This document shows, piece by piece, positions 1-64,000 of a DNA stretch of 64,000 nucleotides. This DNA comes from Macrolepiota albuminosa. Lineage: Eukaryota; Basidiomycota; Agaricomycetes; Agaricales; Agaricaceae. The DNA lies in contig JAMWFC010000116.1 of NCBI GenBank assembly GCA_027475525.1, positions 2,107,826-2,171,825 on the forward strand, in the 5' to 3' direction. Made by a program: the position numbers and the translations under genes. The notes under the pieces were generated by a model. The model was given only the letters and a program-made list of their open reading frames with translations. It was not told the origin of the DNA and did not search any database. Numbering within the stretch: the stretch's first letter is position 1; every line of letters begins with the position of its first letter.

Positions 1-820
1 AGCACGAGGATTGCCTCTGCACCGATACGACTGTTGGAACTCTCAACTTAATTGCCCCCCATTTCTCAAATCGTTGACGACGATCCCGCCGGAGGTCGAA
101 TCATCAGTGAACCAATTTGGACCGCCACTCGACTGGGAAAATTGGGATTATACTGCACCCATGTCATACTACTTGGTTGAATTTAGCTCCTGCGAGTTAC
201 ACGCAATGTGGGAAGAGGCGAATTCATTCTCCCGGGTCAGTCATCTCGATGCGCTCCAGGCACATATCTGGAACCTCGTCATACGTGCTCGGAAACTCGT
301 TGAGGGTGAATGTTATTTGAATATACCTTTTGGATTCAGAAATCGTCTAAATCCACCTTTACCCACATCTTTTATCGGTTCTCCCCTAACCACAATAAAA
401 GTGACAGCAGACGCTAAGGATGCAGCTGGACTTGAACTTGGACCAATGGCTGCTTCCATCCGTTCTTCTCTCAGTGCTTTTGATGCATCCACCCTGCCAG
501 CACTCCTCCACGAACTAGCTTTCGAGATCAGCCCCCTACGCACGTGGAATGCATTCTTCGGCTCACGCAACACAATAATTACATCTTGGCTTCATGAAGA
601 GCTGCGTATGCAAGATATGGACTTTGGGACCGGACCTCCAACTCACGTAGAGGCTGTCATACCACACATTGATGGTTGTGTCCAAATCATGGAAGCAAAC
701 GAACGAGGCCCTGAAGCAAAGGCTTGGCACGAAAATGGCGCAACCGTCTGCCTTCATCTTAGAGATGCTGTGATGCAGAGCATCTTGAGTGACCCAATAT
801 TGAGGAAGTACCGACGTTAA
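1..820 (+). pseudogene. BAHD-type acyltransferase, 3' fragment of a duplicated gene
   Basis: This is the C-terminal half (about 270 residues, cut by the window edge) of an acyltransferase almost identical to the complete gene at 40256-41770; base 1 aligns with base 40961. The DFGxG motif typical of BAHD/transferase-family enzymes is present near the end, at about 619-633. The catalytic HxxxD motif would lie upstream of the window. The reading frame is open to a TAA stop at the same place as the TGA stop of the other copy, and similarity continues about 120 bp past the stop. It may be a complete gene that starts before the window, so 'fragment' refers only to what is visible. The acyl donor and acceptor cannot be told from sequence. 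Confidence 0.75.
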
Positions 821-945
821 TATATGCCGGCAAGGTCTACGTACAAGACTTGTAATTTCTTTAAACAATTAGCTTTCATCAGAAAACCTGTGATGCAATC
901 TTGAATGGAAAGTGCGAGAGTCCTGCAAAGGCTTAGAGGTGATTC

Positions 946-1838
946 TGTTGGGATGGAATGTCTCCCAACGTAAAGTAAACCTGACTGACCCAGGTGGGTG
1001 GTGGTTTGACTTCCATGGTAGACAATATGTCATGCAGTAGCGGCTGAGCACCATAAATGATGAAGTTGGGTGAGAAACATCACTAGCATGTAGTTACTGA
1101 CCCTGGTGATTCCAAGATATAGGGGGTGTCACCAATCCAGATGAGTCAGTTTTATTTTATCTTAGAAGACATTCTGTAAGGGTGACCTCTGGAGACTATG
1201 GCTCAGTCACACAGCTGGAAAAGGGAGATCCAAAGTATAATATACTAATAATTACTCAGCTGGCAGAGAGAGATTCAAGAAGAACAAGTCTAGAGATTTT
1301 CTATGCTGGGACTGATGCTTCTAAAGCTTCAGAAGCATGGGAAACAACAACAAACCCTTAAAAAACTTGAAAATTGCCTAAATAAACAAATAAGGCAGGA
1401 AAATTCTTGACAAAAACAAGTATTAAAATATGCACAGTGAGGAATCTCAGATGGTGGATGGAATTCACAAGCTTAAGGTCACACCAACATCATGCATCAA
1501 AATACGCCCCTCCTGCATACAGTGCCTGCCTTTCGAAGGGCACTAGGACTTTGAAAGTCAGAAAAGCAAACTCTAGCTTATATAAGCTGCCTGTATGTAG
1601 GTTTGAAGGAGCCACACTTGTCTGAAAAATAGCTGAAGAATTAGAACACCTCAGAGGCTGAAAGTAGTACTAATAGATAGAATTGAAAGAATAGAAGCAA
1701 TAAGGTGAAAGAATGAAAGAAGAAATATGAAAATGAATGAAGAGAAAAGGAAGGAATAAGGAGTGAAAGAGAAAAGAAATGAGGAGTCCTCTGACACATT
1801 CCATTAAGCTGCATAGCTTAGTGGAATGTTTCCCAACA
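946..1838. mobile_element. LTR-like insertion (solo LTR), 893 bp
   Basis: The element begins TGTTGGGA and ends TCCCAACA, a perfect 8-bp terminal inverted repeat of the TG..CA kind found on LTRs. It interrupts sequence that is continuous in the other acyltransferase copy (empty site at about 41893-41900). It is flanked by gattc and gtgtc, a 5-bp target duplication matching at three positions. A TATA-like box lies near 1578 and the 3' part is purine-rich. No coding capacity was seen, so a solo LTR is the simplest reading; a non-autonomous element is the alternative. Confidence 0.7.
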
Positions 1839-1888
1839 GTGTCTTAAACTATTGCAAGCATCCAATTGTAGAAACACTGAATGCTATT

Positions 1889-2096
1889 TACACTGCTGGC
1901 ACTGAAAGATGTTTCCATTGGAAAAAGTGTAAAAGAAACATGTTATACAATTTCCAAAGTGCCAATTTCAGATAGAAAAAGGCACTTTGCTTTGCTTAAA
2001 GACTTTTTCTTCCAGAAAATGGCACATGGGAAATGGTATAACATGTTTCTTTTCTACTTTTTCCAATGGAAATACCTTTCAGCACCAGCAGTGTTA
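1889..2096. repeat. Foldback element, long inverted repeat
   Basis: A 76-bp left arm (1889-1964) pairs with a 77-bp right arm (2020-2096) around a loop of about 55 bp. The arms match at most positions, including cattggaaaaagt on one side and actttttccaatg on the other. The open frame that crosses this region is a by-product of the palindrome and is not a gene. It sits just where the duplicated acyltransferase flank stops matching its partner (about 1877), so it may be part of an inserted element. Confidence 0.75.
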
Positions 2097-3885
2097 CTTA
2101 GCAGGGTTGTTAGAAGCATGTGGAGCAACATAATCTTGGAGATCTCCAATGCTGAATCATGATTTTTTTTCAACCTTGGTCATGTCAAGCATAGCACATA
2201 ATAGATACATGGATATGATTGCTGTCTATATTTTGATTTTTAATATCACTCCACATTGCAACAATGTGTCAAACTTCTCTATATTTCTGATTTTCCTAGT
2301 TTTATTCATAGAAGAACCTACTTGAATATGTTACAATGGTTGATGATAATATAATAGATTTGAACATTTCATCAATGAAAATCAAGTAAGTATGGACAAT
2401 AGAATGGAAAGTATAGCTAGCTCACTAGGTTTATAAATGAATACCAAATGGAGGATATACAAAGTACTAGATACCAAAATTAGAGATGCTCAAAAAAGTG
2501 TCTCAATAAGTGAATATTTGAAAATGGTCATTACTCCATCAGTTTTGATTCAAATTATATAATCTCGGATGCAATCTGTGGCTACAATGCCATAGTCATT
2601 TATTCAAAATTTTAGGTACTTCCAATCTTACATGCCAATGCCATTTTTCAAAAACTATGAAACATTTAGACACTTTTTTGAGCCACTGTAAGTTTGAAGT
2701 ACTGTATAGTCGTTTTCATGCCACTGCCACTGTGCTGATATGCTATGCCGTGACAGAAGAATCCTCAGACTTGTTCTTTTTAGATTTTCCTCTGCCAGGT
2801 GATTAGTTGTTCTCCCTATTGTATGGTTGTCTGTCTAATATACTTTGGATATCTCTTTTCCAGTTGTGTGATTAGCTGCAACCTCTAGAAGTTGCCCTTC
2901 CACAAGCCCCCAATTCAAGTCCATCTTTTCACTACCCTTTTTAGAGACTGTCTACAGTTTAAAAAGGAGGCTTTTAACCAGATAACCTGGAGCTAAGGCT
3001 TCAAGTCTCAACAAACATAGACCTAAATGACCAAGAGCTTTAGCTCCAGGTCAAAACATATATAATAATACACTAGTAGACTACAATCTTATTATAGTAT
3101 TACTCTGCAGTAAATATAATATATATTTACTATATTATTGTAAATAGTTGTTATTTCTACCTTACATTAATGAGCACCTATTATGGATATCTACAGACAG
3201 CACCAATGCAAGCACCTCACCTTAGCATATTGGTACTACCTGGAGCAGCATGCTTTAGTGCTTCAAGAGCTAATTTTTTACAGTCAACTAACAATCAAGT
3301 CAATATACAGCTCTGTGCTTGTGAGTAGAAAATGCCACATACCTCAGTCAGTATATAAATGACTGAAGTATCTTATCTCCAAACCCAACTTTTACTCTCC
3401 TAACTGTATAGTTTTCCAATCACTTCCCTCTTTAACATATTGCTTATGTATTGATGTGTATTGGAAGGTGTGTGTATTGTGATTCCCCTCCAACACTCCT
3501 CTAGACTCACAGTATGTGTCAGGCATCACACAAGCAGAAGACCACACAGAACTTGTAGTGTTGCAGGCATTCAAGAGGCTTTGTGAATAAGTTGGCAATC
3601 TTTTATGATCTTGGTATGTATTTGATTTTTCTTTGACTAAAATGATGTCAGAGCTTTACTACACACAATAGATACAGAATGAAATATGACTCTAGTTCTA
3701 CAAGTTGTGTAACAAAAAAGCTACCTTATGTTGATGATGCCTAAATTGAGCTAAGTGCACTATTGCTAGTACAGCTACTTAGTCAATATTGCTTTGGATA
3801 TGCTTAGTGTTTGAGAAAGTCCTGAACAAGTCCTAGAAAACATGCAGTAGGCAAGAGGTAAGTCGCAAGAAAAGTGGGTAATTGG
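2097..3885. other. AT-rich stretch without genes
   Basis: No convincing coding frame was seen. There are further imperfect inverted repeats: gctcaaaaaagtgtct at 2488-2503 is repeated inverted at 2668-2683, and acctggagctaa at 2985-2996 is repeated inverted at 3040-3051. The 3060-3140 segment is very AT-rich and palindromic. This is probably decayed transposon DNA, but no family could be assigned. Confidence 0.5.
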
Positions 3886-3919
3886 AGGCACTTATATAAA
3901 ACTCCAAACATGACAAGAA

Positions 3920-4310
3920 AGCATTAAGAGGTGCTAAGAGGCACTAAAAATAGATGCTAAGAGGCACTGAAAAGAAGTGCTAAGAGGTGCTAAAGATAAA
4001 CACTAAGAGGCACTTGTAATCTGAGGATTACGACCACTCATAGATAGTGGTATTTAGCATTGTGTGGCTGACTTAGTGCCTGTTTTGGGACACTGTTTTG
4101 GGGATTTGTGATCCTGCCAGATTACTTACTTAACTTGTTCTTACTATCATCTTGTTCGACATGCACATATTCATAGTATCTTGCTTACAGAATACAGTGA
4201 GGTTCTATTGTCTGCTAGTCTCGTTTCTAAGTAAGGACTGCATCCTACAGCACTCAGGATGAGCACTAAGAGGCACTGAAAAAAAATGCTAAGAAGCATT
4301 AAATGTTAGC
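3920..4310. repeat. Degenerate short repeats built on CTAAGAGGCACT
   Basis: Four to five units of about 20-27 bp sharing the core ctaagaggcact or ctaagaggtgct lie at about 3924-4016, and one to two more at about 4262-4300. Spacing and sequence vary. It is not a CRISPR array: the unit is too short and too degenerate. Its role is unknown. Confidence 0.6.
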
Positions 4311-4491
4311 ACCTAGAATGAGATAATAACACAAAGAATTGCTTAGCAGATCTATGTAAGCACAATCATTAAGCTGTAGTTGCAAGATGCTAAAAAGTCA
4401 GAGAAAAAAAGAGAGAAAGCTAAGACAGAGTCTCCTTGTTGACAAGGTCAACTAAAAGGAAATTTGTAATGTAGAATGACCAAAATAGTGG

Positions 4492-5295
4492 TGATAGGAC
4501 CCCATACAGGATCAGCACATCAACAGCAGGCTACAGCAACACGGCACTGGCTCAGGATACCTTAGCACGTGCTAATTAACCAATTTTGGCAATATTTGAT
4601 GGCCATGTACGGCAAGAAGCAGATCCAATCAATGATAGCACCGACGGCAGACAGAATGACAACTGACAGATGGCATCAGTCACTGATGACAGCACTTAGC
4701 GAGAAGGTTGATGATCTATCAAAAGCTGATGGACAGCTTGGTGTTTGACCTTGGCATCTGACATCGCTTAGTATTTTGGACAGACAAGAAGGGTGATGGA
4801 TTGATGGTTTAGCGTTGCGATCTGCTGCCTGGCATCGCTAATGATCTTGAATGGACGGTAGGGATCTGAAACCATTGGAGCTACCCCTATAAAATTTTCT
4901 AGTTTACCGCACTTTGGCAATTATTAGTCACTGGCGACGGTGAACTCCTTGTAGTATAAAAAGTACTTACCGACTTGTACATAAGAACCAGAACAGAGTT
5001 TCCTGCTCCTCTTACTCCAGTCTCCCTTATGGTCTAAATCTCATTTACGGTCGGCAACGTCGAAGTCATTGGCAGTTGCAGACTATTGCTAGCCCTCGAC
5101 ATACTCGTGCCTTGCAGCTATGGCAGGCATTAACAATGCTTAGACTTTGCTAAGCTTATCATGTTCTTGCCACTTACATTGCCGTGTTCACTTACCGCTT
5201 CTTCCATAGGTGCTTTTGCCTTAGCGCTTGACACTTGCCGACCCTTTTTCGACTTTACCTTATTTTCATAGGTGTGTTCTCTGGGGCCTGCCCGG
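4492..5295 (+). mobile_element. Solo LTR A3, left part (outermost layer of the nest)
   Basis: It starts tgataggacccc like the other family A LTRs. It is interrupted at 5295 by element A2 and resumes at 39558. The target duplication GTGG is at 4488-4491 and 39657-39660. It is more diverged from A1 than the A2 LTRs are and has lost CpG sites, as expected for the oldest insertion. Confidence 0.85.
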
Positions 5296-5964
5296 TGATA
5301 GAACCCCATACAGGATCAGCACATCAACAGCAGGCTACAGCAACACGGCACAGGTCCGGGATACCTTAGCGCGCGCTAACTAATCAATTTTGGCAATATT
5401 TGACGGCCGCACATGGCAAGAAGCAGATCCAATCAGTGATAGTGCCGACGGCAGACAGAATGACAACTGACAGATGGCATCAGTCACTAATGACAGCGCT
5501 TAGCGAGAAGCCTGATGATCTATCAAAAACTGACGGACAGCTTGGCGTTTGACCTTGGCGTCTGACACCGCTTAGCGCCTCGATTTGGCGCCTGACATCG
5601 CTAAGCATTTTGGACAGACAGAAGGGTGATGGGTTGATGGTTTAGCTTCGCGATCTGTCGCCTGGCGTCGCTAAGGTTCTTGAATGGATGGTAGGGATCT
5701 GAAACCGTTGGAGCTACCCCTATGAAATTTTTTAGTTTACTGCACTCTGGCATCATTAGCCACTGGCGACGGTGAACTCATTGTAGTATAAAAGTACTTA
5801 CCGACTTGTACATATGGCATTGAATAATAGACCAGAGTCTCCTGCTCCCCTTTCTTCAGTTTCCCTTACGCTCAAGATCTCATTTACGGTCGGCAACGTC
5901 AAGCTCGTCAGCAGCTGCAGACACCCTCGCTAGCCTTCGACTTATTCGCGCCTTGCATCTACGG
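5296..5964 (+). repeat. 5' LTR of A2, first part
   Basis: It aligns with the first part of the intact 3' LTR at 38623-39557. It is broken at 5964 by the solo LTR of family B and continues at 18234. The uninterrupted version of the break point (catctacggcaggcattta) is visible at about 39282-39301. Confidence 0.88.
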
Positions 5965-6080
5965 TGATAGGCTTCTACTCGGACTGAGCGCATCAAGGGA
6001 CATTATAGGCCGACCAACACTTGACACACTAGAGACTCTAGCGACCAGCCTTGGGTATAGAGCAGCCCTAGCGCGGGCGC
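5965..6080 (+). mobile_element. Solo LTR of family B, left part
   Basis: It begins tgataggcttctactcgg, the same start as the two LTRs of element B. It is interrupted by element A1 at 6080 and continues at 17303-18233. The flanking duplication ACGG is at 5961-5964 and 18234-18237. Confidence 0.88.
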
Positions 6081-7028
6081 TGATAGGACCCTATACAGGT
6101 TAGGCGCATCAACGGCAGGCTCGGCACCGGCTCCAGAAACCTTGCCGCACTCGTTCCGAACTTAGCGCACGCGTTCTACCTATTTTAAGCCATTTCTGAC
6201 GGCCGCGCACGGCAAGAAGCAGATCCAATCAGTGATAGCGCCGATCGGCAGACAGAATGACAACTGACAGATGGCATCAGTCACTGACGACAGCGCTTAG
6301 CGAGAAGCTTGATGATCTATCAAAAACTGATGGACAGCTTGGCGTTTGACCTTGGCGTCTGACACCGCTTAGCGTCTCGATTTGGCGCCTGACATCGCTT
6401 AGGTGCTCTGACGGACAGAAGGGTGATGGAGTGATGGTTTAGCTTCGCGATCTGTCGCCTGGCGTCGCTAAGGCTCTTGAATGGACGGTAGGGATCTGAA
6501 ACCGTTGGAGCTACCCCTTTGAAATTTTCCAGTTTACCGCACTCTGGCGTCATTAGCCACTGGCGACGGCGAACTCATTGTAGTATAAAAGTACTTACCG
6601 ACTTGTACATAGAAAAAACAGACGAATAGACCAGAGTTTCCCCCTTTACTTCAGTCTCCCTTACGGTCAAGAGCTCATTTACGCTACGGTCGGCAACGTC
6701 AAAACTCATCGGCAGTTGCAGACGCTCGCCAACACTCGACATACTCGCGCCTTGCAACTACGGCAGGCATTATCGACGCTTAGACTTCGCTAAGCATATC
6801 GTGCTCTTGCCGCTCACATTGCCGTGTTCACTTACCGCATTTCCTTAGGCGCTTTACCTTAGCGCTTGACACTTGCCGACCTCGTTACCGACTTTACCCT
6901 TTTTCACAGACGCGTTCTCTGGGACCTGCCCGGGACTCCTCACATTACTTTTAGCGCGCCCAACGCACACTCTTGGTACGGTAACACAATCGTTACATTT
7001 GTTACTGACCAAACCTTGGGCGCCATCA
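6081..7028 (+). repeat. 5' LTR of A1
   Basis: It runs from tgataggaccct to gggcgccatca (TG..CA ends) and matches 16355-17302 throughout the parts compared. Confidence 0.95.
6584..6590 (+). promoter_or_regulatory. TATA box of the A1 5' LTR
   Basis: The sequence tagtataaaagta sits about midway in the LTR and is kept in the A2 LTR and the 3' LTR (16858). It is the likely core promoter for the genomic RNA. Confidence 0.6.
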
Positions 7029-7031
7029 AAT

Positions 7032-7049
7032 TGGAGCCCACCGCGAGGG
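7032..7049 (+). other. Primer-binding site of A1
   Basis: TGGAGCCCACCGCGAGGG lies 3 bp after the 5' LTR. The same 18 bases follow the 5' LTRs of A2 (18507) and B (21735). It should pair with the 3' end of a tRNA whose acceptor stem begins GCCCACC. That tRNA was not found in this window. Confidence 0.75.
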
Positions 7050-7411
7050 ATCTCTAGGGCAGAATTCCGCCAGAAACCCGTCTCCAGCGTAGGCGCCGCC
7101 TGCTAGACCAGTCGGCAGAAGGCATAGCCCCTTCCCACCCATCAACCCCACAACCACCTGGTGCCTTACCGGGTCTCTCTCTAGCCCAGGAACTACAGAA
7201 CGCCACTGTAGACGCATTTCCTGATCTTTTCCCGCATTCCCTCGATTATAGCGCCGACGACCCCTTAGCGTCGCCCTTTGCCTTACCACAATCAGTCACT
7301 CCCATCACTCCTTTAACACCGCTTTCTCAATTCGCCATTTCTCTTACCCCGTCGCCAATCTCTAGAACCCCTTCCCCACTACCGCTAACCGAACTCGCCA
7401 ACACAGTCGCT

Positions 7412-9724
7412 ATGGAACAACAAGTTCAGCGCATGCCGCCACGCAACCACTTCTCGGCACCGAAATGGGACGAGTCCAAGCCACGGGAGCTCTCCCAGTA
7501 TTTTAAGGAGTTGGAGTATCTATTCAGAGATTGTAACATTACCGACCATACGCAGATGAAGGAGTATGCGGCAAGATACGTATCGTATGACACGGCAGAG
7601 ACGTGGACAGGTTTGACCGAGTTTGCCGCCTTTGTTCCTGCCGCCCCACCAGCTCCAGCCCAAGGCGCTTCGTATGAGGACTGGAAGACGGCAGTAATCC
7701 AGCTGTACCCTGGCGCCGAGGAGGCTACCCGATACACGGTAAACGAGCTCCAAAAACTAGTTCAGGAATCTTTCGACAGTGGCACTTCGTCCCTTGGCGC
7801 ATTCTCTACATATTACCGCGAATTCCAGAAAATCGCTAGGTGGCTTCTGCAGAACGGCAAGCTCTATATTAACGAGGAGCGTCGCCTATTTCAGCAAGGC
7901 ATCCCGACTTCATTGTGGACTCGTATTGCTCGTCGCCTAGAGATAGTTCACCAGGCTCATCACTCAGACGAGCCCTATAACGTTGCCGACGTCTTTGAAG
8001 CCGGTAAATGGGTTCTCAAGGGAACGGACACTGGCGTTGGGCTGCAGCGCGCTAGGACGAGCCCACCACCTGAGCGAACTAACGGTATCATTCCCATCCC
8101 GCCTCCTGTTGCCGACTTCGTTAAGAAGGAGGAACTCAACGCTGCTATTACCGCCGCCGTCGCTTCCGCTATGACGCGTATTGAAACTATGATTACCACC
8201 AACCTGACTGCTAACCGACCCGCTAACGTACCCGCACCTGGCCCTTGCCACTTCTGTGGGGAAATTGGCCACACCATGACGAGAGGACGCTGCGCGACTT
8301 TGGAGAATTATATTCGGCAAGGGAAAATTCGACGGGCTATCGACGGCAAGATAGTTCTCACCACTGGCGCCATCATTCCCAACTACCCAGACAAGAAGTC
8401 CTTCCAGGAGCGAGTTGATGAATGGCATAGGCGCAACCCAGGACAAATCGTTACCGGCACGCTATCTGGCAACGCCAACCCCGACCCAGAACAGGCGACT
8501 CAACAGCAGATGATTCACGAGGTTTTACATTTCGACAGCGTTGGCGACCATCCTACATTCTCGCGAGAAGAACGTATCGCCAAGCTCCAACAGGAGTTGG
8601 ATTCGCTTAAGAATCAGGTCTTTGATGGGGTTGAAGTTAAGCAGCCCAAACAACCTCTTAAAGGATACAAGCCGATGCCTCCCGCTAGCAAGTTACCGAC
8701 ACCTGCTCCTGCCGCACCTCCTGCCACTGCCCCTGCTCCTGCTTCAGAACCATCGTCGTCCGCTACCGCTCCCGAACCGCCTTTGCCGCCTCTCCATCCC
8801 TATTCAGGGATTCCCGACCGTTATCACGCTCCCGCACAACGAAACTTTGCCGCTCCCGAGAAACGTCCTGAGGGTGGCTACCGACCTACCGCGCCAATTT
8901 TCGACATTGAAAAATCGAATCACGTCTTTAACCGCATCATGAAAACCAATGTTACCTTATCTGTAGAAGAACTTTGTAGTATTGCTCCCGACGTCCGCAA
9001 CCAGGTCAAGACGGCAGTCACTCCCCGACGACCCTTGGCGACAGCCGTTGCCGAGGTTGATGAACTCGACGATGCGCTTCCTGGTTTCTCTGTTACCGTC
9101 AACTCGCTGGACGCTGAAGATTCTCTTGCCGACCCCATCGCTAACGCCACTTCTGTGGACCCAGTAGAGACCTACCTTAGGTCTGTAGACCATGGAGAGG
9201 ACCCCGCAATTCTTACCGTCGCTCAAGAATCGCACGCTATCCGCTCGGTCGCGCTAACCGTAGACAATAAACACGAGGTAGAAGCAATCGTGGATAGCGG
9301 GTCTCAGATTATTTCTATGGCAGCAGAAGTCGCTAACGATCTAGGCCTCATTTACGACCCTACGGTTATACTAAATATGCAGAGTGCTAACGGCACAGTA
9401 GACCGATCCCTAGGCCTCGCCAAGAATGTGCCGTGCACTCTTGGCGACATTACGTTCTATCTTCAGATACACATTTTACGCTCACCAGCTTACGACCTAC
9501 TACTTGGCAGACCCTTCGACGTCTTGGCGCGATCAGTCGTCAAGACAGTTACCGACGAGGAAACGACCCTCACAATTAGCGACCCCAATTCCGGAATCCG
9601 ACAAACGGTGCCAACGTTCCCTAGGGGACAACAAAAAGGCGCCCGCGCTAAGCCCCCGGAGTTTACCGACCAGCACGCCAACGAGCCTCCCCACAGGTGT
9701 TTTCACAGACCATCGAGGAGGTGA
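7412..9724 (+). CDS. gag: A1 gag with aspartic protease
   Basis: This 770-residue protein forms the virus-like particle that packages the element's RNA. An N-terminal helical capsid region (about residues 15-215) is followed by a zinc knuckle with C279, C282, H287 and C294. The knuckle spacing is C-x2-C-x4-H-x6-C, two residues longer at the end than the usual CCHC. A Pro/Ala/Ser-rich linker follows. Near residues 620-705 is a retropepsin-like protease with the DSG active-site triad at D628 and a downstream LLLGRPF segment. The ATG at 7412 is chosen because A2 and B gag begin in the same way, although the frame is open further upstream without an ATG. Pol lies in another frame and overlaps the end. 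An identical arrangement is kept in A2. Confidence 0.92.
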   Translation: MEQQVQRMPPRNHFSAPKWDESKPRELSQYFKELEYLFRDCNITDHTQMKEYAARYVSYDTAETWTGLTEFAAFVPAAPPAPAQGASYEDWKTAVIQLYPGAEEATRYTVNELQKLVQESFDSGTSSLGAFSTYYREFQKIARWLLQNGKLYINEERRLFQQGIPTSLWTRIARRLEIVHQAHHSDEPYNVADVFEAGKWVLKGTDTGVGLQRARTSPPPERTNGIIPIPPPVADFVKKEELNAAITAAVASAMTRIETMITTNLTANRPANVPAPGPCHFCGEIGHTMTRGRCATLENYIRQGKIRRAIDGKIVLTTGAIIPNYPDKKSFQERVDEWHRRNPGQIVTGTLSGNANPDPEQATQQQMIHEVLHFDSVGDHPTFSREERIAKLQQELDSLKNQVFDGVEVKQPKQPLKGYKPMPPASKLPTPAPAAPPATAPAPASEPSSSATAPEPPLPPLHPYSGIPDRYHAPAQRNFAAPEKRPEGGYRPTAPIFDIEKSNHVFNRIMKTNVTLSVEELCSIAPDVRNQVKTAVTPRRPLATAVAEVDELDDALPGFSVTVNSLDAEDSLADPIANATSVDPVETYLRSVDHGEDPAILTVAQESHAIRSVALTVDNKHEVEAIVDSGSQIISMAAEVANDLGLIYDPTVILNMQSANGTVDRSLGLAKNVPCTLGDITFYLQIHILRSPAYDLLLGRPFDVLARSVVKTVTDEETTLTISDPNSGIRQTVPTFPRGQQKGARAKPPEFTDQHANEPPHRCFHRPSRR

Positions 9725-12700
9725 TTGGCGACGATCACGGAGATGTAGCGCTAACGCTGGAATATGACCATTCAACTGGTCTTGTAACTGTTATGTCTAC
9801 TGCTTTTCTTGACCAAGACGTTTTAACTACTTTACCCACTATCGACGCAGAGCCTTCCCAGAAAAACCAAAACATTACCGACTCCTCTCTTGCCTACTTG
9901 TACCTTACCGCTTCCGAATCTTTTCAAAATATTGCGTCTACCGATACTTATCTCACTACCCTTCCCGGGGCCTCAGCTCCTGCCGTTCTCGGACTTGCCG
10001 CTCCTCAGGCTACAGTTCCCCTTTCCACATTTGTGTATAACCAAGCTAACGCTCCCAAAAGGAAAGGGGTACAAGTTAAAAAGAAATATAAGCCAGTTGC
10101 GCTTAAAACAAAACCCATCGCTACGCACTCTCCCGAGACGTTTAGAATCGAGCGCCAGATCATTGGCGACCCTCTTGCCGACATGCCAACTTTATCGCCG
10201 AATCCGCCACCCTTTCAGCCCACAGGACGTTTTACCACGGAGCGCCAGCAGCAGTTCGCCAAGGAGCACGACACAGGATTTTTGACCAAAGATGAGTTGA
10301 ACGTCCTTACCGATCTTGTCGCTAAGCAAGACAAAGCCTTCGCTTGGGAGGACTCAGAACGCGGCAGCCTACGTACAGACTTCTTCCCGCCTGTGGTGAT
10401 CCCGACCATCCCTCACGTGCCATGGACTGAGCACAATCGACCGTTACCGCCGGGAATCGAAGCCGAGGTCTGCCAAATCATTAGGACCAAGATACAGGCT
10501 GGCGTCTACGAGCCCTCAAATAGTTCTTACCGCTCCCGTTGGTTCTGCGTCCTCAAAAAGAACGGCAATCTACGCATAGTCCACAGTCTTGAACCACTGA
10601 ATAGAGTCACCATACGACACTCTGGCGTACCGCCTTTCCCTGATCACGTTGCCGAGTCCTTTGCCGGGCGCATTTGTGGCGCCACCCTTGATCTCTACGT
10701 TGGCTACGATGAACGCTTAATACACCCCTCTTCCCGGGATCTCACTACGTTTCAAACTCCGTTTGGCGCACTGCGCCTAGTCACCTTACCGATGGGCTGG
10801 ACAAACTCAGTCCCCATATTCCATGACGACATCACATTCATCCTCCAACCCGAGATACCGCATAACGTCCTAAGCTTTATTGATGACGTTGGCGTCAAAG
10901 GCCCCAAAGACTGGCGACTCGTAAACGGCTTACCGGCGACCCATCCCGAAAACTCCAACATTCGCTTAGCGCTATGGGAATTTTTCTTGCTGCTCAATCG
11001 AGTTCTCCAACGTATGAAGTATAGCGGTGGTACTTTTAGCAGCCACAAACTCCTCCTATGCGCGCCAAGGTTCAAAATACTCGGTCACATCTGCACTCCC
11101 GACGGTCGTGTTCCCGACGAGTCTCGCTTAGCACTCCTGGAGCGATGGGGTCCTTGCCGCGACTTATCTGAAGTTCGCGCCTTTCTTGGTACCGTTGGCG
11201 TTCTCAGGATCTTCGTCAAAAACTTTGCCCATCGCGCACATGCTCTTAACCGACTCACCCGCGCTAACGAGCCCTTCGAATTTGGGCCAGACCAGGTTAC
11301 CGCACAACGAGACTTAGTAAAAGCCCTACAAGACGCCAAGCCCCTAGTTCCAATCGACTATACTTCTGCCGACCCTGTTATCTTGGCGGTGGACACCTCG
11401 TACATTGCCGTTGGCTACTTCTTGTGCCAATGCCTTAGCGACAATCGGAAACAGCGACGCTACAACCGCTTTGGGTCTATTACGCTAAACGATCGAGAAT
11501 CTCGCTACAGTCAGCCTAAGCTAGAGCTCTATGGGCTTTTCAAAACCTTCCGGTCGCTAAAGATGTATTTGATTGGCGTGCGCAACCTTATTGTTGAAGT
11601 CGACGCTAGGTACATCAAAGGCATGCTGCAGAATCCCGACATCCAGCCATCCGCTAGCATGAACCGGTGGGTAGTCGCTATCCTCATGTTTCACTTTGAA
11701 CTGGTACACGTCAAGAGCTCTTTCCACGGACCAGATGGACTCTCTAGGCGACCACGGCAGCTTGGCGACCCGGCAGTGGATCCACAGGCTGATAGCGATT
11801 TCGAGGATTGGATCGACCGTTTACATGGTTTCGTGCACCTTATACAACAGCCAATACCCCTACTACGACGGCAACAGCCTACCAGCATCCTTCTACATCC
11901 CATTATCCCTTACCGCCCCGAGACCTTTAGCGCACCCCTCACATTCTACACGGCAAGCATCCTTGGACAAGACTTGCCTCCAGTAAAAGTCGTACAGGAA
12001 CCCCAGTCGCTAAGAGAAGACAGCAGAAACCTGACCTACGATGCCGTCCCCCGATCCGCCAAGGCAAAGGCGGAAGATAGTCGTCTGTTAGTAGTCGAGC
12101 AATGGATACAAGACCTTAAGCGACCCCCAGACCTTACCGACGAACAATACGCTACCTTTATCCGATATGCTACCCACTTCTTCTTTACCGACAACCGACT
12201 TTGGCGACAAAATCGAGATGGCGCTCACAAGTTGATCATCAAGCCAGATGGTCGCTTACGAGTCTTGCGCGCTATGCATGACGAGCTAGGACATAGAGGT
12301 CTGTACGCTACCCGAGCTTCTCTGTTAGAACGATTCTGGTGGCCACACGCTAGTGCCGACATCGCCTGGTACATCAGGACTTGCCACCTCTGCCAAATCC
12401 AACAGACACGCCAAGTGCTCATACCGCCAACCGTTGCAACGCCAGCTCCCCTCTTCAGCAAAATCTACGTCGATACCATGCACATGCCCAAATCTGGTCG
12501 CTATAAGTACATCATCCAAGGTCGTTGCTCGCTAATCCACTGGCCTGAGTTTCGCATGCTTCAAAGAGAAAATACCGAGGCGGTCGCCAAGTGGCTGTTT
12601 GAGGACGTCATCTGCCGTTGGGGAGCGCTAAGAGAAATCGTCACGGATAACGGTGCGCCCATCATCAAAGCGCTAACATACCTCGCCAAGAAATACAACA

Positions 12701-13446
12701 TTCACCACATTCGAGTATCTGGCTACAACAAGCGCGCCAATGGCCTGGTAGAGAGACCACACTTTGACGTTCGGCAAGCACTCTTCAAGGCAGTCGATGG
12801 CGACGAATCTCGTTGGAGCGAAGCGACCTATTCAGTGTTCTGGTCAGAAAGGGTTACTATTCGTAAGCGCATGGGTTGCTCTCCCTATTACGCGGCTACT
12901 GGCACCCATCCGTTACTCCCTGCCGACATTATAGAAGCGACCTATCTTCAGCCAGCACCCAACAGTATCTTAGCGACTACCGACCTTATCGCCAGACGAG
13001 CCATTGATCTCCAGCGAAGGAAAGAAGATTTGGAGCGACTTCACGAGGTAGTCTTTAGCGCCCGTCGCCAAGCAGCCCTACGATTCGAAACCGAGCATAG
13101 CGCCACTATCAAAGATTACAACTTCCCGAGAGGAGCGCTAGTGCTTATGCGCAACTCCAAAATTGAAACCTCATACAACAAGAAAATGCGCCCGCGCTAT
13201 CTTGGACCTTTGGTAGTTATCTCCCGTAACCGTGGAGGCGCTTACGTGCTCTGTGAACTAGATGGTTCAGTGCTACATCGACCTGTTGCCGCCTTTCGTC
13301 TATTGCCGTATCTCGCCAGAGAACACATTGACTTGCCGCTTGAAGCGCTAGATATCGACACCGCCAAGTTAAGAGAACTTGAGGAAACCGAACTATTGGA
13401 CGATGATGACTTGCCGACTTTAGTTGAAGAAGAAGAAAACGATTAG
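9652..13446 (+). CDS. pol: A1 pol: reverse transcriptase, RNase H, integrase
   Basis: Residues here are counted from 9697. The RT has LDLYVGYDE as the first catalytic-aspartate region and an FIDDV motif at D396-D397 (the YxDD equivalent). RNase H begins around D566 (LAVDTS). The integrase has a zinc-binding H861-x4-H866-x29-C896-x2-C899 and a catalytic triad D926, D984, E1019. A GPY/F-like module (RPRYLGPL..) and an acidic tail follow; I saw no chromodomain. The frame is open only from 9652 and is -1 relative to gag, with no ATG near its start. Expression as a Gag-Pol fusion by ribosomal frameshifting between 9652 and 9724 is therefore likely, though no textbook slippery heptamer is obvious. 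There are no stops or frameshifts. Confidence 0.93.
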   Translation, partial: APGVYRPARQRASPQVFSQTIEEVIGDDHGDVALTLEYDHSTGLVTVMSTAFLDQDVLTTLPTIDAEPSQKNQNITDSSLAYLYLTASESFQNIASTDTYLTTLPGASAPAVLGLAAPQATVPLSTFVYNQANAPKRKGVQVKKKYKPVALKTKPIATHSPETFRIERQIIGDPLADMPTLSPNPPPFQPTGRFTTERQQQFAKEHDTGFLTKDELNVLTDLVAKQDKAFAWEDSERGSLRTDFFPPVVIPTIPHVPWTEHNRPLPPGIEAEVCQIIRTKIQAGVYEPSNSSYRSRWFCVLKKNGNLRIVHSLEPLNRVTIRHSGVPPFPDHVAESFAGRICGATLDLYVGYDERLIHPSSRDLTTFQTPFGALRLVTLPMGWTNSVPIFHDDITFILQPEIPHNVLSFIDDVGVKGPKDWRLVNGLPATHPENSNIRLALWEFFLLLNRVLQRMKYSGGTFSSHKLLLCAPRFKILGHICTPDGRVPDESRLALLERWGPCRDLSEVRAFLGTVGVLRIFVKNFAHRAHALNRLTRANEPFEFGPDQVTAQRDLVKALQDAKPLVPIDYTSADPVILAVDTSYIAVGYFLCQCLSDNRKQRRYNRFGSITLNDRESRYSQPKLELYGLFKTFRSLKMYLIGVRNLIVEVDARYIKGMLQNPDIQPSASMNRWVVAILMFHFELVHVKSSFHGPDGLSRRPRQLGDPAVDPQADSDFEDWIDRLHGFVHLIQQPIPLLRRQQPTSILLHPIIPYRPETFSAPLTFYTASILGQDLPPVKVVQEPQSLREDSRNLTYDAVPRSAKAKAEDSRLLVVEQWIQDLKRPPDLTDEQYATFIRYATHFFFTDNRLWRQNRDGAHKLIIKPDGRLRVLRAMHDELGHRGLYATRASLLERFWWPHASADIAWYIRTCHLCQIQQTRQVLIPPTVATPAPLFSKIYVDTMHMPKSGRYKYIIQGRCSLIHWPEFRMLQRENTEAVAKWLFEDVICRWGALREIVTDNGAPIIKALTYLAKKYNIHHIRVSGYNKRANGLVERPHFDVRQALFKAVDGDESRWSEATYSVFWSERVTIRKRMGCSPYYAATGTHPLLPADIIEATYLQPAPNSILATTDLIARRAIDLQRRKEDLERLHEVVFSARRQAALRFETEHSATIKDYNFPRGALVLMRNSKIETSYNKKMRPRYLGPLVVISRNRGGAYVLCELDGSVLHRPVAAFRLLPYLAREHIDLPLEALDIDTAKLRELEETELLDDDDLPTLVEEEEND

Positions 13447-13869
13447 AAAAGAATATTATTGATAAGCTCCTTTTTCTATTACTTACTTTACTTATCTTTC
13501 TTGCCGTTACTTATTATACTATATTCAACAGACATTTCTTTACATAGTCAAGTCGCAGCGCTAGCGTATCGCCAACGCTTAGCGCCTTGCGCAACTCTCG
13601 CCAAGGGTTTTTCGCTATGATGATTTACTGAGCGTTTCCCTTTTCCTCAAAACTTGTCTAAGTCCCTCACCTACTACTCCTCTTGCTAATACCTACCTCA
13701 GAATACTTACCGCTTGCTTTCTCTTTGCTATACTTTCCTTGCTCTCTGCGGCTGCGCTAACTCAAATTACGGGACTTGTCCTTCCACTCGGCAAGAAGGC
13801 GGCAAGAAATATATTTACGAGTACAAAACAAAAACTAAATACACGACGGCCTATCTACCCTAAGGTCCG
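13447..13869. other. Spacer between convergent pol and antisense gene
   Basis: It is noncoding. It contains a block (about 13606-13644, including gatgatttactgagcgtttc) that is nearly the same in A2 (about 35868-35902) and in the diverged element B (27121-27160). It lies between two genes transcribed towards each other, so a shared 3'-end or termination signal is a plausible role, but this is inference. Confidence 0.55.
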
Positions 13870-16185
13870 TCAGTCTTCACGATCGGAAAGCGGCAAGGAG
13901 TCGTCGAATGGCAGAAGGTCGCCAACCTGGACCTGATTGAGGACTTGCCACTCTAGCGCCTCGTTGCAGTCGGCTTGGTATTCCTCCAGGGTCTCCATGC
14001 TACGGGTCAAGTTGGAGTACCTGAGTCGCGAAGCCATGATCTGTTGACGAGCGCGTTCGCGCTCGCGACCCAAAACCGCACGCATGCTTGCCGCACGAAC
14101 CCCCAGCCGCTCTATAACCTGAGGCGGGTAAAGGGCCACCACGGGATACACCAAGTCCTCCCCCAGCCACTCGTAAGAGTCGCCAGTGACTCGTGGCTGA
14201 GGCTGGGGGGTCCACGACGAGGGCCCACTCGAGCTCGTCCAGAGCTGTGTCGCCAAGTCGCCTTCACTTACCCAGGGGGCGGCAGGCTCCACCGTCGGCA
14301 ACTCCTGGGACTCGCCAGGACCGTCCCGCAAAGTCTCCTCCAACTCCCCCTCAGCATCCTCATTGCCGCCCTCTTCCTCCTCGCGGCTTGGCGACCCTTC
14401 CCTTTTCTCCTCCTCCCCGGCCAACTCCTGTGCGCCAGCGGGCTCCCCCATTACCACGTCACCCTCATCTCCTGGGGCGCCAGCAGTCGAAACATCGTGT
14501 GGCGCGTCTTCAGGCAAAGAGAGAGGGGACAGTAGGCGGCTGGGGCCAGCCTCACCGCTAACGGGAGGAAGACGGCTGGCGGCAAGAGCTTCTCCAAGCT
14601 CCCTCATCTCCGTGTCCTCAGCAATTGGAGAGGGGGAGGGCGACTCGATACGTACGCGCTTGGCCTTACCCTTGCCCTTGCTTGGGGAGGAGGCCTTGCG
14701 CTTTTCTTGGCGCTCGCCAGCGCCGCGCTGTCCGACCGATTCCGATTCATCTCCTTGGCGCGTCGGCAGCGCCAAGGAGGACTTGCTGATCTTCGCCGCT
14801 CTCCCAGCGGCAACCTCCCTACGTTCCCCCTCGACAAACTCCCTAGCCCGCTTGACCAAAACCGCCCGGGAAAAGGTCTTCTCGACAAAGGCATCAGGCG
14901 CCCCGCCACGCTCACGACTCTTGGCGCCGTCGATTGTGCAAGCACGCTTGAGAGTGCCGCAGCGGTAACAGGGTTGGGCGCCAGTGGGGAACCAGCAACT
15001 TTCTGGGTCGTTATCGGCCCAACATTTGTCACACTACTTTGCTTGAGAACAAAAAATCATACGAAAAGGCTAAGACAACTTACCGCTCCACGCGAATCTT
15101 TGAACTCCTGGCGCGTCGCCAGGGAAACCGTGCGCTTGTTCTTCATCTCGGGAATCTCCACTCCTCCCTCGATGCCCTCGTCCATCACTACATCTTCCCG
15201 GCGCGGCAAGAGCAGACCCTTCAACTCCTTGTCGTCGAAAGTAGTCTGACTAGGGAGCTGGGAGAGAGTCAGTAGAAGGTCGGCAAAGTGTCACGACGGC
15301 GTACCTCGTATTGAGGACCCTTCCCCTTGCGAGACTAGCGACAGTTACCACCGGTAAGAAGAAGCGCCAACGACAGCAGACTTACCTTTTTCTTCAAAGC
15401 CTTTCCAGGCTTTGAAGGCGAACCCTGTGTGCCTGCCGGCAGTGTGGGGCTCTGAACACTGCCGGCGCGAGACCCCTTGCTGGAACCCTCGGCAACGGAC
15501 TCCTTCTTCTGCTCCTTGGCAAGCTCTGCCCTCGCCACCGCCAAGGAGTGCGCGGCAGCGGCAGCGGCAGCCTCCTCCTGCTCTTGCTCGATCTGCAATC
15601 GAGCAAGAGGCTCCAGTACCTCTTGCTTGCTACGAGGGGATAGTTCAGTCCATAGCTAAGGAAGGAAAGGTCAGGAGATACTCACTCGGTTGCCGATGCG
15701 CTTACGGTCATCGGCAACGCGCCAGAAAGGATGTCCTCCAGCTCATCTTCGATGGTGGGGACAGGGGGAGGCATGCGCTTACGGTCATCGGCAACGCGCC
15801 AGAAAGGATGTCCTCCAGCTCATCTTCGATGGTGGGGACAGGGGGAGGCGCCTAGAGAGCAATCAGCTTAGCGACATGCCAGGCAAAAACAACAACTTAC
15901 AAAGCGGGAGAAGGGCGCTAACCACTCAGCACCACGATTGTCGACATACCGTGCGCGGCACCACTCCCGCACCTCGATCTCGCGGTCCCACCCAACGCCA
16001 AGGACTCTCACCTCATACCACCTCTCCAGCAACTTCATCACGCCAACCACCAAGTTTTGAGACGCCTCGGCGCCAACGCCCTCGATATGCCGAATGAAAC
16101 GGTTTGCCTTGGCGATGTAGGCGTATGCGGCTTCTTGAGCAGCTTGAGATGGGACGGGGGGCGGAGTTGGAATACGGAAGGACAT
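13870..16185 (-). CDS. Antisense spliced gene of A1, Zn2Cys6-like protein
   Basis: Six exons on the minus strand: 16185-15901, 15851-15783, 15655-15386, 15334-15305, 15257-15084, 15033-13870. They join in frame to a 663-residue protein. All five introns have GT-AG ends and phase 0. Four are 47-51 nt, and the second is 127 nt but 50 nt once the 77-bp assembly repeat is collapsed. Exon 1 gives a helical N-terminus with a VREWC..Y...GAEWLAPF motif. Exon 3 is an Ala/Glu/Lys-rich coiled-coil-like stretch. Exon 6 opens with a six-cysteine cluster (C-x2-C-x8-C-x8-C-x2-C-x6-C) near the fungal Zn2Cys6 pattern, then a basic and Pro/Glu-rich region and a conserved C-terminus (ALEW..GDLLP). A TATA-like site lies about 70 nt upstream near 16255. 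A nuclear, DNA-binding or regulatory role is inference; no known function is recognised. Confidence 0.75.
15696..15849. repeat. Exact 77-bp tandem duplication
   Basis: 15696-15772 is repeated exactly at 15773-15849. It falls across exon 2 and intron 2 of the antisense gene. It is one of thirteen duplications of the same length and is probably an assembly join. Confidence 0.95.
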
Positions 16186-16345
16186 ATTTTTATTGTTGAG
16201 CGCCAGAAAAAGATGGGGAGAAGAAACGAAGTCCAAATTCACGCGCCAGGACTATAAACAAAATTTCAAGAACGCACAGACCACCTGTCACAAAAGCGGT
16301 AACGGTAGCCTTATTTGGTGACTGAGGACAGTCAATTTTTCAGTT

Positions 16346-16354
16346 GGGGGGAGA
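16346..16354 (+). other. Polypurine tract of A1
   Basis: GGGGGGAGA directly precedes the 3' LTR, after a T-rich stretch (tcaatttttcag). It is the plus-strand primer site. The same sequence precedes the 3' LTRs of B (29952-29960) and A2 (38614-38622). A small palindrome, gactgaggacagtc, just upstream is also shared. Confidence 0.85.
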
Positions 16355-17302
16355 TGATAGGACCCTATACAGGTTAGGCGCATCAACGGCAGGCTCGGCA
16401 CCGGCTCCAGAAACCTTGCCGCACTCGTTCCGAACTTAGCGCACGCGTTCTACCTATTTTAAGCCATTTCTGACGGCCGCGCACGGCAAGAAGCAGATCC
16501 AATCAGTGATAGCGCCGATCGGCAGACAGAATGACAACTGACAGATGGCATCAGTCACTGACGACAGCGCTTAGCGAGAAGCTTGATGATCTATCAAAAA
16601 CTGATGGACAGCTTGGCGTTTGACCTTGGCGTCTGACACCGCTTAGCGTCTCGATTTGGCGCCTGACATCGCTTAGGTGCTCTGACGGACAGAAGGGTGA
16701 TGGAGTGATGGTTTAGCTTCGCGATCTGTCGCCTGGCGTCGCTAAGGCTCTTGAATGGACGGTAGGGATCTGAAACCGTTGGAGCTACCCCTTTGAAATT
16801 TTCCAGTTTACCGCACTCTGGCGTCATTAGCCACTGGCGACGGCGAACTCATTGTAGTATAAAAGTACTTACCGACTTGTACATAGAAAAAACAGACGAA
16901 TAGACCAGAGTTTCCCCCTTTACTTCAGTCTCCCTTACGGTCAAGAGCTCATTTACGCTACGGTCGGCAACGTCAAAACTCATCGGCAGTTGCAGACGCT
17001 CGCCAACACTCGACATACTCGCGCCTTGCAACTACGGCAGGCATTATCGACGCTTAGACTTCGCTAAGCATATCGTGCTCTTGCCGCTCACATTGCCGTG
17101 TTCACTTACCGCATTTCCTTAGGCGCTTTACCTTAGCGCTTGACACTTGCCGACCTCGTTACCGACTTTACCCTTTTTCACAGACGCGTTCTCTGGGACC
17201 TGCCCGGGACTCCTCACATTACTTTTAGCGCGCCCAACGCACACTCTTGGTACGGTAACACAATCGTTACATTTGTTACTGACCAAACCTTGGGCGCCAT
17301 CA
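16355..17302 (+). repeat. 3' LTR of A1
   Basis: 948 bp, matching the 5' LTR. It is followed by GCGC, the repeat of the last four bases before 6081. Confidence 0.95.
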
Positions 17303-18233
17303 GCGCTCTATGGCAAGACTTATCCATTCATCTCAATCACCAGTATCAGCCCCTCAGTGCCCTCCACTCAGTTACTTTGAAGACCAAGAAGGCCCAGAAC
17401 TCATAGCGCTAGCACAACGGCGGGAGGTGACTCTGACCAAACCCCGATCAGTACTGAAAGGAGTTAGCAACTGGCGCTGTCAATCACCGAGGCACCTCAA
17501 TCAGAAGTCTAAAGGAATCAATGACGACGAGACAGGATACACGCAGACCCAACATTTAAATCTATCAAAAGATGGTACAATGTTTAGCGCCGGAATTAGC
17601 ACTCACGGCATCTGTCGAGAATTCCCCGATCATACTCCGGGATGGCATGGCCAATTAAATTACATCAAAAAGTGAGCAAACTCGTACCACTTCTAAGTAG
17701 TTTTAGAGTCGCCGTTGGTCGCCGTCACCCATGTGCTGCAGGTCGCCGTTGACAGGTGGCCGTTAGCTACAGTCACGAAGAGAGGCGCTAATTAGTAGCG
17801 CCGTCAATGGACTTATTTTGGAAATACCGTAGCGCATAGTATAAAAACTAGCTACTTGCCATGTATATAACAACAAATCGTAACCTCTTGAGCACCCCGT
17901 TACACTTAGCATTCAAATCGTGCTAGCATTGCCTAACTTTGTCACCAAGCTCGGTGCTAGCTTTGTCTATCTCATCTTCGTCGTTTACAGTGCCACCTAC
18001 GGGCACGCTATGCTGCGCTATTCGTCTTATTTGCTATAACTTCTCCTAAACTACGACGCTTACCACTTGCTAGGTAGCACTCAAAGCGCTATCATCTAGC
18101 GCATCGCCCTATCACCTCTGCTTGAGCACACCGGGACCCTGCCAGGACTCCTCACAAACCCGTACACCAGGCGCTGGAGACGGCGTTGTACTGCATATAT
18201 GTCCAGCGCACCCAACCACAGTTGGCATCATCA
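17303..18233 (+). mobile_element. Solo LTR of family B, right part
   Basis: It continues the LTR begun at 5965 and aligns with 20632-21731 and 30078-31004. A TATA box (tataaaaac) is near 17839. It ends ttggcatcatca, followed by the ACGG target repeat. It has no internal coding region. Confidence 0.85.
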
Positions 18234-18503
18234 ACGGCAGGCATTTACAATGCTTAGACTTCGCTAAGCTTACCGTGCTCTTGCCGCTCACGTTGCCGTG
18301 TTACTTACCGCTTCTTTCATAGGCGCTTTATCTTAGCGCTTTACACTTGCCAACTTTCTTACTGACTTTTCCCTATTTTCACAGGTGCGTTCTCTGGGAC
18401 CTGCCTGGGACTCCTCACATCACTTATAGCGCGCCCAACGCAAGCAATTGGTATGGTAACATTATAACTATATTTGTTACTGACCAAACTTTGGGCGTCA
18501 TCA
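18234..18503 (+). repeat. 5' LTR of A2, second part
   Basis: It is the remainder of the LTR broken at 5964 and ends ttgggcgtcatca. The shared primer-binding site follows at 18507-18524. Confidence 0.86.
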
Positions 18504-18883
18504 AATTGGAGCCCACCGCGAGGGATCTCTAGGGCAGAATTCCACCAGAAACCTGTCTCCAGCATAGGCGCCGCCTACTAGAACAGTCAGCAGAAGGCAT
18601 AGCTCCTTCCCACCCATCAACTCCACAACCACCTGGTGCCTTACTGGGTCTCTCTCTTGCACAGGAACTACAGAACACCACTGTAGACGAATTTCCTGAT
18701 CTCTTCCCGCGTTCTCTCGAGTATAGCGCCGACGACTCCTTAGCGTCGCCCTTTGCCATACTGCAACCAGTCACCCCCATTACTCCATTAACGCCTCTTT
18801 CTCAACTCATTTCCCTTACCCCATCGCCAACCTCTAGAACTCCTTCTCCACAACCGCTAACCGAACTCAGTACCACCGTCGCC

Positions 18884-20511
18884 ATGGAACAACAAGTTCA
18901 GCGCATGCCGCCACGCAACCACTTCTCGGCACCAAAATGGGACGAGTCCAAGCCACGGGAGCTCTCCCAGTATTTCAAGGAATTAGAGTATTTATTCAGG
19001 GATTGTGGCATTACCGACCACACGCAGATGAAAGAGTACGCGGCAAGATACGTATCATATGACATGGCAGAGACGTGGACAGGCCTCACCGAGTTTGCTG
19101 CCTTTGTTCCTGCCGCCCCACCCGTTCCAGTCCAAGGCGCTTTGTATGAAGGCTGGAAGACGGCAGTGATTCAGTTGTACCCTGGCGCTGAAGAAGCTAC
19201 CCGATACTCGGTAAATGAGTTGCAGAAACTAGTACAGGAATCATTCAACAGCGGCACATCGTCTCTTAGCGCATTCTCCACATATTACCGCAAATTCCAG
19301 AAGATCGCTAGGTGGTTGGTACAAAACGGCAAGCTCTATATTAACAAGGAGCGTCGCCTGTTCCAACAAGGCATCCCGACTTTGCTTTGGACTCGTATTG
19401 CTCGTCGCCTAGAGATAGTTCATCAGGCCCATCATCCAGACGAGCCCTATAACGTTGCCGACGTCTTTGAAGCCGGTAAATGGGTTCTCAAGGGAACGGA
19501 CACTGGCGTTGGTATACCACGCGCTAGGACGAGCCCACCCTCTGAGCGAACTAATGGTATCATTCCCATCCCGCCTCCTGTTGCCGACTTTGTTAAGAAA
19601 GAGGATCTCAACGCTGCCGTTACCGCTGCTGTCGCTTCCGCCATGACTCGTATCGAAACTATGATTATCACCAATCTCGCTAACCGACCCGCTAATGTAC
19701 CCCCGTCTGGCCCTTGCCACTTCTGTGGGGAAATTGGCCATACTATGACTAGAGGACGCTGCGTAACTTTAGAAAACTACATTCGGCAAGGAAGGATTCG
19801 GCGGGCTATCGATGGCAAGATAGTCCTCACCACTGGCGCCACCATCCCCAACTACCCAGACAAGAAGTCCTTCCAGGAACGAGTTGATGAATGGCATAGG
19901 CGCAACCCAAGACAAATCGTCACCGGCACACTTTCTGGCAACGCCAACCCTGACCCTGAACAGGCGACCCAACAGCAAATGATCCACGAGGTCTTACACT
20001 TCGATAGCGTTGGCGACCATCCTACTTTCTCATGGGAAGAACGTATCACCAAGCTCCAACAGGAGTTGGATTTGCTTAAAAATCAGGTCTTTGATGGGGT
20101 TGAAGTTAAGCAGCCTAAACAACCTCTTAAAGGATACAAGCCAATGCCTCCCGCTAGCAAGTTACCAACTTCTACTCCTGCCGCAACCCCAGCTACCACT
20201 CCAGAACCCTCATCGACCACCGCCGCTCCTGAACCGCCTTTGCCGCCTTTACATCCCTACTCAGGGATTCCCGACCATTATCATGCTCCTGCACAACGAA
20301 ACTTTGCCGCTCCCGAGAAGCGTCCTGAAGGTGGTTACCAACCTACCGCGCCAATTTTTGACATAGAGAAATCAAACCATGTTTTTAACCGCATCATGAA
20401 AACCGCCGTCACCTTGTCAGTAGAAGAACTTTGCAGTATTGCTCCCAACGTTCGCAACCAAGTCAAGACGGCAGTTACTCCTCGACGACCCTTGGCGACA
20501 ACTGTTGCCGA
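18884..20511 (+). pseudogene. gag: A2 gag, 5' part (split by element B)
   Basis: About 543 codons closely matching A1 gag from its ATG through the capsid and the zinc knuckle (C-x2-C-x4-H-x6-C) to the sequence just before the protease. It is cut at 20511 by the insertion of element B. The frame resumes at 31005 after the CCGA target duplication (20508-20511 and 31005-31008). The first part is open, so the split rather than point decay is what disables it. Confidence 0.9.
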
Positions 20512-20843
20512 TGATAGGCTTCTACTCGGACTGAGCGCATCAAGGGACATTATAGGCCGACCAACACTTGACACACTAGAGACTCTAGCGACCAGCATTG
20601 GGTATAGAGCAGCCCTAGCGTGGGCGCTCTATGGCAAGACTTATCCATTCATCTCAATCACCAGTATCAGCCCCTCAGCGCCCTCCACTCAGTTACTTTG
20701 AAGACCAAGAAGGCCCAGAACTCATAGCGCTAGCACAACGGCGGGAGGTGACTCTGACCAAACCCCGATCAGTACTGAAAGGAGTTAGCAATTGGCGCTG
20801 TCAATCACCGAGGCACCTCAATCAGAAGTCTAAAAGAATCAAT

Positions 20844-20997
20844 GACGACGAGACAGGATACATGCAGACCCGACATTTAAATCTATCAAAAGATGGTACA
20901 ATGTTTAGCGCCGGAATTAGGACGACGAGACAGGATACATGCAGACCCGACATTTAAATCTATCAAAAGATGGTACAATGTTTAGCGCCGGAATTAG
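20844..20997. repeat. Exact 77-bp tandem duplication in LTR B
   Basis: 20844-20920 is repeated at 20921-20997. It is single copy in the 3' LTR (about 30292) and in the solo LTR (about 17522). Confidence 0.95.
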
Positions 20998-21280
20998 CAC
21001 TCACAGCATCTGTCGAGAATTCCCCGATCATACTCCGGGATGGCATGGCCAATTAAATTACATCAAAAAGTGAGCAAACTCGTACCACTTCTAAGTAGTT
21101 TTAGAGTCGCCGTTGGTCGCCGTCACCCATGTGCTGCAGGTCGCCGTTGACAGGTGGCTGTTAGCTACAGTCACGAAGAGAGGCGCTAATTAGTAGCGCC
21201 GTCAATGGACTTATTTTGGAAATACCGTAGCGCATAGTATAAAAACTAGCTACTTGCCATGTATATAACAACGAATCGTA

Positions 21281-21480
21281 ACCTCTGGAGCACCCAGTTA
21301 CACTTAGCGTTCAAATCGTGCTAGTATTGCCTGACTTTGTCACCAAGTTCGGCGCTAGCTTCGTCTATCTCGTCTTCGTCACCTCTGGAGCACCCAGTTA
21401 CACTTAGCGTTCAAATCGCGCTAGCATTGCCTGACTTTGTCACCAAGTTCGGCGCTAGCTTCGTCTATCTTGTCTTCGTC
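21281..21480. repeat. 100-bp inexact tandem duplication in LTR B
   Basis: 21281-21380 and 21381-21480 differ at three positions. It is single copy in the other B LTRs. It could be real, or two non-identical LTR reads joined end to end. Confidence 0.85.
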
Positions 21481-22122
21481 GTTTACGGTGCCACCTACGG
21501 GCACGCTACGCTGCACTATTCGTTTATTTCTCTATAACTTCTCCTAAACTATGACGCTTACCACTTGCTAGGTAGCACCCGAGGCGCTATCGTCTAGCGC
21601 ATCGCCCCATCTCCTCTGCTCAAGCACACCGGGACCCTGCCAGGACTCCTCACAAACCCGTATGCCAGGCGCTGGAGACGGCGTTGTACTGCGTATACGT
21701 CCAGCGCACCCAACCACAGTTGGCGTCATCATTTTGGAGCCCACCGCGAGGGGTTCTATTGAGGCAGAATTCCACCGGAAACTCGAGCCCAGCGACAGCG
21801 CCGCCTCCTATTGGAGAGCGCGTTTGAACAAACCTTAACTGAGTCACCACACTTACCAGGCACGCTACCGAGGCAGACTTTAGATCAGGAACTTGAAGCC
21901 GCTCCAGATAGCTTGGCTGAAAGCTTCTTCCCATTTTCCCGACCGTTCGAATACTTAGCAGGTGAAAACCATACACTGCTTACTCCTTTGGAAGAGCTGT
22001 CTAGGTCATTATCGCCAGAACCTAGCGACTCAGAATTACCTGAGCCAGTACCGACTACAACCACGCCAAGCAAAACTACCACTAACACTACTATTCCCAC
22101 CACGACGTCGACGCCAGCTAGT

Positions 22123-23982
22123 ATGGAGCAGGCAAACACACCATGTATGCCGCCAAGAAACCACTTCTCGTCGCCAAAATGGGACAAGACGAAACCTCGC
22201 GAGCTAACACAGTATTTCCAAGAATTGGAATATTTATTACGCGACTGCCGAGTCACCGACAACACACAAATGAAAGAATACGCCGCCAGATATGTTTCCT
22301 ACAATACCGTGGAATCCTGGACAGGACTGGATGAGTTTCAAGGATTAACATGAGATGCGGTGCCAAGGTTGTTTACCTACGAGGAATGGAAAAAGGCAAT
22401 CATTAAACTGTATCCAGGTGCTGAAGAATCCACGTGCTATACCGTCCTTGAAATCCAGAAACTGGTACAGGATACCTTTGCAACAGGCATTTATACGCTA
22501 GGCACGCTATCTACTTATTATCGAGATTTCCAGCGAATTGCAAGATGGCTAGTACAGAACGGCAAACTCTACAGGAACGAGGAGCGGCGCTTGTTTCAAC
22601 AAGGCATTCCAACATCACTATGGACCCGTATAGCTCGTCGCTTAGAAATTCTTAAGTCCGACCACCACCCTGAGGAACCCTACGATATAGAAGACGTTTT
22701 TGAAGCAGGTAAATGGATACTGAAAGGCACGGATACTGGCATCCCCTTCCAGCGACCCTCTAGTACTGATAACGGAGGAAAGGCGCCACCTGTTGTGGCG
22801 CCAGCACCTAGCGCGACTAAAAATCAGGGAGGTTTTGTCAAGAAGGAGGATCTGGAAAACACAGTCAACATGGCCGTCGCAAACATTATGAGCAAATTGG
22901 AAACGTTAATCTTGACTAGCCTTAATGCGCCACGAGGTAATATGCAATCCGGCCCTTGTCACTTCTGTGGTGAGGCAGGACATACGATGACTCGCGGACG
23001 CTGCGCTATCCTCGAACAATATCTACGCCAAGGAAGAGCGTGCCGAGGCGCCGACGGGAAAATAGTCCTACCCTCCGGCGCTAACATCCCTCTATATCCT
23101 GAGCACCGAACCTTCCAGGGACGAATTGATGAATGGCACCGACGTAACCCTGGGAACTTAGCGACGGGCAATCTCAATAGTACGGCCACAACGGAGGCAG
23201 AGACAACTCCACAACAGGCGCTAATCCATGAAGTACTCCAGCTTAACGCTGTTAGTGAGCGACCGACGTTGTTACGAGAGGAGAGGATCGAGACATTGGA
23301 AAGGGAGCTAAAGTCGCTAAAAAATCAGGTTTTCAATGGTGTTGAGATTAAAAAGAGCAAGCAACCATTGAAAGATTATAGACCCTCAGGCGCTACGTCA
23401 GATCCAGCACCAGCAAAGCCTTCGAATCCCAGCATCAACGATGACATGCCTGACATGGCCAAAGTATCAGCTAGCATGGAACCGCCACTACACCCGTATT
23501 CAGGACTTGCCGGTAACTACGCTCCGCCTGTCAATCGAAACTATCAGCTAGCATGGAACCGCCACTACACCCGTATTCAGGACTTGCCGGTAACTACGCT
23601 CCGCCTGTCAATCGAAACTTTGAGGCGCCAGACAAGCCAGCAGGAGGCTACCGACCAACGGCACCAATCTATGACATAGAGAAATCTAAGCAAGTATTCG
23701 ATCGTATTATGAAAAGTCAAGTCACGATGTCGGTAGGGGAGCTATGCAGTGTGGCGTCAGATGTCAGGAATCAGATGCGTACAGCGGTTACCCCACGACA
23801 AAATGTAGCTAACAATGTAACGGCGGTGGACGAATGCGACGACGCACTACCTGGATTCGCATACATAACAGAGACAGTAGCGTCAGAAATCAAAGAAGAG
23901 GCCGCGCCACCCAAAGAAGCTACGTCCATTGACCCGGTTGAAACCTACCTTAAGTCGCTAAGATCTAGCGACGATCCCGCCN
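22123..23982 (+). pseudogene. gag: B gag (and start of the protease region), disrupted
   Basis: It begins at the ATG equivalent to that of A1 gag. The capsid region and a zinc knuckle (C-x2-C-x4-H-x6-C, near 22956) are preserved. One in-frame TGA at 22351-22353, in acatgagat, interrupts it. The reading frame then shifts at an exact 77-bp tandem duplication (23465-23618), and collapsing that repeat restores one frame to the N gap. The real defect is therefore probably a single nonsense change; the sequence stops at the gap before the protease. Confidence 0.85.
23465..23618. repeat. Exact 77-bp tandem duplication in B gag
   Basis: 23465-23541 is repeated at 23542-23618. It shifts the gag frame, and removing one copy repairs it. 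Confidence 0.95.
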
Positions 23983-24081
23983 NNNNNNNNNNNNNNNNNN
24001 NNNNNNNNNNNNNNNNNNNNNNNNNNNNNNNNNNNNNNNNNNNNNNNNNNNNNNNNNNNNNNNNNNNNNNNNNNNNNNNNN
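23983..24081. other. Assembly gap, 99 N
   Basis: Sequence before the gap matches A1 near 9205 and sequence after it matches the integrase near 12670. About 3.4 kb of pol (protease, RT, RNase H and half of the integrase) is missing or of unknown length. Confidence 0.95.
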
Positions 24082-24928
24082 CGCTCACTTATCTTGCCAA
24101 GAAATACAACATACAACACATCCAAGTCTCAGGATACAATAAACGTGCTAATGGAATCGTAGAACTTATCTTGCCAAGAAATACAACATACAACACATCC
24201 AAGTCTCAGGATACAATAAACGTGCTAATGGAATCGTAGAGAGGCCTCATTTCAATGTTCGACAAGCGCTATTCAAGGCGGTTGACGGTGACGAAAGTCG
24301 CTGGAGCGAGGCGACTTATTCAGTCTTCTGGTCAGAGTGGGTTACCGTACGAAAGAGGATGGGCTGCTCTCCCTACTATGTGGCGACTGGCACCCACTCC
24401 TTGCTACCTGCGGACGTGGTGGAAGCAACGTATTTACAACCCCCACCGAACTCAATACTATCCTCTACCAACATGATTGCTAGACGCGCTATAGACTTAC
24501 AACGACGCATGGAGGATCTCGAGCGCTTACACGAGGTAGTATTTCAGGCTAGACAACAAGCTGCGCTACGATTTGAAACCAAGCATAGCACCACGATTTG
24601 AGACTACAACTTCACAACTGGTGCCCTAGTACTAATGCGCAACTCCAAGATCGAAGTTACCCATAACAAAAAGATGCGGCCTCGGTATCTGGGACCCTTA
24701 ATAGTGGTTTCCCGCAATAAGGGAGGCGCATACATACTCTGCGAGTTAGACGGCTCAGTTTTGCATCGACCAGTAGCGGCGTTCCGACTCATTCCCTACT
24801 TAGCACGCGAACACATTTTATTACCTTTATCGGCGCTGGACATTGACACTGCTAAACTTCGAGAGCTAGAGGAAACTGAGCTTGTGGACGATGACGAAGT
24901 CGCACAAGAAGAAGAAAACGATCAGTAA
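24082..24928 (+). pseudogene. pol: B pol, 3' remnant (integrase C-terminus)
   Basis: It matches A1 pol from the integrase region between the second Asp and the catalytic Glu through the GPY/F-like module and acidic tail. The frame is broken by the 77-bp duplication and by a TGA near 24599 (atttgagac where A1 has a Lys codon). RT and RNase H are not visible because of the gap, so completeness cannot be judged. Confidence 0.82.
24087..24240. repeat. Exact 77-bp tandem duplication in B integrase
   Basis: 24087-24163 is repeated at 24164-24240, directly after the N gap. Confidence 0.95.
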
Positions 24929-25055
24929 TAGGACACGAAGGGGAAGGGCGCTAGACCTTAGCGCCTTGCACCTCATTTATGAAAGGAACGACAACGCATA
25001 TAATTTCATACTATACAGGCCTATGAAACTGGCGATAAATAAACTATTGGCTACT

Positions 25056-25921
25056 TTACGTTCTGTGGCGAAGACCCCTAACAAATCCCTCAGAGCGCCG
25101 GGGGTGCTGTCTGCGGCGGAGTTGCACAGGAGAAGGAGGCGGTGCAGGGGGGAGAATAGGCGACGGAGTAGAGGGAAAGATCCCCAGAGGAAAGGTGGAG
25201 AAGCCGGGAGGAGATTCATTTGTGGGAGCAGGCGGCACTCCAGCGTGAATGGTGGAGGAACCGGTGGGAGACTCGTTTATGGGAGCAGGCGGCGCTCCAG
25301 CTCCGAAGCGAAAGGTGGAGGAACCGGGTGGAGACTCATTTATGGAGGCAGGAGGCGCTCCAGCTCCGAAGCGAGGAGCTAGAGGCGTAAACGGTATGAT
25401 GACGCGCTGAAGCGTGGCGGCACAAACTTCGTCGTCAATCAGGTCTGGCAAGGGCAACCACTTCAAAGTCTGAAGCTGGGGGTCAGCAAACCTGAATGTA
25501 TGAACGGGAAAAGAAGAGGAACTAACAACATTATCCGTTTCGAGGAGTAGGTACTCCAAGCTTTTTGTGCTACCCAAAATAGGAGGCTGGAAGGACACGT
25601 AAGAAGGTACTTAATTTCGAGGAGTAGGTACTCCAAGCTTTTTGTGCTACCCAAAATAGGAGGCTGGAAGGACACGTAAGAAGGTACTTAATGACCCTGA
25701 CGGTAGAAACTTACCGTGTTGGGGTGCTGTTCAGACTCTACGAGCCACTCCTGGGCCATAGCCAGAAGTAACCGGTAGCGCCGAATCAGGGTGAGGATGT
25801 TCCCGTTGTGGTGTTGAAAACCGCCTGGGAGCAGTCGAGCAAAGAACATCTCGAGGCGATCTAAAACCTCGGGACGAGGGATGGAGGTGATGTCTTCGAG
25901 AAAGAAAGAGGGAGTAGGCAT
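25056..25921 (-). CDS. Extra antisense module in element B, two-exon frame
   Basis: On the minus strand a frame starts at 25921 and reaches a donor (GTAAGT) near 25714. It can be joined to an acceptor just before CCTCCTATTTTGG and then runs to a stop at 25056. The first exon has a helical segment (FLEDI..RLEMFFARLL..LIRRYRLLL..EWL) that resembles exon 1 of the other antisense genes in style. The second is Pro/Ser-rich with near-identical repeats (FGAGAPPAPINESP). A 77-bp exact duplication (25538-25691) lies inside. It has no counterpart in A1 or A2. The product is unknown and the gene may be decayed. Confidence 0.45.
25190..25385. repeat. Tandem repeats of about 60-70 bp in the B antisense module
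   Basis: Three units share aggtggaggaaccgg, then gagactcatttatg, then ggaggcgctccagctccgaag. They encode the Pro/Ser-rich protein repeats on the minus strand. Confidence 0.75.
25538..25691. repeat. Exact 77-bp tandem duplication
   Basis: 25538-25614 is repeated at 25615-25691. Confidence 0.95.
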
Positions 25922-26046
25922 TCCAAAGAACTTAACAACGCTAGGCCTGGAAATCTCAGATATATACCTAGCGACATTATGCAGGGTCGAAGGGACTTAG
26001 GAAACAGAACTTATGCGGCACCATCACGAGGACGCGACAACAACGA

Positions 26047-26200
26047 TATATTTCATATAACTACGGCAGAAGAAGCAAAAAGCTGGGAATATGTTAGGCC
26101 GGTGGCGCTGCAAAGAAGATGGGTATATTTCATATAACTACGGCAGAAGAAGCAAAAAGCTGGGAATATGTTAGGCCGGTGGCGCTGCAAAGAAGATGGG
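26047..26200. repeat. Exact 77-bp tandem duplication
   Basis: 26047-26123 is repeated at 26124-26200. Confidence 0.95.
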
Positions 26201-26399
26201 ATCGCCTCACTCAAACAATAGGGGGGGGGGAAGAAAAACAACACGCGACAGGTCAAGAAGGACCGAACCAAGAAATACGCTTGCTAACAACCGTCGGCCC
26301 CTTGAGGGGACCACGAAAGAGACAAGCGCCGGTATACTTGCGAGGGGACTAGGAGAAAAGAGCCGTTAGACACAGAAGGAGAGGTGATGGCTCAGTTAC

Positions 26400-26717
26400 T
26401 AACCAGGTAATAGCTTTCCTCCATCAAAAGTTGAAGACGATCCGCCATGTCTTTGGTGGCGATTTCCTGGATTTGGGCGACTATCAGAAGGAGTGCGCCA
26501 AGAATAGCAAGACACGCACATGGAAAGCCTGACTCCAAGTGGCCTCTGTACCAAAACGCGTTAACGGGGATGTGTCTCCCCAAATTTCACAAGCAGCCCG
26601 CAGAAGCCGACAGCGACGACCCAACTCCACTACTTTATCGGCCAACTTAGAAATACCCTCAGGAGGGTAATGATGAAAGAACGAGGTGGCCCGGTCCAGA
26701 AAGGTGGGAGGGTCCAT
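26400..26717 (-). pseudogene. Second helical antisense fragment in element B
   Basis: From an ATG at about 26717 the minus strand encodes PPTFLDRATSFFHHYPPEG.. and a helical segment (LGRRCRLLRAACEIW). It loses frame; another frame then carries a plausible continuation (MADRLQLLMEESYYL) up to a donor-like GTTAGT near 26400. It resembles the first exon at 25921, as if the module had been duplicated. Likely non-functional. Confidence 0.4.
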
Positions 26718-27296
26718 GGTAACATAGGCGCGATCACAGCTTTGAGTCCACACGCAACCAGACGGGGTGGCCATCGCGAAGACTGATGGAATCGAGTTGA
26801 TGCATAAGTAATTTATAGGACACGGGAAGTGTTTTGATTAGCAACAGCGTGGGAGGACTTTTCTCAAGGAGCCAGGACCCTAACAGGAGCGCTAGCCAAT
26901 CAAAAGCGTTTAACTTATTCTGGGTCCCTCCAAAAAGGGAATCGACATTCGATGTGCAGCGCTTACTCACAACCGCACTAAACGGGCATAAGCGATCACT
27001 GGTTTTCTATTTCTTTATACGCGCTACTTCTTACATGGATCCGCTTATTTATTTCCAGACAGTTCCTATTTTCTACTTAGGCTGGCGCGGTAATGGCTAT
27101 TGGACCGCGTCGGCAAAAGGGGTTTTTGCGCTGTGATGATCTACTGAGCGTTTCCCCTTTTTACTTATTTTTCTTTTGATTACTTACAAACTGACGATTT
27201 GAAGCCAAAGGGGGCGTTTATTTTAGTAACACACACTACAAAGTACGTATCAAATGACAAAGTCCATAAACAGTTTAAAGCGCTAAGGGTCAGCAA

Positions 27297-29814
27297 CTAC
27301 GGATCATACTCGGGAAGGGCGGGATCACCCAAAGGAAGCAAGTCCCCGTCCTGGATCCCATTGCTCGTCTGCCACTCAAGCGCAGCTGTAATATCGTCAT
27401 GGAGCTCGAGCAAGAGGCGCTCACGGCGAGCTAAGGTGGAAACACGAGGACACAGGTTGGCAAGTTTGCGACCAACGACTTCGGTCGCATCCTCGATATG
27501 GTGAAGTTGCTGGCAAAGGTCGGCAGAAGGACGGAGAGGAGTAACGGGATAGGAGAACTCATCCCTGAGCCAAGGAAAGGCGTCGCCAGAAACTCACATG
27601 GCTGGAGGGGGCGTCCAAAAGGGATCGAACTTATGGGAGATTAGAAAAGGGGAGAAAAGGGGAACGAACAAAGACGGACGTACCCGGACAGTTACAGGTG
27701 CACGGGGTGTCCACTCATGGCGCTCGTTGCTGGGGGACATAGCTCTGGCAGAAGAAAGATGGATGCCGTAGGGAGGCAAGTATCTCCAGCGGCGACGACG
27801 CTCACCTTCCGGCACCAGGGTTCCTTCGGACTCCGGCGCCGCAGAAGTCTCGCGGCTACTAGGAAAAGAAGAGGAGCTGTGGGGAGGAGTAAGGGATGGA
27901 GTAATAGGGAGAGCAACAGGAGTGTCGCTAGCCGCAACCGACTTGGGGGCAGGGGTAGCGCCAGCGTCAGACATAACGACATCTTCGGCAGCAGGGATAG
28001 CCACTACGGCGGGAACAGGAGTGGGGGACCTATCAGGCAAGAAGTTAGCACGCGAAAAAAAAGAAGTTAGAAAAAATGCGTACTGGTTACCACTGGGGCC
28101 ACTCTGACGAGGGTTAGCGGCGATAGGGGGAGTAAGGCGAAGCAGGAGAGCGCGTACCGCCAACAGCGCATTGGCATCAACAACGGGCTCAGCTTCATCA
28201 TCATCCTCTCCCTCGGCATCCCTCTCAGTGCCCTCCCCCTCATCCATAGAAGACTCGGTCGAAGACAAAACCACAGGCGTAGCAGGCGCTAGCTCGCGGT
28301 GCTTACCAGGGCTCTTGCCAGGAGACGCAACAACGGGCTTACGTTTCGACAGAATGGGACAACGGGGAGAGCGAGCAAAAGGTGCTGCCACGGTGATACC
28401 ATCCTGGGTAGTCGGCAGCGCCAGGCTGGCTGCGCTGATAACTGTGGGTTGGTGAGTAGCCGCCAGATCACGTTGCTGCAGCACGAAGTCCCGGGCGTTA
28501 CGACCCAACACCGCGCGCTCATAGTTCCTTTGCATAATGGCGTCCCTACCACGTTCACGAGTACAAATTCCGTTGAAGGTGCAACCTCGTTTCAACGCAT
28601 CGCACCGATAGCAAGGCAGAGAGGCGGTAGGAAACCAGCAGCCCTCAGGATCGTTCTCAGACCAACACTTGTCACACTAAGAAAGAAATCAGTGACAGCA
28701 TGAACCTACTAATGGGCAAACCAGTGCTTACCACGCCAATCTTTGCCCTAAACGCGTGACGCTCCAAGGGCGCAATGGTAACCTTCTTCTTGCCGCCCAG
28801 TACTTGGACACCAGCCGGGACGCCGGTATCAATGACGGTAGTATCACAGCGAAGACGCAAAAGGTTGCGAAGCTCCGCATCGGTGAACATGGTCTGGTTA
28901 GGCGCCTATTGACATTAACATTTAGGCGCTAAAGTCTAGCGACAACAAGCAAAGCACTTACAACATACAAAGGGGGAACACAAGCAGGGAGATTGATCTG
29001 GAAGGGGAGAAGTCAGAAAAATGGAGTAAGGAAGATAGGGAAGGAACGCACGGTACGTTTAGGAGAACTAGCACGAGCAGGGGGTGCTCATTCAATAACA
29101 ATGGCGAAATTACGCGGAGGACCATGGGAAGTTGGGCACGTCAGGCCAGGTCGTGGCTCGCTACGAGAAATGGCAATACATTTGATGGCCGAATGGGGAG
29201 GGGCAGTGCAAACGGAAGAAGCAGCGCTTGGGGCGGGGCGAATGGAAGAAGCAGCGCTATGAAAAGGGCTGCCAAGAATGGAAGGAGGCGGAACAGAAGT
29301 CGAAGAAGGAGGGGCGGTAGGGACAGAAGGGACAGTAGAGGCCGAGGGGGCAGTAGAAAGACTGGCGACGGTGGGAGACATGGCAACCGACTGCTCAAAG
29401 GATTAACAGTGTAAAAAGGGGAGAAGAAAAGGAAGGACTTACCTCGCTGACCTCGGTACTAGCCAACAATGCTTTGATCTTGTCGGATAAGGAGGGAGCC
29501 TAGTATGGGCGCTGAACCTTAGCGCCACAAAGCCAAAATCAAACTTAGAAACTTACGAAAAGGTCTGCGAAAGGGCGCAACCAATTGGCACCTTCGAACT
29601 CACGGTACCAGGCCACACACCACTCGCGAACCTCGTCACCCCGCTCCCAGGAACTGTTAGAGCCGCAGACCACGAGCCAGCGTTGATAAAGTTGCATAAT
29701 GCCAGGGACGGTTTGTGGCGCATTGGCAGGACCAACAGACTTGGCGCGATCAAATAAATAGGAGGCCTTAGCCAGGAAATTGCGGAGAGCAGAGGCATCA
29801 AAAGAAGTGGACAT
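27297..29814 (-). pseudogene. Antisense spliced gene of B, Zn2Cys6-like, orthologous to that of A1
   Basis: Exon 1 (29814-29557) has the same VREWC..Y....GANWLRPF motif as A1. Exon 2 is 29499-29443. Ser/Pro-rich and short exons follow. An exon ending near 28727 matches A1 exon 5. The last exon opens with the same six-cysteine cluster (C-x2-C-x8-C-x8-C-x2-C-x6-C, 28678 downward) and ends at a TAG at 27297 with the conserved ALEW..GDLLP tail. A TGA at about 27595 sits where A1 has CGA (Arg), so this copy looks disabled by a CpG-to-TpG change. Alignment across that stop is collinear, so it is not an intron. Some middle exon borders are uncertain. Confidence 0.65.
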
Positions 29815-29951
29815 GCTGGAAAGATGGGAAGGAAAACACGGGGAGGTGAAGTGCTGAAAACGATTTTTATAAGGCGCCGGCGGCATTATACGGACCGTAG
29901 CGCAGTCAAATTAATGACGGCGTTTGACTGAGGACAGTCAATTTTTCAGTT

Positions 29952-29960
29952 GGGGGGAGA
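29952..29960 (+). other. Polypurine tract of B
   Basis: GGGGGGAGA directly precedes the 3' LTR at 29961. It is identical to the tracts of A1 and A2. Confidence 0.82.
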
Positions 29961-31004
29961 TGATAGGCTTCTACTCGGACTGAGCGCATCAAGGGACATT
30001 ATAGGCCGACCAACACTTGACACACTAGAGACTCTAGCGACCAGCATTGGGTATAGAGCAGCCCTAGCACGGGCGCTCTATGGCAAGACTTATCCATTCA
30101 TCTCAATCACCAGTATCAGCCCCTCAGCGCCCTCCACTCAGTTACTTTGAAGACCAAGAAGACTCAGAACTCATAGCGCTAGCACAACGGCGGAAGGTGA
30201 CTCTGACCAAACCCCGATCAGTACTGAAAGGAGTTAGCAATTGGCGCTGTCAATCACCGAGGCACCTCAATCAGAAGTCTAAAAGAATCAATGACGACGA
30301 GACAGGATACATGCAGACCCGACATTTAAATCTATCAAAAGATGGTACAATGTTTAGCGCCGGAATTAGTGCTCACGGCGTCTGTCGAGGATTCCCCGAC
30401 CATACCCCGGGATGGCATGGCCAATTAAATTACATCAAAAAAGTGAGCAAACTCGTACCACTTCTAAGTAGTTTTCGAGTCGCTGTTGGTCGCCGTCACC
30501 CATGTGCTACAGGTCGCCATTGACAGGTGGCCATTAGCTACAGTCACAAAGAGAGGCGCTAATTGGTAGCGCCGTCAATGGACTTATTTTGGAAATAATG
30601 TAGCGCATAGTATAAAAACTAGCTACTTGCCATGTATATAACAACGAATCGTAACCTCTGGAGCACCCAGTTACACTTAGCATTCAAATCGCGCTAGCGT
30701 TGCCTGACTTTGTCACCAAGTTCGGCGCTAGCTTCGTCTATCTTGTCTTCGTCATTTACGGTGCCACCTACGGGCACGCTACACTGCGCTATTTGTTTAT
30801 TTCTCTATAACTTCTCCTAAACTACGATGCTTACCACTTGCTAGGTAGCACCCGAGGTGCTATCGTCTAGCGCATCGCCCCATCTCCTCTGCTTGAGCAC
30901 ACTGGGACCCTGCCAGGACTCCTCACAAACCCGTACGCCAGGCGCTGGAGATGGCGTTGTACTGTGTATACGTCCAGCGCACCCAACCATAGTTGGCGTC
31001 ATCA
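29961..31004 (+). repeat. 3' LTR of B
   Basis: 1044 bp, with the same start and end as 20512-21731. It is followed by CCGA and the resumption of A2 gag. Confidence 0.92.
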
Positions 31005-31755
31005 CCGAGGTCGATAATCTCGACGACGCACTCCCTGGTTTTTCCATTACCGTCGACTCTTTGGACGCTGAAGACTCTCCTACTGACACCATCGCTAACG
31101 CCACCTCTGTGGACCCAGTGGAGACCTATCTTAGGTCAGTAGACCATGGAAAAGACCCAGCAATCCTTACCGTCACTCAAGAATCGCACGCTATCTGCTC
31201 AGTAGCGCTAACAGTAGACAATAAGCATGAGGTAGAGCAATCCTTACCGTCACTCAAGAATCGCACGCTATCTGCTCAGTAGCGCTAACAGTAGACAATA
31301 AGCATGAGGTAGAGGTGATTGTGGATAGCGGGTCTCAAATTATTTCTATGGCAGCTGAAGTCGCTAACGATTTGGGCCTCATTTATGACCCTACCGTTAT
31401 ACTAAACATGCAGAGTGCTAACGGTACGGTGGACAGATCCCTAGGCCTCGCCAAGAATGTGCCTTGCACCCTTGGCGACATCACGTTTTACCTCCAAATA
31501 CACATCTTACGTTCCCCGGCATACAACCTACTACTTGGCAGACCCTTCGACGTCTTGGCGCGATCAGTCGTCAAGACAGTTACCGACGACGAGACAACCT
31601 TAACTATTAGCGACCCAAATTCCGGAATCCAACAAACGGTGCCAACGTTCCCTAGGAGACAACAAAAAGGTGCCCATGCTAAGCCCCCGGAGTTTACCAA
31701 CCAACACGCCAACGAGCCTCCCCACCGGTGTTTTCACAGACCATCAAGGAGGTGA
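31005..31755 (+). pseudogene. gag: A2 gag, 3' part with protease
   Basis: It continues the gag split at 20511 and carries the DSG protease motif near 31324. An exact 77-bp duplication (31159-31312) shifts the frame; collapsing it rejoins the two open pieces. The end overlaps pol exactly as in A1. Confidence 0.88.
31159..31312. repeat. Exact 77-bp tandem duplication in A2 gag
   Basis: 31159-31235 is repeated at 31236-31312. Confidence 0.95.
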
Positions 31756-32101
31756 TTGGCGATGATCACGGAGATGTGGCGCTAACGCAGGAATATGACC
31801 ATTCTACTGGTCTTGTAAATGTTATGTCTACTGCTTTTCTTGACGAAGATGTTTTAACTACTCTATCCGCTACCGACGCTGAGCTTTTTCAGAAAAATCA
31901 AAACATTACCGACTCTGCTCTAGCTTACTTGTACCTTACCGCTTTTGAATCCTTTCAAAACATTGCATCTACCAATACTTATCTCACTACCCTTCCCGGA
32001 GCCTCGTCTCCTGCCGTTCTTGGACTTGCCGCCCCTCAGGCTACAGTTCCCCTTTCCACCTCTGTATATAACCAAGCTAACGCTCCCAAAAGGAAAGGGG
32101 T

Positions 32102-32255
32102 TCAAGTCAAAAAGAAATATAAGCCAGTTGCGCTTAAAACAAAACCCGTCGCTACGCACTCTCCCGAGACGTTTAGAATCAAGTCAAAAAGAAATATAAG
32201 CCAGTTGCGCTTAAAACAAAACCCGTCGCTACGCACTCTCCCGAGACGTTTAGAA
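32102..32255. repeat. Exact 77-bp tandem duplication in A2 pol
   Basis: 32102-32178 is repeated at 32179-32255. Confidence 0.95.
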
Positions 32256-34726
32256 TCGAGTGCCAGATCATTGGTGACCCTCTTGCCGACATACCAGCCT
32301 TATCATCAAATCTGCCACCCTTTCAGCCCACAGGACGTTTTACCGTGGAGCGCCAACAACAATTCGCGAAGGAGCATGACACAGGATTTTTGACCAAAGA
32401 TGAGTTGAATGTCCTTACTGACCTCATCGCTAAGCAAGATAAAGCCTTTGCTTGGGAGGACTCAGAACGCGGCAGCCTCTGTACAGACTTCTTCCCGCTT
32501 GTCGTAATCCTGACCATTCCTCACATGCCGTGGACTGAGCACAACCGACCGTTACCGCCTGGAATCAAAGCCGAGGTCTGCCAAATCATTAGGACCAAGA
32601 TTAAGGCTGGCGTCTACGAACCTTCCAATAGCTCTTACCGCTCCTGGTGGTTTTGCGTCCTCAAAAAGAACGGCAATCTACGCATAGTTCACAGTCTCGA
32701 GCCGCTGAATAGAGTTACCATACAACACTCTGGCGTACCGCCTTTCCCTGACCACGTTGCCGAGTCCTTTGCCGGGCGTATTTGTGGCGCCACCCTTGAC
32801 CTCTACGTTGGCTACGACGAACGCCTGATACACCCCTCTTCCCGTGACCTCACCACTTTTCAAACTCCGTTTGGCGCGTTACGCCTAGTTACCTTGCCGA
32901 TGGGCTGGACAAACTCAGTCCCCATATTCTATGACAACATCACTTTCATCCTCCAGCCTGAGATACCGCATAATGTCCTTAGCTTCATTGATGACGTTGG
33001 CGTCAAAGGCCCCAAAGACTGGCGACTCGTAAACGGCTTACCGGCGACTCATCCAGAGAACTCCAACATTCGCTTAGCGCTATGGGAGTTTTTCCAGCTG
33101 CTTAACCGAGTTCTCCAATGTATGAAGTATAGCGGTGGAACCTTTAGCGGCCACAAGCTCCTCCTATGCGCACCAAGGTTCAAAATACTTGGTCACATCT
33201 GCACTCCCGACGGTCGTGTTTCCGACGAGTCTTGCTTAGCACTCCTAGAGCGATGGGGTCCTTGCCGCGACTTATCTGAAGTTCGCGCCTTTCTTGGTAC
33301 CGTTGGCGTGCTCAGGATATTTGTCAAGAACTTTGCCCATCGTGCACATGCTCTTAACCAACTCACCCGCGCCAACGAGCCCTTCGAATTTGGGCCAGAC
33401 CAGGTCACTGCGCAACGAGACTTAGTAAAAGCCCTACAAGCCGCCAAGCCCTTAGTACCAATCAACTATAGCTCTGCTGACCCTGTTATCTTGGCGGTGG
33501 ATACCTCATACATTGCCATTGGCTACTTCTTGTGCCAGTGCCTTAGCGACAATCGGAAACAGCGACGCTACAACTGCTTTGGGTCTATCACGCTAAACAA
33601 CAGAGAGTCTCGCTACAGTCAGCCTAAGCTAGAGCTCTATGGACTATTCAAAGCCTTCCAGTCGCTAAAGATGTATTTGATTGGCGTACGAAACCTTATC
33701 GTTGAAGTCAACGCTAGGTACATCAAAGGCATGCTGCAGAATCCCGACATCCAGCCATCCACTAGCATGAACCGGTGGGTAGTCGCCATCCTAATGTTTC
33801 ACTTTGAGTTGGTACACGTCAAGAGCTCTTTCCATGGACCAGATGGACTCTCTAGGCGACCGCGGCAGCCTGGCGACCCGGCAGTGGATCCACAGGTGGA
33901 TAGCGATTTTGAGGACTGGATCAACAGATTACACGGTTTTATGCACCTCATACAACAGCCAGTTCCCCTACTACGACGGCAACAGCCTGCCAGTATCCTT
34001 CTACATCCCATTGTCCCTTACCGCCCCGAGATCTTTAGCGCACCCCTCACATTCTACACGGCAAGCATCCTTGGACAAGACTTGCCTCCAGTAAAAGTCG
34101 TACAGGAACCCCATCCGCTAAGAGAAGACAGCAGAAACCTGACCTACGATGCCGTTCCCCGATCTGCCAAGGCAAAGGCGGAAGACAGTCGCTTGTTAAT
34201 AATTGAACAATGGATACAAGACCTTAAGCGACCTGCAGGCCTTACCGACGAACAGTACACGACCTTTATTTGATATGCCACTCACTTCTTCTTTACCGAC
34301 AATCGACTTTGGCGACGAAATTGAGATGGCGCTCACAAGCTGATCATCAAGCCAGAAAGTCGCTTATGAGTCCTGCGTGCCATGCATGACAAACTAGGAC
34401 ATAGAGGTCTGTACGCTACCCGAGCTTCTCTGTTAGAACAATTCTGGTGGCCACATGCTAGTGCTGACATCGCCTGGTACATTAGGACTTGCCACCTCTG
34501 CCAAATTCAACAAACACGCCAAGTGCTCATACCGCCAACCATTGCAACGCCAGCTCCCCTCTTCAGCAAAATTTACGTCGACACCATGCATATGCCCAAG
34601 TCTGGTCACTACAAGTACATCATTCAAGGTCGTTGCTCGCTAATCCACTGGCCTGAATTTTGAATGCTTCAGAGAGAAAATACGGATGCGGTCGCCAAGT
34701 GGCTATTTGAGGATGTCATTTGCTGG

Positions 34727-34880
34727 TGGGAAGCGCTAAGAGAAATCGTCATGGATAATGGTGCGCCAATTATCAAAGCGCTAACATATCTCGCCAAGAA
34801 ATATGGGAAGCGCTAAGAGAAATCGTCATGGATAATGGTGCGCCAATTATCAAAGCGCTAACATATCTCGCCAAGAAATA
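34727..34880. repeat. Exact 77-bp tandem duplication in A2 integrase
   Basis: 34727-34803 is repeated at 34804-34880. Confidence 0.95.
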
Positions 34881-35532
34881 CAACATTCATCACATTCGAG
34901 TATCTGGCTACAACAAACGCGCCAATGGCCTGGTAGAGAGACTCCACTTTGATGTTCGGCAAGCGCTCTTCAAGGCAGTCGATGGCGACGAATCTCGTTG
35001 GAGCGAAGCGACATATTCAGTATTTTGGTTGGAAAGAGTTACCATTCATAAGCGCATGGGTTGTTCTCCCTATTACGTGGCTACTGGCACCCATCCGTTA
35101 CTCCCTGCCAACATTATAGAAGCAACCTACCTTCAGCCAGCACCCAACAGCATCTTAGCGACTACCGACCTGATTGCTAGACGAGCCATTGATCTCCAAC
35201 GAAGGAAAGAAGATTCAGAGCGACTCCACGAGGTAGTCTTTAGCGCCCATCACCAAGCAGCACTACGATTTGAAACCGAGCATAGCGCCACTATCAAGGA
35301 TTACAACTTCCCGAGGGGGGTGCTAGTGCTTATGCACAACTCCAAAATCGAGACCTCATATAACAAGAAAATGCGCCCACGCTATCTAGGACCTTTGGTA
35401 GTTATCTCTCATAACCGTGGAGGCGCTTACGTGCTCTGTGAATTAGATGGTTCAGTACTGCATCGACCTGTTGCCGCCTTTCGCCTATTACCGTATCTCG
35501 CCAGGGAACAAATCGACTTGCCGCTTGAAGCG

Positions 35533-35686
35533 CTAGATATTGACACCGCCAAGCTGAGAGAACTTGAAGAAACCGAATTATTGGACGATGATGACTTGCC
35601 AACTAAGCACTAGATATTGACACCGCCAAGCTGAGAGAACTTGAAGAAACCGAATTATTGGACGATGATGACTTGCCAACTCTAGT
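35533..35686. repeat. Exact 77-bp tandem duplication at the end of A2 pol
   Basis: 35533-35609 is repeated at 35610-35686. Confidence 0.95.
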
Positions 35687-36131
35687 TGAAGAAGAAGAAA
35701 ATGATTAGAAAAGAATATATTGATGAGCTCTCTTTTTCTATTACTTATCTTACTTATCTTTCTTGCTGATACTTACTGTACTATATCCAACAGACATTTC
35801 CTTACATAGTCAAGTCGCAGTGCTAGCGTGTCGCCAACGCTTAGCACCCTGCGCAACTCTCGCCAAGGGTTTTTTGCTATGATGATTTACTGAGTGTTTC
35901 CCTTTTCCTCAAATTTTGTCTAAGTCCTCCACCTACTACTCCTCTTGCTAAAAACCTACCTTAGAATACTTGCCGCTAGCTTTCTCTTTGCTTTACTTTC
36001 TTGACTCTCTGCTGCTGCGCTAACTCAGATTACGGGACTTATCCTTCCATTCGGCAAGAAGGCGGCAAGAAGTATATATAAGCATATGGGAACAAACAAA
36101 AATCTAGATACACGACGGCCTATCTACCCTA

Positions 36132-38452
36132 AGGTCCGTCAGTCTTCGCGATCGGAAAGCGGCAAGGAGTCATCGAATGGCAGGAGGTCGCCAACCTGAA
36201 CATAATTGAGGACTTGCCACTCTAGCGCCTCGTTGCAGTCGGCTTAGTATTCCTCGAGGGTCTCCATGCTACAGGTCAAGTTGGAGTACCGGAGTCGCGA
36301 AGCCATGATCTGTTGCCAAATGCGTTCATGCTCGCGACCCAATACTGCACGCATACTTGCCGCACGTACTTCCAGCCGCTCTATAACCTGAGGAGGGTAC
36401 AGGGCCACTACAGGATAGACCAAGTCCTCCCCCAGCCACTCGTAAGAGTTGCCAGTGACTCTTGGCTGAGGCTGGGGGGTCCACGACGAGGGCCCACTCG
36501 AGCTCATCCAGAGCTGCATTGCTAAGTCGCCCTCACTTACCCAAGGGGCGGCAGGCTCCACCGTCGGCAACTCCTGGGACTCGCCAGGGATGTCTCGTAA
36601 AGTCTCCTCCAGTTCTCCCTCGGCATCCTCATTACCGCCCTCTACCTCCTCGTGACTAGGCAATCCTCCACGTGTCTCCTCCTCCCCGGCCAACTCCTGC
36701 GCGCTAGTGGACTCTCCCATCACGACATCACCTTCATCACCTGAGGTGCCAGGAGTCGAAACATCGAGTGGCGCGTTCTCGGGCAAGGCGAGGGGGGACA
36801 ATAGGCGACTGGGACCAGCCTCACCGCTAACGGAAGGGAGGCGGCTGGCGGCAAGGGCTTCTCCAAGCTCCCTCATCTCCATGTCTTCAGCAGTTGGAGA
36901 GGAGGGGGGTGACTCGATGCGTACTCGCTTGGCCTTACCCTTGCCCTTGCTTGGGGAGGAGGCCTTACGTTTTTCCTGGCGCTCGCCAGTGCCGCGCTTT
37001 CCAACCAATTCCGATTCATCTCCTTGGCACGTCGGTAGCGCCAAGGAGGACTTGCTGATCTTCGCCGCTCTCCCAGCGGCAACCTCCCTACGTTCCTCCT
37101 CAACAAACTCCCTAGCCCACTTGACCAAAAGCGCCCAGGAAAAGGTCTTCTCCACAAAAATGTCAGGTGCCCCGCCACGCTCACGACTCTTGGCGCCGTC
37201 GATCGTACAAGCACGCTTGAGAGTGCTGCAGCGGTAACAGGGTTGGGCGCCAGTGGGGAACCAACAACTTTCAGGGTCGTTATCGGCCCAGCATTTGTCA
37301 CACTACCCTTGCTTGAACAAGACTCATACAAAATGGCTAAGACAACTTACCGCTCCACGCAAATCTTTAAACTCCTGGCGTGTTGCCAGGGAAGCCGTGC
37401 GCTTGTTCTTCATCTCCGGCAGCTCCACTCCTCCCTCAATGCCTTTGTCCATTACAACGTCTTCCCGGTGCGGCAAGAGCAAACCCTTCAACTCCTTGTC
37501 GTCGAAAGTGGTCTGACTAGGGAGCTGGGAGAGAGTCAGTAAAAAGTCGGCAAAGAGTCACTACGGCATACCTCGTATTGAGGGCCCTTCCCCTTGTGAG
37601 ACTAGCAAAAGTCAAAGTCGGTAAGAAGAGACGCCAATAACAGCAGACTCACCTTTTTCTTCAAAGCCTTGCCAGGCTTTGAAGGCGAACCCTGTGTGCC
37701 TGCCGGCAGTGTGGGGCTCTGAACACTGCCGGCATGAGACCCCTTGCTAGAACCTTCGGCAACAGACTCCTTCTTCTGCTCCTTGGCGAGCTCCGCCCTC
37801 ACTACTGCCAAAGTGTGCGCAGCAGCGGCAGCGGCAGCCTCCTCCTGCTCTTGCTCGATCTGCAATTGAGCAAGGGGCTCCAGTACCTCTTGCTTGCTAC
37901 AGGGGGATAGTTCAGTCCATAGCTAGAGAAGGAAAGGTCAGAAGCTACTTACTCGGTTGCCGATGCGCTTACGGTCATCGGCAACAGTTCAGTCCATAGC
38001 TAGAGAAGGAAAGGTCAGAAGCTACTTACTCGGTTGCCGATGCGCTTACGGTCATCGGCAACACGCCAGAAAGAATATCCTCCAGCTCATCTTTGATGGT
38101 GGGGACAGGGGGGGGCGCCTAGGGAGCAATCAGCTAAGCGACACAGCAGGCAACAAAAGCAACTTACGAAACGGGAGAAAGGCGCTAACCACTCAGCGCC
38201 ACAATTGTCAACATACCGTGCGCGGCACCACTCCCGCACTTCGATTTTGTGGTCCCACCTGACGCCAAGAACTCTCACCTCATACCATCGCTCCAGCAAC
38301 TTCATCACACCAACCATAAGGTTTTGGGACGCCTCGGCGCCAACGCCCTCGATGTGGCGAATGAAGCGGTTAGCCTTAGCGATGTAGGCGTATGCGGCTT
38401 CTTGAGCAGCTTGAGAGGGAACGGGGGGCAGAGTTGGAATATGGAAGGACAT
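36132..38452 (-). pseudogene. Antisense spliced gene of A2, Zn2Cys6-like
   Basis: It has the same layout as in A1. Exon 1 is 38452-38168 (285 nt, the same length). Five further exons follow, and the six-cysteine cluster is intact around 37220-37305. The frame has one stop (TAA at 36244-36246, where A1 has CAA), which would remove about 37 C-terminal residues. An exact 77-bp duplication (37909-38062) falls at exon 2/intron 2. Relative to A1 many Arg codons are changed to His, Lys, Trp or Cys, as CpG decay predicts. Confidence 0.68.
37909..38062. repeat. Exact 77-bp tandem duplication
   Basis: 37909-37985 is repeated at 37986-38062. Confidence 0.95.
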
Positions 38453-38613
38453 ATTTTATTTTATTGAGCGCCAGGAAAAGATGGGGAGAAGAAACGAAGT
38501 CCAAACTCACGTGCCAGGACTATAAACAAAATCTCAAGAACACACGGACCACTTGTCACAAAAGCGGTAATGGTAGCCTTATTTGGTGACTGAGGACAGT
38601 CAATTTTTCAGTT

Positions 38614-38622
38614 GGGGGGAGA
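38614..38622 (+). other. Polypurine tract of A2
   Basis: GGGGGGAGA directly precedes the 3' LTR at 38623, as in A1 and B. Confidence 0.82.
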
Positions 38623-39557
38623 TGATAGGACCCCATACAGGATCAGCGCATCAACGGCAGGCTACGGCAACACGGCACAGGTCCGGGATACCTTAGCGCA
38701 CGCTAACTAACCAATTTTGGCAATATTTGACGGCTGTGCACGGCAAGAAGCAGATCCAATCAGTGATAGCGCCGACAGCAGACAGAATGACAACTGACAG
38801 ATGGCATCAGTCACTAATGACAGCGCTTAGCGAGAAGCCTGATGATCTATCAAAAACTGACGGACAGCTTGGCGTTTGACCTTGGCGTCTGACACCGCTT
38901 AGTGCCTCGATTTGGCACCTGACATCGCTAAGCATTTTGGACAGACAGAAGGGTGATGGGTTGATGGTTTAGCTTTGCGATCTGTCGCCTGGCGTCGCTA
39001 AGGTTCTTGAATGGATGGTAGGGATCTGAAACCGTTGGAGCTACCCCTATGAAATTTTCTAGTTTACCGCACTCTGGCATCATTAGCCACTGGCGACGGC
39101 GAACTCATTGTAGTATAAAAGTACTTACCGACTTGTACATACGGCATTGAATAATAGACCAGAGTCTCCTGCTCCCCTTTCTTCAGTCTCCCTTACGCTC
39201 GAGATCTCATTTACGGTCGGCAATGTCGAGCTCGTCGGCAGCTGCAGACACCCTCGCTAGCCTTCGACTTATTCGCGCCTTGCATCTACGGCAGGCATTT
39301 ACGATGCTTAGACTTCGCTAAGCTTACCGTGCTCTTGCCGCTCACATTGCCGTGTCACTTACCGCTTCTTTCATAGGCGCTTTACCTTAGCGCTTTACAC
39401 TTGCCGACTTTCTTACCGACTTTTCCCTATTTTCACAGGTGCGTTCTCTGAGACCTGCCCGGGACTCCTCACATCACTTATAGCACGCCCAACGCAAGCA
39501 ATTGGTACGGTAACATTATAACTATATTTGTTACTGACCAAACTTTGGGCGTCATCA
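38623..39557 (+). repeat. 3' LTR of A2
   Basis: 935 bp, tgataggacccc to gggcgtcatca. It is uninterrupted and so shows the empty site for the B solo LTR. It is followed by CCGG. Confidence 0.92.
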
Positions 39558-39656
39558 CCGGGACTCCCCTCATCACTTTTAGCATGCCCAATGCAAGTTT
39601 TTGGTTTGGTAATACTATAGCTATATTTGTTACTGACCAAACTTTGGGCGTCATCA
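39558..39656 (+). mobile_element. Solo LTR A3, right end
   Basis: It continues the LTR broken at 5295 and ends gggcgtcatca, followed by the GTGG target repeat. Confidence 0.82.
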
Positions 39657-40255
39657 GTGGGATACAATCCTTTACTGCTAAGTTGATGATATACTACTAA
39701 CAAAAAAGTATTTATACTAAAAAAAGTTAGCCATCACTAAGAGACTAAGTATCACCAAAAAGTAGTAAACTTGTAAGAATGTAAGTAGACACTGTGAATT
39801 GAACTATATAGTAAAAAGTCTACAATCATGCTGTCTGTCTGAATCGGCAAAGTGCTAAGCAATGTCAGGTGCCAAGGTGAAACTCCCAGCTGCCTGTCAT
39901 GAAAAGAACCAGAACCGTACGCTCATCTTTTCCACGTGAGCAAGCTGTTTCCTCCACGTGACCCTGCTTTCTGAGGCGGAGGTTCTTGATGGGATCGAGT
40001 TAGACAAATTGACCCTCCCCAGCATGGGTGAACAATGCTGTAACGCGACTGAATAAGACCTCGGACCCGACTCAACATCTGCCGAAACAATGGCGTCGAA
40101 TCGGAAACGACCGTTGGTGTCTTGATGACCCTGTGGTTATGCATGCTCGTCCGCGCAGAGGCTTCCGAAAACGCTCCTTACCCCAGAACTCGCGTTTACG
40201 TCGATCAAGAAGCGTCCTCTACACATTCAGAGCCATTTAAAGGCATATTTTCGTC
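39657..40255. other. Flank between the transposon stack and the acyltransferase
   Basis: The first about 180 bp are AT-rich with no match noticed elsewhere in the window. The rest is probably the acyltransferase promoter. No coding frame is convincing. Confidence 0.5.
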
Positions 40256-41770
40256 ATGCGGGTAATTTCTCGCACTCGCCTTTTCCCAACTTCTCCTCAT
40301 AAGCCGACTCATACATCACTGTCAATCCTTGACTCCAGAGTCTTGCAGTACCTTCCACCGGTGGGTATATGGATCTTCAAAGATGGCCCTTCTATCGAAG
40401 AGCTATCTGTCAGCCTGAAAGTAACTCTTGACGCATACCCTCAATGGTCAGGCCAGCTTCAGTGGGCACCATACGATTCCACTGGTGATCATACTCAACG
40501 ATTTCAACGCTTAATGCTTGCATATGGCACTCCAGACGATCCCGGTGTTGAATTCATCGTCGCTGAATCTTCGCGCTCAACATCATCCTTTGCTGGCAAA
40601 CCAGTGGACGGATGTACAGATGCTCGCGTTCTTCCTTTCCCTGAGCTTATCGATGGAACGACTCCTTTGGCATTTCATGATGCTGTGTCTTATGCTGGCT
40701 TACCTTCCTTGATCATTCAGGTCACCACGCTAGCAGACCGCGGCGTTGCTATTGCGTTGAAATTCTCCCATTCAATAGCAGATGCACAAACATTATTTTA
40801 TTTCACTAAGGATTGGGCGACTGTGTCACGAGCTGTTCGAAGGCAAAAACCTCCACCAGTGCTGTCTCCGATTTTCAATCCGTCGTTGATAGATTGTGCC
40901 GCAGCTGGAGACATTGATGTCCTTGATCCCTCACCCTCTATACTCGAGGTAGCACGAGGATTGCCTCTGCACAGATACGACTGTTGGAACTCTCAACTTA
41001 ATTGCCCCCCATTTCTCAAATCGTTGACGACGATCCCGCCGGAGGTCGAATCATCATTGAACCATTTTGGACCGCCACTCAACTGGGAAAATTGGGATTA
41101 TACTGCACCCATGTCATACTACTTGGTTGAATTTAGCTCCTGCGAGTTACACGCAATGTGGGAAGAGGCGAATTCATTCTCCCGGGTCAGTCATCTCGAT
41201 GCGCTCCAGGCCCATATCTGGAACCTCGTCATACGTGCTCGGAAACTCGTTGAGGGTGAATGTTATTTGAACATCCCAATCGGATTCAGAAATCGTCTAA
41301 ATCCACCTTTACCCACATCTTTTGTTGGTTCTCCCATCATCACAATGAATGTGACAGCAGATGCTAAGGATGCGGCTGGACTTGAGCTTGGACCAATGGC
41401 TGCTTCCATCCGTTCTTCTCTCAGTGCTTTCAATGCATCCACCCTGCCAGCACTCCTCCACGAACTAGCTTTCGAAATCAGCCCCCTACGCACGCGTAAT
41501 GCATTCTTCGGCTCACGCAACACAATAATTACATCTTGGCTTCATGAAGAGCTGCGTATGCAAGATATGGACTTTGGGACCGGACCTCCAACTCACGTAG
41601 AGGCTGTCGTACCACACGTTGATGGCTGTATCCAAATCATGGAAGCAAACGAACGAGGCCCTGAAGCAAAGGCTTGGCACGAAAATGGCGTAACCGTCCG
41701 CCTTCATCTCAGAGATGATGTGATGCAGAGCATATTGAGTGACCCAACATTGAGGAAGTACCGACGTTGA
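40256..41770 (+). CDS. BAHD-type acyltransferase, complete
   Basis: A single-exon, 504-residue protein of the plant/fungal transferase family, which moves acyl groups from CoA thioesters to alcohols or amines. The catalytic HxxxD motif is HSIAD at H172-D176. The structural DFGxG motif is D439-G443 (DFGTG). Length and motif spacing fit complete family members. The start ATG follows a plausible leader and no upstream in-frame ATG is needed. Fungal relatives often serve secondary metabolism or detoxification (for example trichothecene 3-O-acetyltransferase-like proteins). Neighbouring genes are housekeeping, so no cluster supports a substrate. A second copy lies at the start of the window. Confidence 0.85.
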   Translation: MRVISRTRLFPTSPHKPTHTSLSILDSRVLQYLPPVGIWIFKDGPSIEELSVSLKVTLDAYPQWSGQLQWAPYDSTGDHTQRFQRLMLAYGTPDDPGVEFIVAESSRSTSSFAGKPVDGCTDARVLPFPELIDGTTPLAFHDAVSYAGLPSLIIQVTTLADRGVAIALKFSHSIADAQTLFYFTKDWATVSRAVRRQKPPPVLSPIFNPSLIDCAAAGDIDVLDPSPSILEVARGLPLHRYDCWNSQLNCPPFLKSLTTIPPEVESSLNHFGPPLNWENWDYTAPMSYYLVEFSSCELHAMWEEANSFSRVSHLDALQAHIWNLVIRARKLVEGECYLNIPIGFRNRLNPPLPTSFVGSPIITMNVTADAKDAAGLELGPMAASIRSSLSAFNASTLPALLHELAFEISPLRTRNAFFGSRNTIITSWLHEELRMQDMDFGTGPPTHVEAVVPHVDGCIQIMEANERGPEAKAWHENGVTVRLHLRDDVMQSILSDPTLRKYRR

Positions 41771-42103
41771 TATATGCTGTCAAGATCTACGTACAAGACT
41801 TGTAATTTCTTTAAACAATTAGCTTTCATCAGAACACCCGTGCTGCAGTGGTGAACGGAGAGTGCGAGAGTTCTGCAAAGGCTTAAGGGCGATTCTTAAA
41901 CCATTGCAAGCATCCAATCGTAGAAACACGGGAACATATTTTCCCAATGTATCCAGGATAAGATATGGGTTAACAACACAGATACAGCTACTTAGACTCC
42001 TCTGTCGGTTTGGCAGCGTACTTGTCTGGATCAGTCCCGTGATGAGGGTGGTTGACCAAGTTCAACCTGAAAGAAAATAAATTCAGTCAAGTTTTTAAAA
42101 CAG
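41771..42103. other. 3' flank of the acyltransferase
   Basis: About 41771-41927 matches the flank of the first copy (821-945 plus 1844-1876). It includes the uninterrupted site of the 893-bp insertion near 41898. No gene is seen. Confidence 0.7.
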
Positions 42104-42715
42104 TTATTCCTTTGGGACGCACATGGGGAAGGCAGCTATTGAAGCAACAAATCAATCCAGGACCCCGACACAGACAGAGCAACCGGACATACCGAATTTT
42201 AGTTGCGAGAACTGGGAGTTCCTAGCGGCGGCGGCTTGAACCCAGTGAGGTTGGGGTGATTCACCGTAGAGTGATTTGCCTTCTAATGAGCGCTGGGAAA
42301 GCTCAGCAAGATCCATCTCTTGTTCCCTTATGTTCTCCGACCAGCCCCAGAAGCGAGCTGTGTATTACTTATGAGCATGGCCAGACCACTAGGATGGAAA
42401 CAAATTAATTTCGCGCACCGCTTGAGCGTTGATATGAGAGCAGGAAACCGCCACAAAACCCGAGGAAACCACCCAAGCGGAGACTTGTTTTGAGCGCGAC
42501 TTTGAAGGGATCTGCCATTTCTGTGAGACTATTAGCGCTTGTACAAGAGTAGCAAGAAGATAGTACGGACGCCAGGCGTAGAGAGCAGCCGGAAATGCGC
42601 CAGTGGCTGCAGCCCAGACGGCATAGTCAGAAGAACGGAAGTATCTGATTACCCGAGAAGCGTGGGGGTCAGAGTCGATGAGGGGATACGGCGTTTCTAT
42701 GACTTTGTTCGGCAT
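42104..42715 (-). CDS. Complex I accessory subunit, fungal 21-kDa (NUXM-like) type
   Basis: Four exons on the minus strand (42715-42567, 42528-42419, 42357-42193, 42135-42104) give about 151 residues. The N-terminus, VIETPYPLIDSDPH followed by RVIRYFRSSDY, is typical of the NADH-ubiquinone oxidoreductase 21-kDa subunit family. A hydrophobic segment with GGFLGFCGGFLL in exon 2 fits a single inner-membrane span. FWGWSEN and a charged tail follow. It is an accessory, non-catalytic subunit of mitochondrial complex I. The first intron border is uncertain (two in-frame choices). It is transcribed divergently from the nucleoporin gene, with 140 bp between the start codons. Confidence 0.75.
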
Positions 42716-42855
42716 TGTGTTGTTATGAGCCCGTTGCGGACAATGGCGGGCTGTCGAAGAAGGATCACGTGACTGTCCCAAGTCTGCCCTTAACTCAGCT
42801 CAATAGCAACTTGGCGCCAACTTTTCATTGCTTTGACCTGCCCTTGTCTACAACT

Positions 42856-45727
42856 ATGAGCGCCATTCGAACCTCACGCCGGTCATCGCGTCCGCCTCAG
42901 TCACCATACTCAAGACCAGTCACGAAAAAATCAGTCAGTCTATCGCTTATGGTATGATTACTCATTGCACTAATGTCGACCTGCAGTCGTGGAGTTTTAC
43001 TGGTTTTCTAAAGTCTCTGGTTCCTTGGTCATCTCCTGAAACTGAAACTACCGTTGAGGATGAATATGCTATAACAGAAGATATTCCGACTGCTTCACAT
43101 TCCCCGGCTACCTCTCTGAAGACCCGAGGACATCAAGTGAGTTTGGTAATTCAATTTTAGACGCGCAGCCTCTAACGAACCTCAAGTTGGAACACGAAAT
43201 CAATGAAAAGGAGCCTTTGAAGGAATCTTTATCACGAGCAATACCGCCTCCACCACCGCGACGGCCATCTTCTCCGAAACCTCCAGCGAAGTCCACCTTG
43301 TTCGACCCAACCCCTGAGAGCGATCTAGAGACAGTGTCTGCACATATTCGGAGATCTTTAGACAGAAAAGACCTTGAAAAGCTTTGTGCGATGCTTCAGA
43401 CTGACCCAGTTGGTGAGTTGTTTTTTTTCGAGTTAGTACCATTATTGCATGGACCATTTATTTATATGTCTCTAGAGGAAGGTTCGCAACCCTTCCGATT
43501 TTCTGCTACTCCAACCCCTGGTCGCGCAGAATCGCCTTTCCAGGGCAACAACAGTGGTCTTGGTTTCACTTTCGGCGTTTCCGCCTCTGTCCCGGGACCA
43601 ACGCCCTCTTCGCGGAAGACGCTGAGCAGAAACCCGAATGGTGTCTATCGATGGCAAGGTGGAGGAAGTGCGAAAACTCCTCGTTCCAAAAACCGCTATT
43701 CATCTCCTGCGTTTGGTCCTTCTCGTTCTGCCTCAGATCGTTTCGCGTTGAAAGATACTCAAATGGGGAATGAAATACCAAGAACAGACACCAAACGGAG
43801 AAAACTTGCTGAAGATGTCGGCCCTTCTTCCGCCTCCAATGACTCCGGCTCGGTTGTCAACAATTCCACATCGAAGCCCTCAGGGCGTGCTGCGGCTCCA
43901 GATCCTTCTCCTACGAGGATCAAGCAAGCCTTACCTTTCCCAGTCTCCGCTGGTTCACCAGCGACGCCTCGAACTGCAAACTCTGTGTCTTCTAATACGA
44001 CTTCTTCACAGACCACCTCCCGTTTACGGGTACCTCCAGTCGCACAGAAGCTGACTGCGCCCGTTGTTCCCTCTCCACTGAGGCAGACCTGGTCAGGTGC
44101 ATCACCACCATCCAAAAGTGACATCCCTACCAGGCTCTCACCTTCCAAACAAACTATGGCTGCGAACTACATGACAGAGTTGATAAAGGAAGTTACACCT
44201 CCAAAGCGACCAGATCTCAGTAATCCGTATCAAATTGCCAGCCCCTTAGGTAAAGTTGGTTCTGCTCCGAAAGGAAGGGTTGGCAAGAGGCTTAGAGCCA
44301 CTGGCAAACCTACAATGCCTGCTAACAAGGATGAAAAAAGTCAGAAGGATACGAAGACCGATGACCTAGAAGAGGCATTTTCTCCTCAGGCCATTATCGA
44401 AGCGACCTTGCCCAAGGTATGTATCATTGGAGTTTTGATAAGTAATAATTCGCTGGAGCTTGGATAGGGAAGCAAGAGGTCGCGTCCTCCTAAACACCTT
44501 GAGAAGTCATCAAGTCTTGACAGCGAAACTTCCCTCTTTGGACAGTTACCGCAAGCAGGATCGTCGAATCGTTTTGTGGAGGAAGAAATTGACGAAAAGG
44601 ATGAGGATGCTCCACGTGCTGTGAAGAAGTCCAAGTCCGAATCGTCTGGAAAGCCAAAATCCAACTCCTCTGACATCGTCGTTGAAGAAGTTGAGAGTGT
44701 CGATGCGAGCATTACACCAGAGAAACCTCAGTCGGTCACTTCTCCTCCTTCCTCGAATTCTACCTTGCCTGCTCGTCCTGGGAGGCCGGCGTTTCCGGGA
44801 TCAAAACCAACATCAATTCCCAAAGAGCCCAGCAAGCTAAGATTCAGCTATCAGCCGGAAGCAACCAGTTCACCAGCTCCCAAAGTAACACCATCAATGA
44901 CTTTTCTACCTACTCCCTCCGCCTCTTCACCAATTCCCGCATCATTCTTCTCTTCCACCTCTAACTCGACTCCTGCTGCGTCGACGCCAGAAGTTGCCCC
45001 CCAACACGCGCCCTTCTCTTTCCCCTCCACACGGGAGTTCAAACCCTCTATTACCCCAATGTCTTCGCCGTTTACTTCCCTTCCGAGTGCGGTCTCTGAA
45101 GTTCCTGCATCTGTGACGACCTTCGGCGGCGACAGCTCCAATATCGCATCCAATTCTGGCCAACGGGCTGCTCTCAAAGTGCCGATCTCTTCATTGCCAA
45201 CCTTCACGTTTTCGGTCAAAGTTCGAGTGCCTAGTACTGACAGCGCTCATGTCAAGGCGGCTCTGGAAGCCAAGTCAATTCCAACGTCTTCGCTCCCTAG
45301 CTTCGATCTGAATAAGGCTCTTCCCGCGATATCATCTATGCCTGCAAAAGCGGGCTCGATCGCGCCTGCAGTCTCGGCTCCCATTGTACCATTCAATTGG
45401 GCTGGGGCTGGGGCAAAACCACCCGCTCCGTCCGGTGGGACAACTTGGACGTGCTCGCTTTGTATGTTGACCAACCCCATGTCGGCAACTGAGCAGTGCG
45501 AATATTGCGAGACGAAAAGACCCGCTTCTACTGCTACTACTCATGTTGCATCCACTCCTACTGTGCCTAAACCTTCAACACCTGTTATGCAACAGTTTAA
45601 TTGGGCGGCTGCTGGAATGAAACCGCCCGTTGCTGATGGCGATAGCTGGAATTGTGCTCTGTGTGGGCTTTCCAACCCAGCCTCTGCAACTGCTAAATGC
45701 AATACTTGTGATAACCCACGCGCCTGA
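42856..45727 (+). CDS. Nucleoporin-like protein with two RanBP2 zinc fingers
   Basis: Five exons (42856-42951, 42987-43136, 43187-43412, 43476-44416, 44468-45727) give about 890 residues. The first intron would be only 35 nt, so the start deserves a check. After a basic N-terminus comes a short amphipathic stretch (SWSFTGFLKSLVPW) like the membrane-binding helix of Nup1, Nup60 or Nup153. The middle is Ser/Pro/Thr-rich and disordered with scattered FG or FxF motifs. The C-terminus has two RanBP2-type fingers (W-x-C-x2-C .. C-x2-C), each preceded by an FNWA.. segment. This suggests a nuclear-basket nucleoporin of the Nup153/Nup1 kind that binds Ran or transport factors. The role is inferred from the layout. 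Confidence 0.7.
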
Positions 45728-45951
45728 ATACCATTACAACCTCCTTTCAACCTCCTTTGATATTGAGGATATCTTGTACCCACATATTGTCTCTGATAGG
45801 CGGATAATAATAATTTGAAGGATATCCTCATAGGCAATTGACAACTGGTGAATACATGTACTTTTACATAGCGTCATGGCTTCGTGAGACTCGAGAGATA
45901 GGTGACCTGATGGGTGAAACAACGGATGAGTAACGGTGACGAGAGCGCAAA
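45728..45951. other. Convergent 3' region between nucleoporin and CDK7 genes
   Basis: 224 bp. It contains an inverted repeat, tgaggatatc (about 45764) and gatatcctca (about 45823), which could form a hairpin in either 3' UTR. Confidence 0.4.
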
Positions 45952-47452
45952 TCAAGATTGCGGTGACTGTGTCTGCTTGGTAAAATCTAGTCGACGGGCT
46001 ATGGAGCGCACTTTGGCTTCCGCGTTCGGGGACATTAGCTTCCTTTTAAGTCTGTTGTTGTTAGCTTTTACGCCCGGACCCGTTGAATTCATTTCGACAT
46101 TTCCATCGACTTCTTCAAGCTCTCGCGCTGCCACCTGAGTTGAACATTTTGGTAATTTGGAGGGGTGTGTCGGATATGGAAGGGCAGTGAAGTATGGGTG
46201 GTATAGAGCCTAAGAGATGTCGACGCTGAATTACTTGGGGAGGAAGAAAAGATGTATATACCTCTTTAGCGGATATGCGTTTCCGTGGTTCGTAGACTAG
46301 GCATTTACTAAGGAGGTTGAGAGCGTCGGCGCTAGCGGCCGTAAAAAGATCACGAAGAGGCGGCTTGGGGAATTGGCCTACTGAAATGTAATCAGGAAGT
46401 TTCGTGTGTCCCTGTGTAACAAGTCATCAACGGGTGGACGCGGAGGGATGATCGGATGTGCTTACAGGCCACTCTTCCTCTGTTGGAGTCCCGAGAGCAC
46501 GGAAGATTGTTTTCAGTTGGTCCATATCACTATCCCCAGGAAGGTATGGTACTCGAAGCATAAGTTCGGCAAAGATGGTCCCGACAGACCAAATATCCAC
46601 TGCAGAACCGTAATACCGACTGCCGAAAAGTAACTCTGGAGGCCGATACCAGCTATCTACAGTTTGAGTAGCTATATAATAAGAATACGTTGGTGGTACC
46701 TCACCGTGTGATGACTTGACATGTCATCTTATGGCCAGGGTCTGCGAAATCTCGAGCTAAGCCAAAATCAGCGATTTTTAATTGACCGTCGGATGAAATG
46801 AGTAGATTGTTGGGTTTGAGATCCTGCATGGCGTGTGCGTAAGAGAGAATGAAGAATTGTAGCTTTAATTTTATTCACTCTATGAAGAATGAAGTTTCGA
46901 TGGCAGAATTCAAGCCCACGGAATGTCATGGCCAACCAGCTCTTGATGTCCGCTGGTAGAAATACAAGGGAACGATCCTTAATTATCATCTCTAAATCGG
47001 AGTCGAGGAATTCCAGAACAAGGTTAAGATTCGTCTTGGAAGAAAATACGTCGAGAAGCTGAACGTTCTAAACGTCAGCAGCAACGAATTCGCAACATGT
47101 ATTAGGGCGAGCACCTCTATTACGTTGTGATGACGCAGTTCTCGCAAGTACTTGACTTCTCGAATAGCAGACATATCCAAACCATCCTTGAATTGCCCAA
47201 CCTTGATTTTCTTGATGGCGACTTTGCGACCAGTTGCGAACTCTCGTCCTTTTGAGAGAAAACGTCTCAATTATGGTCGCCACAATCTGGCGCATTTCAC
47301 TAGCACACACCTCGATAGACAACGGCGTAAGTACCCTCACCCACTTTCTGATCTTTGACCCTGTCGAACGTGAATTCTTTGACGATGACTGATCAACGTA
47401 TGGATTACCAGCGTTTCTGACGCTCGGTGTTGGCCTTTTCGACAGCATCCAT
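45952..47452 (-). CDS. CDK7: Cyclin-dependent kinase 7 / Kin28 homologue
   Basis: Eight exons (47452-47409, 47360-47311, 47248-47115, 47058-46879, 46823-46705, 46652-46466, 46411-46262, 46209-45952) join to 373 residues. The glycine loop GEGTYAVVY, the ATP-binding lysine in VAIKKIKVG, a PSTAIRE-like helix ([17 protein letters not shown]), the catalytic loop [16 protein letters not shown] and the T-loop [12 protein letters not shown] are all present. These match CDK7, the kinase of TFIIH and CDK-activating complexes that phosphorylates the RNA polymerase II tail. The basic C-terminal tail is as in fungal Kin28/Mcs6. Introns are 38-57 nt, apart from 62 nt for the second. Confidence 0.9.
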
Positions 47453-48266
47453 GGTTCAAGCTTGGTCCAAGCCAATAGAGAGGTTGCTCGTGCTCTCAGA
47501 GGTGTAACAAGTTAGCCAGATTTCAAAGACGAGAGACCAGCAAAGCTCAAGCACAAGGACAACTTGCCAGTTACGTAATCATACTCTCAGCCGCTCTGAG
47601 TCTCGTAGCGTGGACCACCCTCTTTCGTTCCTGCTTAGGTACAAAAAACTATGTAAGTATGTAAATGCCTGACCTACTGAATGGGGGAGCCTACTGTATC
47701 TGAACAATCAAGGCAATGAAATTCAAGCTCTAGAAAGCTAATTACAAGACATGTTCACCAAGTCATTAGAATTGATGGCCTTCTCCTTTTACAGTGTATT
47801 GAAATATTAGATTAACTTGTAAGTAGCCAGGACCTGTGCACCATCGATCCGTCCTTTAACTCGCCACAAATCTCTGTTCATAAGTTCAAGATCTGATAGC
47901 ATACGTCACGGAAGCAATGAATCATTAAAATACGGCGTTTCAACCTCACCTTCTGCTCTTGCATGGCTTCATTCACAGGCTCCAGATGGAGCAGGCACGG
48001 TGATGGTGATGGGTAGGCAGAACTTCGGTCGTGCAGAGAACAGACGTCCCGTGATTCGACGCGTCGCGTGGGTACACGGGCCGTATATTCGGTACGCGAT
48101 CTCCACTCACGTGTAATTATGGTCTCCAACATGATGATTACTAGTGTATGATTCCAATCTATGTATAAAGATATGCATGCTGGCACAGCAAGCAGGTGGT
48201 AATACGGGATATCCCAGCGAATCAAACGTCCTCCTCTATCGCTCCCCACTCTGAAAATGGACTTGT
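47453..48266. other. Intergenic region, CDK7 promoter and carrier 3' side
   Basis: About 800 bp without a supported gene; open frames here are extensions of intronic sequence. Confidence 0.5.
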
Positions 48267-49410
48267 TTATTTTCCACCAGTTGTGCCGAGACCCATGGCG
48301 CTCTTGAATGTGTCGTAGATCCACCATTGGAAGCCAGTGAGGGTACCTATTGCACAATTTCATCAGGATAGCTTTCGCAGCAGCATCGAAAAGATACTCA
48401 CCAATCATGATGACACGAGTGCCGAGACCCTTGGTCGCAAGGGACACAACACCGACCTCACTGGCGATCTGACCGAAGCTCTTGCCCTTGTTCTCAGCCT
48501 TACCAAGGAGGGAGACGAGGGAATCAGCGGGGTGTGAAACGATGGCGCAGACGACACCAGCGAGGTAACCAGAGGCAAAGGTGACACCGAGCTGAGTGGT
48601 CTTGGAATATGTTTCCTTAGGCTTCGTGAAGACGTGGGTATAGAACAGCTGGACAATCTTCTCGAAGAAGAAGAACTTGGCCATGGTGTATGGAATCTAC
48701 GGGGTATTTAGTTCAAAAGTCAAGGACCAAGATTAGATACGCACTTGACGCGACCAGAGGGGAACGAGGGAACCGAAGGGGTAACGAGTCTCAACCTTGC
48801 TGCGGCTCATCTGTGCAAGAGCAGCGCCGAAGCCAATGGGGAAGGTACCGGAGGGAGATGTTTGAATCTTGACCTTGGTCATCTCGAGAGGGCAGAGAGC
48901 GATATCGGCGAAGACCTCAGCAGAAGCGGAACCGGCGAGCCAAATGGCAGGCTTGTAGTTGGAGGAAGCCTCCTCTCCGGCGAGGTTGGAATAAAAGTCC
49001 TTGAAGACTTCATAGAGACCGTACTTGAACATGCCCTGGGCAGAGTAACCGACAAAGGTGGGGCCGAAACCCTTCCAGATACCCTTGGAACCCTCCTCTT
49101 TGAGTAGGAGTTTGATAGAGGGAACAAGGCCTTGGTATTTTGCAGGGTTGACCTGGATAACGTTTGTTGGAAAGAAAAGAATTACAACAAGCAGATATGC
49201 GAACCTGCATGTTACACTTGGCGACATCCAGAGGAGTTATACCGGCGTGGGTGAAGCCACAGGCGAGAGCGCCACCGAGCATGCACTTGGCATAATAGCT
49301 GGTATCGTGAGGGACGGGTCCAGCAAATCTAGGCGAGATTAGCTGGCACTGAAAATTTTGTGGATCAGGGCGACGTACCTGACATCCCACTTGGGCGAGA
49401 TAGCAGCCAT
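48267..49410 (-). CDS. MIR1: Mitochondrial phosphate carrier (Mir1/SLC25A3 type)
   Basis: Five exons (49410-49379, 49328-49205, 49152-48745, 48696-48402, 48346-48267) give 312 residues, the normal size for a mitochondrial carrier. Carrier signature motifs [11 protein letters not shown] (first repeat), [11 protein letters not shown] (second) and a third repeat with [12 protein letters not shown] are visible. The order and wording ([17 protein letters not shown]) match the phosphate/H+ symporter that feeds ATP synthase. It shares a 387-bp divergent promoter with the DHBP synthase gene. A decayed partial copy lies at 61745-62441. Confidence 0.93.
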
Positions 49411-49797
49411 GAGAGTAAATGAGAAGGGTGTGTAGGAAAGTCTAAGCTCGACTGGAGGGCGAGTCCAAGGGGAGGCGGAGGGGAGGAGTGGTGGTTAAAG
49501 ACGGAAAGCGGGTGGCAGCGATCGGAACTTTTTTTGAAGATTTGTGGAATCCGTGTTGTCCCGGAAATGGCCGGAGTAATCGCGCGCCGCCATGCCGAAC
49601 TGAATTGGCAGCGACGGAAATTGTCGGTGTGGATCATGGACGACGGCAAGCACAGCGACGAGCACGGCGACCACCACGGCAACAGCGGAGGCCTCTCTCG
49701 TCTCAGCCTGACATTTCCACGCACTCTTTGCTTCATAATCTCACCGCTTATTCGTCATCTTGCACGGGATTGAATTGATCACATCTTGTAAAAACTC
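49411..49797. promoter_or_regulatory. Shared divergent promoter, phosphate carrier and DHBP synthase
   Basis: 387 bp between two start codons facing away from each other. The frames crossing it are not supported. No clear TATA box was noticed. Confidence 0.5.
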
Positions 49798-50653
49798 ATG
49801 CTCGCCGACAGATCCACCTCTACCTCCATAATGGCTCCCACTGCCGTCTCTCCCTCAGTTCCCCGCTCCGTTCCCGCAGTCCTCAAACACCATGCACCTC
49901 CCACCTCCTTTGCATTCGATCCAATCGAGAGCGCTTTCGCTGCATTCAAAGCAGGTGAATTCCTCGTTGTAATGGACTCGGAGGACCGTGAAAATGAAGG
50001 CGACCTCATCATCGCCGCCTCTCATTGCACAACAGAGAAGATGGCTTGGATGATCAAGCACACCAGGTCGGTTCCGCCCTGCTTCTCCCTGATGTCATGC
50101 AGTTTAATACCAATCCTAGCGGGTACATCTGCGTCGCACTACCAGGCGAACGTCTCAATGAACTCGAATTACCCATGATGGTCCCAGACAACCAAGACCG
50201 CCACCGCACGGCGTACACCGTCACCGTCGACTACAAGCACGGTTGGTGTACATCCATTTCGTTCCATACGCACTCACGCCATTTATCACAGGGACAACAA
50301 CCGGTATATCCGCGGCCGATCGCTCCGCAACAGTGCGCGCACTCGCCTCATCCGATTCCGTTCCGTCTGATTTCACGCGTCCGGGGCATATGGTCCCCCT
50401 CCGTGCCCGTGCAGGCGGCGTACTCACCCGCACCGGTCACACAGAGAGCGCCGTCGATCTATGTATCTTGACCGGCCTGCCTCCCGCAGGTGTCCTTTGT
50501 GAGCTCGTCAACGACGACGCACAAGGCACCATGGCTCGGAGAGACGATTGCAGGGCGTTTGCCGACAAGTGGGGTCTCAAAATGATCAGTGTGGAAATGC
50601 TCGTAGAGTGGCGCAGGACGCATCCAGATGCACAAACAATAAATTCGACATAG
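49798..50653 (+). CDS. RIB3: 3,4-dihydroxy-2-butanone 4-phosphate synthase
   Basis: Three exons (49798-50066, 50120-50241, 50292-50653) give 250 residues (239 if the second ATG at 49831 is used). The enzyme converts ribulose 5-phosphate to the four-carbon unit of riboflavin. Acidic loop [68 protein letters not shown] and HTESAVDL are family hallmarks carrying the metal- and substrate-binding residues. The gene is complete. Both donors are GT but not GTAAGT. It converges with the phosphatidylserine decarboxylase gene, with stops 60 bp apart. Confidence 0.93.
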
Positions 50654-50713
50654 ACGACAGCAGTATCTATATATCTGATTTAGAATGGGATATACTAAAT
50701 ATTGGCTTATGTT

Positions 50714-52303
50714 TCATAGAATTTTGCCTATCCTCTCGCCGACCTGTTTATCGAATATTAGCCAAATTTAAACATCGACACGCAGTATCAGTACCTTGAC
50801 GAGTGTCTCAATAGGCTTCTCCGAATTCTGTACCAAGTCTGTATCAAAGCTTACAATGACATTTCAGCGCGACGTCATATGCATCTGAACAACCCACTTA
50901 CTCGACAGTCCCTTCAGGAAACACCGTGACTATCGTGCTCCCTCCATACGCAAAATAGCTTCAACAATAGAACATATATCAGCAACACTGAGCAATAAAA
51001 CAAAATCACACACCCTAGCTCGTCACCTCTCTTGAGCACCCGGCCAGGCTGTGCACCACCGGTCCAGACCACACTCCCGACGAGCAACGCACCAATCGCG
51101 ACGACCGCGACAAGTTTCCCTGTCTCCGCGTGCTCAAGGTACAATACCGACCTCCGGTTGGCCGTAAAGACGTCGAACCCAGGTTCGTTCACTGCCTGCG
51201 GGTTGACTATCGACTGCATTACTACGCTGTGATGAGTATAAAATCAACGTGTCACTTGCCAGTGTAGTACTGTCCTGGTACATCAAAGACTTCGCGGGTT
51301 GTACAGTCAACGGGTGCGTGAAAGCGATGGTAATCTGACGGCGCGAGGCGGAATATTGCGAGGGATGCATTGTCAAAAGCTTTGCCGTACGGTGAGGAGG
51401 GTGGTGCGTTCAAGAGAGCTGGGATGGTGAACTGCTTCCCTTTGATCCTGTGGGGGCGTCAATCATATTCGACTACAGACAGAGGAAGGCTTACCAAAAC
51501 TTCTTGGCTGCGTCAGCACAGGTGTACACCGTCAGTCGTGAGTCTGCGGCACTACATAAAGCGTCAGGTGCTGAGTCAACGGGACGCGCGCCGGGCTTGA
51601 GTTTCCTGCGGCATGAAAAATAAACTATATGATTGTCCTTTGAACAGTGGCATACATACCGCGAGAAAAATTCATTAAAAGTCTTGTACGCGGTAATATC
51701 AGGCTGCAACAGCTCGGAAGTATCAATCCCGTACGTCCGTACAAAGGACGGAATCGACTTGACAGACAGTGGGCTGTCGTATATTCTTCCCTCCTTAACA
51801 CTCTGCTCGCGCAAGAGATGCTCAACCGTCTGTGTCCCAAGCACCTTGGTGCGTCCGCGTCCATAGAAAAGGAGATGCATGCCCACTCTATGATGTCATC
51901 AAGCGTCACTTCAAAATCTCGGAGACGAGAAACAGGCTCTCACCGCGCATAGATGGGCATGCTCTCGAACTTCGTCTCCCGTGTACTTCAAAATCTCGGA
52001 GACGAGAAACAGGCTCTCACCGCGCATAGATGGGCATGCTCTCGAACTTCGTCTCCCGTGTAGAACGCACGATGTAGTAGTTTCCTATATGATATGCGAC
52101 TGCGAGCTTTTCAATACCTGGTATGAGCTTGTGGATCCACGGTACGCGCAGCAGGTCGTGCACGGGCGTGTGGATTCCCTGCCCTACATCTGCGTGTTCA
52201 GATGAATGGTCAACGAGAGCCTGCAATGCAGAGGCAAGTTATCTGGAGAGGCATCAGGGAGATTGGTGGGATGGATGTGCTCGGTGGGCTTGGTAGACGA
52301 CAT
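50714..52303 (-). CDS. PSD2: Phosphatidylserine decarboxylase, GGST (Psd2-like) type
   Basis: A multi-exon minus-strand gene; the enzyme makes phosphatidylethanolamine from phosphatidylserine. Recognisable parts in order are GIHTPVHDLLRVPWIHKLIPGI, FNEFFSRKLKPGARPVD, KGKQFTIPALLN, DYHRFHAPVDC and the self-cleavage motif GGST near 50933. The C-terminus is FDTDLVQNS.. ETLVKVGERIGKIL. Cleavage before the Ser of GGST would create the pyruvoyl group. Cut type and lack of an obvious mitochondrial presequence suggest the Psd2-like branch. An exact 77-bp duplication (51908-52061) crosses an exon/intron border. The first exon (from ATG 52303) does not join the second in frame, so a small error or an unseen intron is likely there. 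Confidence 0.85.
51908..52061. repeat. Exact 77-bp tandem duplication in the decarboxylase gene
   Basis: 51908-51984 is repeated at 51985-52061. Confidence 0.95.
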
Positions 52304-52518
52304 GATAGTCCGATCTTAATCATAGACTTAGACTACTTGTTTGAGGACATGTGTGAATTGAGACATAACCTTCGAGTTCTTGCTCCATTGCGAAATAATT
52401 TCATAAATCAAAACATTGAAGCGTTTCAAGCATTATATTCCAAATATGTATATACGACATGCGATATCCTAAAGAGAAACACGTCCATGTATCTATCGTC
52501 CTAGTAGATAGCATTGTC

Positions 52519-55500
52519 TCAAGTAGCACAATCGATACCTTCATGATAACATTCTCCACACATTGCACACACCTTGTTCATACACGACGCGCACGTATAA
52601 CAAACTGACCCAACACGCCCTTCTGCCAGACGCCGAAACACTGTATTGCACTGCGGCAGCGGGCAGAAGAAAAATTTCTCCGCCTCCGCACGGACATGGG
52701 TCAAAAATGCATTCTCCAAGAGCGCGGCCTCCGCCGCCATGGGTAGCACATCGCGCACGGTCGCGTACGGGATGTACCCCTCACACCCCGCGAGGCACCG
52801 CGGCGGAACGTAGTGTGCACCCGCAGAGGCAAGCAAGACGTACTGCAGGCAGGTCGTGCAATAAACATGCGTGCAAGACAGCTCGATGCTCTCCAGCGGG
52901 CGGCACTTACACACAAAGCAACAATCCTCCATGTCGTCGACACCAGAAGTCGAGGAGCCCTCAGATGACGCCGCAGCCGTAAGAGTCGCAGTGGCTTTCT
53001 TGAGCTCAGCATCGCCCCAGACAACGAGTTCCGGAACAGCCAAATCGAGCATTACCTTGTGCGCGCCGCCAAGTTCCTCCTGCAACCGCGTGTACCCACC
53101 GTTGACCAAGATACGAATGCCGTGTAAGTCAAGCGGTAGGATGTGACGCTGCGCCTTTACCATCTTCAGTAACTTCAGCATATCCTTCCGGGCCTTTGAT
53201 CGGCTTGCTTCGTCTCCTAAAGCCATCACCACTCGACGTCGCTTATCTACTTCGATGAAGAATGAGGTATCTTCATTGAGCTTTTCAATGGCCCTGGAAC
53301 TACTTGTCATCTGAAAATACTCGTCCCATATGGGGGTGGGTGGATCTTCCGTCATCATCACCTCTCCGAGTAATGCGTTATAAAGCGCCAGATTCATCTT
53401 GCCAAACGTAGCAGCAGCGACAGAGGCCGCATCCGCATACAGATGGATGTCAACGAAAGGTTCAGCGGCAGAGTACAGATCAAGAATACACTGCGCAGCG
53501 GCTGCAGTCTCGCTCAGCTTCTCAATGACTCCGCTGACAGCTTGGTATGTACGATCAGAAATACGGTAATTCGCATGGAAGACCTTTTGTAACGACAGAG
53601 ATCCTTTATCAAGGTACGTTTGTTGTTTACCATGAGCACCAAGAACACCGTCTAGGCCGTGTTCAAAGCGCGCAAAGGCCACATGTTTAGCGCTCTTAGG
53701 ATCCAGCGGAAGACGATAGAATTGTTCAAGTGAACCTCGAGCCGCCAGTGTGTCGCGAATGTTGTTGAGAGGACATCCAATATACGTCGGAGCGTTCTTG
53801 TGAACCAAATGCGTATCTTGGGCGAGCTTTTTATAATCCTGTTCATCCGTGTTGACGTGGAACCCGCTGACTTTCACGGCGTAATTTGTGTCGTTAGGTC
53901 GCGGTCTGACAAACTCCGCCCTAACCTTCCGACCATCAACAATCATCCCATCAAGCCGCTTTTCGTGCATCTTCGCCAACGAGATTTTGGAGTAGTAGAA
54001 CCACACAGATCGTGAAGGAGCCAACCATTTGATTCTAACGGTTCTAGCCTCTGAAGGTGGTTGTATGGACTCTTCTGTTCGCCATGTCGTCAGCGGTCGA
54101 GAATCGAACATTTGACCATATAACTTGATCACTGCATTCTCTGCTTGTCGTGGTGTGGTGAACCTTGCGATGATATTAGCCTTTGTCTGGTCGATATCCA
54201 GATCTAAGGCCTGGAACCCATCGCCTTCATCAATGGTTTCAATAAGTTCAATAGCTTCTGCTTGGGAGATGTTTGTTGGTAGGTTAGATATGATGGCGTG
54301 GTAGGTGTCCGATGCAGCCACGATCTCGGTCGGAGAACAACCATTGTCAAGGCCAAACTGAACGATGCAGTTGAAGAGCGTACGCTCGACCACGAGCTCA
54401 CCTTCAGCAGCCTGAAAAGTGTCAACTCTACCGAACTTTTCCGTTTCTATGAACTTACGGCCTCAATAGTGAGCACTCCATCTGTGGCAGCTTCTTCTTC
54501 TCTATCATTTACCTGTTCATTTTCGTTGCTATGCGTATCCCCAAGTTCTTCTTTGATAGGCTGTGATCCCCTGTTAACGATTTTATTGAGATATTTGACA
54601 TTATTACCAACCACTGCTTCAGGTGGACGCCCTTGGTCTTCTATAACTGTCTCTATGATGTGTAGATAGCGACACAAGTCGCCCTTCCCACAGTGACCCT
54701 GTCCAAATGCTTTGCAAGGAGCCTGAATCTTTGGAGGTGGAAAACTTTCGGCATCGGGCTGAGGCCAATCCGCAGACCAAGTCTTTTCATCGTCATTAGG
54801 AGACTTTGAAGCGAGCACTTGTTCGTTACCGGCAGCTTGTAAGGATAACGATGAACGTGCAGCCGGACTCGACTCATCCCTCGAAGTATGTTTGATTTCC
54901 ACATTGGTCTGGTCGATATCAATGGGCTTATCTTCTGATAAAGCCCCGAAAGATGAGTCAGGTTTACTTCTTTCTGCCAGTTCGGTCACCTCAACAGTCG
55001 GAGCTTGACTTCCATTCTGCGATTTTTCTAAAGGAGTCTCGTGGTAGTTGGAACACTTGTCTCCTTTTTGACAACGACCCTGAAGGAAGAAGTGACAAAC
55101 AGGCCTTACGAGAGAGGCCCAAGGAGCATATTCGTCTTCTGATTCAGAATCTGGCCATTCGCCAGTATCTGGGGGAGTGGAGTCCAGTCCTGTGTCACCC
55201 TGGTGGCTTTGCCAACTGTCATCGACAACAGACGAAACAGACGTTTCTTTCTGCTGAGAAACAGATTGAGATGGTTCAACAGAACGCACTGGAGTCCTGG
55301 AGAGTATCGTGCTTGTTGGAGTTGTCTGCAGAGGAGATCCACCTTTGGGCATATCATTCGGAGTGTGGCCAAGATTGCACCGCAGGCCTTTCTTGCAATG
55401 GCCTCTTTTATAGTAGGGGCACTGCCCCTGCATTCTACAAGAACCATTTTCGTCTTCATGCGGCGTCTGTAACCACCGATCGTCGTCAACGATGGCTCGT

Positions 55501-58064
55501 CCTCGCCCATTTCGGCTGTCAGCAATGTCATGACTGAAGGGACATTTCCTGCCCCTCTTGCATCGGTTTCGGGCGTAATCTTTGCAGGATTGCGGAGTTG
55601 TACCAGATTTTCCTTTATTCTTGGTTGTCAATCCAGCGAGTGACTTTTGCTCTGAAGATTGACTATCAACGATATCTTTCTCGGACGTCCATCCGTCTAC
55701 AATGTCTCCCCACCCTGGAGCATTGGCATTCCATCCATCATCGACATCCACAGAGGCCTCTAATATCAAATCATCAGTCTCGGCTTGCTCCTGATTGAAT
55801 ATATTATTACCATTTCCTCCTGCTTCTCCTGCCCATCCATTTCCCCAGTCTCTACTATTGTCTTCCCCACCACTGCCCCGATCTCCATCATTAACACCAT
55901 CATCGTTCCTAGTTCATTTCCCCAGTCTCTACTATTGTCTTCCCCACCACTGCCCCGATCTCCATCATTAACACCATCATCGTTCCTAGTTCTTCCATCC
56001 GTGAGGAATCGTGAAGGAATTTACACCGGTCTCCAAATCGACAATTGCCCTCGCCGTACCATTTGCACAGATGAGATTTTTTTTCGCTCTGCCTTTCTTG
56101 AATCTCATTCCATTCCTCGCGACGTTGAGTCGAACTCGAGGTATCAGAAGGGGCTCCTTCCTTCTGTGCGTTGTCCTCGCTGCGAGCTTCATGTAAAAAT
56201 TTGCATCTATCACCATATTGACAAATGCCTTGGCGAAACCATCTGCATGGTCGACCGGACCCTCGAGTGCCATCCAGGCTCTGCTGATCGGCCCATTGCA
56301 CTTGATCTACTGATTTATTTGCCCAATCCTCATTGTTCGAAGGACCTTTCTCGGAATCTATGTCCTGGCTATGATAAACCCGATGGCCTGTGTTACAATG
56401 AGCGGAGAAGTTGTAGTCGTTGCAGGGCTGCAACCTTACTTTCAACTTCCGGGAGGACTGAATGCGGGAGCGACCTTATAAACGGCACATGGAGATACGG
56501 ACAACCGTCGCCGTTGCGGCATTTCCCTAGAGGGTAAAACATGCAGACCTTGAACGCAGACACTACGGCAGCATTGTTATTAGGCTGGGAAAAAGACCCG
56601 AGCCGTGGTTGGGTGTTATGAAACAACAGTGCGAATTCATTTGGGGAAAGAGAATGGCGAAATCTACAAGCGTTCCCATGTAAACATTCACCTCGCGCAT
56701 GGAATTCGCAAAATGGTACTCTGAGATCCGCAGTAGGGTCCGCATATTGGCTCCAATGTTGAGTTGCAACTGTAGAGGATATAAATGACACTGGAGATAT
56801 GATCATTATTGAGTACTGACAGTTGTCGTTGAAAACACGGCTGAAGGGACTGTGCACATTTGGATCAAGATGAGGAACGTTGAAAGAATTGGCGAAGGTC
56901 GCGGTCTCCGAGCTTTCGGCCTCAATAGAATGTAAGGTATCATTACCCTCCATGTGTAGGTCGGTAATATTAGATCCTGAATCCGCTTCTACCCATGTTG
57001 AATCAGGATTTGGAACGTCGTTCTGGTCAGGGTCATGAAAAACTTCTAGGGCATATTCCATTTGGTTCTCCAAGGGTTCTGGATGTGACTCAGCATTGAA
57101 TTCTCCAGACGTGAAGTCCACCGCCGTTTCTTTATCATAACCATTACTCATATCTCCAAGTTGTTCGAAATCCTGATATGTGTCCGCATTCGCAGGAACC
57201 GTCTCGGGTGGAGATGCCAACGACCCTTCTCCCCGCCCTTGAGAATCACCGGTCGTCTCTCCACTCTCAACCTCTTTAGCTCCATCAAATTCTTCGTCTT
57301 CCCATGCTTGAAGTTGTTGAGGTGGAGGTGGGTTTACACTGTCCCCAGTTCCTGGATGCAGGTGGTCTTCCCATACGCCGTTTTGTACACTAGTCTCGTA
57401 GGCATTGCCATAATCTGTCCCTGCAGAGAGAAGATCGTCCGTAGACTCAGTATATTGAATTATTGGATGGCCCTCGTCACTGAGGCCAACTTCGACCTCG
57501 GCATGACCGTTGGATTTTTCCTCTTTCGTCTCAGCAATTTCTGGAGAAGTCATCTCGTCGCCGGACCGTGTTAGATCTGGTGTACTAAGCGCAGGGCAAG
57601 TAAGGTAATTGTGCTCGGATGTTGGCACTGGGTTAGAGATTCGATCATGTTCTCCGGTACGATCAGGGTGGGCGAATCGACATTTCTCGCCGTATCTACA
57701 GTTTCCATTCTCCCAGAATCTGCATATCTGACGAGGCGTCGGGACCCTTTCATCTGACAGCATTCGTGGATATAAGCGGTAAGGACGCCGGATAAGGTCG
57801 CGATATATATCAATTAGGCCACATACCAGTTGTATCCTTCAGCTGCGAACTGTTTTTCTCACTGTCCGTCGGCGGCGATGTCATATGACTAAAATTACAA
57901 TCCGCTCCTTTCCCGCATCTCCCTAGAGTGAAAAATACACACGGAGCTCGAGGGACTGGTTGGTGAAGGTTGAGACACGCGTCTCCGAATGTGCATTTTC
58001 CTCTCTGAAAGAAGCTACAAATCTCTTGTTTAACGGGTGGTGTAGTATCGCCAGATGTCATCAT
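52519..58064 (-). CDS. Large CCCH zinc-finger array fused to a RING-IBR module
   Basis: Starting at 58064, frames joined by normal introns encode eleven CCCH fingers, nearly all C-x7-C-x5-C-x3-H: two in exon 1, three in 57745-56444, two near 56250-56010 and four in 55790-54650. Acidic and Ser-rich linkers lie between them. The final exon (about 54410-52519) has weak RNA-recognition-like stretches and a RING finger (CFVCKCRPLESIELSCTHVYC..C), then an IBR-like cluster. It ends at HEGIDCAT, so no RING2 with a catalytic Cys is present. The whole suggests an RNA-binding protein linked to ubiquitin transfer; this is inference. Around 55838-55991 an exact 77-bp duplication and one unresolved frame change separate fingers 7 and 8. 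The gene could therefore be two genes, though the intron between finger 11 and the RING exon is clear. Confidence 0.65.
55838..55991. repeat. Exact 77-bp tandem duplication in the CCCH gene
   Basis: 55838-55914 is repeated at 55915-55991. Confidence 0.95.
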
Positions 58065-58201
58065 CACTTCCACATCTGGTCTTTTCAAGGTATAGGCGTG
58101 AGTAAAGTGGTACAACAATGCATCCAGCCAGATATGTACATAACAAACAACAAATCAAAGGACATTCCCACAGACAATTGTCCATTACGCATTTCATTGA
58201 C

Positions 58202-59767
58202 CTCATGCAGTTACCTTTTCGACACCCTCAGGTAACTTATATCCTCCTTGACGACGTACCTGCATGTACGAGTTTGAGCATTCCGACACAAAGATGTATT
58301 GAAATTAAAGACCTCATCGAAGATCTCCATCTCTAACAAACTCTTACTGTGTCCCCAGAGCGCACTCTCCTTCTTTCCGTCACGTACGCACCGTGCAACT
58401 TCATCGGCTTGGAAATGCCATCCACCACCGACGTAATTAAAGACTTTGCGTTCCTCTTTGATACTTCGCCCGTCTTTACCAAGATAGGTAATTTTGTATT
58501 CCTTCGGGCAATAGATCGGCGCTGAGATCGATATGCTGCCACGTTCGAAACGAATGTTGACGCCAGGATCTGATGCATTGAGGTTGATGCTGCAGCTAAG
58601 GATTGCTTGAGCTGCAAGATCAGCTCCAGCAAAGGTTACAGTGAAGGACGTGTTCTGGTCGACGTTAGTGAGAGGCGTCTTGAGCATAGAAGCGCTAATG
58701 TTTGTGAAGCGCGAAAGTTTATTGAGTGGATTCTCGTAAAGGGCGACAATGGCCTTGCAGTTGGTATCAGATGCGCATTACATACACATTCAAAACAAAT
58801 GACATACCCAGATAAGGGGGTATGGACCGCTGCATTACACGTCAGTATTTCAAAATCCTTCACAAAGACAAGCAAGAAGACTCACAGGTCAAGTAGGGCG
58901 CCTCCACCAAGTGTGGGATCCAAAATCCTATGGGTCTTAGGGATGTCTAATATGGATGTCAATTTCATAAAACAGGTGAGGTATAAGTTGATTGACTATA
59001 GATGTCGAAGTTTCCAGATAGATCAGCATGAAGGACGACAGGGGCACCTAAGGAACCTTCCTCGATGATCTTCTTGACCTCTAAAGTTAGGGGTTGAAAG
59101 CGCGTCCACATCGCCTCCATGAAGAATACGTTATGTTCTTTCGCAGCCGCACAAAGCGAACGGAGTTCAGCTGCATTAGATGTAACGGGTTTCTCGCAAA
59201 GAACGTGTTTCCCAGCCTTGATAGCATCCAAGGCGTTCTCATAATGATATGTATGCGGAGTGCCTGCAATCAAGAGATAGGAATCAGTTTATCCTCAAGC
59301 GCTTCACCCACGAAATTACAGACCAACGTAAATGGCATCCACATCCTTCATGCAGGATAAGTTAATCTTCCATGATATCAATTGAGGATTAAATCACCTT
59401 ATCCGCGTATACTTGACTATAGGTTCCATAGGCTTTGATGAACTTATCTCCGCCAGCGACGGCATCGATAAACTCTTGAGCCTTCTGAACAGATCGTGAG
59501 CCAACTGCGGCCACCTTGTGTTCCACATCATAGACATCGCGGCTTCGGTGTCGTAACAAGAATGATGAGGGATATCCAGAGAAATGGTTTAGCGCTCACG
59601 TCGTAGGGTCAACGAGAAGATCCTGGAACATTGATGATGTCAATAGATTGTGCACGAGTCGCATTGTCCACTTAAGTTCAAAGAAAATCACCAACTTTGG
59701 TGAAACATGCTGCGATTTTCCCGGTGGAAATGATTCCCCAGCGAAGAGTAGTGAGTTGAGTGGCCAT
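58202..59767 (-). CDS. Gfo/Idh/MocA oxidoreductase (dihydrodiol dehydrogenase-like)
   Basis: A minus-strand gene with at least seven exons, from ATG 59767 to TGA 58202. The N-terminal Rossmann motif RWGIISTGKIA binds NAD(P). The family EKP motif occurs in HVLCEKPVTSNAAELRSL, with the catalytic Lys. FFMEAMWTRFQP and a C-terminal beta-sheet domain (GSISISAPIYCP) follow. It is close in style to dimeric dihydrodiol/D-xylose dehydrogenases. The substrate is not predictable. It is divergent from the OHCU decarboxylase gene, with a 176-bp shared promoter. Confidence 0.85.
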
Positions 59768-59943
59768 AAAGAATATACTTAGTAGTACTTGAGAGGAGTG
59801 ATTTCATGAACCCCTTACCGCGGCAATACCGGCCCGGCCGGGGTCAAAATACCGCAGGATTACGGGAAGAGGCAAGCACAAGGGACTTTCTTTTTCTCTG
59901 GTCATTGAATTCTTCACATAAAGTATTGCGAAGAGAAACTAAC

Positions 59944-60561
59944 ATGTCCGGTTCCGAGCTCCAAATGTTGTCTAAACTCTCTTATAATGTTTCGGCCCCG
60001 GATTCCCCGCTCGCGCAGTTGTTGTCTGTCCTTTTTGAGCATTCTTCCGTGCTCATATCGACGCTGGAGCCTCAGCTCACCAAGTTATTATCAGAGACAA
60101 CTTCACTCTCATCGTATTCGGAGCTCATCGACAAAGCACTGGAATTGATAGACCGCTGGGACATATCGTTGCAGGTCCAGTTTATATCAGGTCATCCGCG
60201 AATCGGAGAGACGAAGAACATGTCAAACCTGAGCGTAAAGGAGCAGGGAGGGAGACCCGGTGTCAACCCAACTCCACCTGAGGTTCTAGCTCGTCTCTCA
60301 CACCTAAACAAGTGCTATGAAGCAAGATACCCGGGCCTACGGTATATTACTTTCGTGAACGGAAGGTCTCGTCAGGCGATTGCGGAAGAAATAGAAGATA
60401 AACTTGGTTATGCCCATACGCTTTCGCCAGACACACCTCCTATTAGTGATATAAAAGGAATTGCTACTGAAAGCAAGGAATGGGCCGCTGAGTTACGAAG
60501 GGCACTCGGTGATATAGGGCTGATAGCGAAGAGTAGGTTGGTGGCTCTCAGATTGGAATGA
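59944..60561 (+). CDS. OHCU decarboxylase (urate degradation)
   Basis: A single exon of 205 residues. The enzyme decarboxylates 2-oxo-4-hydroxy-4-carboxy-5-ureidoimidazoline to S-allantoin, the last step from urate. The hallmark HPRIGE (FISGHPRIGE), which contains the catalytic His, is near residue 80. The later block YEARYPGLRYITFVNGRSR fits the family's conserved FI..GR..I region. The ATG at 59944 is preferred to the upstream in-frame ATG at 59806 because the family domain begins right after it. No peroxisomal -SKL is seen at the C-terminus. Confidence 0.88.
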   Translation: MSGSELQMLSKLSYNVSAPDSPLAQLLSVLFEHSSVLISTLEPQLTKLLSETTSLSSYSELIDKALELIDRWDISLQVQFISGHPRIGETKNMSNLSVKEQGGRPGVNPTPPEVLARLSHLNKCYEARYPGLRYITFVNGRSRQAIAEEIEDKLGYAHTLSPDTPPISDIKGIATESKEWAAELRRALGDIGLIAKSRLVALRLE

Positions 60562-60687
60562 GTTATGCTATTTCTAACTAGCAGTTATATCGGAAGCGAG
60601 TAAGTTTGTACAACAGAACAGCTCCTGTGTTTCCTCAAGTGAATAATTTCCAGATAATCGTACATGTCCCATATATGCTATTGTACA

Positions 60688-61427
60688 TCAAAGTCTTTGC
60701 TGTGTCGACTGGAAGTTGGCCTTAATCTGAAGAATGATGAAATGACGTAGCTTCAATTATGTTATTGCTCACCTCTTGCGCCCTGCGCAATCTCTCCAGC
60801 CACCCTGGTCTTAGTTCATCAATCGCCGCGTTGATCGCATCTATTATCTCCTGTACTTCCCTTGACACCACCTTTTGTTCCATTGGTGTTGAATATGTTG
60901 CAGGTTTCTGACATGTATTGCTGTGAGAGGCTTCCTCCTGTCGTCTTCGGTCCCATTGTTCTCTATCTTTGAGACAATTATCCAGGTACTCCGAGTAACT
61001 TAGATCATTTCTGTCCATCAGACTCATGCGAGCATCATAGTCCTGATAAGTATAGTTGATGAGTGACTACCTGAAGACTGGGAAATGTATCATCACTTTG
61101 CGTTTCTGGACGTCTCCCAATACGTCGAAGGCCTCTCGTATCTGACTGAATGTCATGACACGAAAAAGAAAAAGAGTCGCTAGACAATACATCTCGAAAA
61201 CTCTTTTCGGCGCGACGTTTATCTCCGTCAGTGGCAGTTTGGTCAAGTTTGTCTGGATGTGTTTCAAGAGCTTTGCGTCTGTAGGCTTTGCGCACTGCAA
61301 GAACGATGAGTTCAGTTAGGTGAAATGAATCTATTCTACTCTACCCACCATCTTCCACAGAAGCTGACGGCTCAACGCCGAGTATGTCGTAATATGTGAA
61401 AGGTTGAGCAGGGAGCGGCTTCACCAT
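60688..61427 (-). CDS. J-domain protein (DnaJ/Hsp40 type, DNAJC17-like)
   Basis: Five exons on the minus strand. The J domain sits at the N-terminus (FTYYDILGVEPSASVEDVRKAYRRKAL) and has the HPD motif in ETHPDKL followed by IREAFDVLGD. A DYDARM segment then leads into a charged helical C-terminus. Short length and an N-terminal J domain fit the DNAJC17/Cwf23 group, cofactors of Hsp70 tied to splicing; that assignment is tentative. It converges on the OHCU decarboxylase gene (127 bp apart). Confidence 0.8.
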
Positions 61428-61744
61428 GAGAAATACAGTATATACAGGTAATGGTTCCGATAGATCATCAAAGAAGAAGGCTGCGCGACCGAGAAACGAC
61501 AGACCTAGCGGGAAGTTGAATATGTCACCTACAAAGAATCAGATCAAAATATTCAACAGTCACGTGTCAGTCGCGTATTTTGATGAAGAAGTACTCTCAG
61601 AATTTTGTAATCGCCTTACTCGCCCAAACGGGCCTCATATCCGGAATAATACGGAGTAAGGTTACATATCTGAGAGGCTCAGGGACTTGATTTTGCAATA
61701 TTTGCCCGAGAAGTCACCATTTCCATCGCGGCCCACTCCAACAA
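61428..61744. other. Intergenic region upstream of the J-protein
   Basis: A 77-residue open frame (61426-61659) overlaps here but has no family signature. No gene is supported. Confidence 0.4.
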
Positions 61745-62441
61745 AGGACTTATTTATTTACCACCAGTTGTGCCGAGATCCATGGCGCTCTTGCATGTGT
61801 CGTAGATCTACTATTGGAAGCCAGTGAGGGTATCTACTGCACCATTTCATCAGGATAGCTCTCGCAAGCATCATAAAGATACTCGCCAAGCATGATGGCA
61901 TGAGTGCCAAGACCATTGATCACAACCCTGGTCACAAGGGACACAACACCGACCTCATTCGCACTCTGAACGAAGCTCTTGCCCTTGTTCTCGGCCTTAG
62001 TAATACCAAAGAGGGAGACGAGGGAATCAGCGGGATGTGAAACGATAGCGCAGATACCAGTGAGGTAACCAGAGGGGAGGGTGACACCGAGCTGAGTGGT
62101 CTTAGAATATGCGTCGTGAAGACGTGGGTGTAGAACAGCTAGACGATCTTCTTGAAGAACTTGGCCATGATGTATGGAATCTATCGAAAGGGTAGCGAGT
62201 CTCAATCTTGGTGCAGCTCATCTGTACGCGCGCCGAAGCCAGATGGGAAGGAGAAGAGTTTTTGGCTCATTTCGAGAGGTGGAGATCGATATATCGGAAC
62301 CGGCGAGCCAAATGGTGGACTTGGATTGGAGACTTCATGCCCTGGGCAGAGTAGAGGTGGGCTGAAACCCTTCCAGATACCCTTGGAACCCTCCTCTTTG
62401 AGAAGCTTGATAGAGGGAAGCCTTGGTATTTTCAGGGTTCC
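61745..62441 (-). pseudogene. Phosphate-carrier pseudogene, unprocessed
   Basis: It aligns with about 48262-49150 of the intact carrier gene, from the last exon back to exon 3, including the intron at the same place. It has many small deletions and frame breaks, and a large part of exon 3 is shortened. Because the intron is kept, it arose by DNA duplication and not by reverse transcription. Confidence 0.88.
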
Positions 62442-62752
62442 TTCTGTCACGATCCTTCGCAAATACTTAGGGTTAAAGCCGTTTGCCATGTGCTCAGTCC
62501 ATTGTATCTTGACAGAATCATTCAGGCGACGGGATCAACTTGACTGTTCTGAAAACGGGATGGCCTGTGACGTTTGCGTGGATGGATACGGTAACGTCGC
62601 AAGAGGTAGAGTTAATTGATTATACATACTATGTAAAGTGATCGATGGGTAAAGGTACAGGCTAAGTATGCCAAGAGCATAGGCGTGACTATGTGCCGTT
62701 ACATCGCCAGATCGAAGAGATAAATATCAGAGGGATGTAGTCATTATCCTTT
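62442..62752. other. Upstream region of the antiporter gene
   Basis: Beyond the carrier pseudogene no similarity was seen. It is presumably the antiporter promoter and 5' leader. Confidence 0.4.
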
Positions 62753-64000
62753 ATGGCTTTCGAATTGTTGGAAGTTCGTGTCCCATCCCTTTCACCTTGA
62801 CGCTGACCTAGTTGCTGTTGCTCAAGGTAACAACCCCGGGGTTGGTATACACATGCCTCGGTGGATTTGTGGTCGTGGTCAGTATCAAAAAATCTTTTGC
62901 ACACGCTCCTTTACTCATCTTCCAACGCTTTCAACATAGTTTTCTATGTTTTCATTATTGGTCAAGGAAAAAGTAAGCTCACCACATCAGCGAATTCACT
63001 GTTCGAATGCGCATCTGTTATCCAACTTCGATCCAGTTTTATATCAACGAAGTCGTGCTTGGAACAGCCTTTGGTATTGCAATAGGACCACATGGTGCCA
63101 ATATATTGCACCCACGATCCTGGGATACCTCTACCACCTTCATGACCCGCGAAATAACACGGATCGTTCTTGCCACCGGTCTCTTTGCCATCGGCGTCGA
63201 ACTTCCTAAATCATACATGTTTAAACATGGAAAGAGCCTACTGATCATGGTCGTGCCCACAATGGCCATCGGTTGGGTCATTGTCGCTGGTAAGTCAAAT
63301 GTTTTGTCCTTTTGTCCTGTTTTCGCTTTTTATTGGTCTGCACGTTAGGCGTTATGCTTGGTCTATTTCCAAAATTGAGCTTCCACTCTTGCCTTGCTAT
63401 CGCTGCATGTCTTACCCCAACCGATCCCATCATTTGCGCTGCAATCGTAGGTAAATATGATGCTGCAGTCCTAATTTCAAAGCGGTTTTAAATTAAAACC
63501 TTCATATTCAGGTGGAAAGTACGCGCAGAAACATGTGCCTCTCAACCTGCGCCGAATACTTTCCGCAGAATCTGCGGCTAATGATGGCCTTGCTTATCCG
63601 TTCTTGACAATATCCCTCTACTTGATTATCGACAAAACTAAGCAGGAAGCCGTCATACATTGGGTTCTTGTCGGGTGGCTTTGTGAGTCAATACAGTTGG
63701 CCTAACTTTTCATCCCTTGACTCCTCTCCCAGATCAAGTGGTTATGGGTATCGTTCTCGGCGCCATTCTAGGCATCTCGTTCTCTCACTTGATGAAATAT
63801 TCTCATAAGCGTGGCTTTATTGATCGTGAATCATATGTATCCCAGTATCTTTCCTTCGCCATATTTATCGCGGGTGTTGTGAGCACAATTGGCAGCGATG
63901 ACCTGCTTGCTGCTTTTGCAGCAGGTAATAACTGTTCCAATCCATATGCTGATATGTTTACGACTTAATCGGAATTCTTGCAGGGAGCGCAATCTCATGG
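62753..64000 (+). CDS. Na+/H+ antiporter, fungal Nha1/Sod2 type (5' part)
   Basis: It starts at ATG 62753 (MAFELLE, then VTTPGLVYTCLGGFVVVFSMFSLLVKEK after two introns) and runs off the window. Further exons give YINEVVLGTAFGIAIGPHGANIL, TPTDPI and SAESAANDG. The last two are the ion-binding signatures of the fungal CPA1 family. Several transmembrane segments are evident. It would be a plasma-membrane exchanger of Na+ or K+ for H+. The exon borders used are GT-AG. The 3' end lies outside the window. Confidence 0.88.

Follow-up and report, generated by a model that had tools for sequence, protein, structure and literature searches.

A predicted spliced antisense gene maintained by selection in Gypsy retrotransposons of Macrolepiota albuminosa, and a dispersed word that its protein may bind

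How can a retrotransposon carry a gene with several introns through its life cycle, and what could such a gene do for it? The question is raised by a Gypsy element, A1, in the window analysed here (the whole stretch of 64,000 nucleotides, from a genome of 100 Mb in 129 contigs). The two LTRs of A1 are 99.79% identical (954 aligned bp), and its pol has RNase H followed by integrase, the Ty3/Gypsy order. Between pol, which ends at 13446, and the 3′ LTR, which begins at 16355, a first-pass annotation had proposed a six-exon gene on the strand opposite to gag-pol, which is the position of the antisense genes of plant elements referred to as aORF-3R. Coordinates of the features are collected in Table 1.

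The proposed gene was borne out where it had been placed. On the minus strand, from 16185 to 13870, six exons and five introns encode a protein of 663 amino acids plus a stop, reading the sequence as assembled. The introns (49, 127, 51, 47 and 50 nt) are all GT-AG and in phase 0. The 127-nt intron measures 50 nt in another copy, L011, which is free of the 77-bp repeat of A1; all five introns of L011 are 47–51 nt, GT-AG and phase 0, and its protein matches that of A1 at 663 of 663 residues. The first-pass annotation had rightly ascribed the long intron to an assembly repeat: the 77-bp unit is single in L011 and other copies, and 13 two-copy arrays of period 77 lie within the window, two of them (at 51908 and 55838) in its 40–64 kb part, outside the A and B elements. 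Because this period recurs window-wide, within A/B elements and beyond them, we consider the repeats to be an assembly artefact, probably joints left by a k=77 assembler, and rule out a biological role. Database proteins of Termitomyces are continuous over the modelled splice points (LWTELSP, PQYE, CDKCW).

Table 1. Features of elements A1, A2 and B in the window
Feature	Position	Strand	Remarks
A1 5′ LTR	6081..7028	+	ends TGATAGG...GCCATCA
Dispersed word CGSYAAG	6081..17302	both	96 sites
A1 gag with protease	7412..9724	+	ORF of 770 aa; Pfam gag-asp_proteas
A1 pol	9697..13446	+	ORF of 1249 aa; Pfam RT_RNaseH, Integrase_H2C2
A1 antisense gene, exon 6	13870..15033	-	387 aa + stop; dN/dS 0.140
Basic stretch KRKASSPSKGKGKAKRVR	14650..14703	-	read from translation
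Six-cysteine cluster C-X2-C-X8-C-X8-C-X2-C-X6-C, residues 277-308	14938..15033	-	start of exon 6
Exon 5	15084..15257	-	dN/dS 0.071
Exon 4	15305..15334	-	30 nt
Exon 3	15386..15655	-	long predicted helix, perhaps coiled coil
77-bp tandem duplication	15696..15849	none	probable assembly artefact
Exon 2	15783..15851	-	dN/dS 0.036
Exon 1	15901..16185	-	ATG at 16185; VREWC..WL.PF motif; dN/dS 0.051
Leader, ATG to 3′ LTR, 169 nt	16186..16354	-	possible antisense promoter region
A1 3′ LTR	16355..17302	+	LTR alignment, ends inspected
Neighbouring A-type piece	18368-20701		
B antisense gene	27297..29814	-	eight exons; two in-frame stops
B exons 1-4	29814-29557, 29499-29443, 29390-29052, 28997-28962	-	
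B exons 5-8	28905-28732, 28676-28084, 28029-27684, 27629-27297	-	
A2 antisense gene	36139-38452	-	one in-frame stop (TAA)

With the gene itself as query, A-type copies were located in at least 107 places of the genome (126 matches in the 107 scored of 1248 candidates) and B-type copies in at least 113 (117 matches in the 113 scored of 1102 candidates). A set of 44 A-family sequences (A1, A2, L009–L038 and L047–L058) was reduced to 43 aligned rows by dropping L010, the same place as A1. Divergence was calculated for the 41 rows covering more than 85% of the exons and, by codon position, for those 776 of their 820 pairs with an overall distance above 0.03; these pairs, like those used for dN/dS, are not independent of one another. 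First, second and third codon positions diverge by 0.059, 0.038 and 0.286 in exon 1 and by 0.101, 0.082 and 0.292 in exon 6. The values for introns 1–5 are 0.28, 0.18, 0.35, 0.29 and 0.37; third positions and introns have similar divergence among the aligned A-family copies. The splice sites are kept: GT donors of introns 1–5 in 40/41, 40/40, 41/41, 41/41 and 43/43 of the copies covering each, AG acceptors in 41/41 for introns 1–4 and 43/43 for intron 5. The ATG is retained in 41/41 copies and the stop codon in 43/43. No in-frame stop was found in 36 of 41 copies, counted on rows reduced to L011 columns, which leaves insertion frameshifts uncounted.

A comparison of dN/dS between copies had been suggested at the first pass, with values well below 1 expected for a gene under selection. 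The median (Nei-Gojobori) is 0.119 (5–95%: 0.065–0.194; 787 of 820 pairs), and 0.014 for the cysteine cluster described below (45 codons, 561 pairs; 5–95%: 0–0.23). The pol C-terminus gives 0.059, and the gene is thus conserved at the protein level like other proteins of the element, as expected of an aORF-3R gene. When nine disjoint recent pairs were pooled, dN/dS of the gene was 0.29 (34 synonymous and 31 non-synonymous changes, the majority contributed by one pair); constraint in young copies looks weaker, though not absent. With dN/dS well below 1, introns diverging freely and splice sites kept, the conservation across families that had been attributed to selection is supported: purifying selection acts on the protein read through the predicted splice junctions.

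Long antisense frames are expected in GC-rich DNA, and sense ORFs of 122–201 aa overlap exon 6, which would suit an open frame that arose by chance across from a sense gene, or an artefact of gene prediction. The other frames of exon 6 argue otherwise. Over 41 copies, the gene frame averages 0.07 stops per copy and the five other frames 4.0–18.7, with 4–9 in the sense frames. dN/dS is 1.4–2.2 in four of the control frames and 0.256 in complementary frame 1, which is probably the shadow of the gene's third positions; this shadow apart, the sense frames show no conservation. Splice sites and intron phases are kept as well. Frame controls and splice-site conservation together rule out a chance frame or overlap with a sense gene, to which we attach virtually no credence.

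The histories of gene and pol do not always agree. Some pairs combine near-identical genes with very different pol (L037 and L038: 2 vs 62 synonymous changes), while L071 and L072 have pol C-termini about 99% identical and exon 6 versions near 58% identical. Such mismatches may reflect recombination or, alternatively, chimeric assembly of repeats.

The same gene had been reported in A2, from 36132 to 38452, and in element B. In A2 it is present, with its span beginning at 36139 and an in-frame TAA. In B, the presence of the gene, its cysteines, exon 1 and tail stood the comparison. The B gene has eight exons and seven introns (52–57 nt), two of them extra relative to A and located in the last part, and the stops in exons 3 and 8 leave the B copy of the window broken. 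Besides exon 1 and the tail, both genes have the cluster in common (59% identity between the B and A segments), and the junctions of introns 1–5 are in phase 0 in each. A codon signal is clear in the B family from exon 5 on (third positions mostly 0.15–0.44, first and second mostly <0.15). The exons upstream of it do not align cleanly, probably because some B loci are without the 5′ part, and dN/dS is given for the A family only.

The spacing of the six cysteines that open the last exon had been read correctly (2-8-8-2-6), and the cluster alignment shows it in each of its 22 A and B sequences. All six cysteines are kept in 43/43 A-family copies; in the database proteins P0005, P0012 and P0025 one or more are lost. 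Cluster identity to L011 is 89–100% in the ten other A lineages compared, and in L071–L073 the cluster is nearly unchanged. It is followed in exon 6 by a conserved segment ending SLALPT, the basic stretch, which we take to be a possible nuclear localisation signal, an acidic variable region, a C-terminal helix and the GDLLP tail. Structure models are poor (pLDDT 48 for the relative P0001 and 50 for the cluster); the model of P0001 places the exon 3 helix at residues 125–188.

Judging from its cysteines, the cluster likely binds zinc. Strict membership of the fungal Zn2Cys6 class, near which it had been placed, could not be upheld. Zn2Cys6 clusters (PF00172) have the spacing C-X2-C-X6-C-X5-12-C-X2-C-X6-8-C, and here the second loop has 8 residues instead of 6. 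PF00172 had no match in the spliced protein, 25 relatives or five cluster pieces, and hhalign of the cluster against five Zn2Cys6 clusters gave a probability of 2.3%, weak evidence of difference as both profiles are small. The spacing and this small-profile result bar the name, and together with the absent Pfam match they rule out membership.

The profile search proposed for the predicted protein matched no known family in Pfam or NCBIfam. Pfam gave no relative for the spliced protein, 25 relatives and five cluster pieces, including the TRP28 (PF04195) and bZIP domains. We rejected weak single-member matches that were inconsistent over members (DUF4674, the best, E 0.026; CENP-B_dimeris, 0.049; Anti-TRAP, 0.066; DUF3716, 0.49). 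NCBIfam had no match for the four proteins tested, and a PDB sequence search found no relative, its two matches at E 1.4 being taken as chance. Viral contigs contained no relative of the protein, and phage records nothing matching exon 6. The 29 protein relatives found all belong to Termitomyces (T32_za158, J132, Mn162, T159_Od127, T112), in full-protein searches that scored the 7993 candidates sharing most words and may miss relatives elsewhere. A region search on the cluster (595 candidates, E up to 10) yielded 16 proteins, only from Termitomyces. These matches suggest that the host is itself probably a Termitomyces or a near relative, and probably a fungus farmed by termites.

K-mer counts in A1 led to the word CG[CG][CT]AAG (CGSYAAG), which ranks first of the two-fold-degenerate heptamers built up from the 400 most frequent 7-mers. 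The 96 sites of both strands (counted over 6075–17302) compare with about 7.5 expected, and 96 of 120 CGNNAAG are of this form in A1 vs 8 of 58 in host DNA at 40–64 kb. Enrichment over order-1 shuffles is found in every part of A1 (LTRs 19–23x, gag 9.8x, pol 11.8x, spacer 16x, gene 10x), in A2 (pol 15x, gene 6.6x) and in the neighbouring A-type piece (4.9x). Host DNA shows 0.7–1.3x. At the two Copia loci that served as controls the word is at chance (2 and 1 sites vs 0.9 and 1.4 expected), as it is in the only other control, 24 kb from the host (8 vs 8.5). Synonymous-codon shuffles (n=500), which preserve protein and codon use, gave far fewer sites than observed in A1 gag (13 vs 2.1), A1 pol (31 vs 3.3), the L011 gene (14 vs 2.8) and A2 pol (13 vs 1.8), none of the 500 reaching the observed number in any of the four; two Copia ORFs and one host ORF had no excess. 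All 15 A-family loci listed carry 19–37 sites per 3.4–4.2 kb, and the far-diverged L071–L073 have 26–30 vs 2.5–2.8 expected. An RNA packaging signal is unlikely, as the strands are about equal in gag and pol (21 and 23 sites), though lopsided in the LTR (3 and 11). Mere CpG survival is unlikely too: A1 has a CpG observed/expected ratio of 1.06, and CGSYAA accounts for 22% of its CpGs vs 2% in host DNA.

The word is maintained between copies, and this extends to synonymous positions in gag and pol. Its retention is 0.45–0.86 vs 0.28–0.61 for permuted words and higher in 9/9 pairs; in some pairs single permuted words do as well (a fraction of up to 0.40 among words with sufficient sites). The fixed bases of a site are conserved at 0.71–1.00 against an overall identity of 0.76–0.90, an excess that is not seen at each position in each pair. 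At the Y position most changes remain within C/T; at the S position C-G exchanges have a share that does not consistently exceed background. Under a neutral simulation, which takes no account of protein constraint, 9 of 10 copies keep more sites than the maximum of 200 simulations. The exception, L058, has 19 sites (simulated mean 15.5, maximum 23), a loss about as neutrality predicts. Copies at 70–80% identity keep their number of sites where the simulation predicts 4–9, and L071–L073, at 70–73% identity, have 22–28 vs 4–5. Of the 25 sites of L072, 13 are shared with L011 and 12 are private to it; turnover accompanies retention, and it is therefore the density of sites that is maintained.

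Element B favours a different, overlapping word, GCGCTA/GGCGCT, which is weaker than that of A and shares with it the core CGCTA. Four B loci, related to each other, have when pooled 47 GCGCTA vs 8.1 and 21 GGCGCTA vs 2.4. Against synonymous shuffles, GCGCTA is raised in B gag (5 vs 0.9; 1/500) and in L062 exon 6 (3 vs 0.3; 0/500) and not significant in exon 6 of the window B copy (2 vs 0.6; 52/500), where GGCGCT is in excess (3 vs 0.5; 4/500). GCGCTA is raised in A1 too (31 vs 7.5). Conversely, CGSYAAG in B reaches 6.1x over order-1 shuffles in the gag region (4 vs 1.0 against synonymous shuffles; 4/500) and 2.0x in the gene, and 1.4–2.9x in element B and in three loci of its family. The 17, 12 and 10 sites of loci L061, L063 and L067 come perhaps from flanking A-type sequence.

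On balance, we lean towards the view that the antisense protein binds the CGSYAAG sites filling its own element and thereby controls the element's expression. The antisense transcript would start in the 3′ LTR or the leader and then be spliced; divergence over the 120 nt preceding the ATG is 0.076 per site vs 0.18–0.37 in introns. The cysteine cluster would bind zinc and contact DNA, possibly with the protein dimerised through a coiled coil. Repeated many times, the word would recruit many protein molecules along the element, and the bound protein would shield it from host silencing or drive its transcription. The introns would persist, the genomic RNA being the opposite strand, as the first-pass annotation had reasoned; the logic of that argument is supported. 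We infer the pairing of protein and word from two gene/word families and three kinds of case: the word is at chance level in the few gene-less controls (Copia, host), is retained where the cluster hardly varies, and differs in B, as the cluster does. The ten A lineages with a near-constant cluster and L071–L073 all carry CGSYAAG. The earlier idea of a regulator of the element thus gains independent support from a family-specific word, for a binding that we infer; we found no evidence for the other role then suggested, in host defence. A counterpoint to DNA binding is that the cluster, as far as sequence comparison reaches, matches no known DNA-binding family.

VANDAL transposons are not retrotransposons. 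They offer a precedent (PMC5735166): VANC21 binds, in vivo and in vitro, a nine-base word dense in its own transposon, and a dense, short, family-specific word goes with an element-encoded protein, related families using different words. Such a word is present in A1, and B has some CGSYAAG too. As described there, VANDAL words are mainly non-coding, commonly repeated in tandem and oriented one way, whereas the A1 word is dispersed, lies in coding sequence too and occurs on both strands; binding is demonstrated for VANC (PMC5735166) and proposed for the A1 protein.

A host protein, such as an exploited transcription factor or chromatin protein, might instead read CGSYAAG, with the antisense protein acting otherwise, for example in nuclear import of the pre-integration complex or in RNA binding. 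Sites on either strand, throughout all parts of the element, suit any reader of double-stranded DNA, and nothing in the sequence ties the cysteine cluster to DNA. A host factor might, however, be expected to have host sites, and the word is only at chance in the host DNA of the window and the two Copia pieces; moreover, the A and B words differ as their proteins differ. We regard a host reader as a minority option that deserves attention. Somewhat less probable still is that the protein represses its own element and so limits transposition, instead of activating it or opposing silencing. HBZ of HTLV-1 is a spliced antisense gene near the 3′ LTR with a C-terminal bZIP domain, and it limits sense transcription of the virus. 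Position and orientation of the A1 gene match those of HBZ, though the A1 gene has five introns and its protein no bZIP match. An antisense promoter has been described inside the HTLV 3′ LTR (PMC7264820). Self-limitation can be favoured at copy numbers as high as those given above, and CGSYAAG is dense in the LTRs too, but repression would call for sites in the LTR promoter rather than in gag, pol and introns. We prefer anti-silencing to self-repression since the word spans the element throughout, its coding regions too, and is specific to the family, as in the VANC case. That the antisense RNA alone matters, through double-stranded or small RNAs, with the protein incidental, seems very improbable. 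PMC7264820 discusses antisense transcripts of LTR elements as possible regulatory RNA; codon-level selection with introns free to diverge speaks against this as the sole function, and the two may coexist. The most likely reading, on our analysis, would remain a DNA-binding self-regulator with an anti-silencing role.

For plants and ascomycetes, PMC7264820 lists genes of unknown function that lie antisense between pol and the 3′ LTR. The plant aORF-3R examples in the passages of PMC7264820 and PMC11963269 are Grande gene23, RIRE2, Retand TRP28 and PvRetro13 ORF2. They resemble the A1 gene in position, orientation, many copies and a proposed nuclear regulatory role, and Grande has an antisense promoter of its own; they differ in having other domains (TRP28, SMC), and the A and B genes have five to seven introns. 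The main texts of both papers contain no word beginning 'intron', and their passages on these genes mention no dispersed target word. Among fungi, Boty/BcGypsy1 of Botrytis cinerea carries brtn (Zhao et al. 2011, as cited in passages of PMC7264820 and PMC8365987), likewise an extra antisense gene of a Gypsy element between pol and the 3′ LTR; its host is an ascomycete, and the likeness is one of description rather than of compared sequences. Searches of full-text literature, to which subscription papers are mostly external, brought up no such gene for basidiomycetes or Termitomyces.

The gene now comes with a concrete, maintained, family-specific candidate target word, which makes its function directly testable by a binding assay. 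A bolder version of the anti-silencing reading is plausible, though we hold it with some doubt: the protein would represent a new cysteine-cluster DNA-binding class, the element would have been rewritten into a landing strip of about 100 sites, synonymous gag and pol codons included, and families would change protein and word together, evading silencing without cross-activation. If the anti-silencing reading is true, these elements would be a retrotransposon counterpart of the plant VANC anti-silencing systems, apparently of independent origin, in which position on the opposite strand lets a multi-intron gene pass through cycles of reverse transcription.

The antisense gene and pol appear, from sequence comparison, to have different histories. 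Three pairs of copies elsewhere in the genome (L037/L038, L051/L055 and L014/L015) carry near-identical antisense genes together with diverged pol; conversely, at the pol places compared with copies L071-L073, pol C-termini are ~99% identical while the antisense genes are strongly diverged. Either exchange of modules or chimeric assembly would account for this mismatch.

L058 is a copy in decay. Relative to L011, the reference copy lacking the 77-bp repeat, its substitutions are predominantly C to T (179 versus 16 and 18), and the number of CGSYAAG sites, a dispersed word enriched in the A family, is reduced. Methylation or RIP-like mutation is perhaps the agent.

Fourteen CGSYAAG sites lie upstream of the Gypsy element A1, at window positions 4001-6000, an interval that contains another A-type LTR copy. 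A1 is bordered on each side by GCGC, possibly a 4-bp target duplication, seen in this one case; the flank overlaps GGCGCT, the word favoured by the diverged element B. Internal tandem repeats, both short (30 and 63 nt), are present in and upstream of the B antisense gene.

Window coordinates of repeats and flanks
Feature	Positions
GCGC flanks of A1	6077-6080, 17303-17306
A-type LTR copy	5500-5799
Short repeats, B gene	29200-29258
Short repeats, upstream	25190-25374
Period-77 array	15696-15849
Period-77 array	20844-20997
Period-77 array	23461-23619
Period-77 array	24087-24240
Period-77 array	25538-25692
Period-77 array	26047-26200
Period-77 array	31159-31314
Period-77 array	32102-32261
Period-77 array	34727-34880
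Period-77 array	35528-35681
Period-77 array	37909-38063
Period-77 array	51908-52062
Period-77 array	55838-55992

The 13 period-77 tandem arrays in the window, of two copies each, are probably k-mer overlap joints of the assembly, and such arrays are common in other loci too. Genes containing them acquire false frameshifts.
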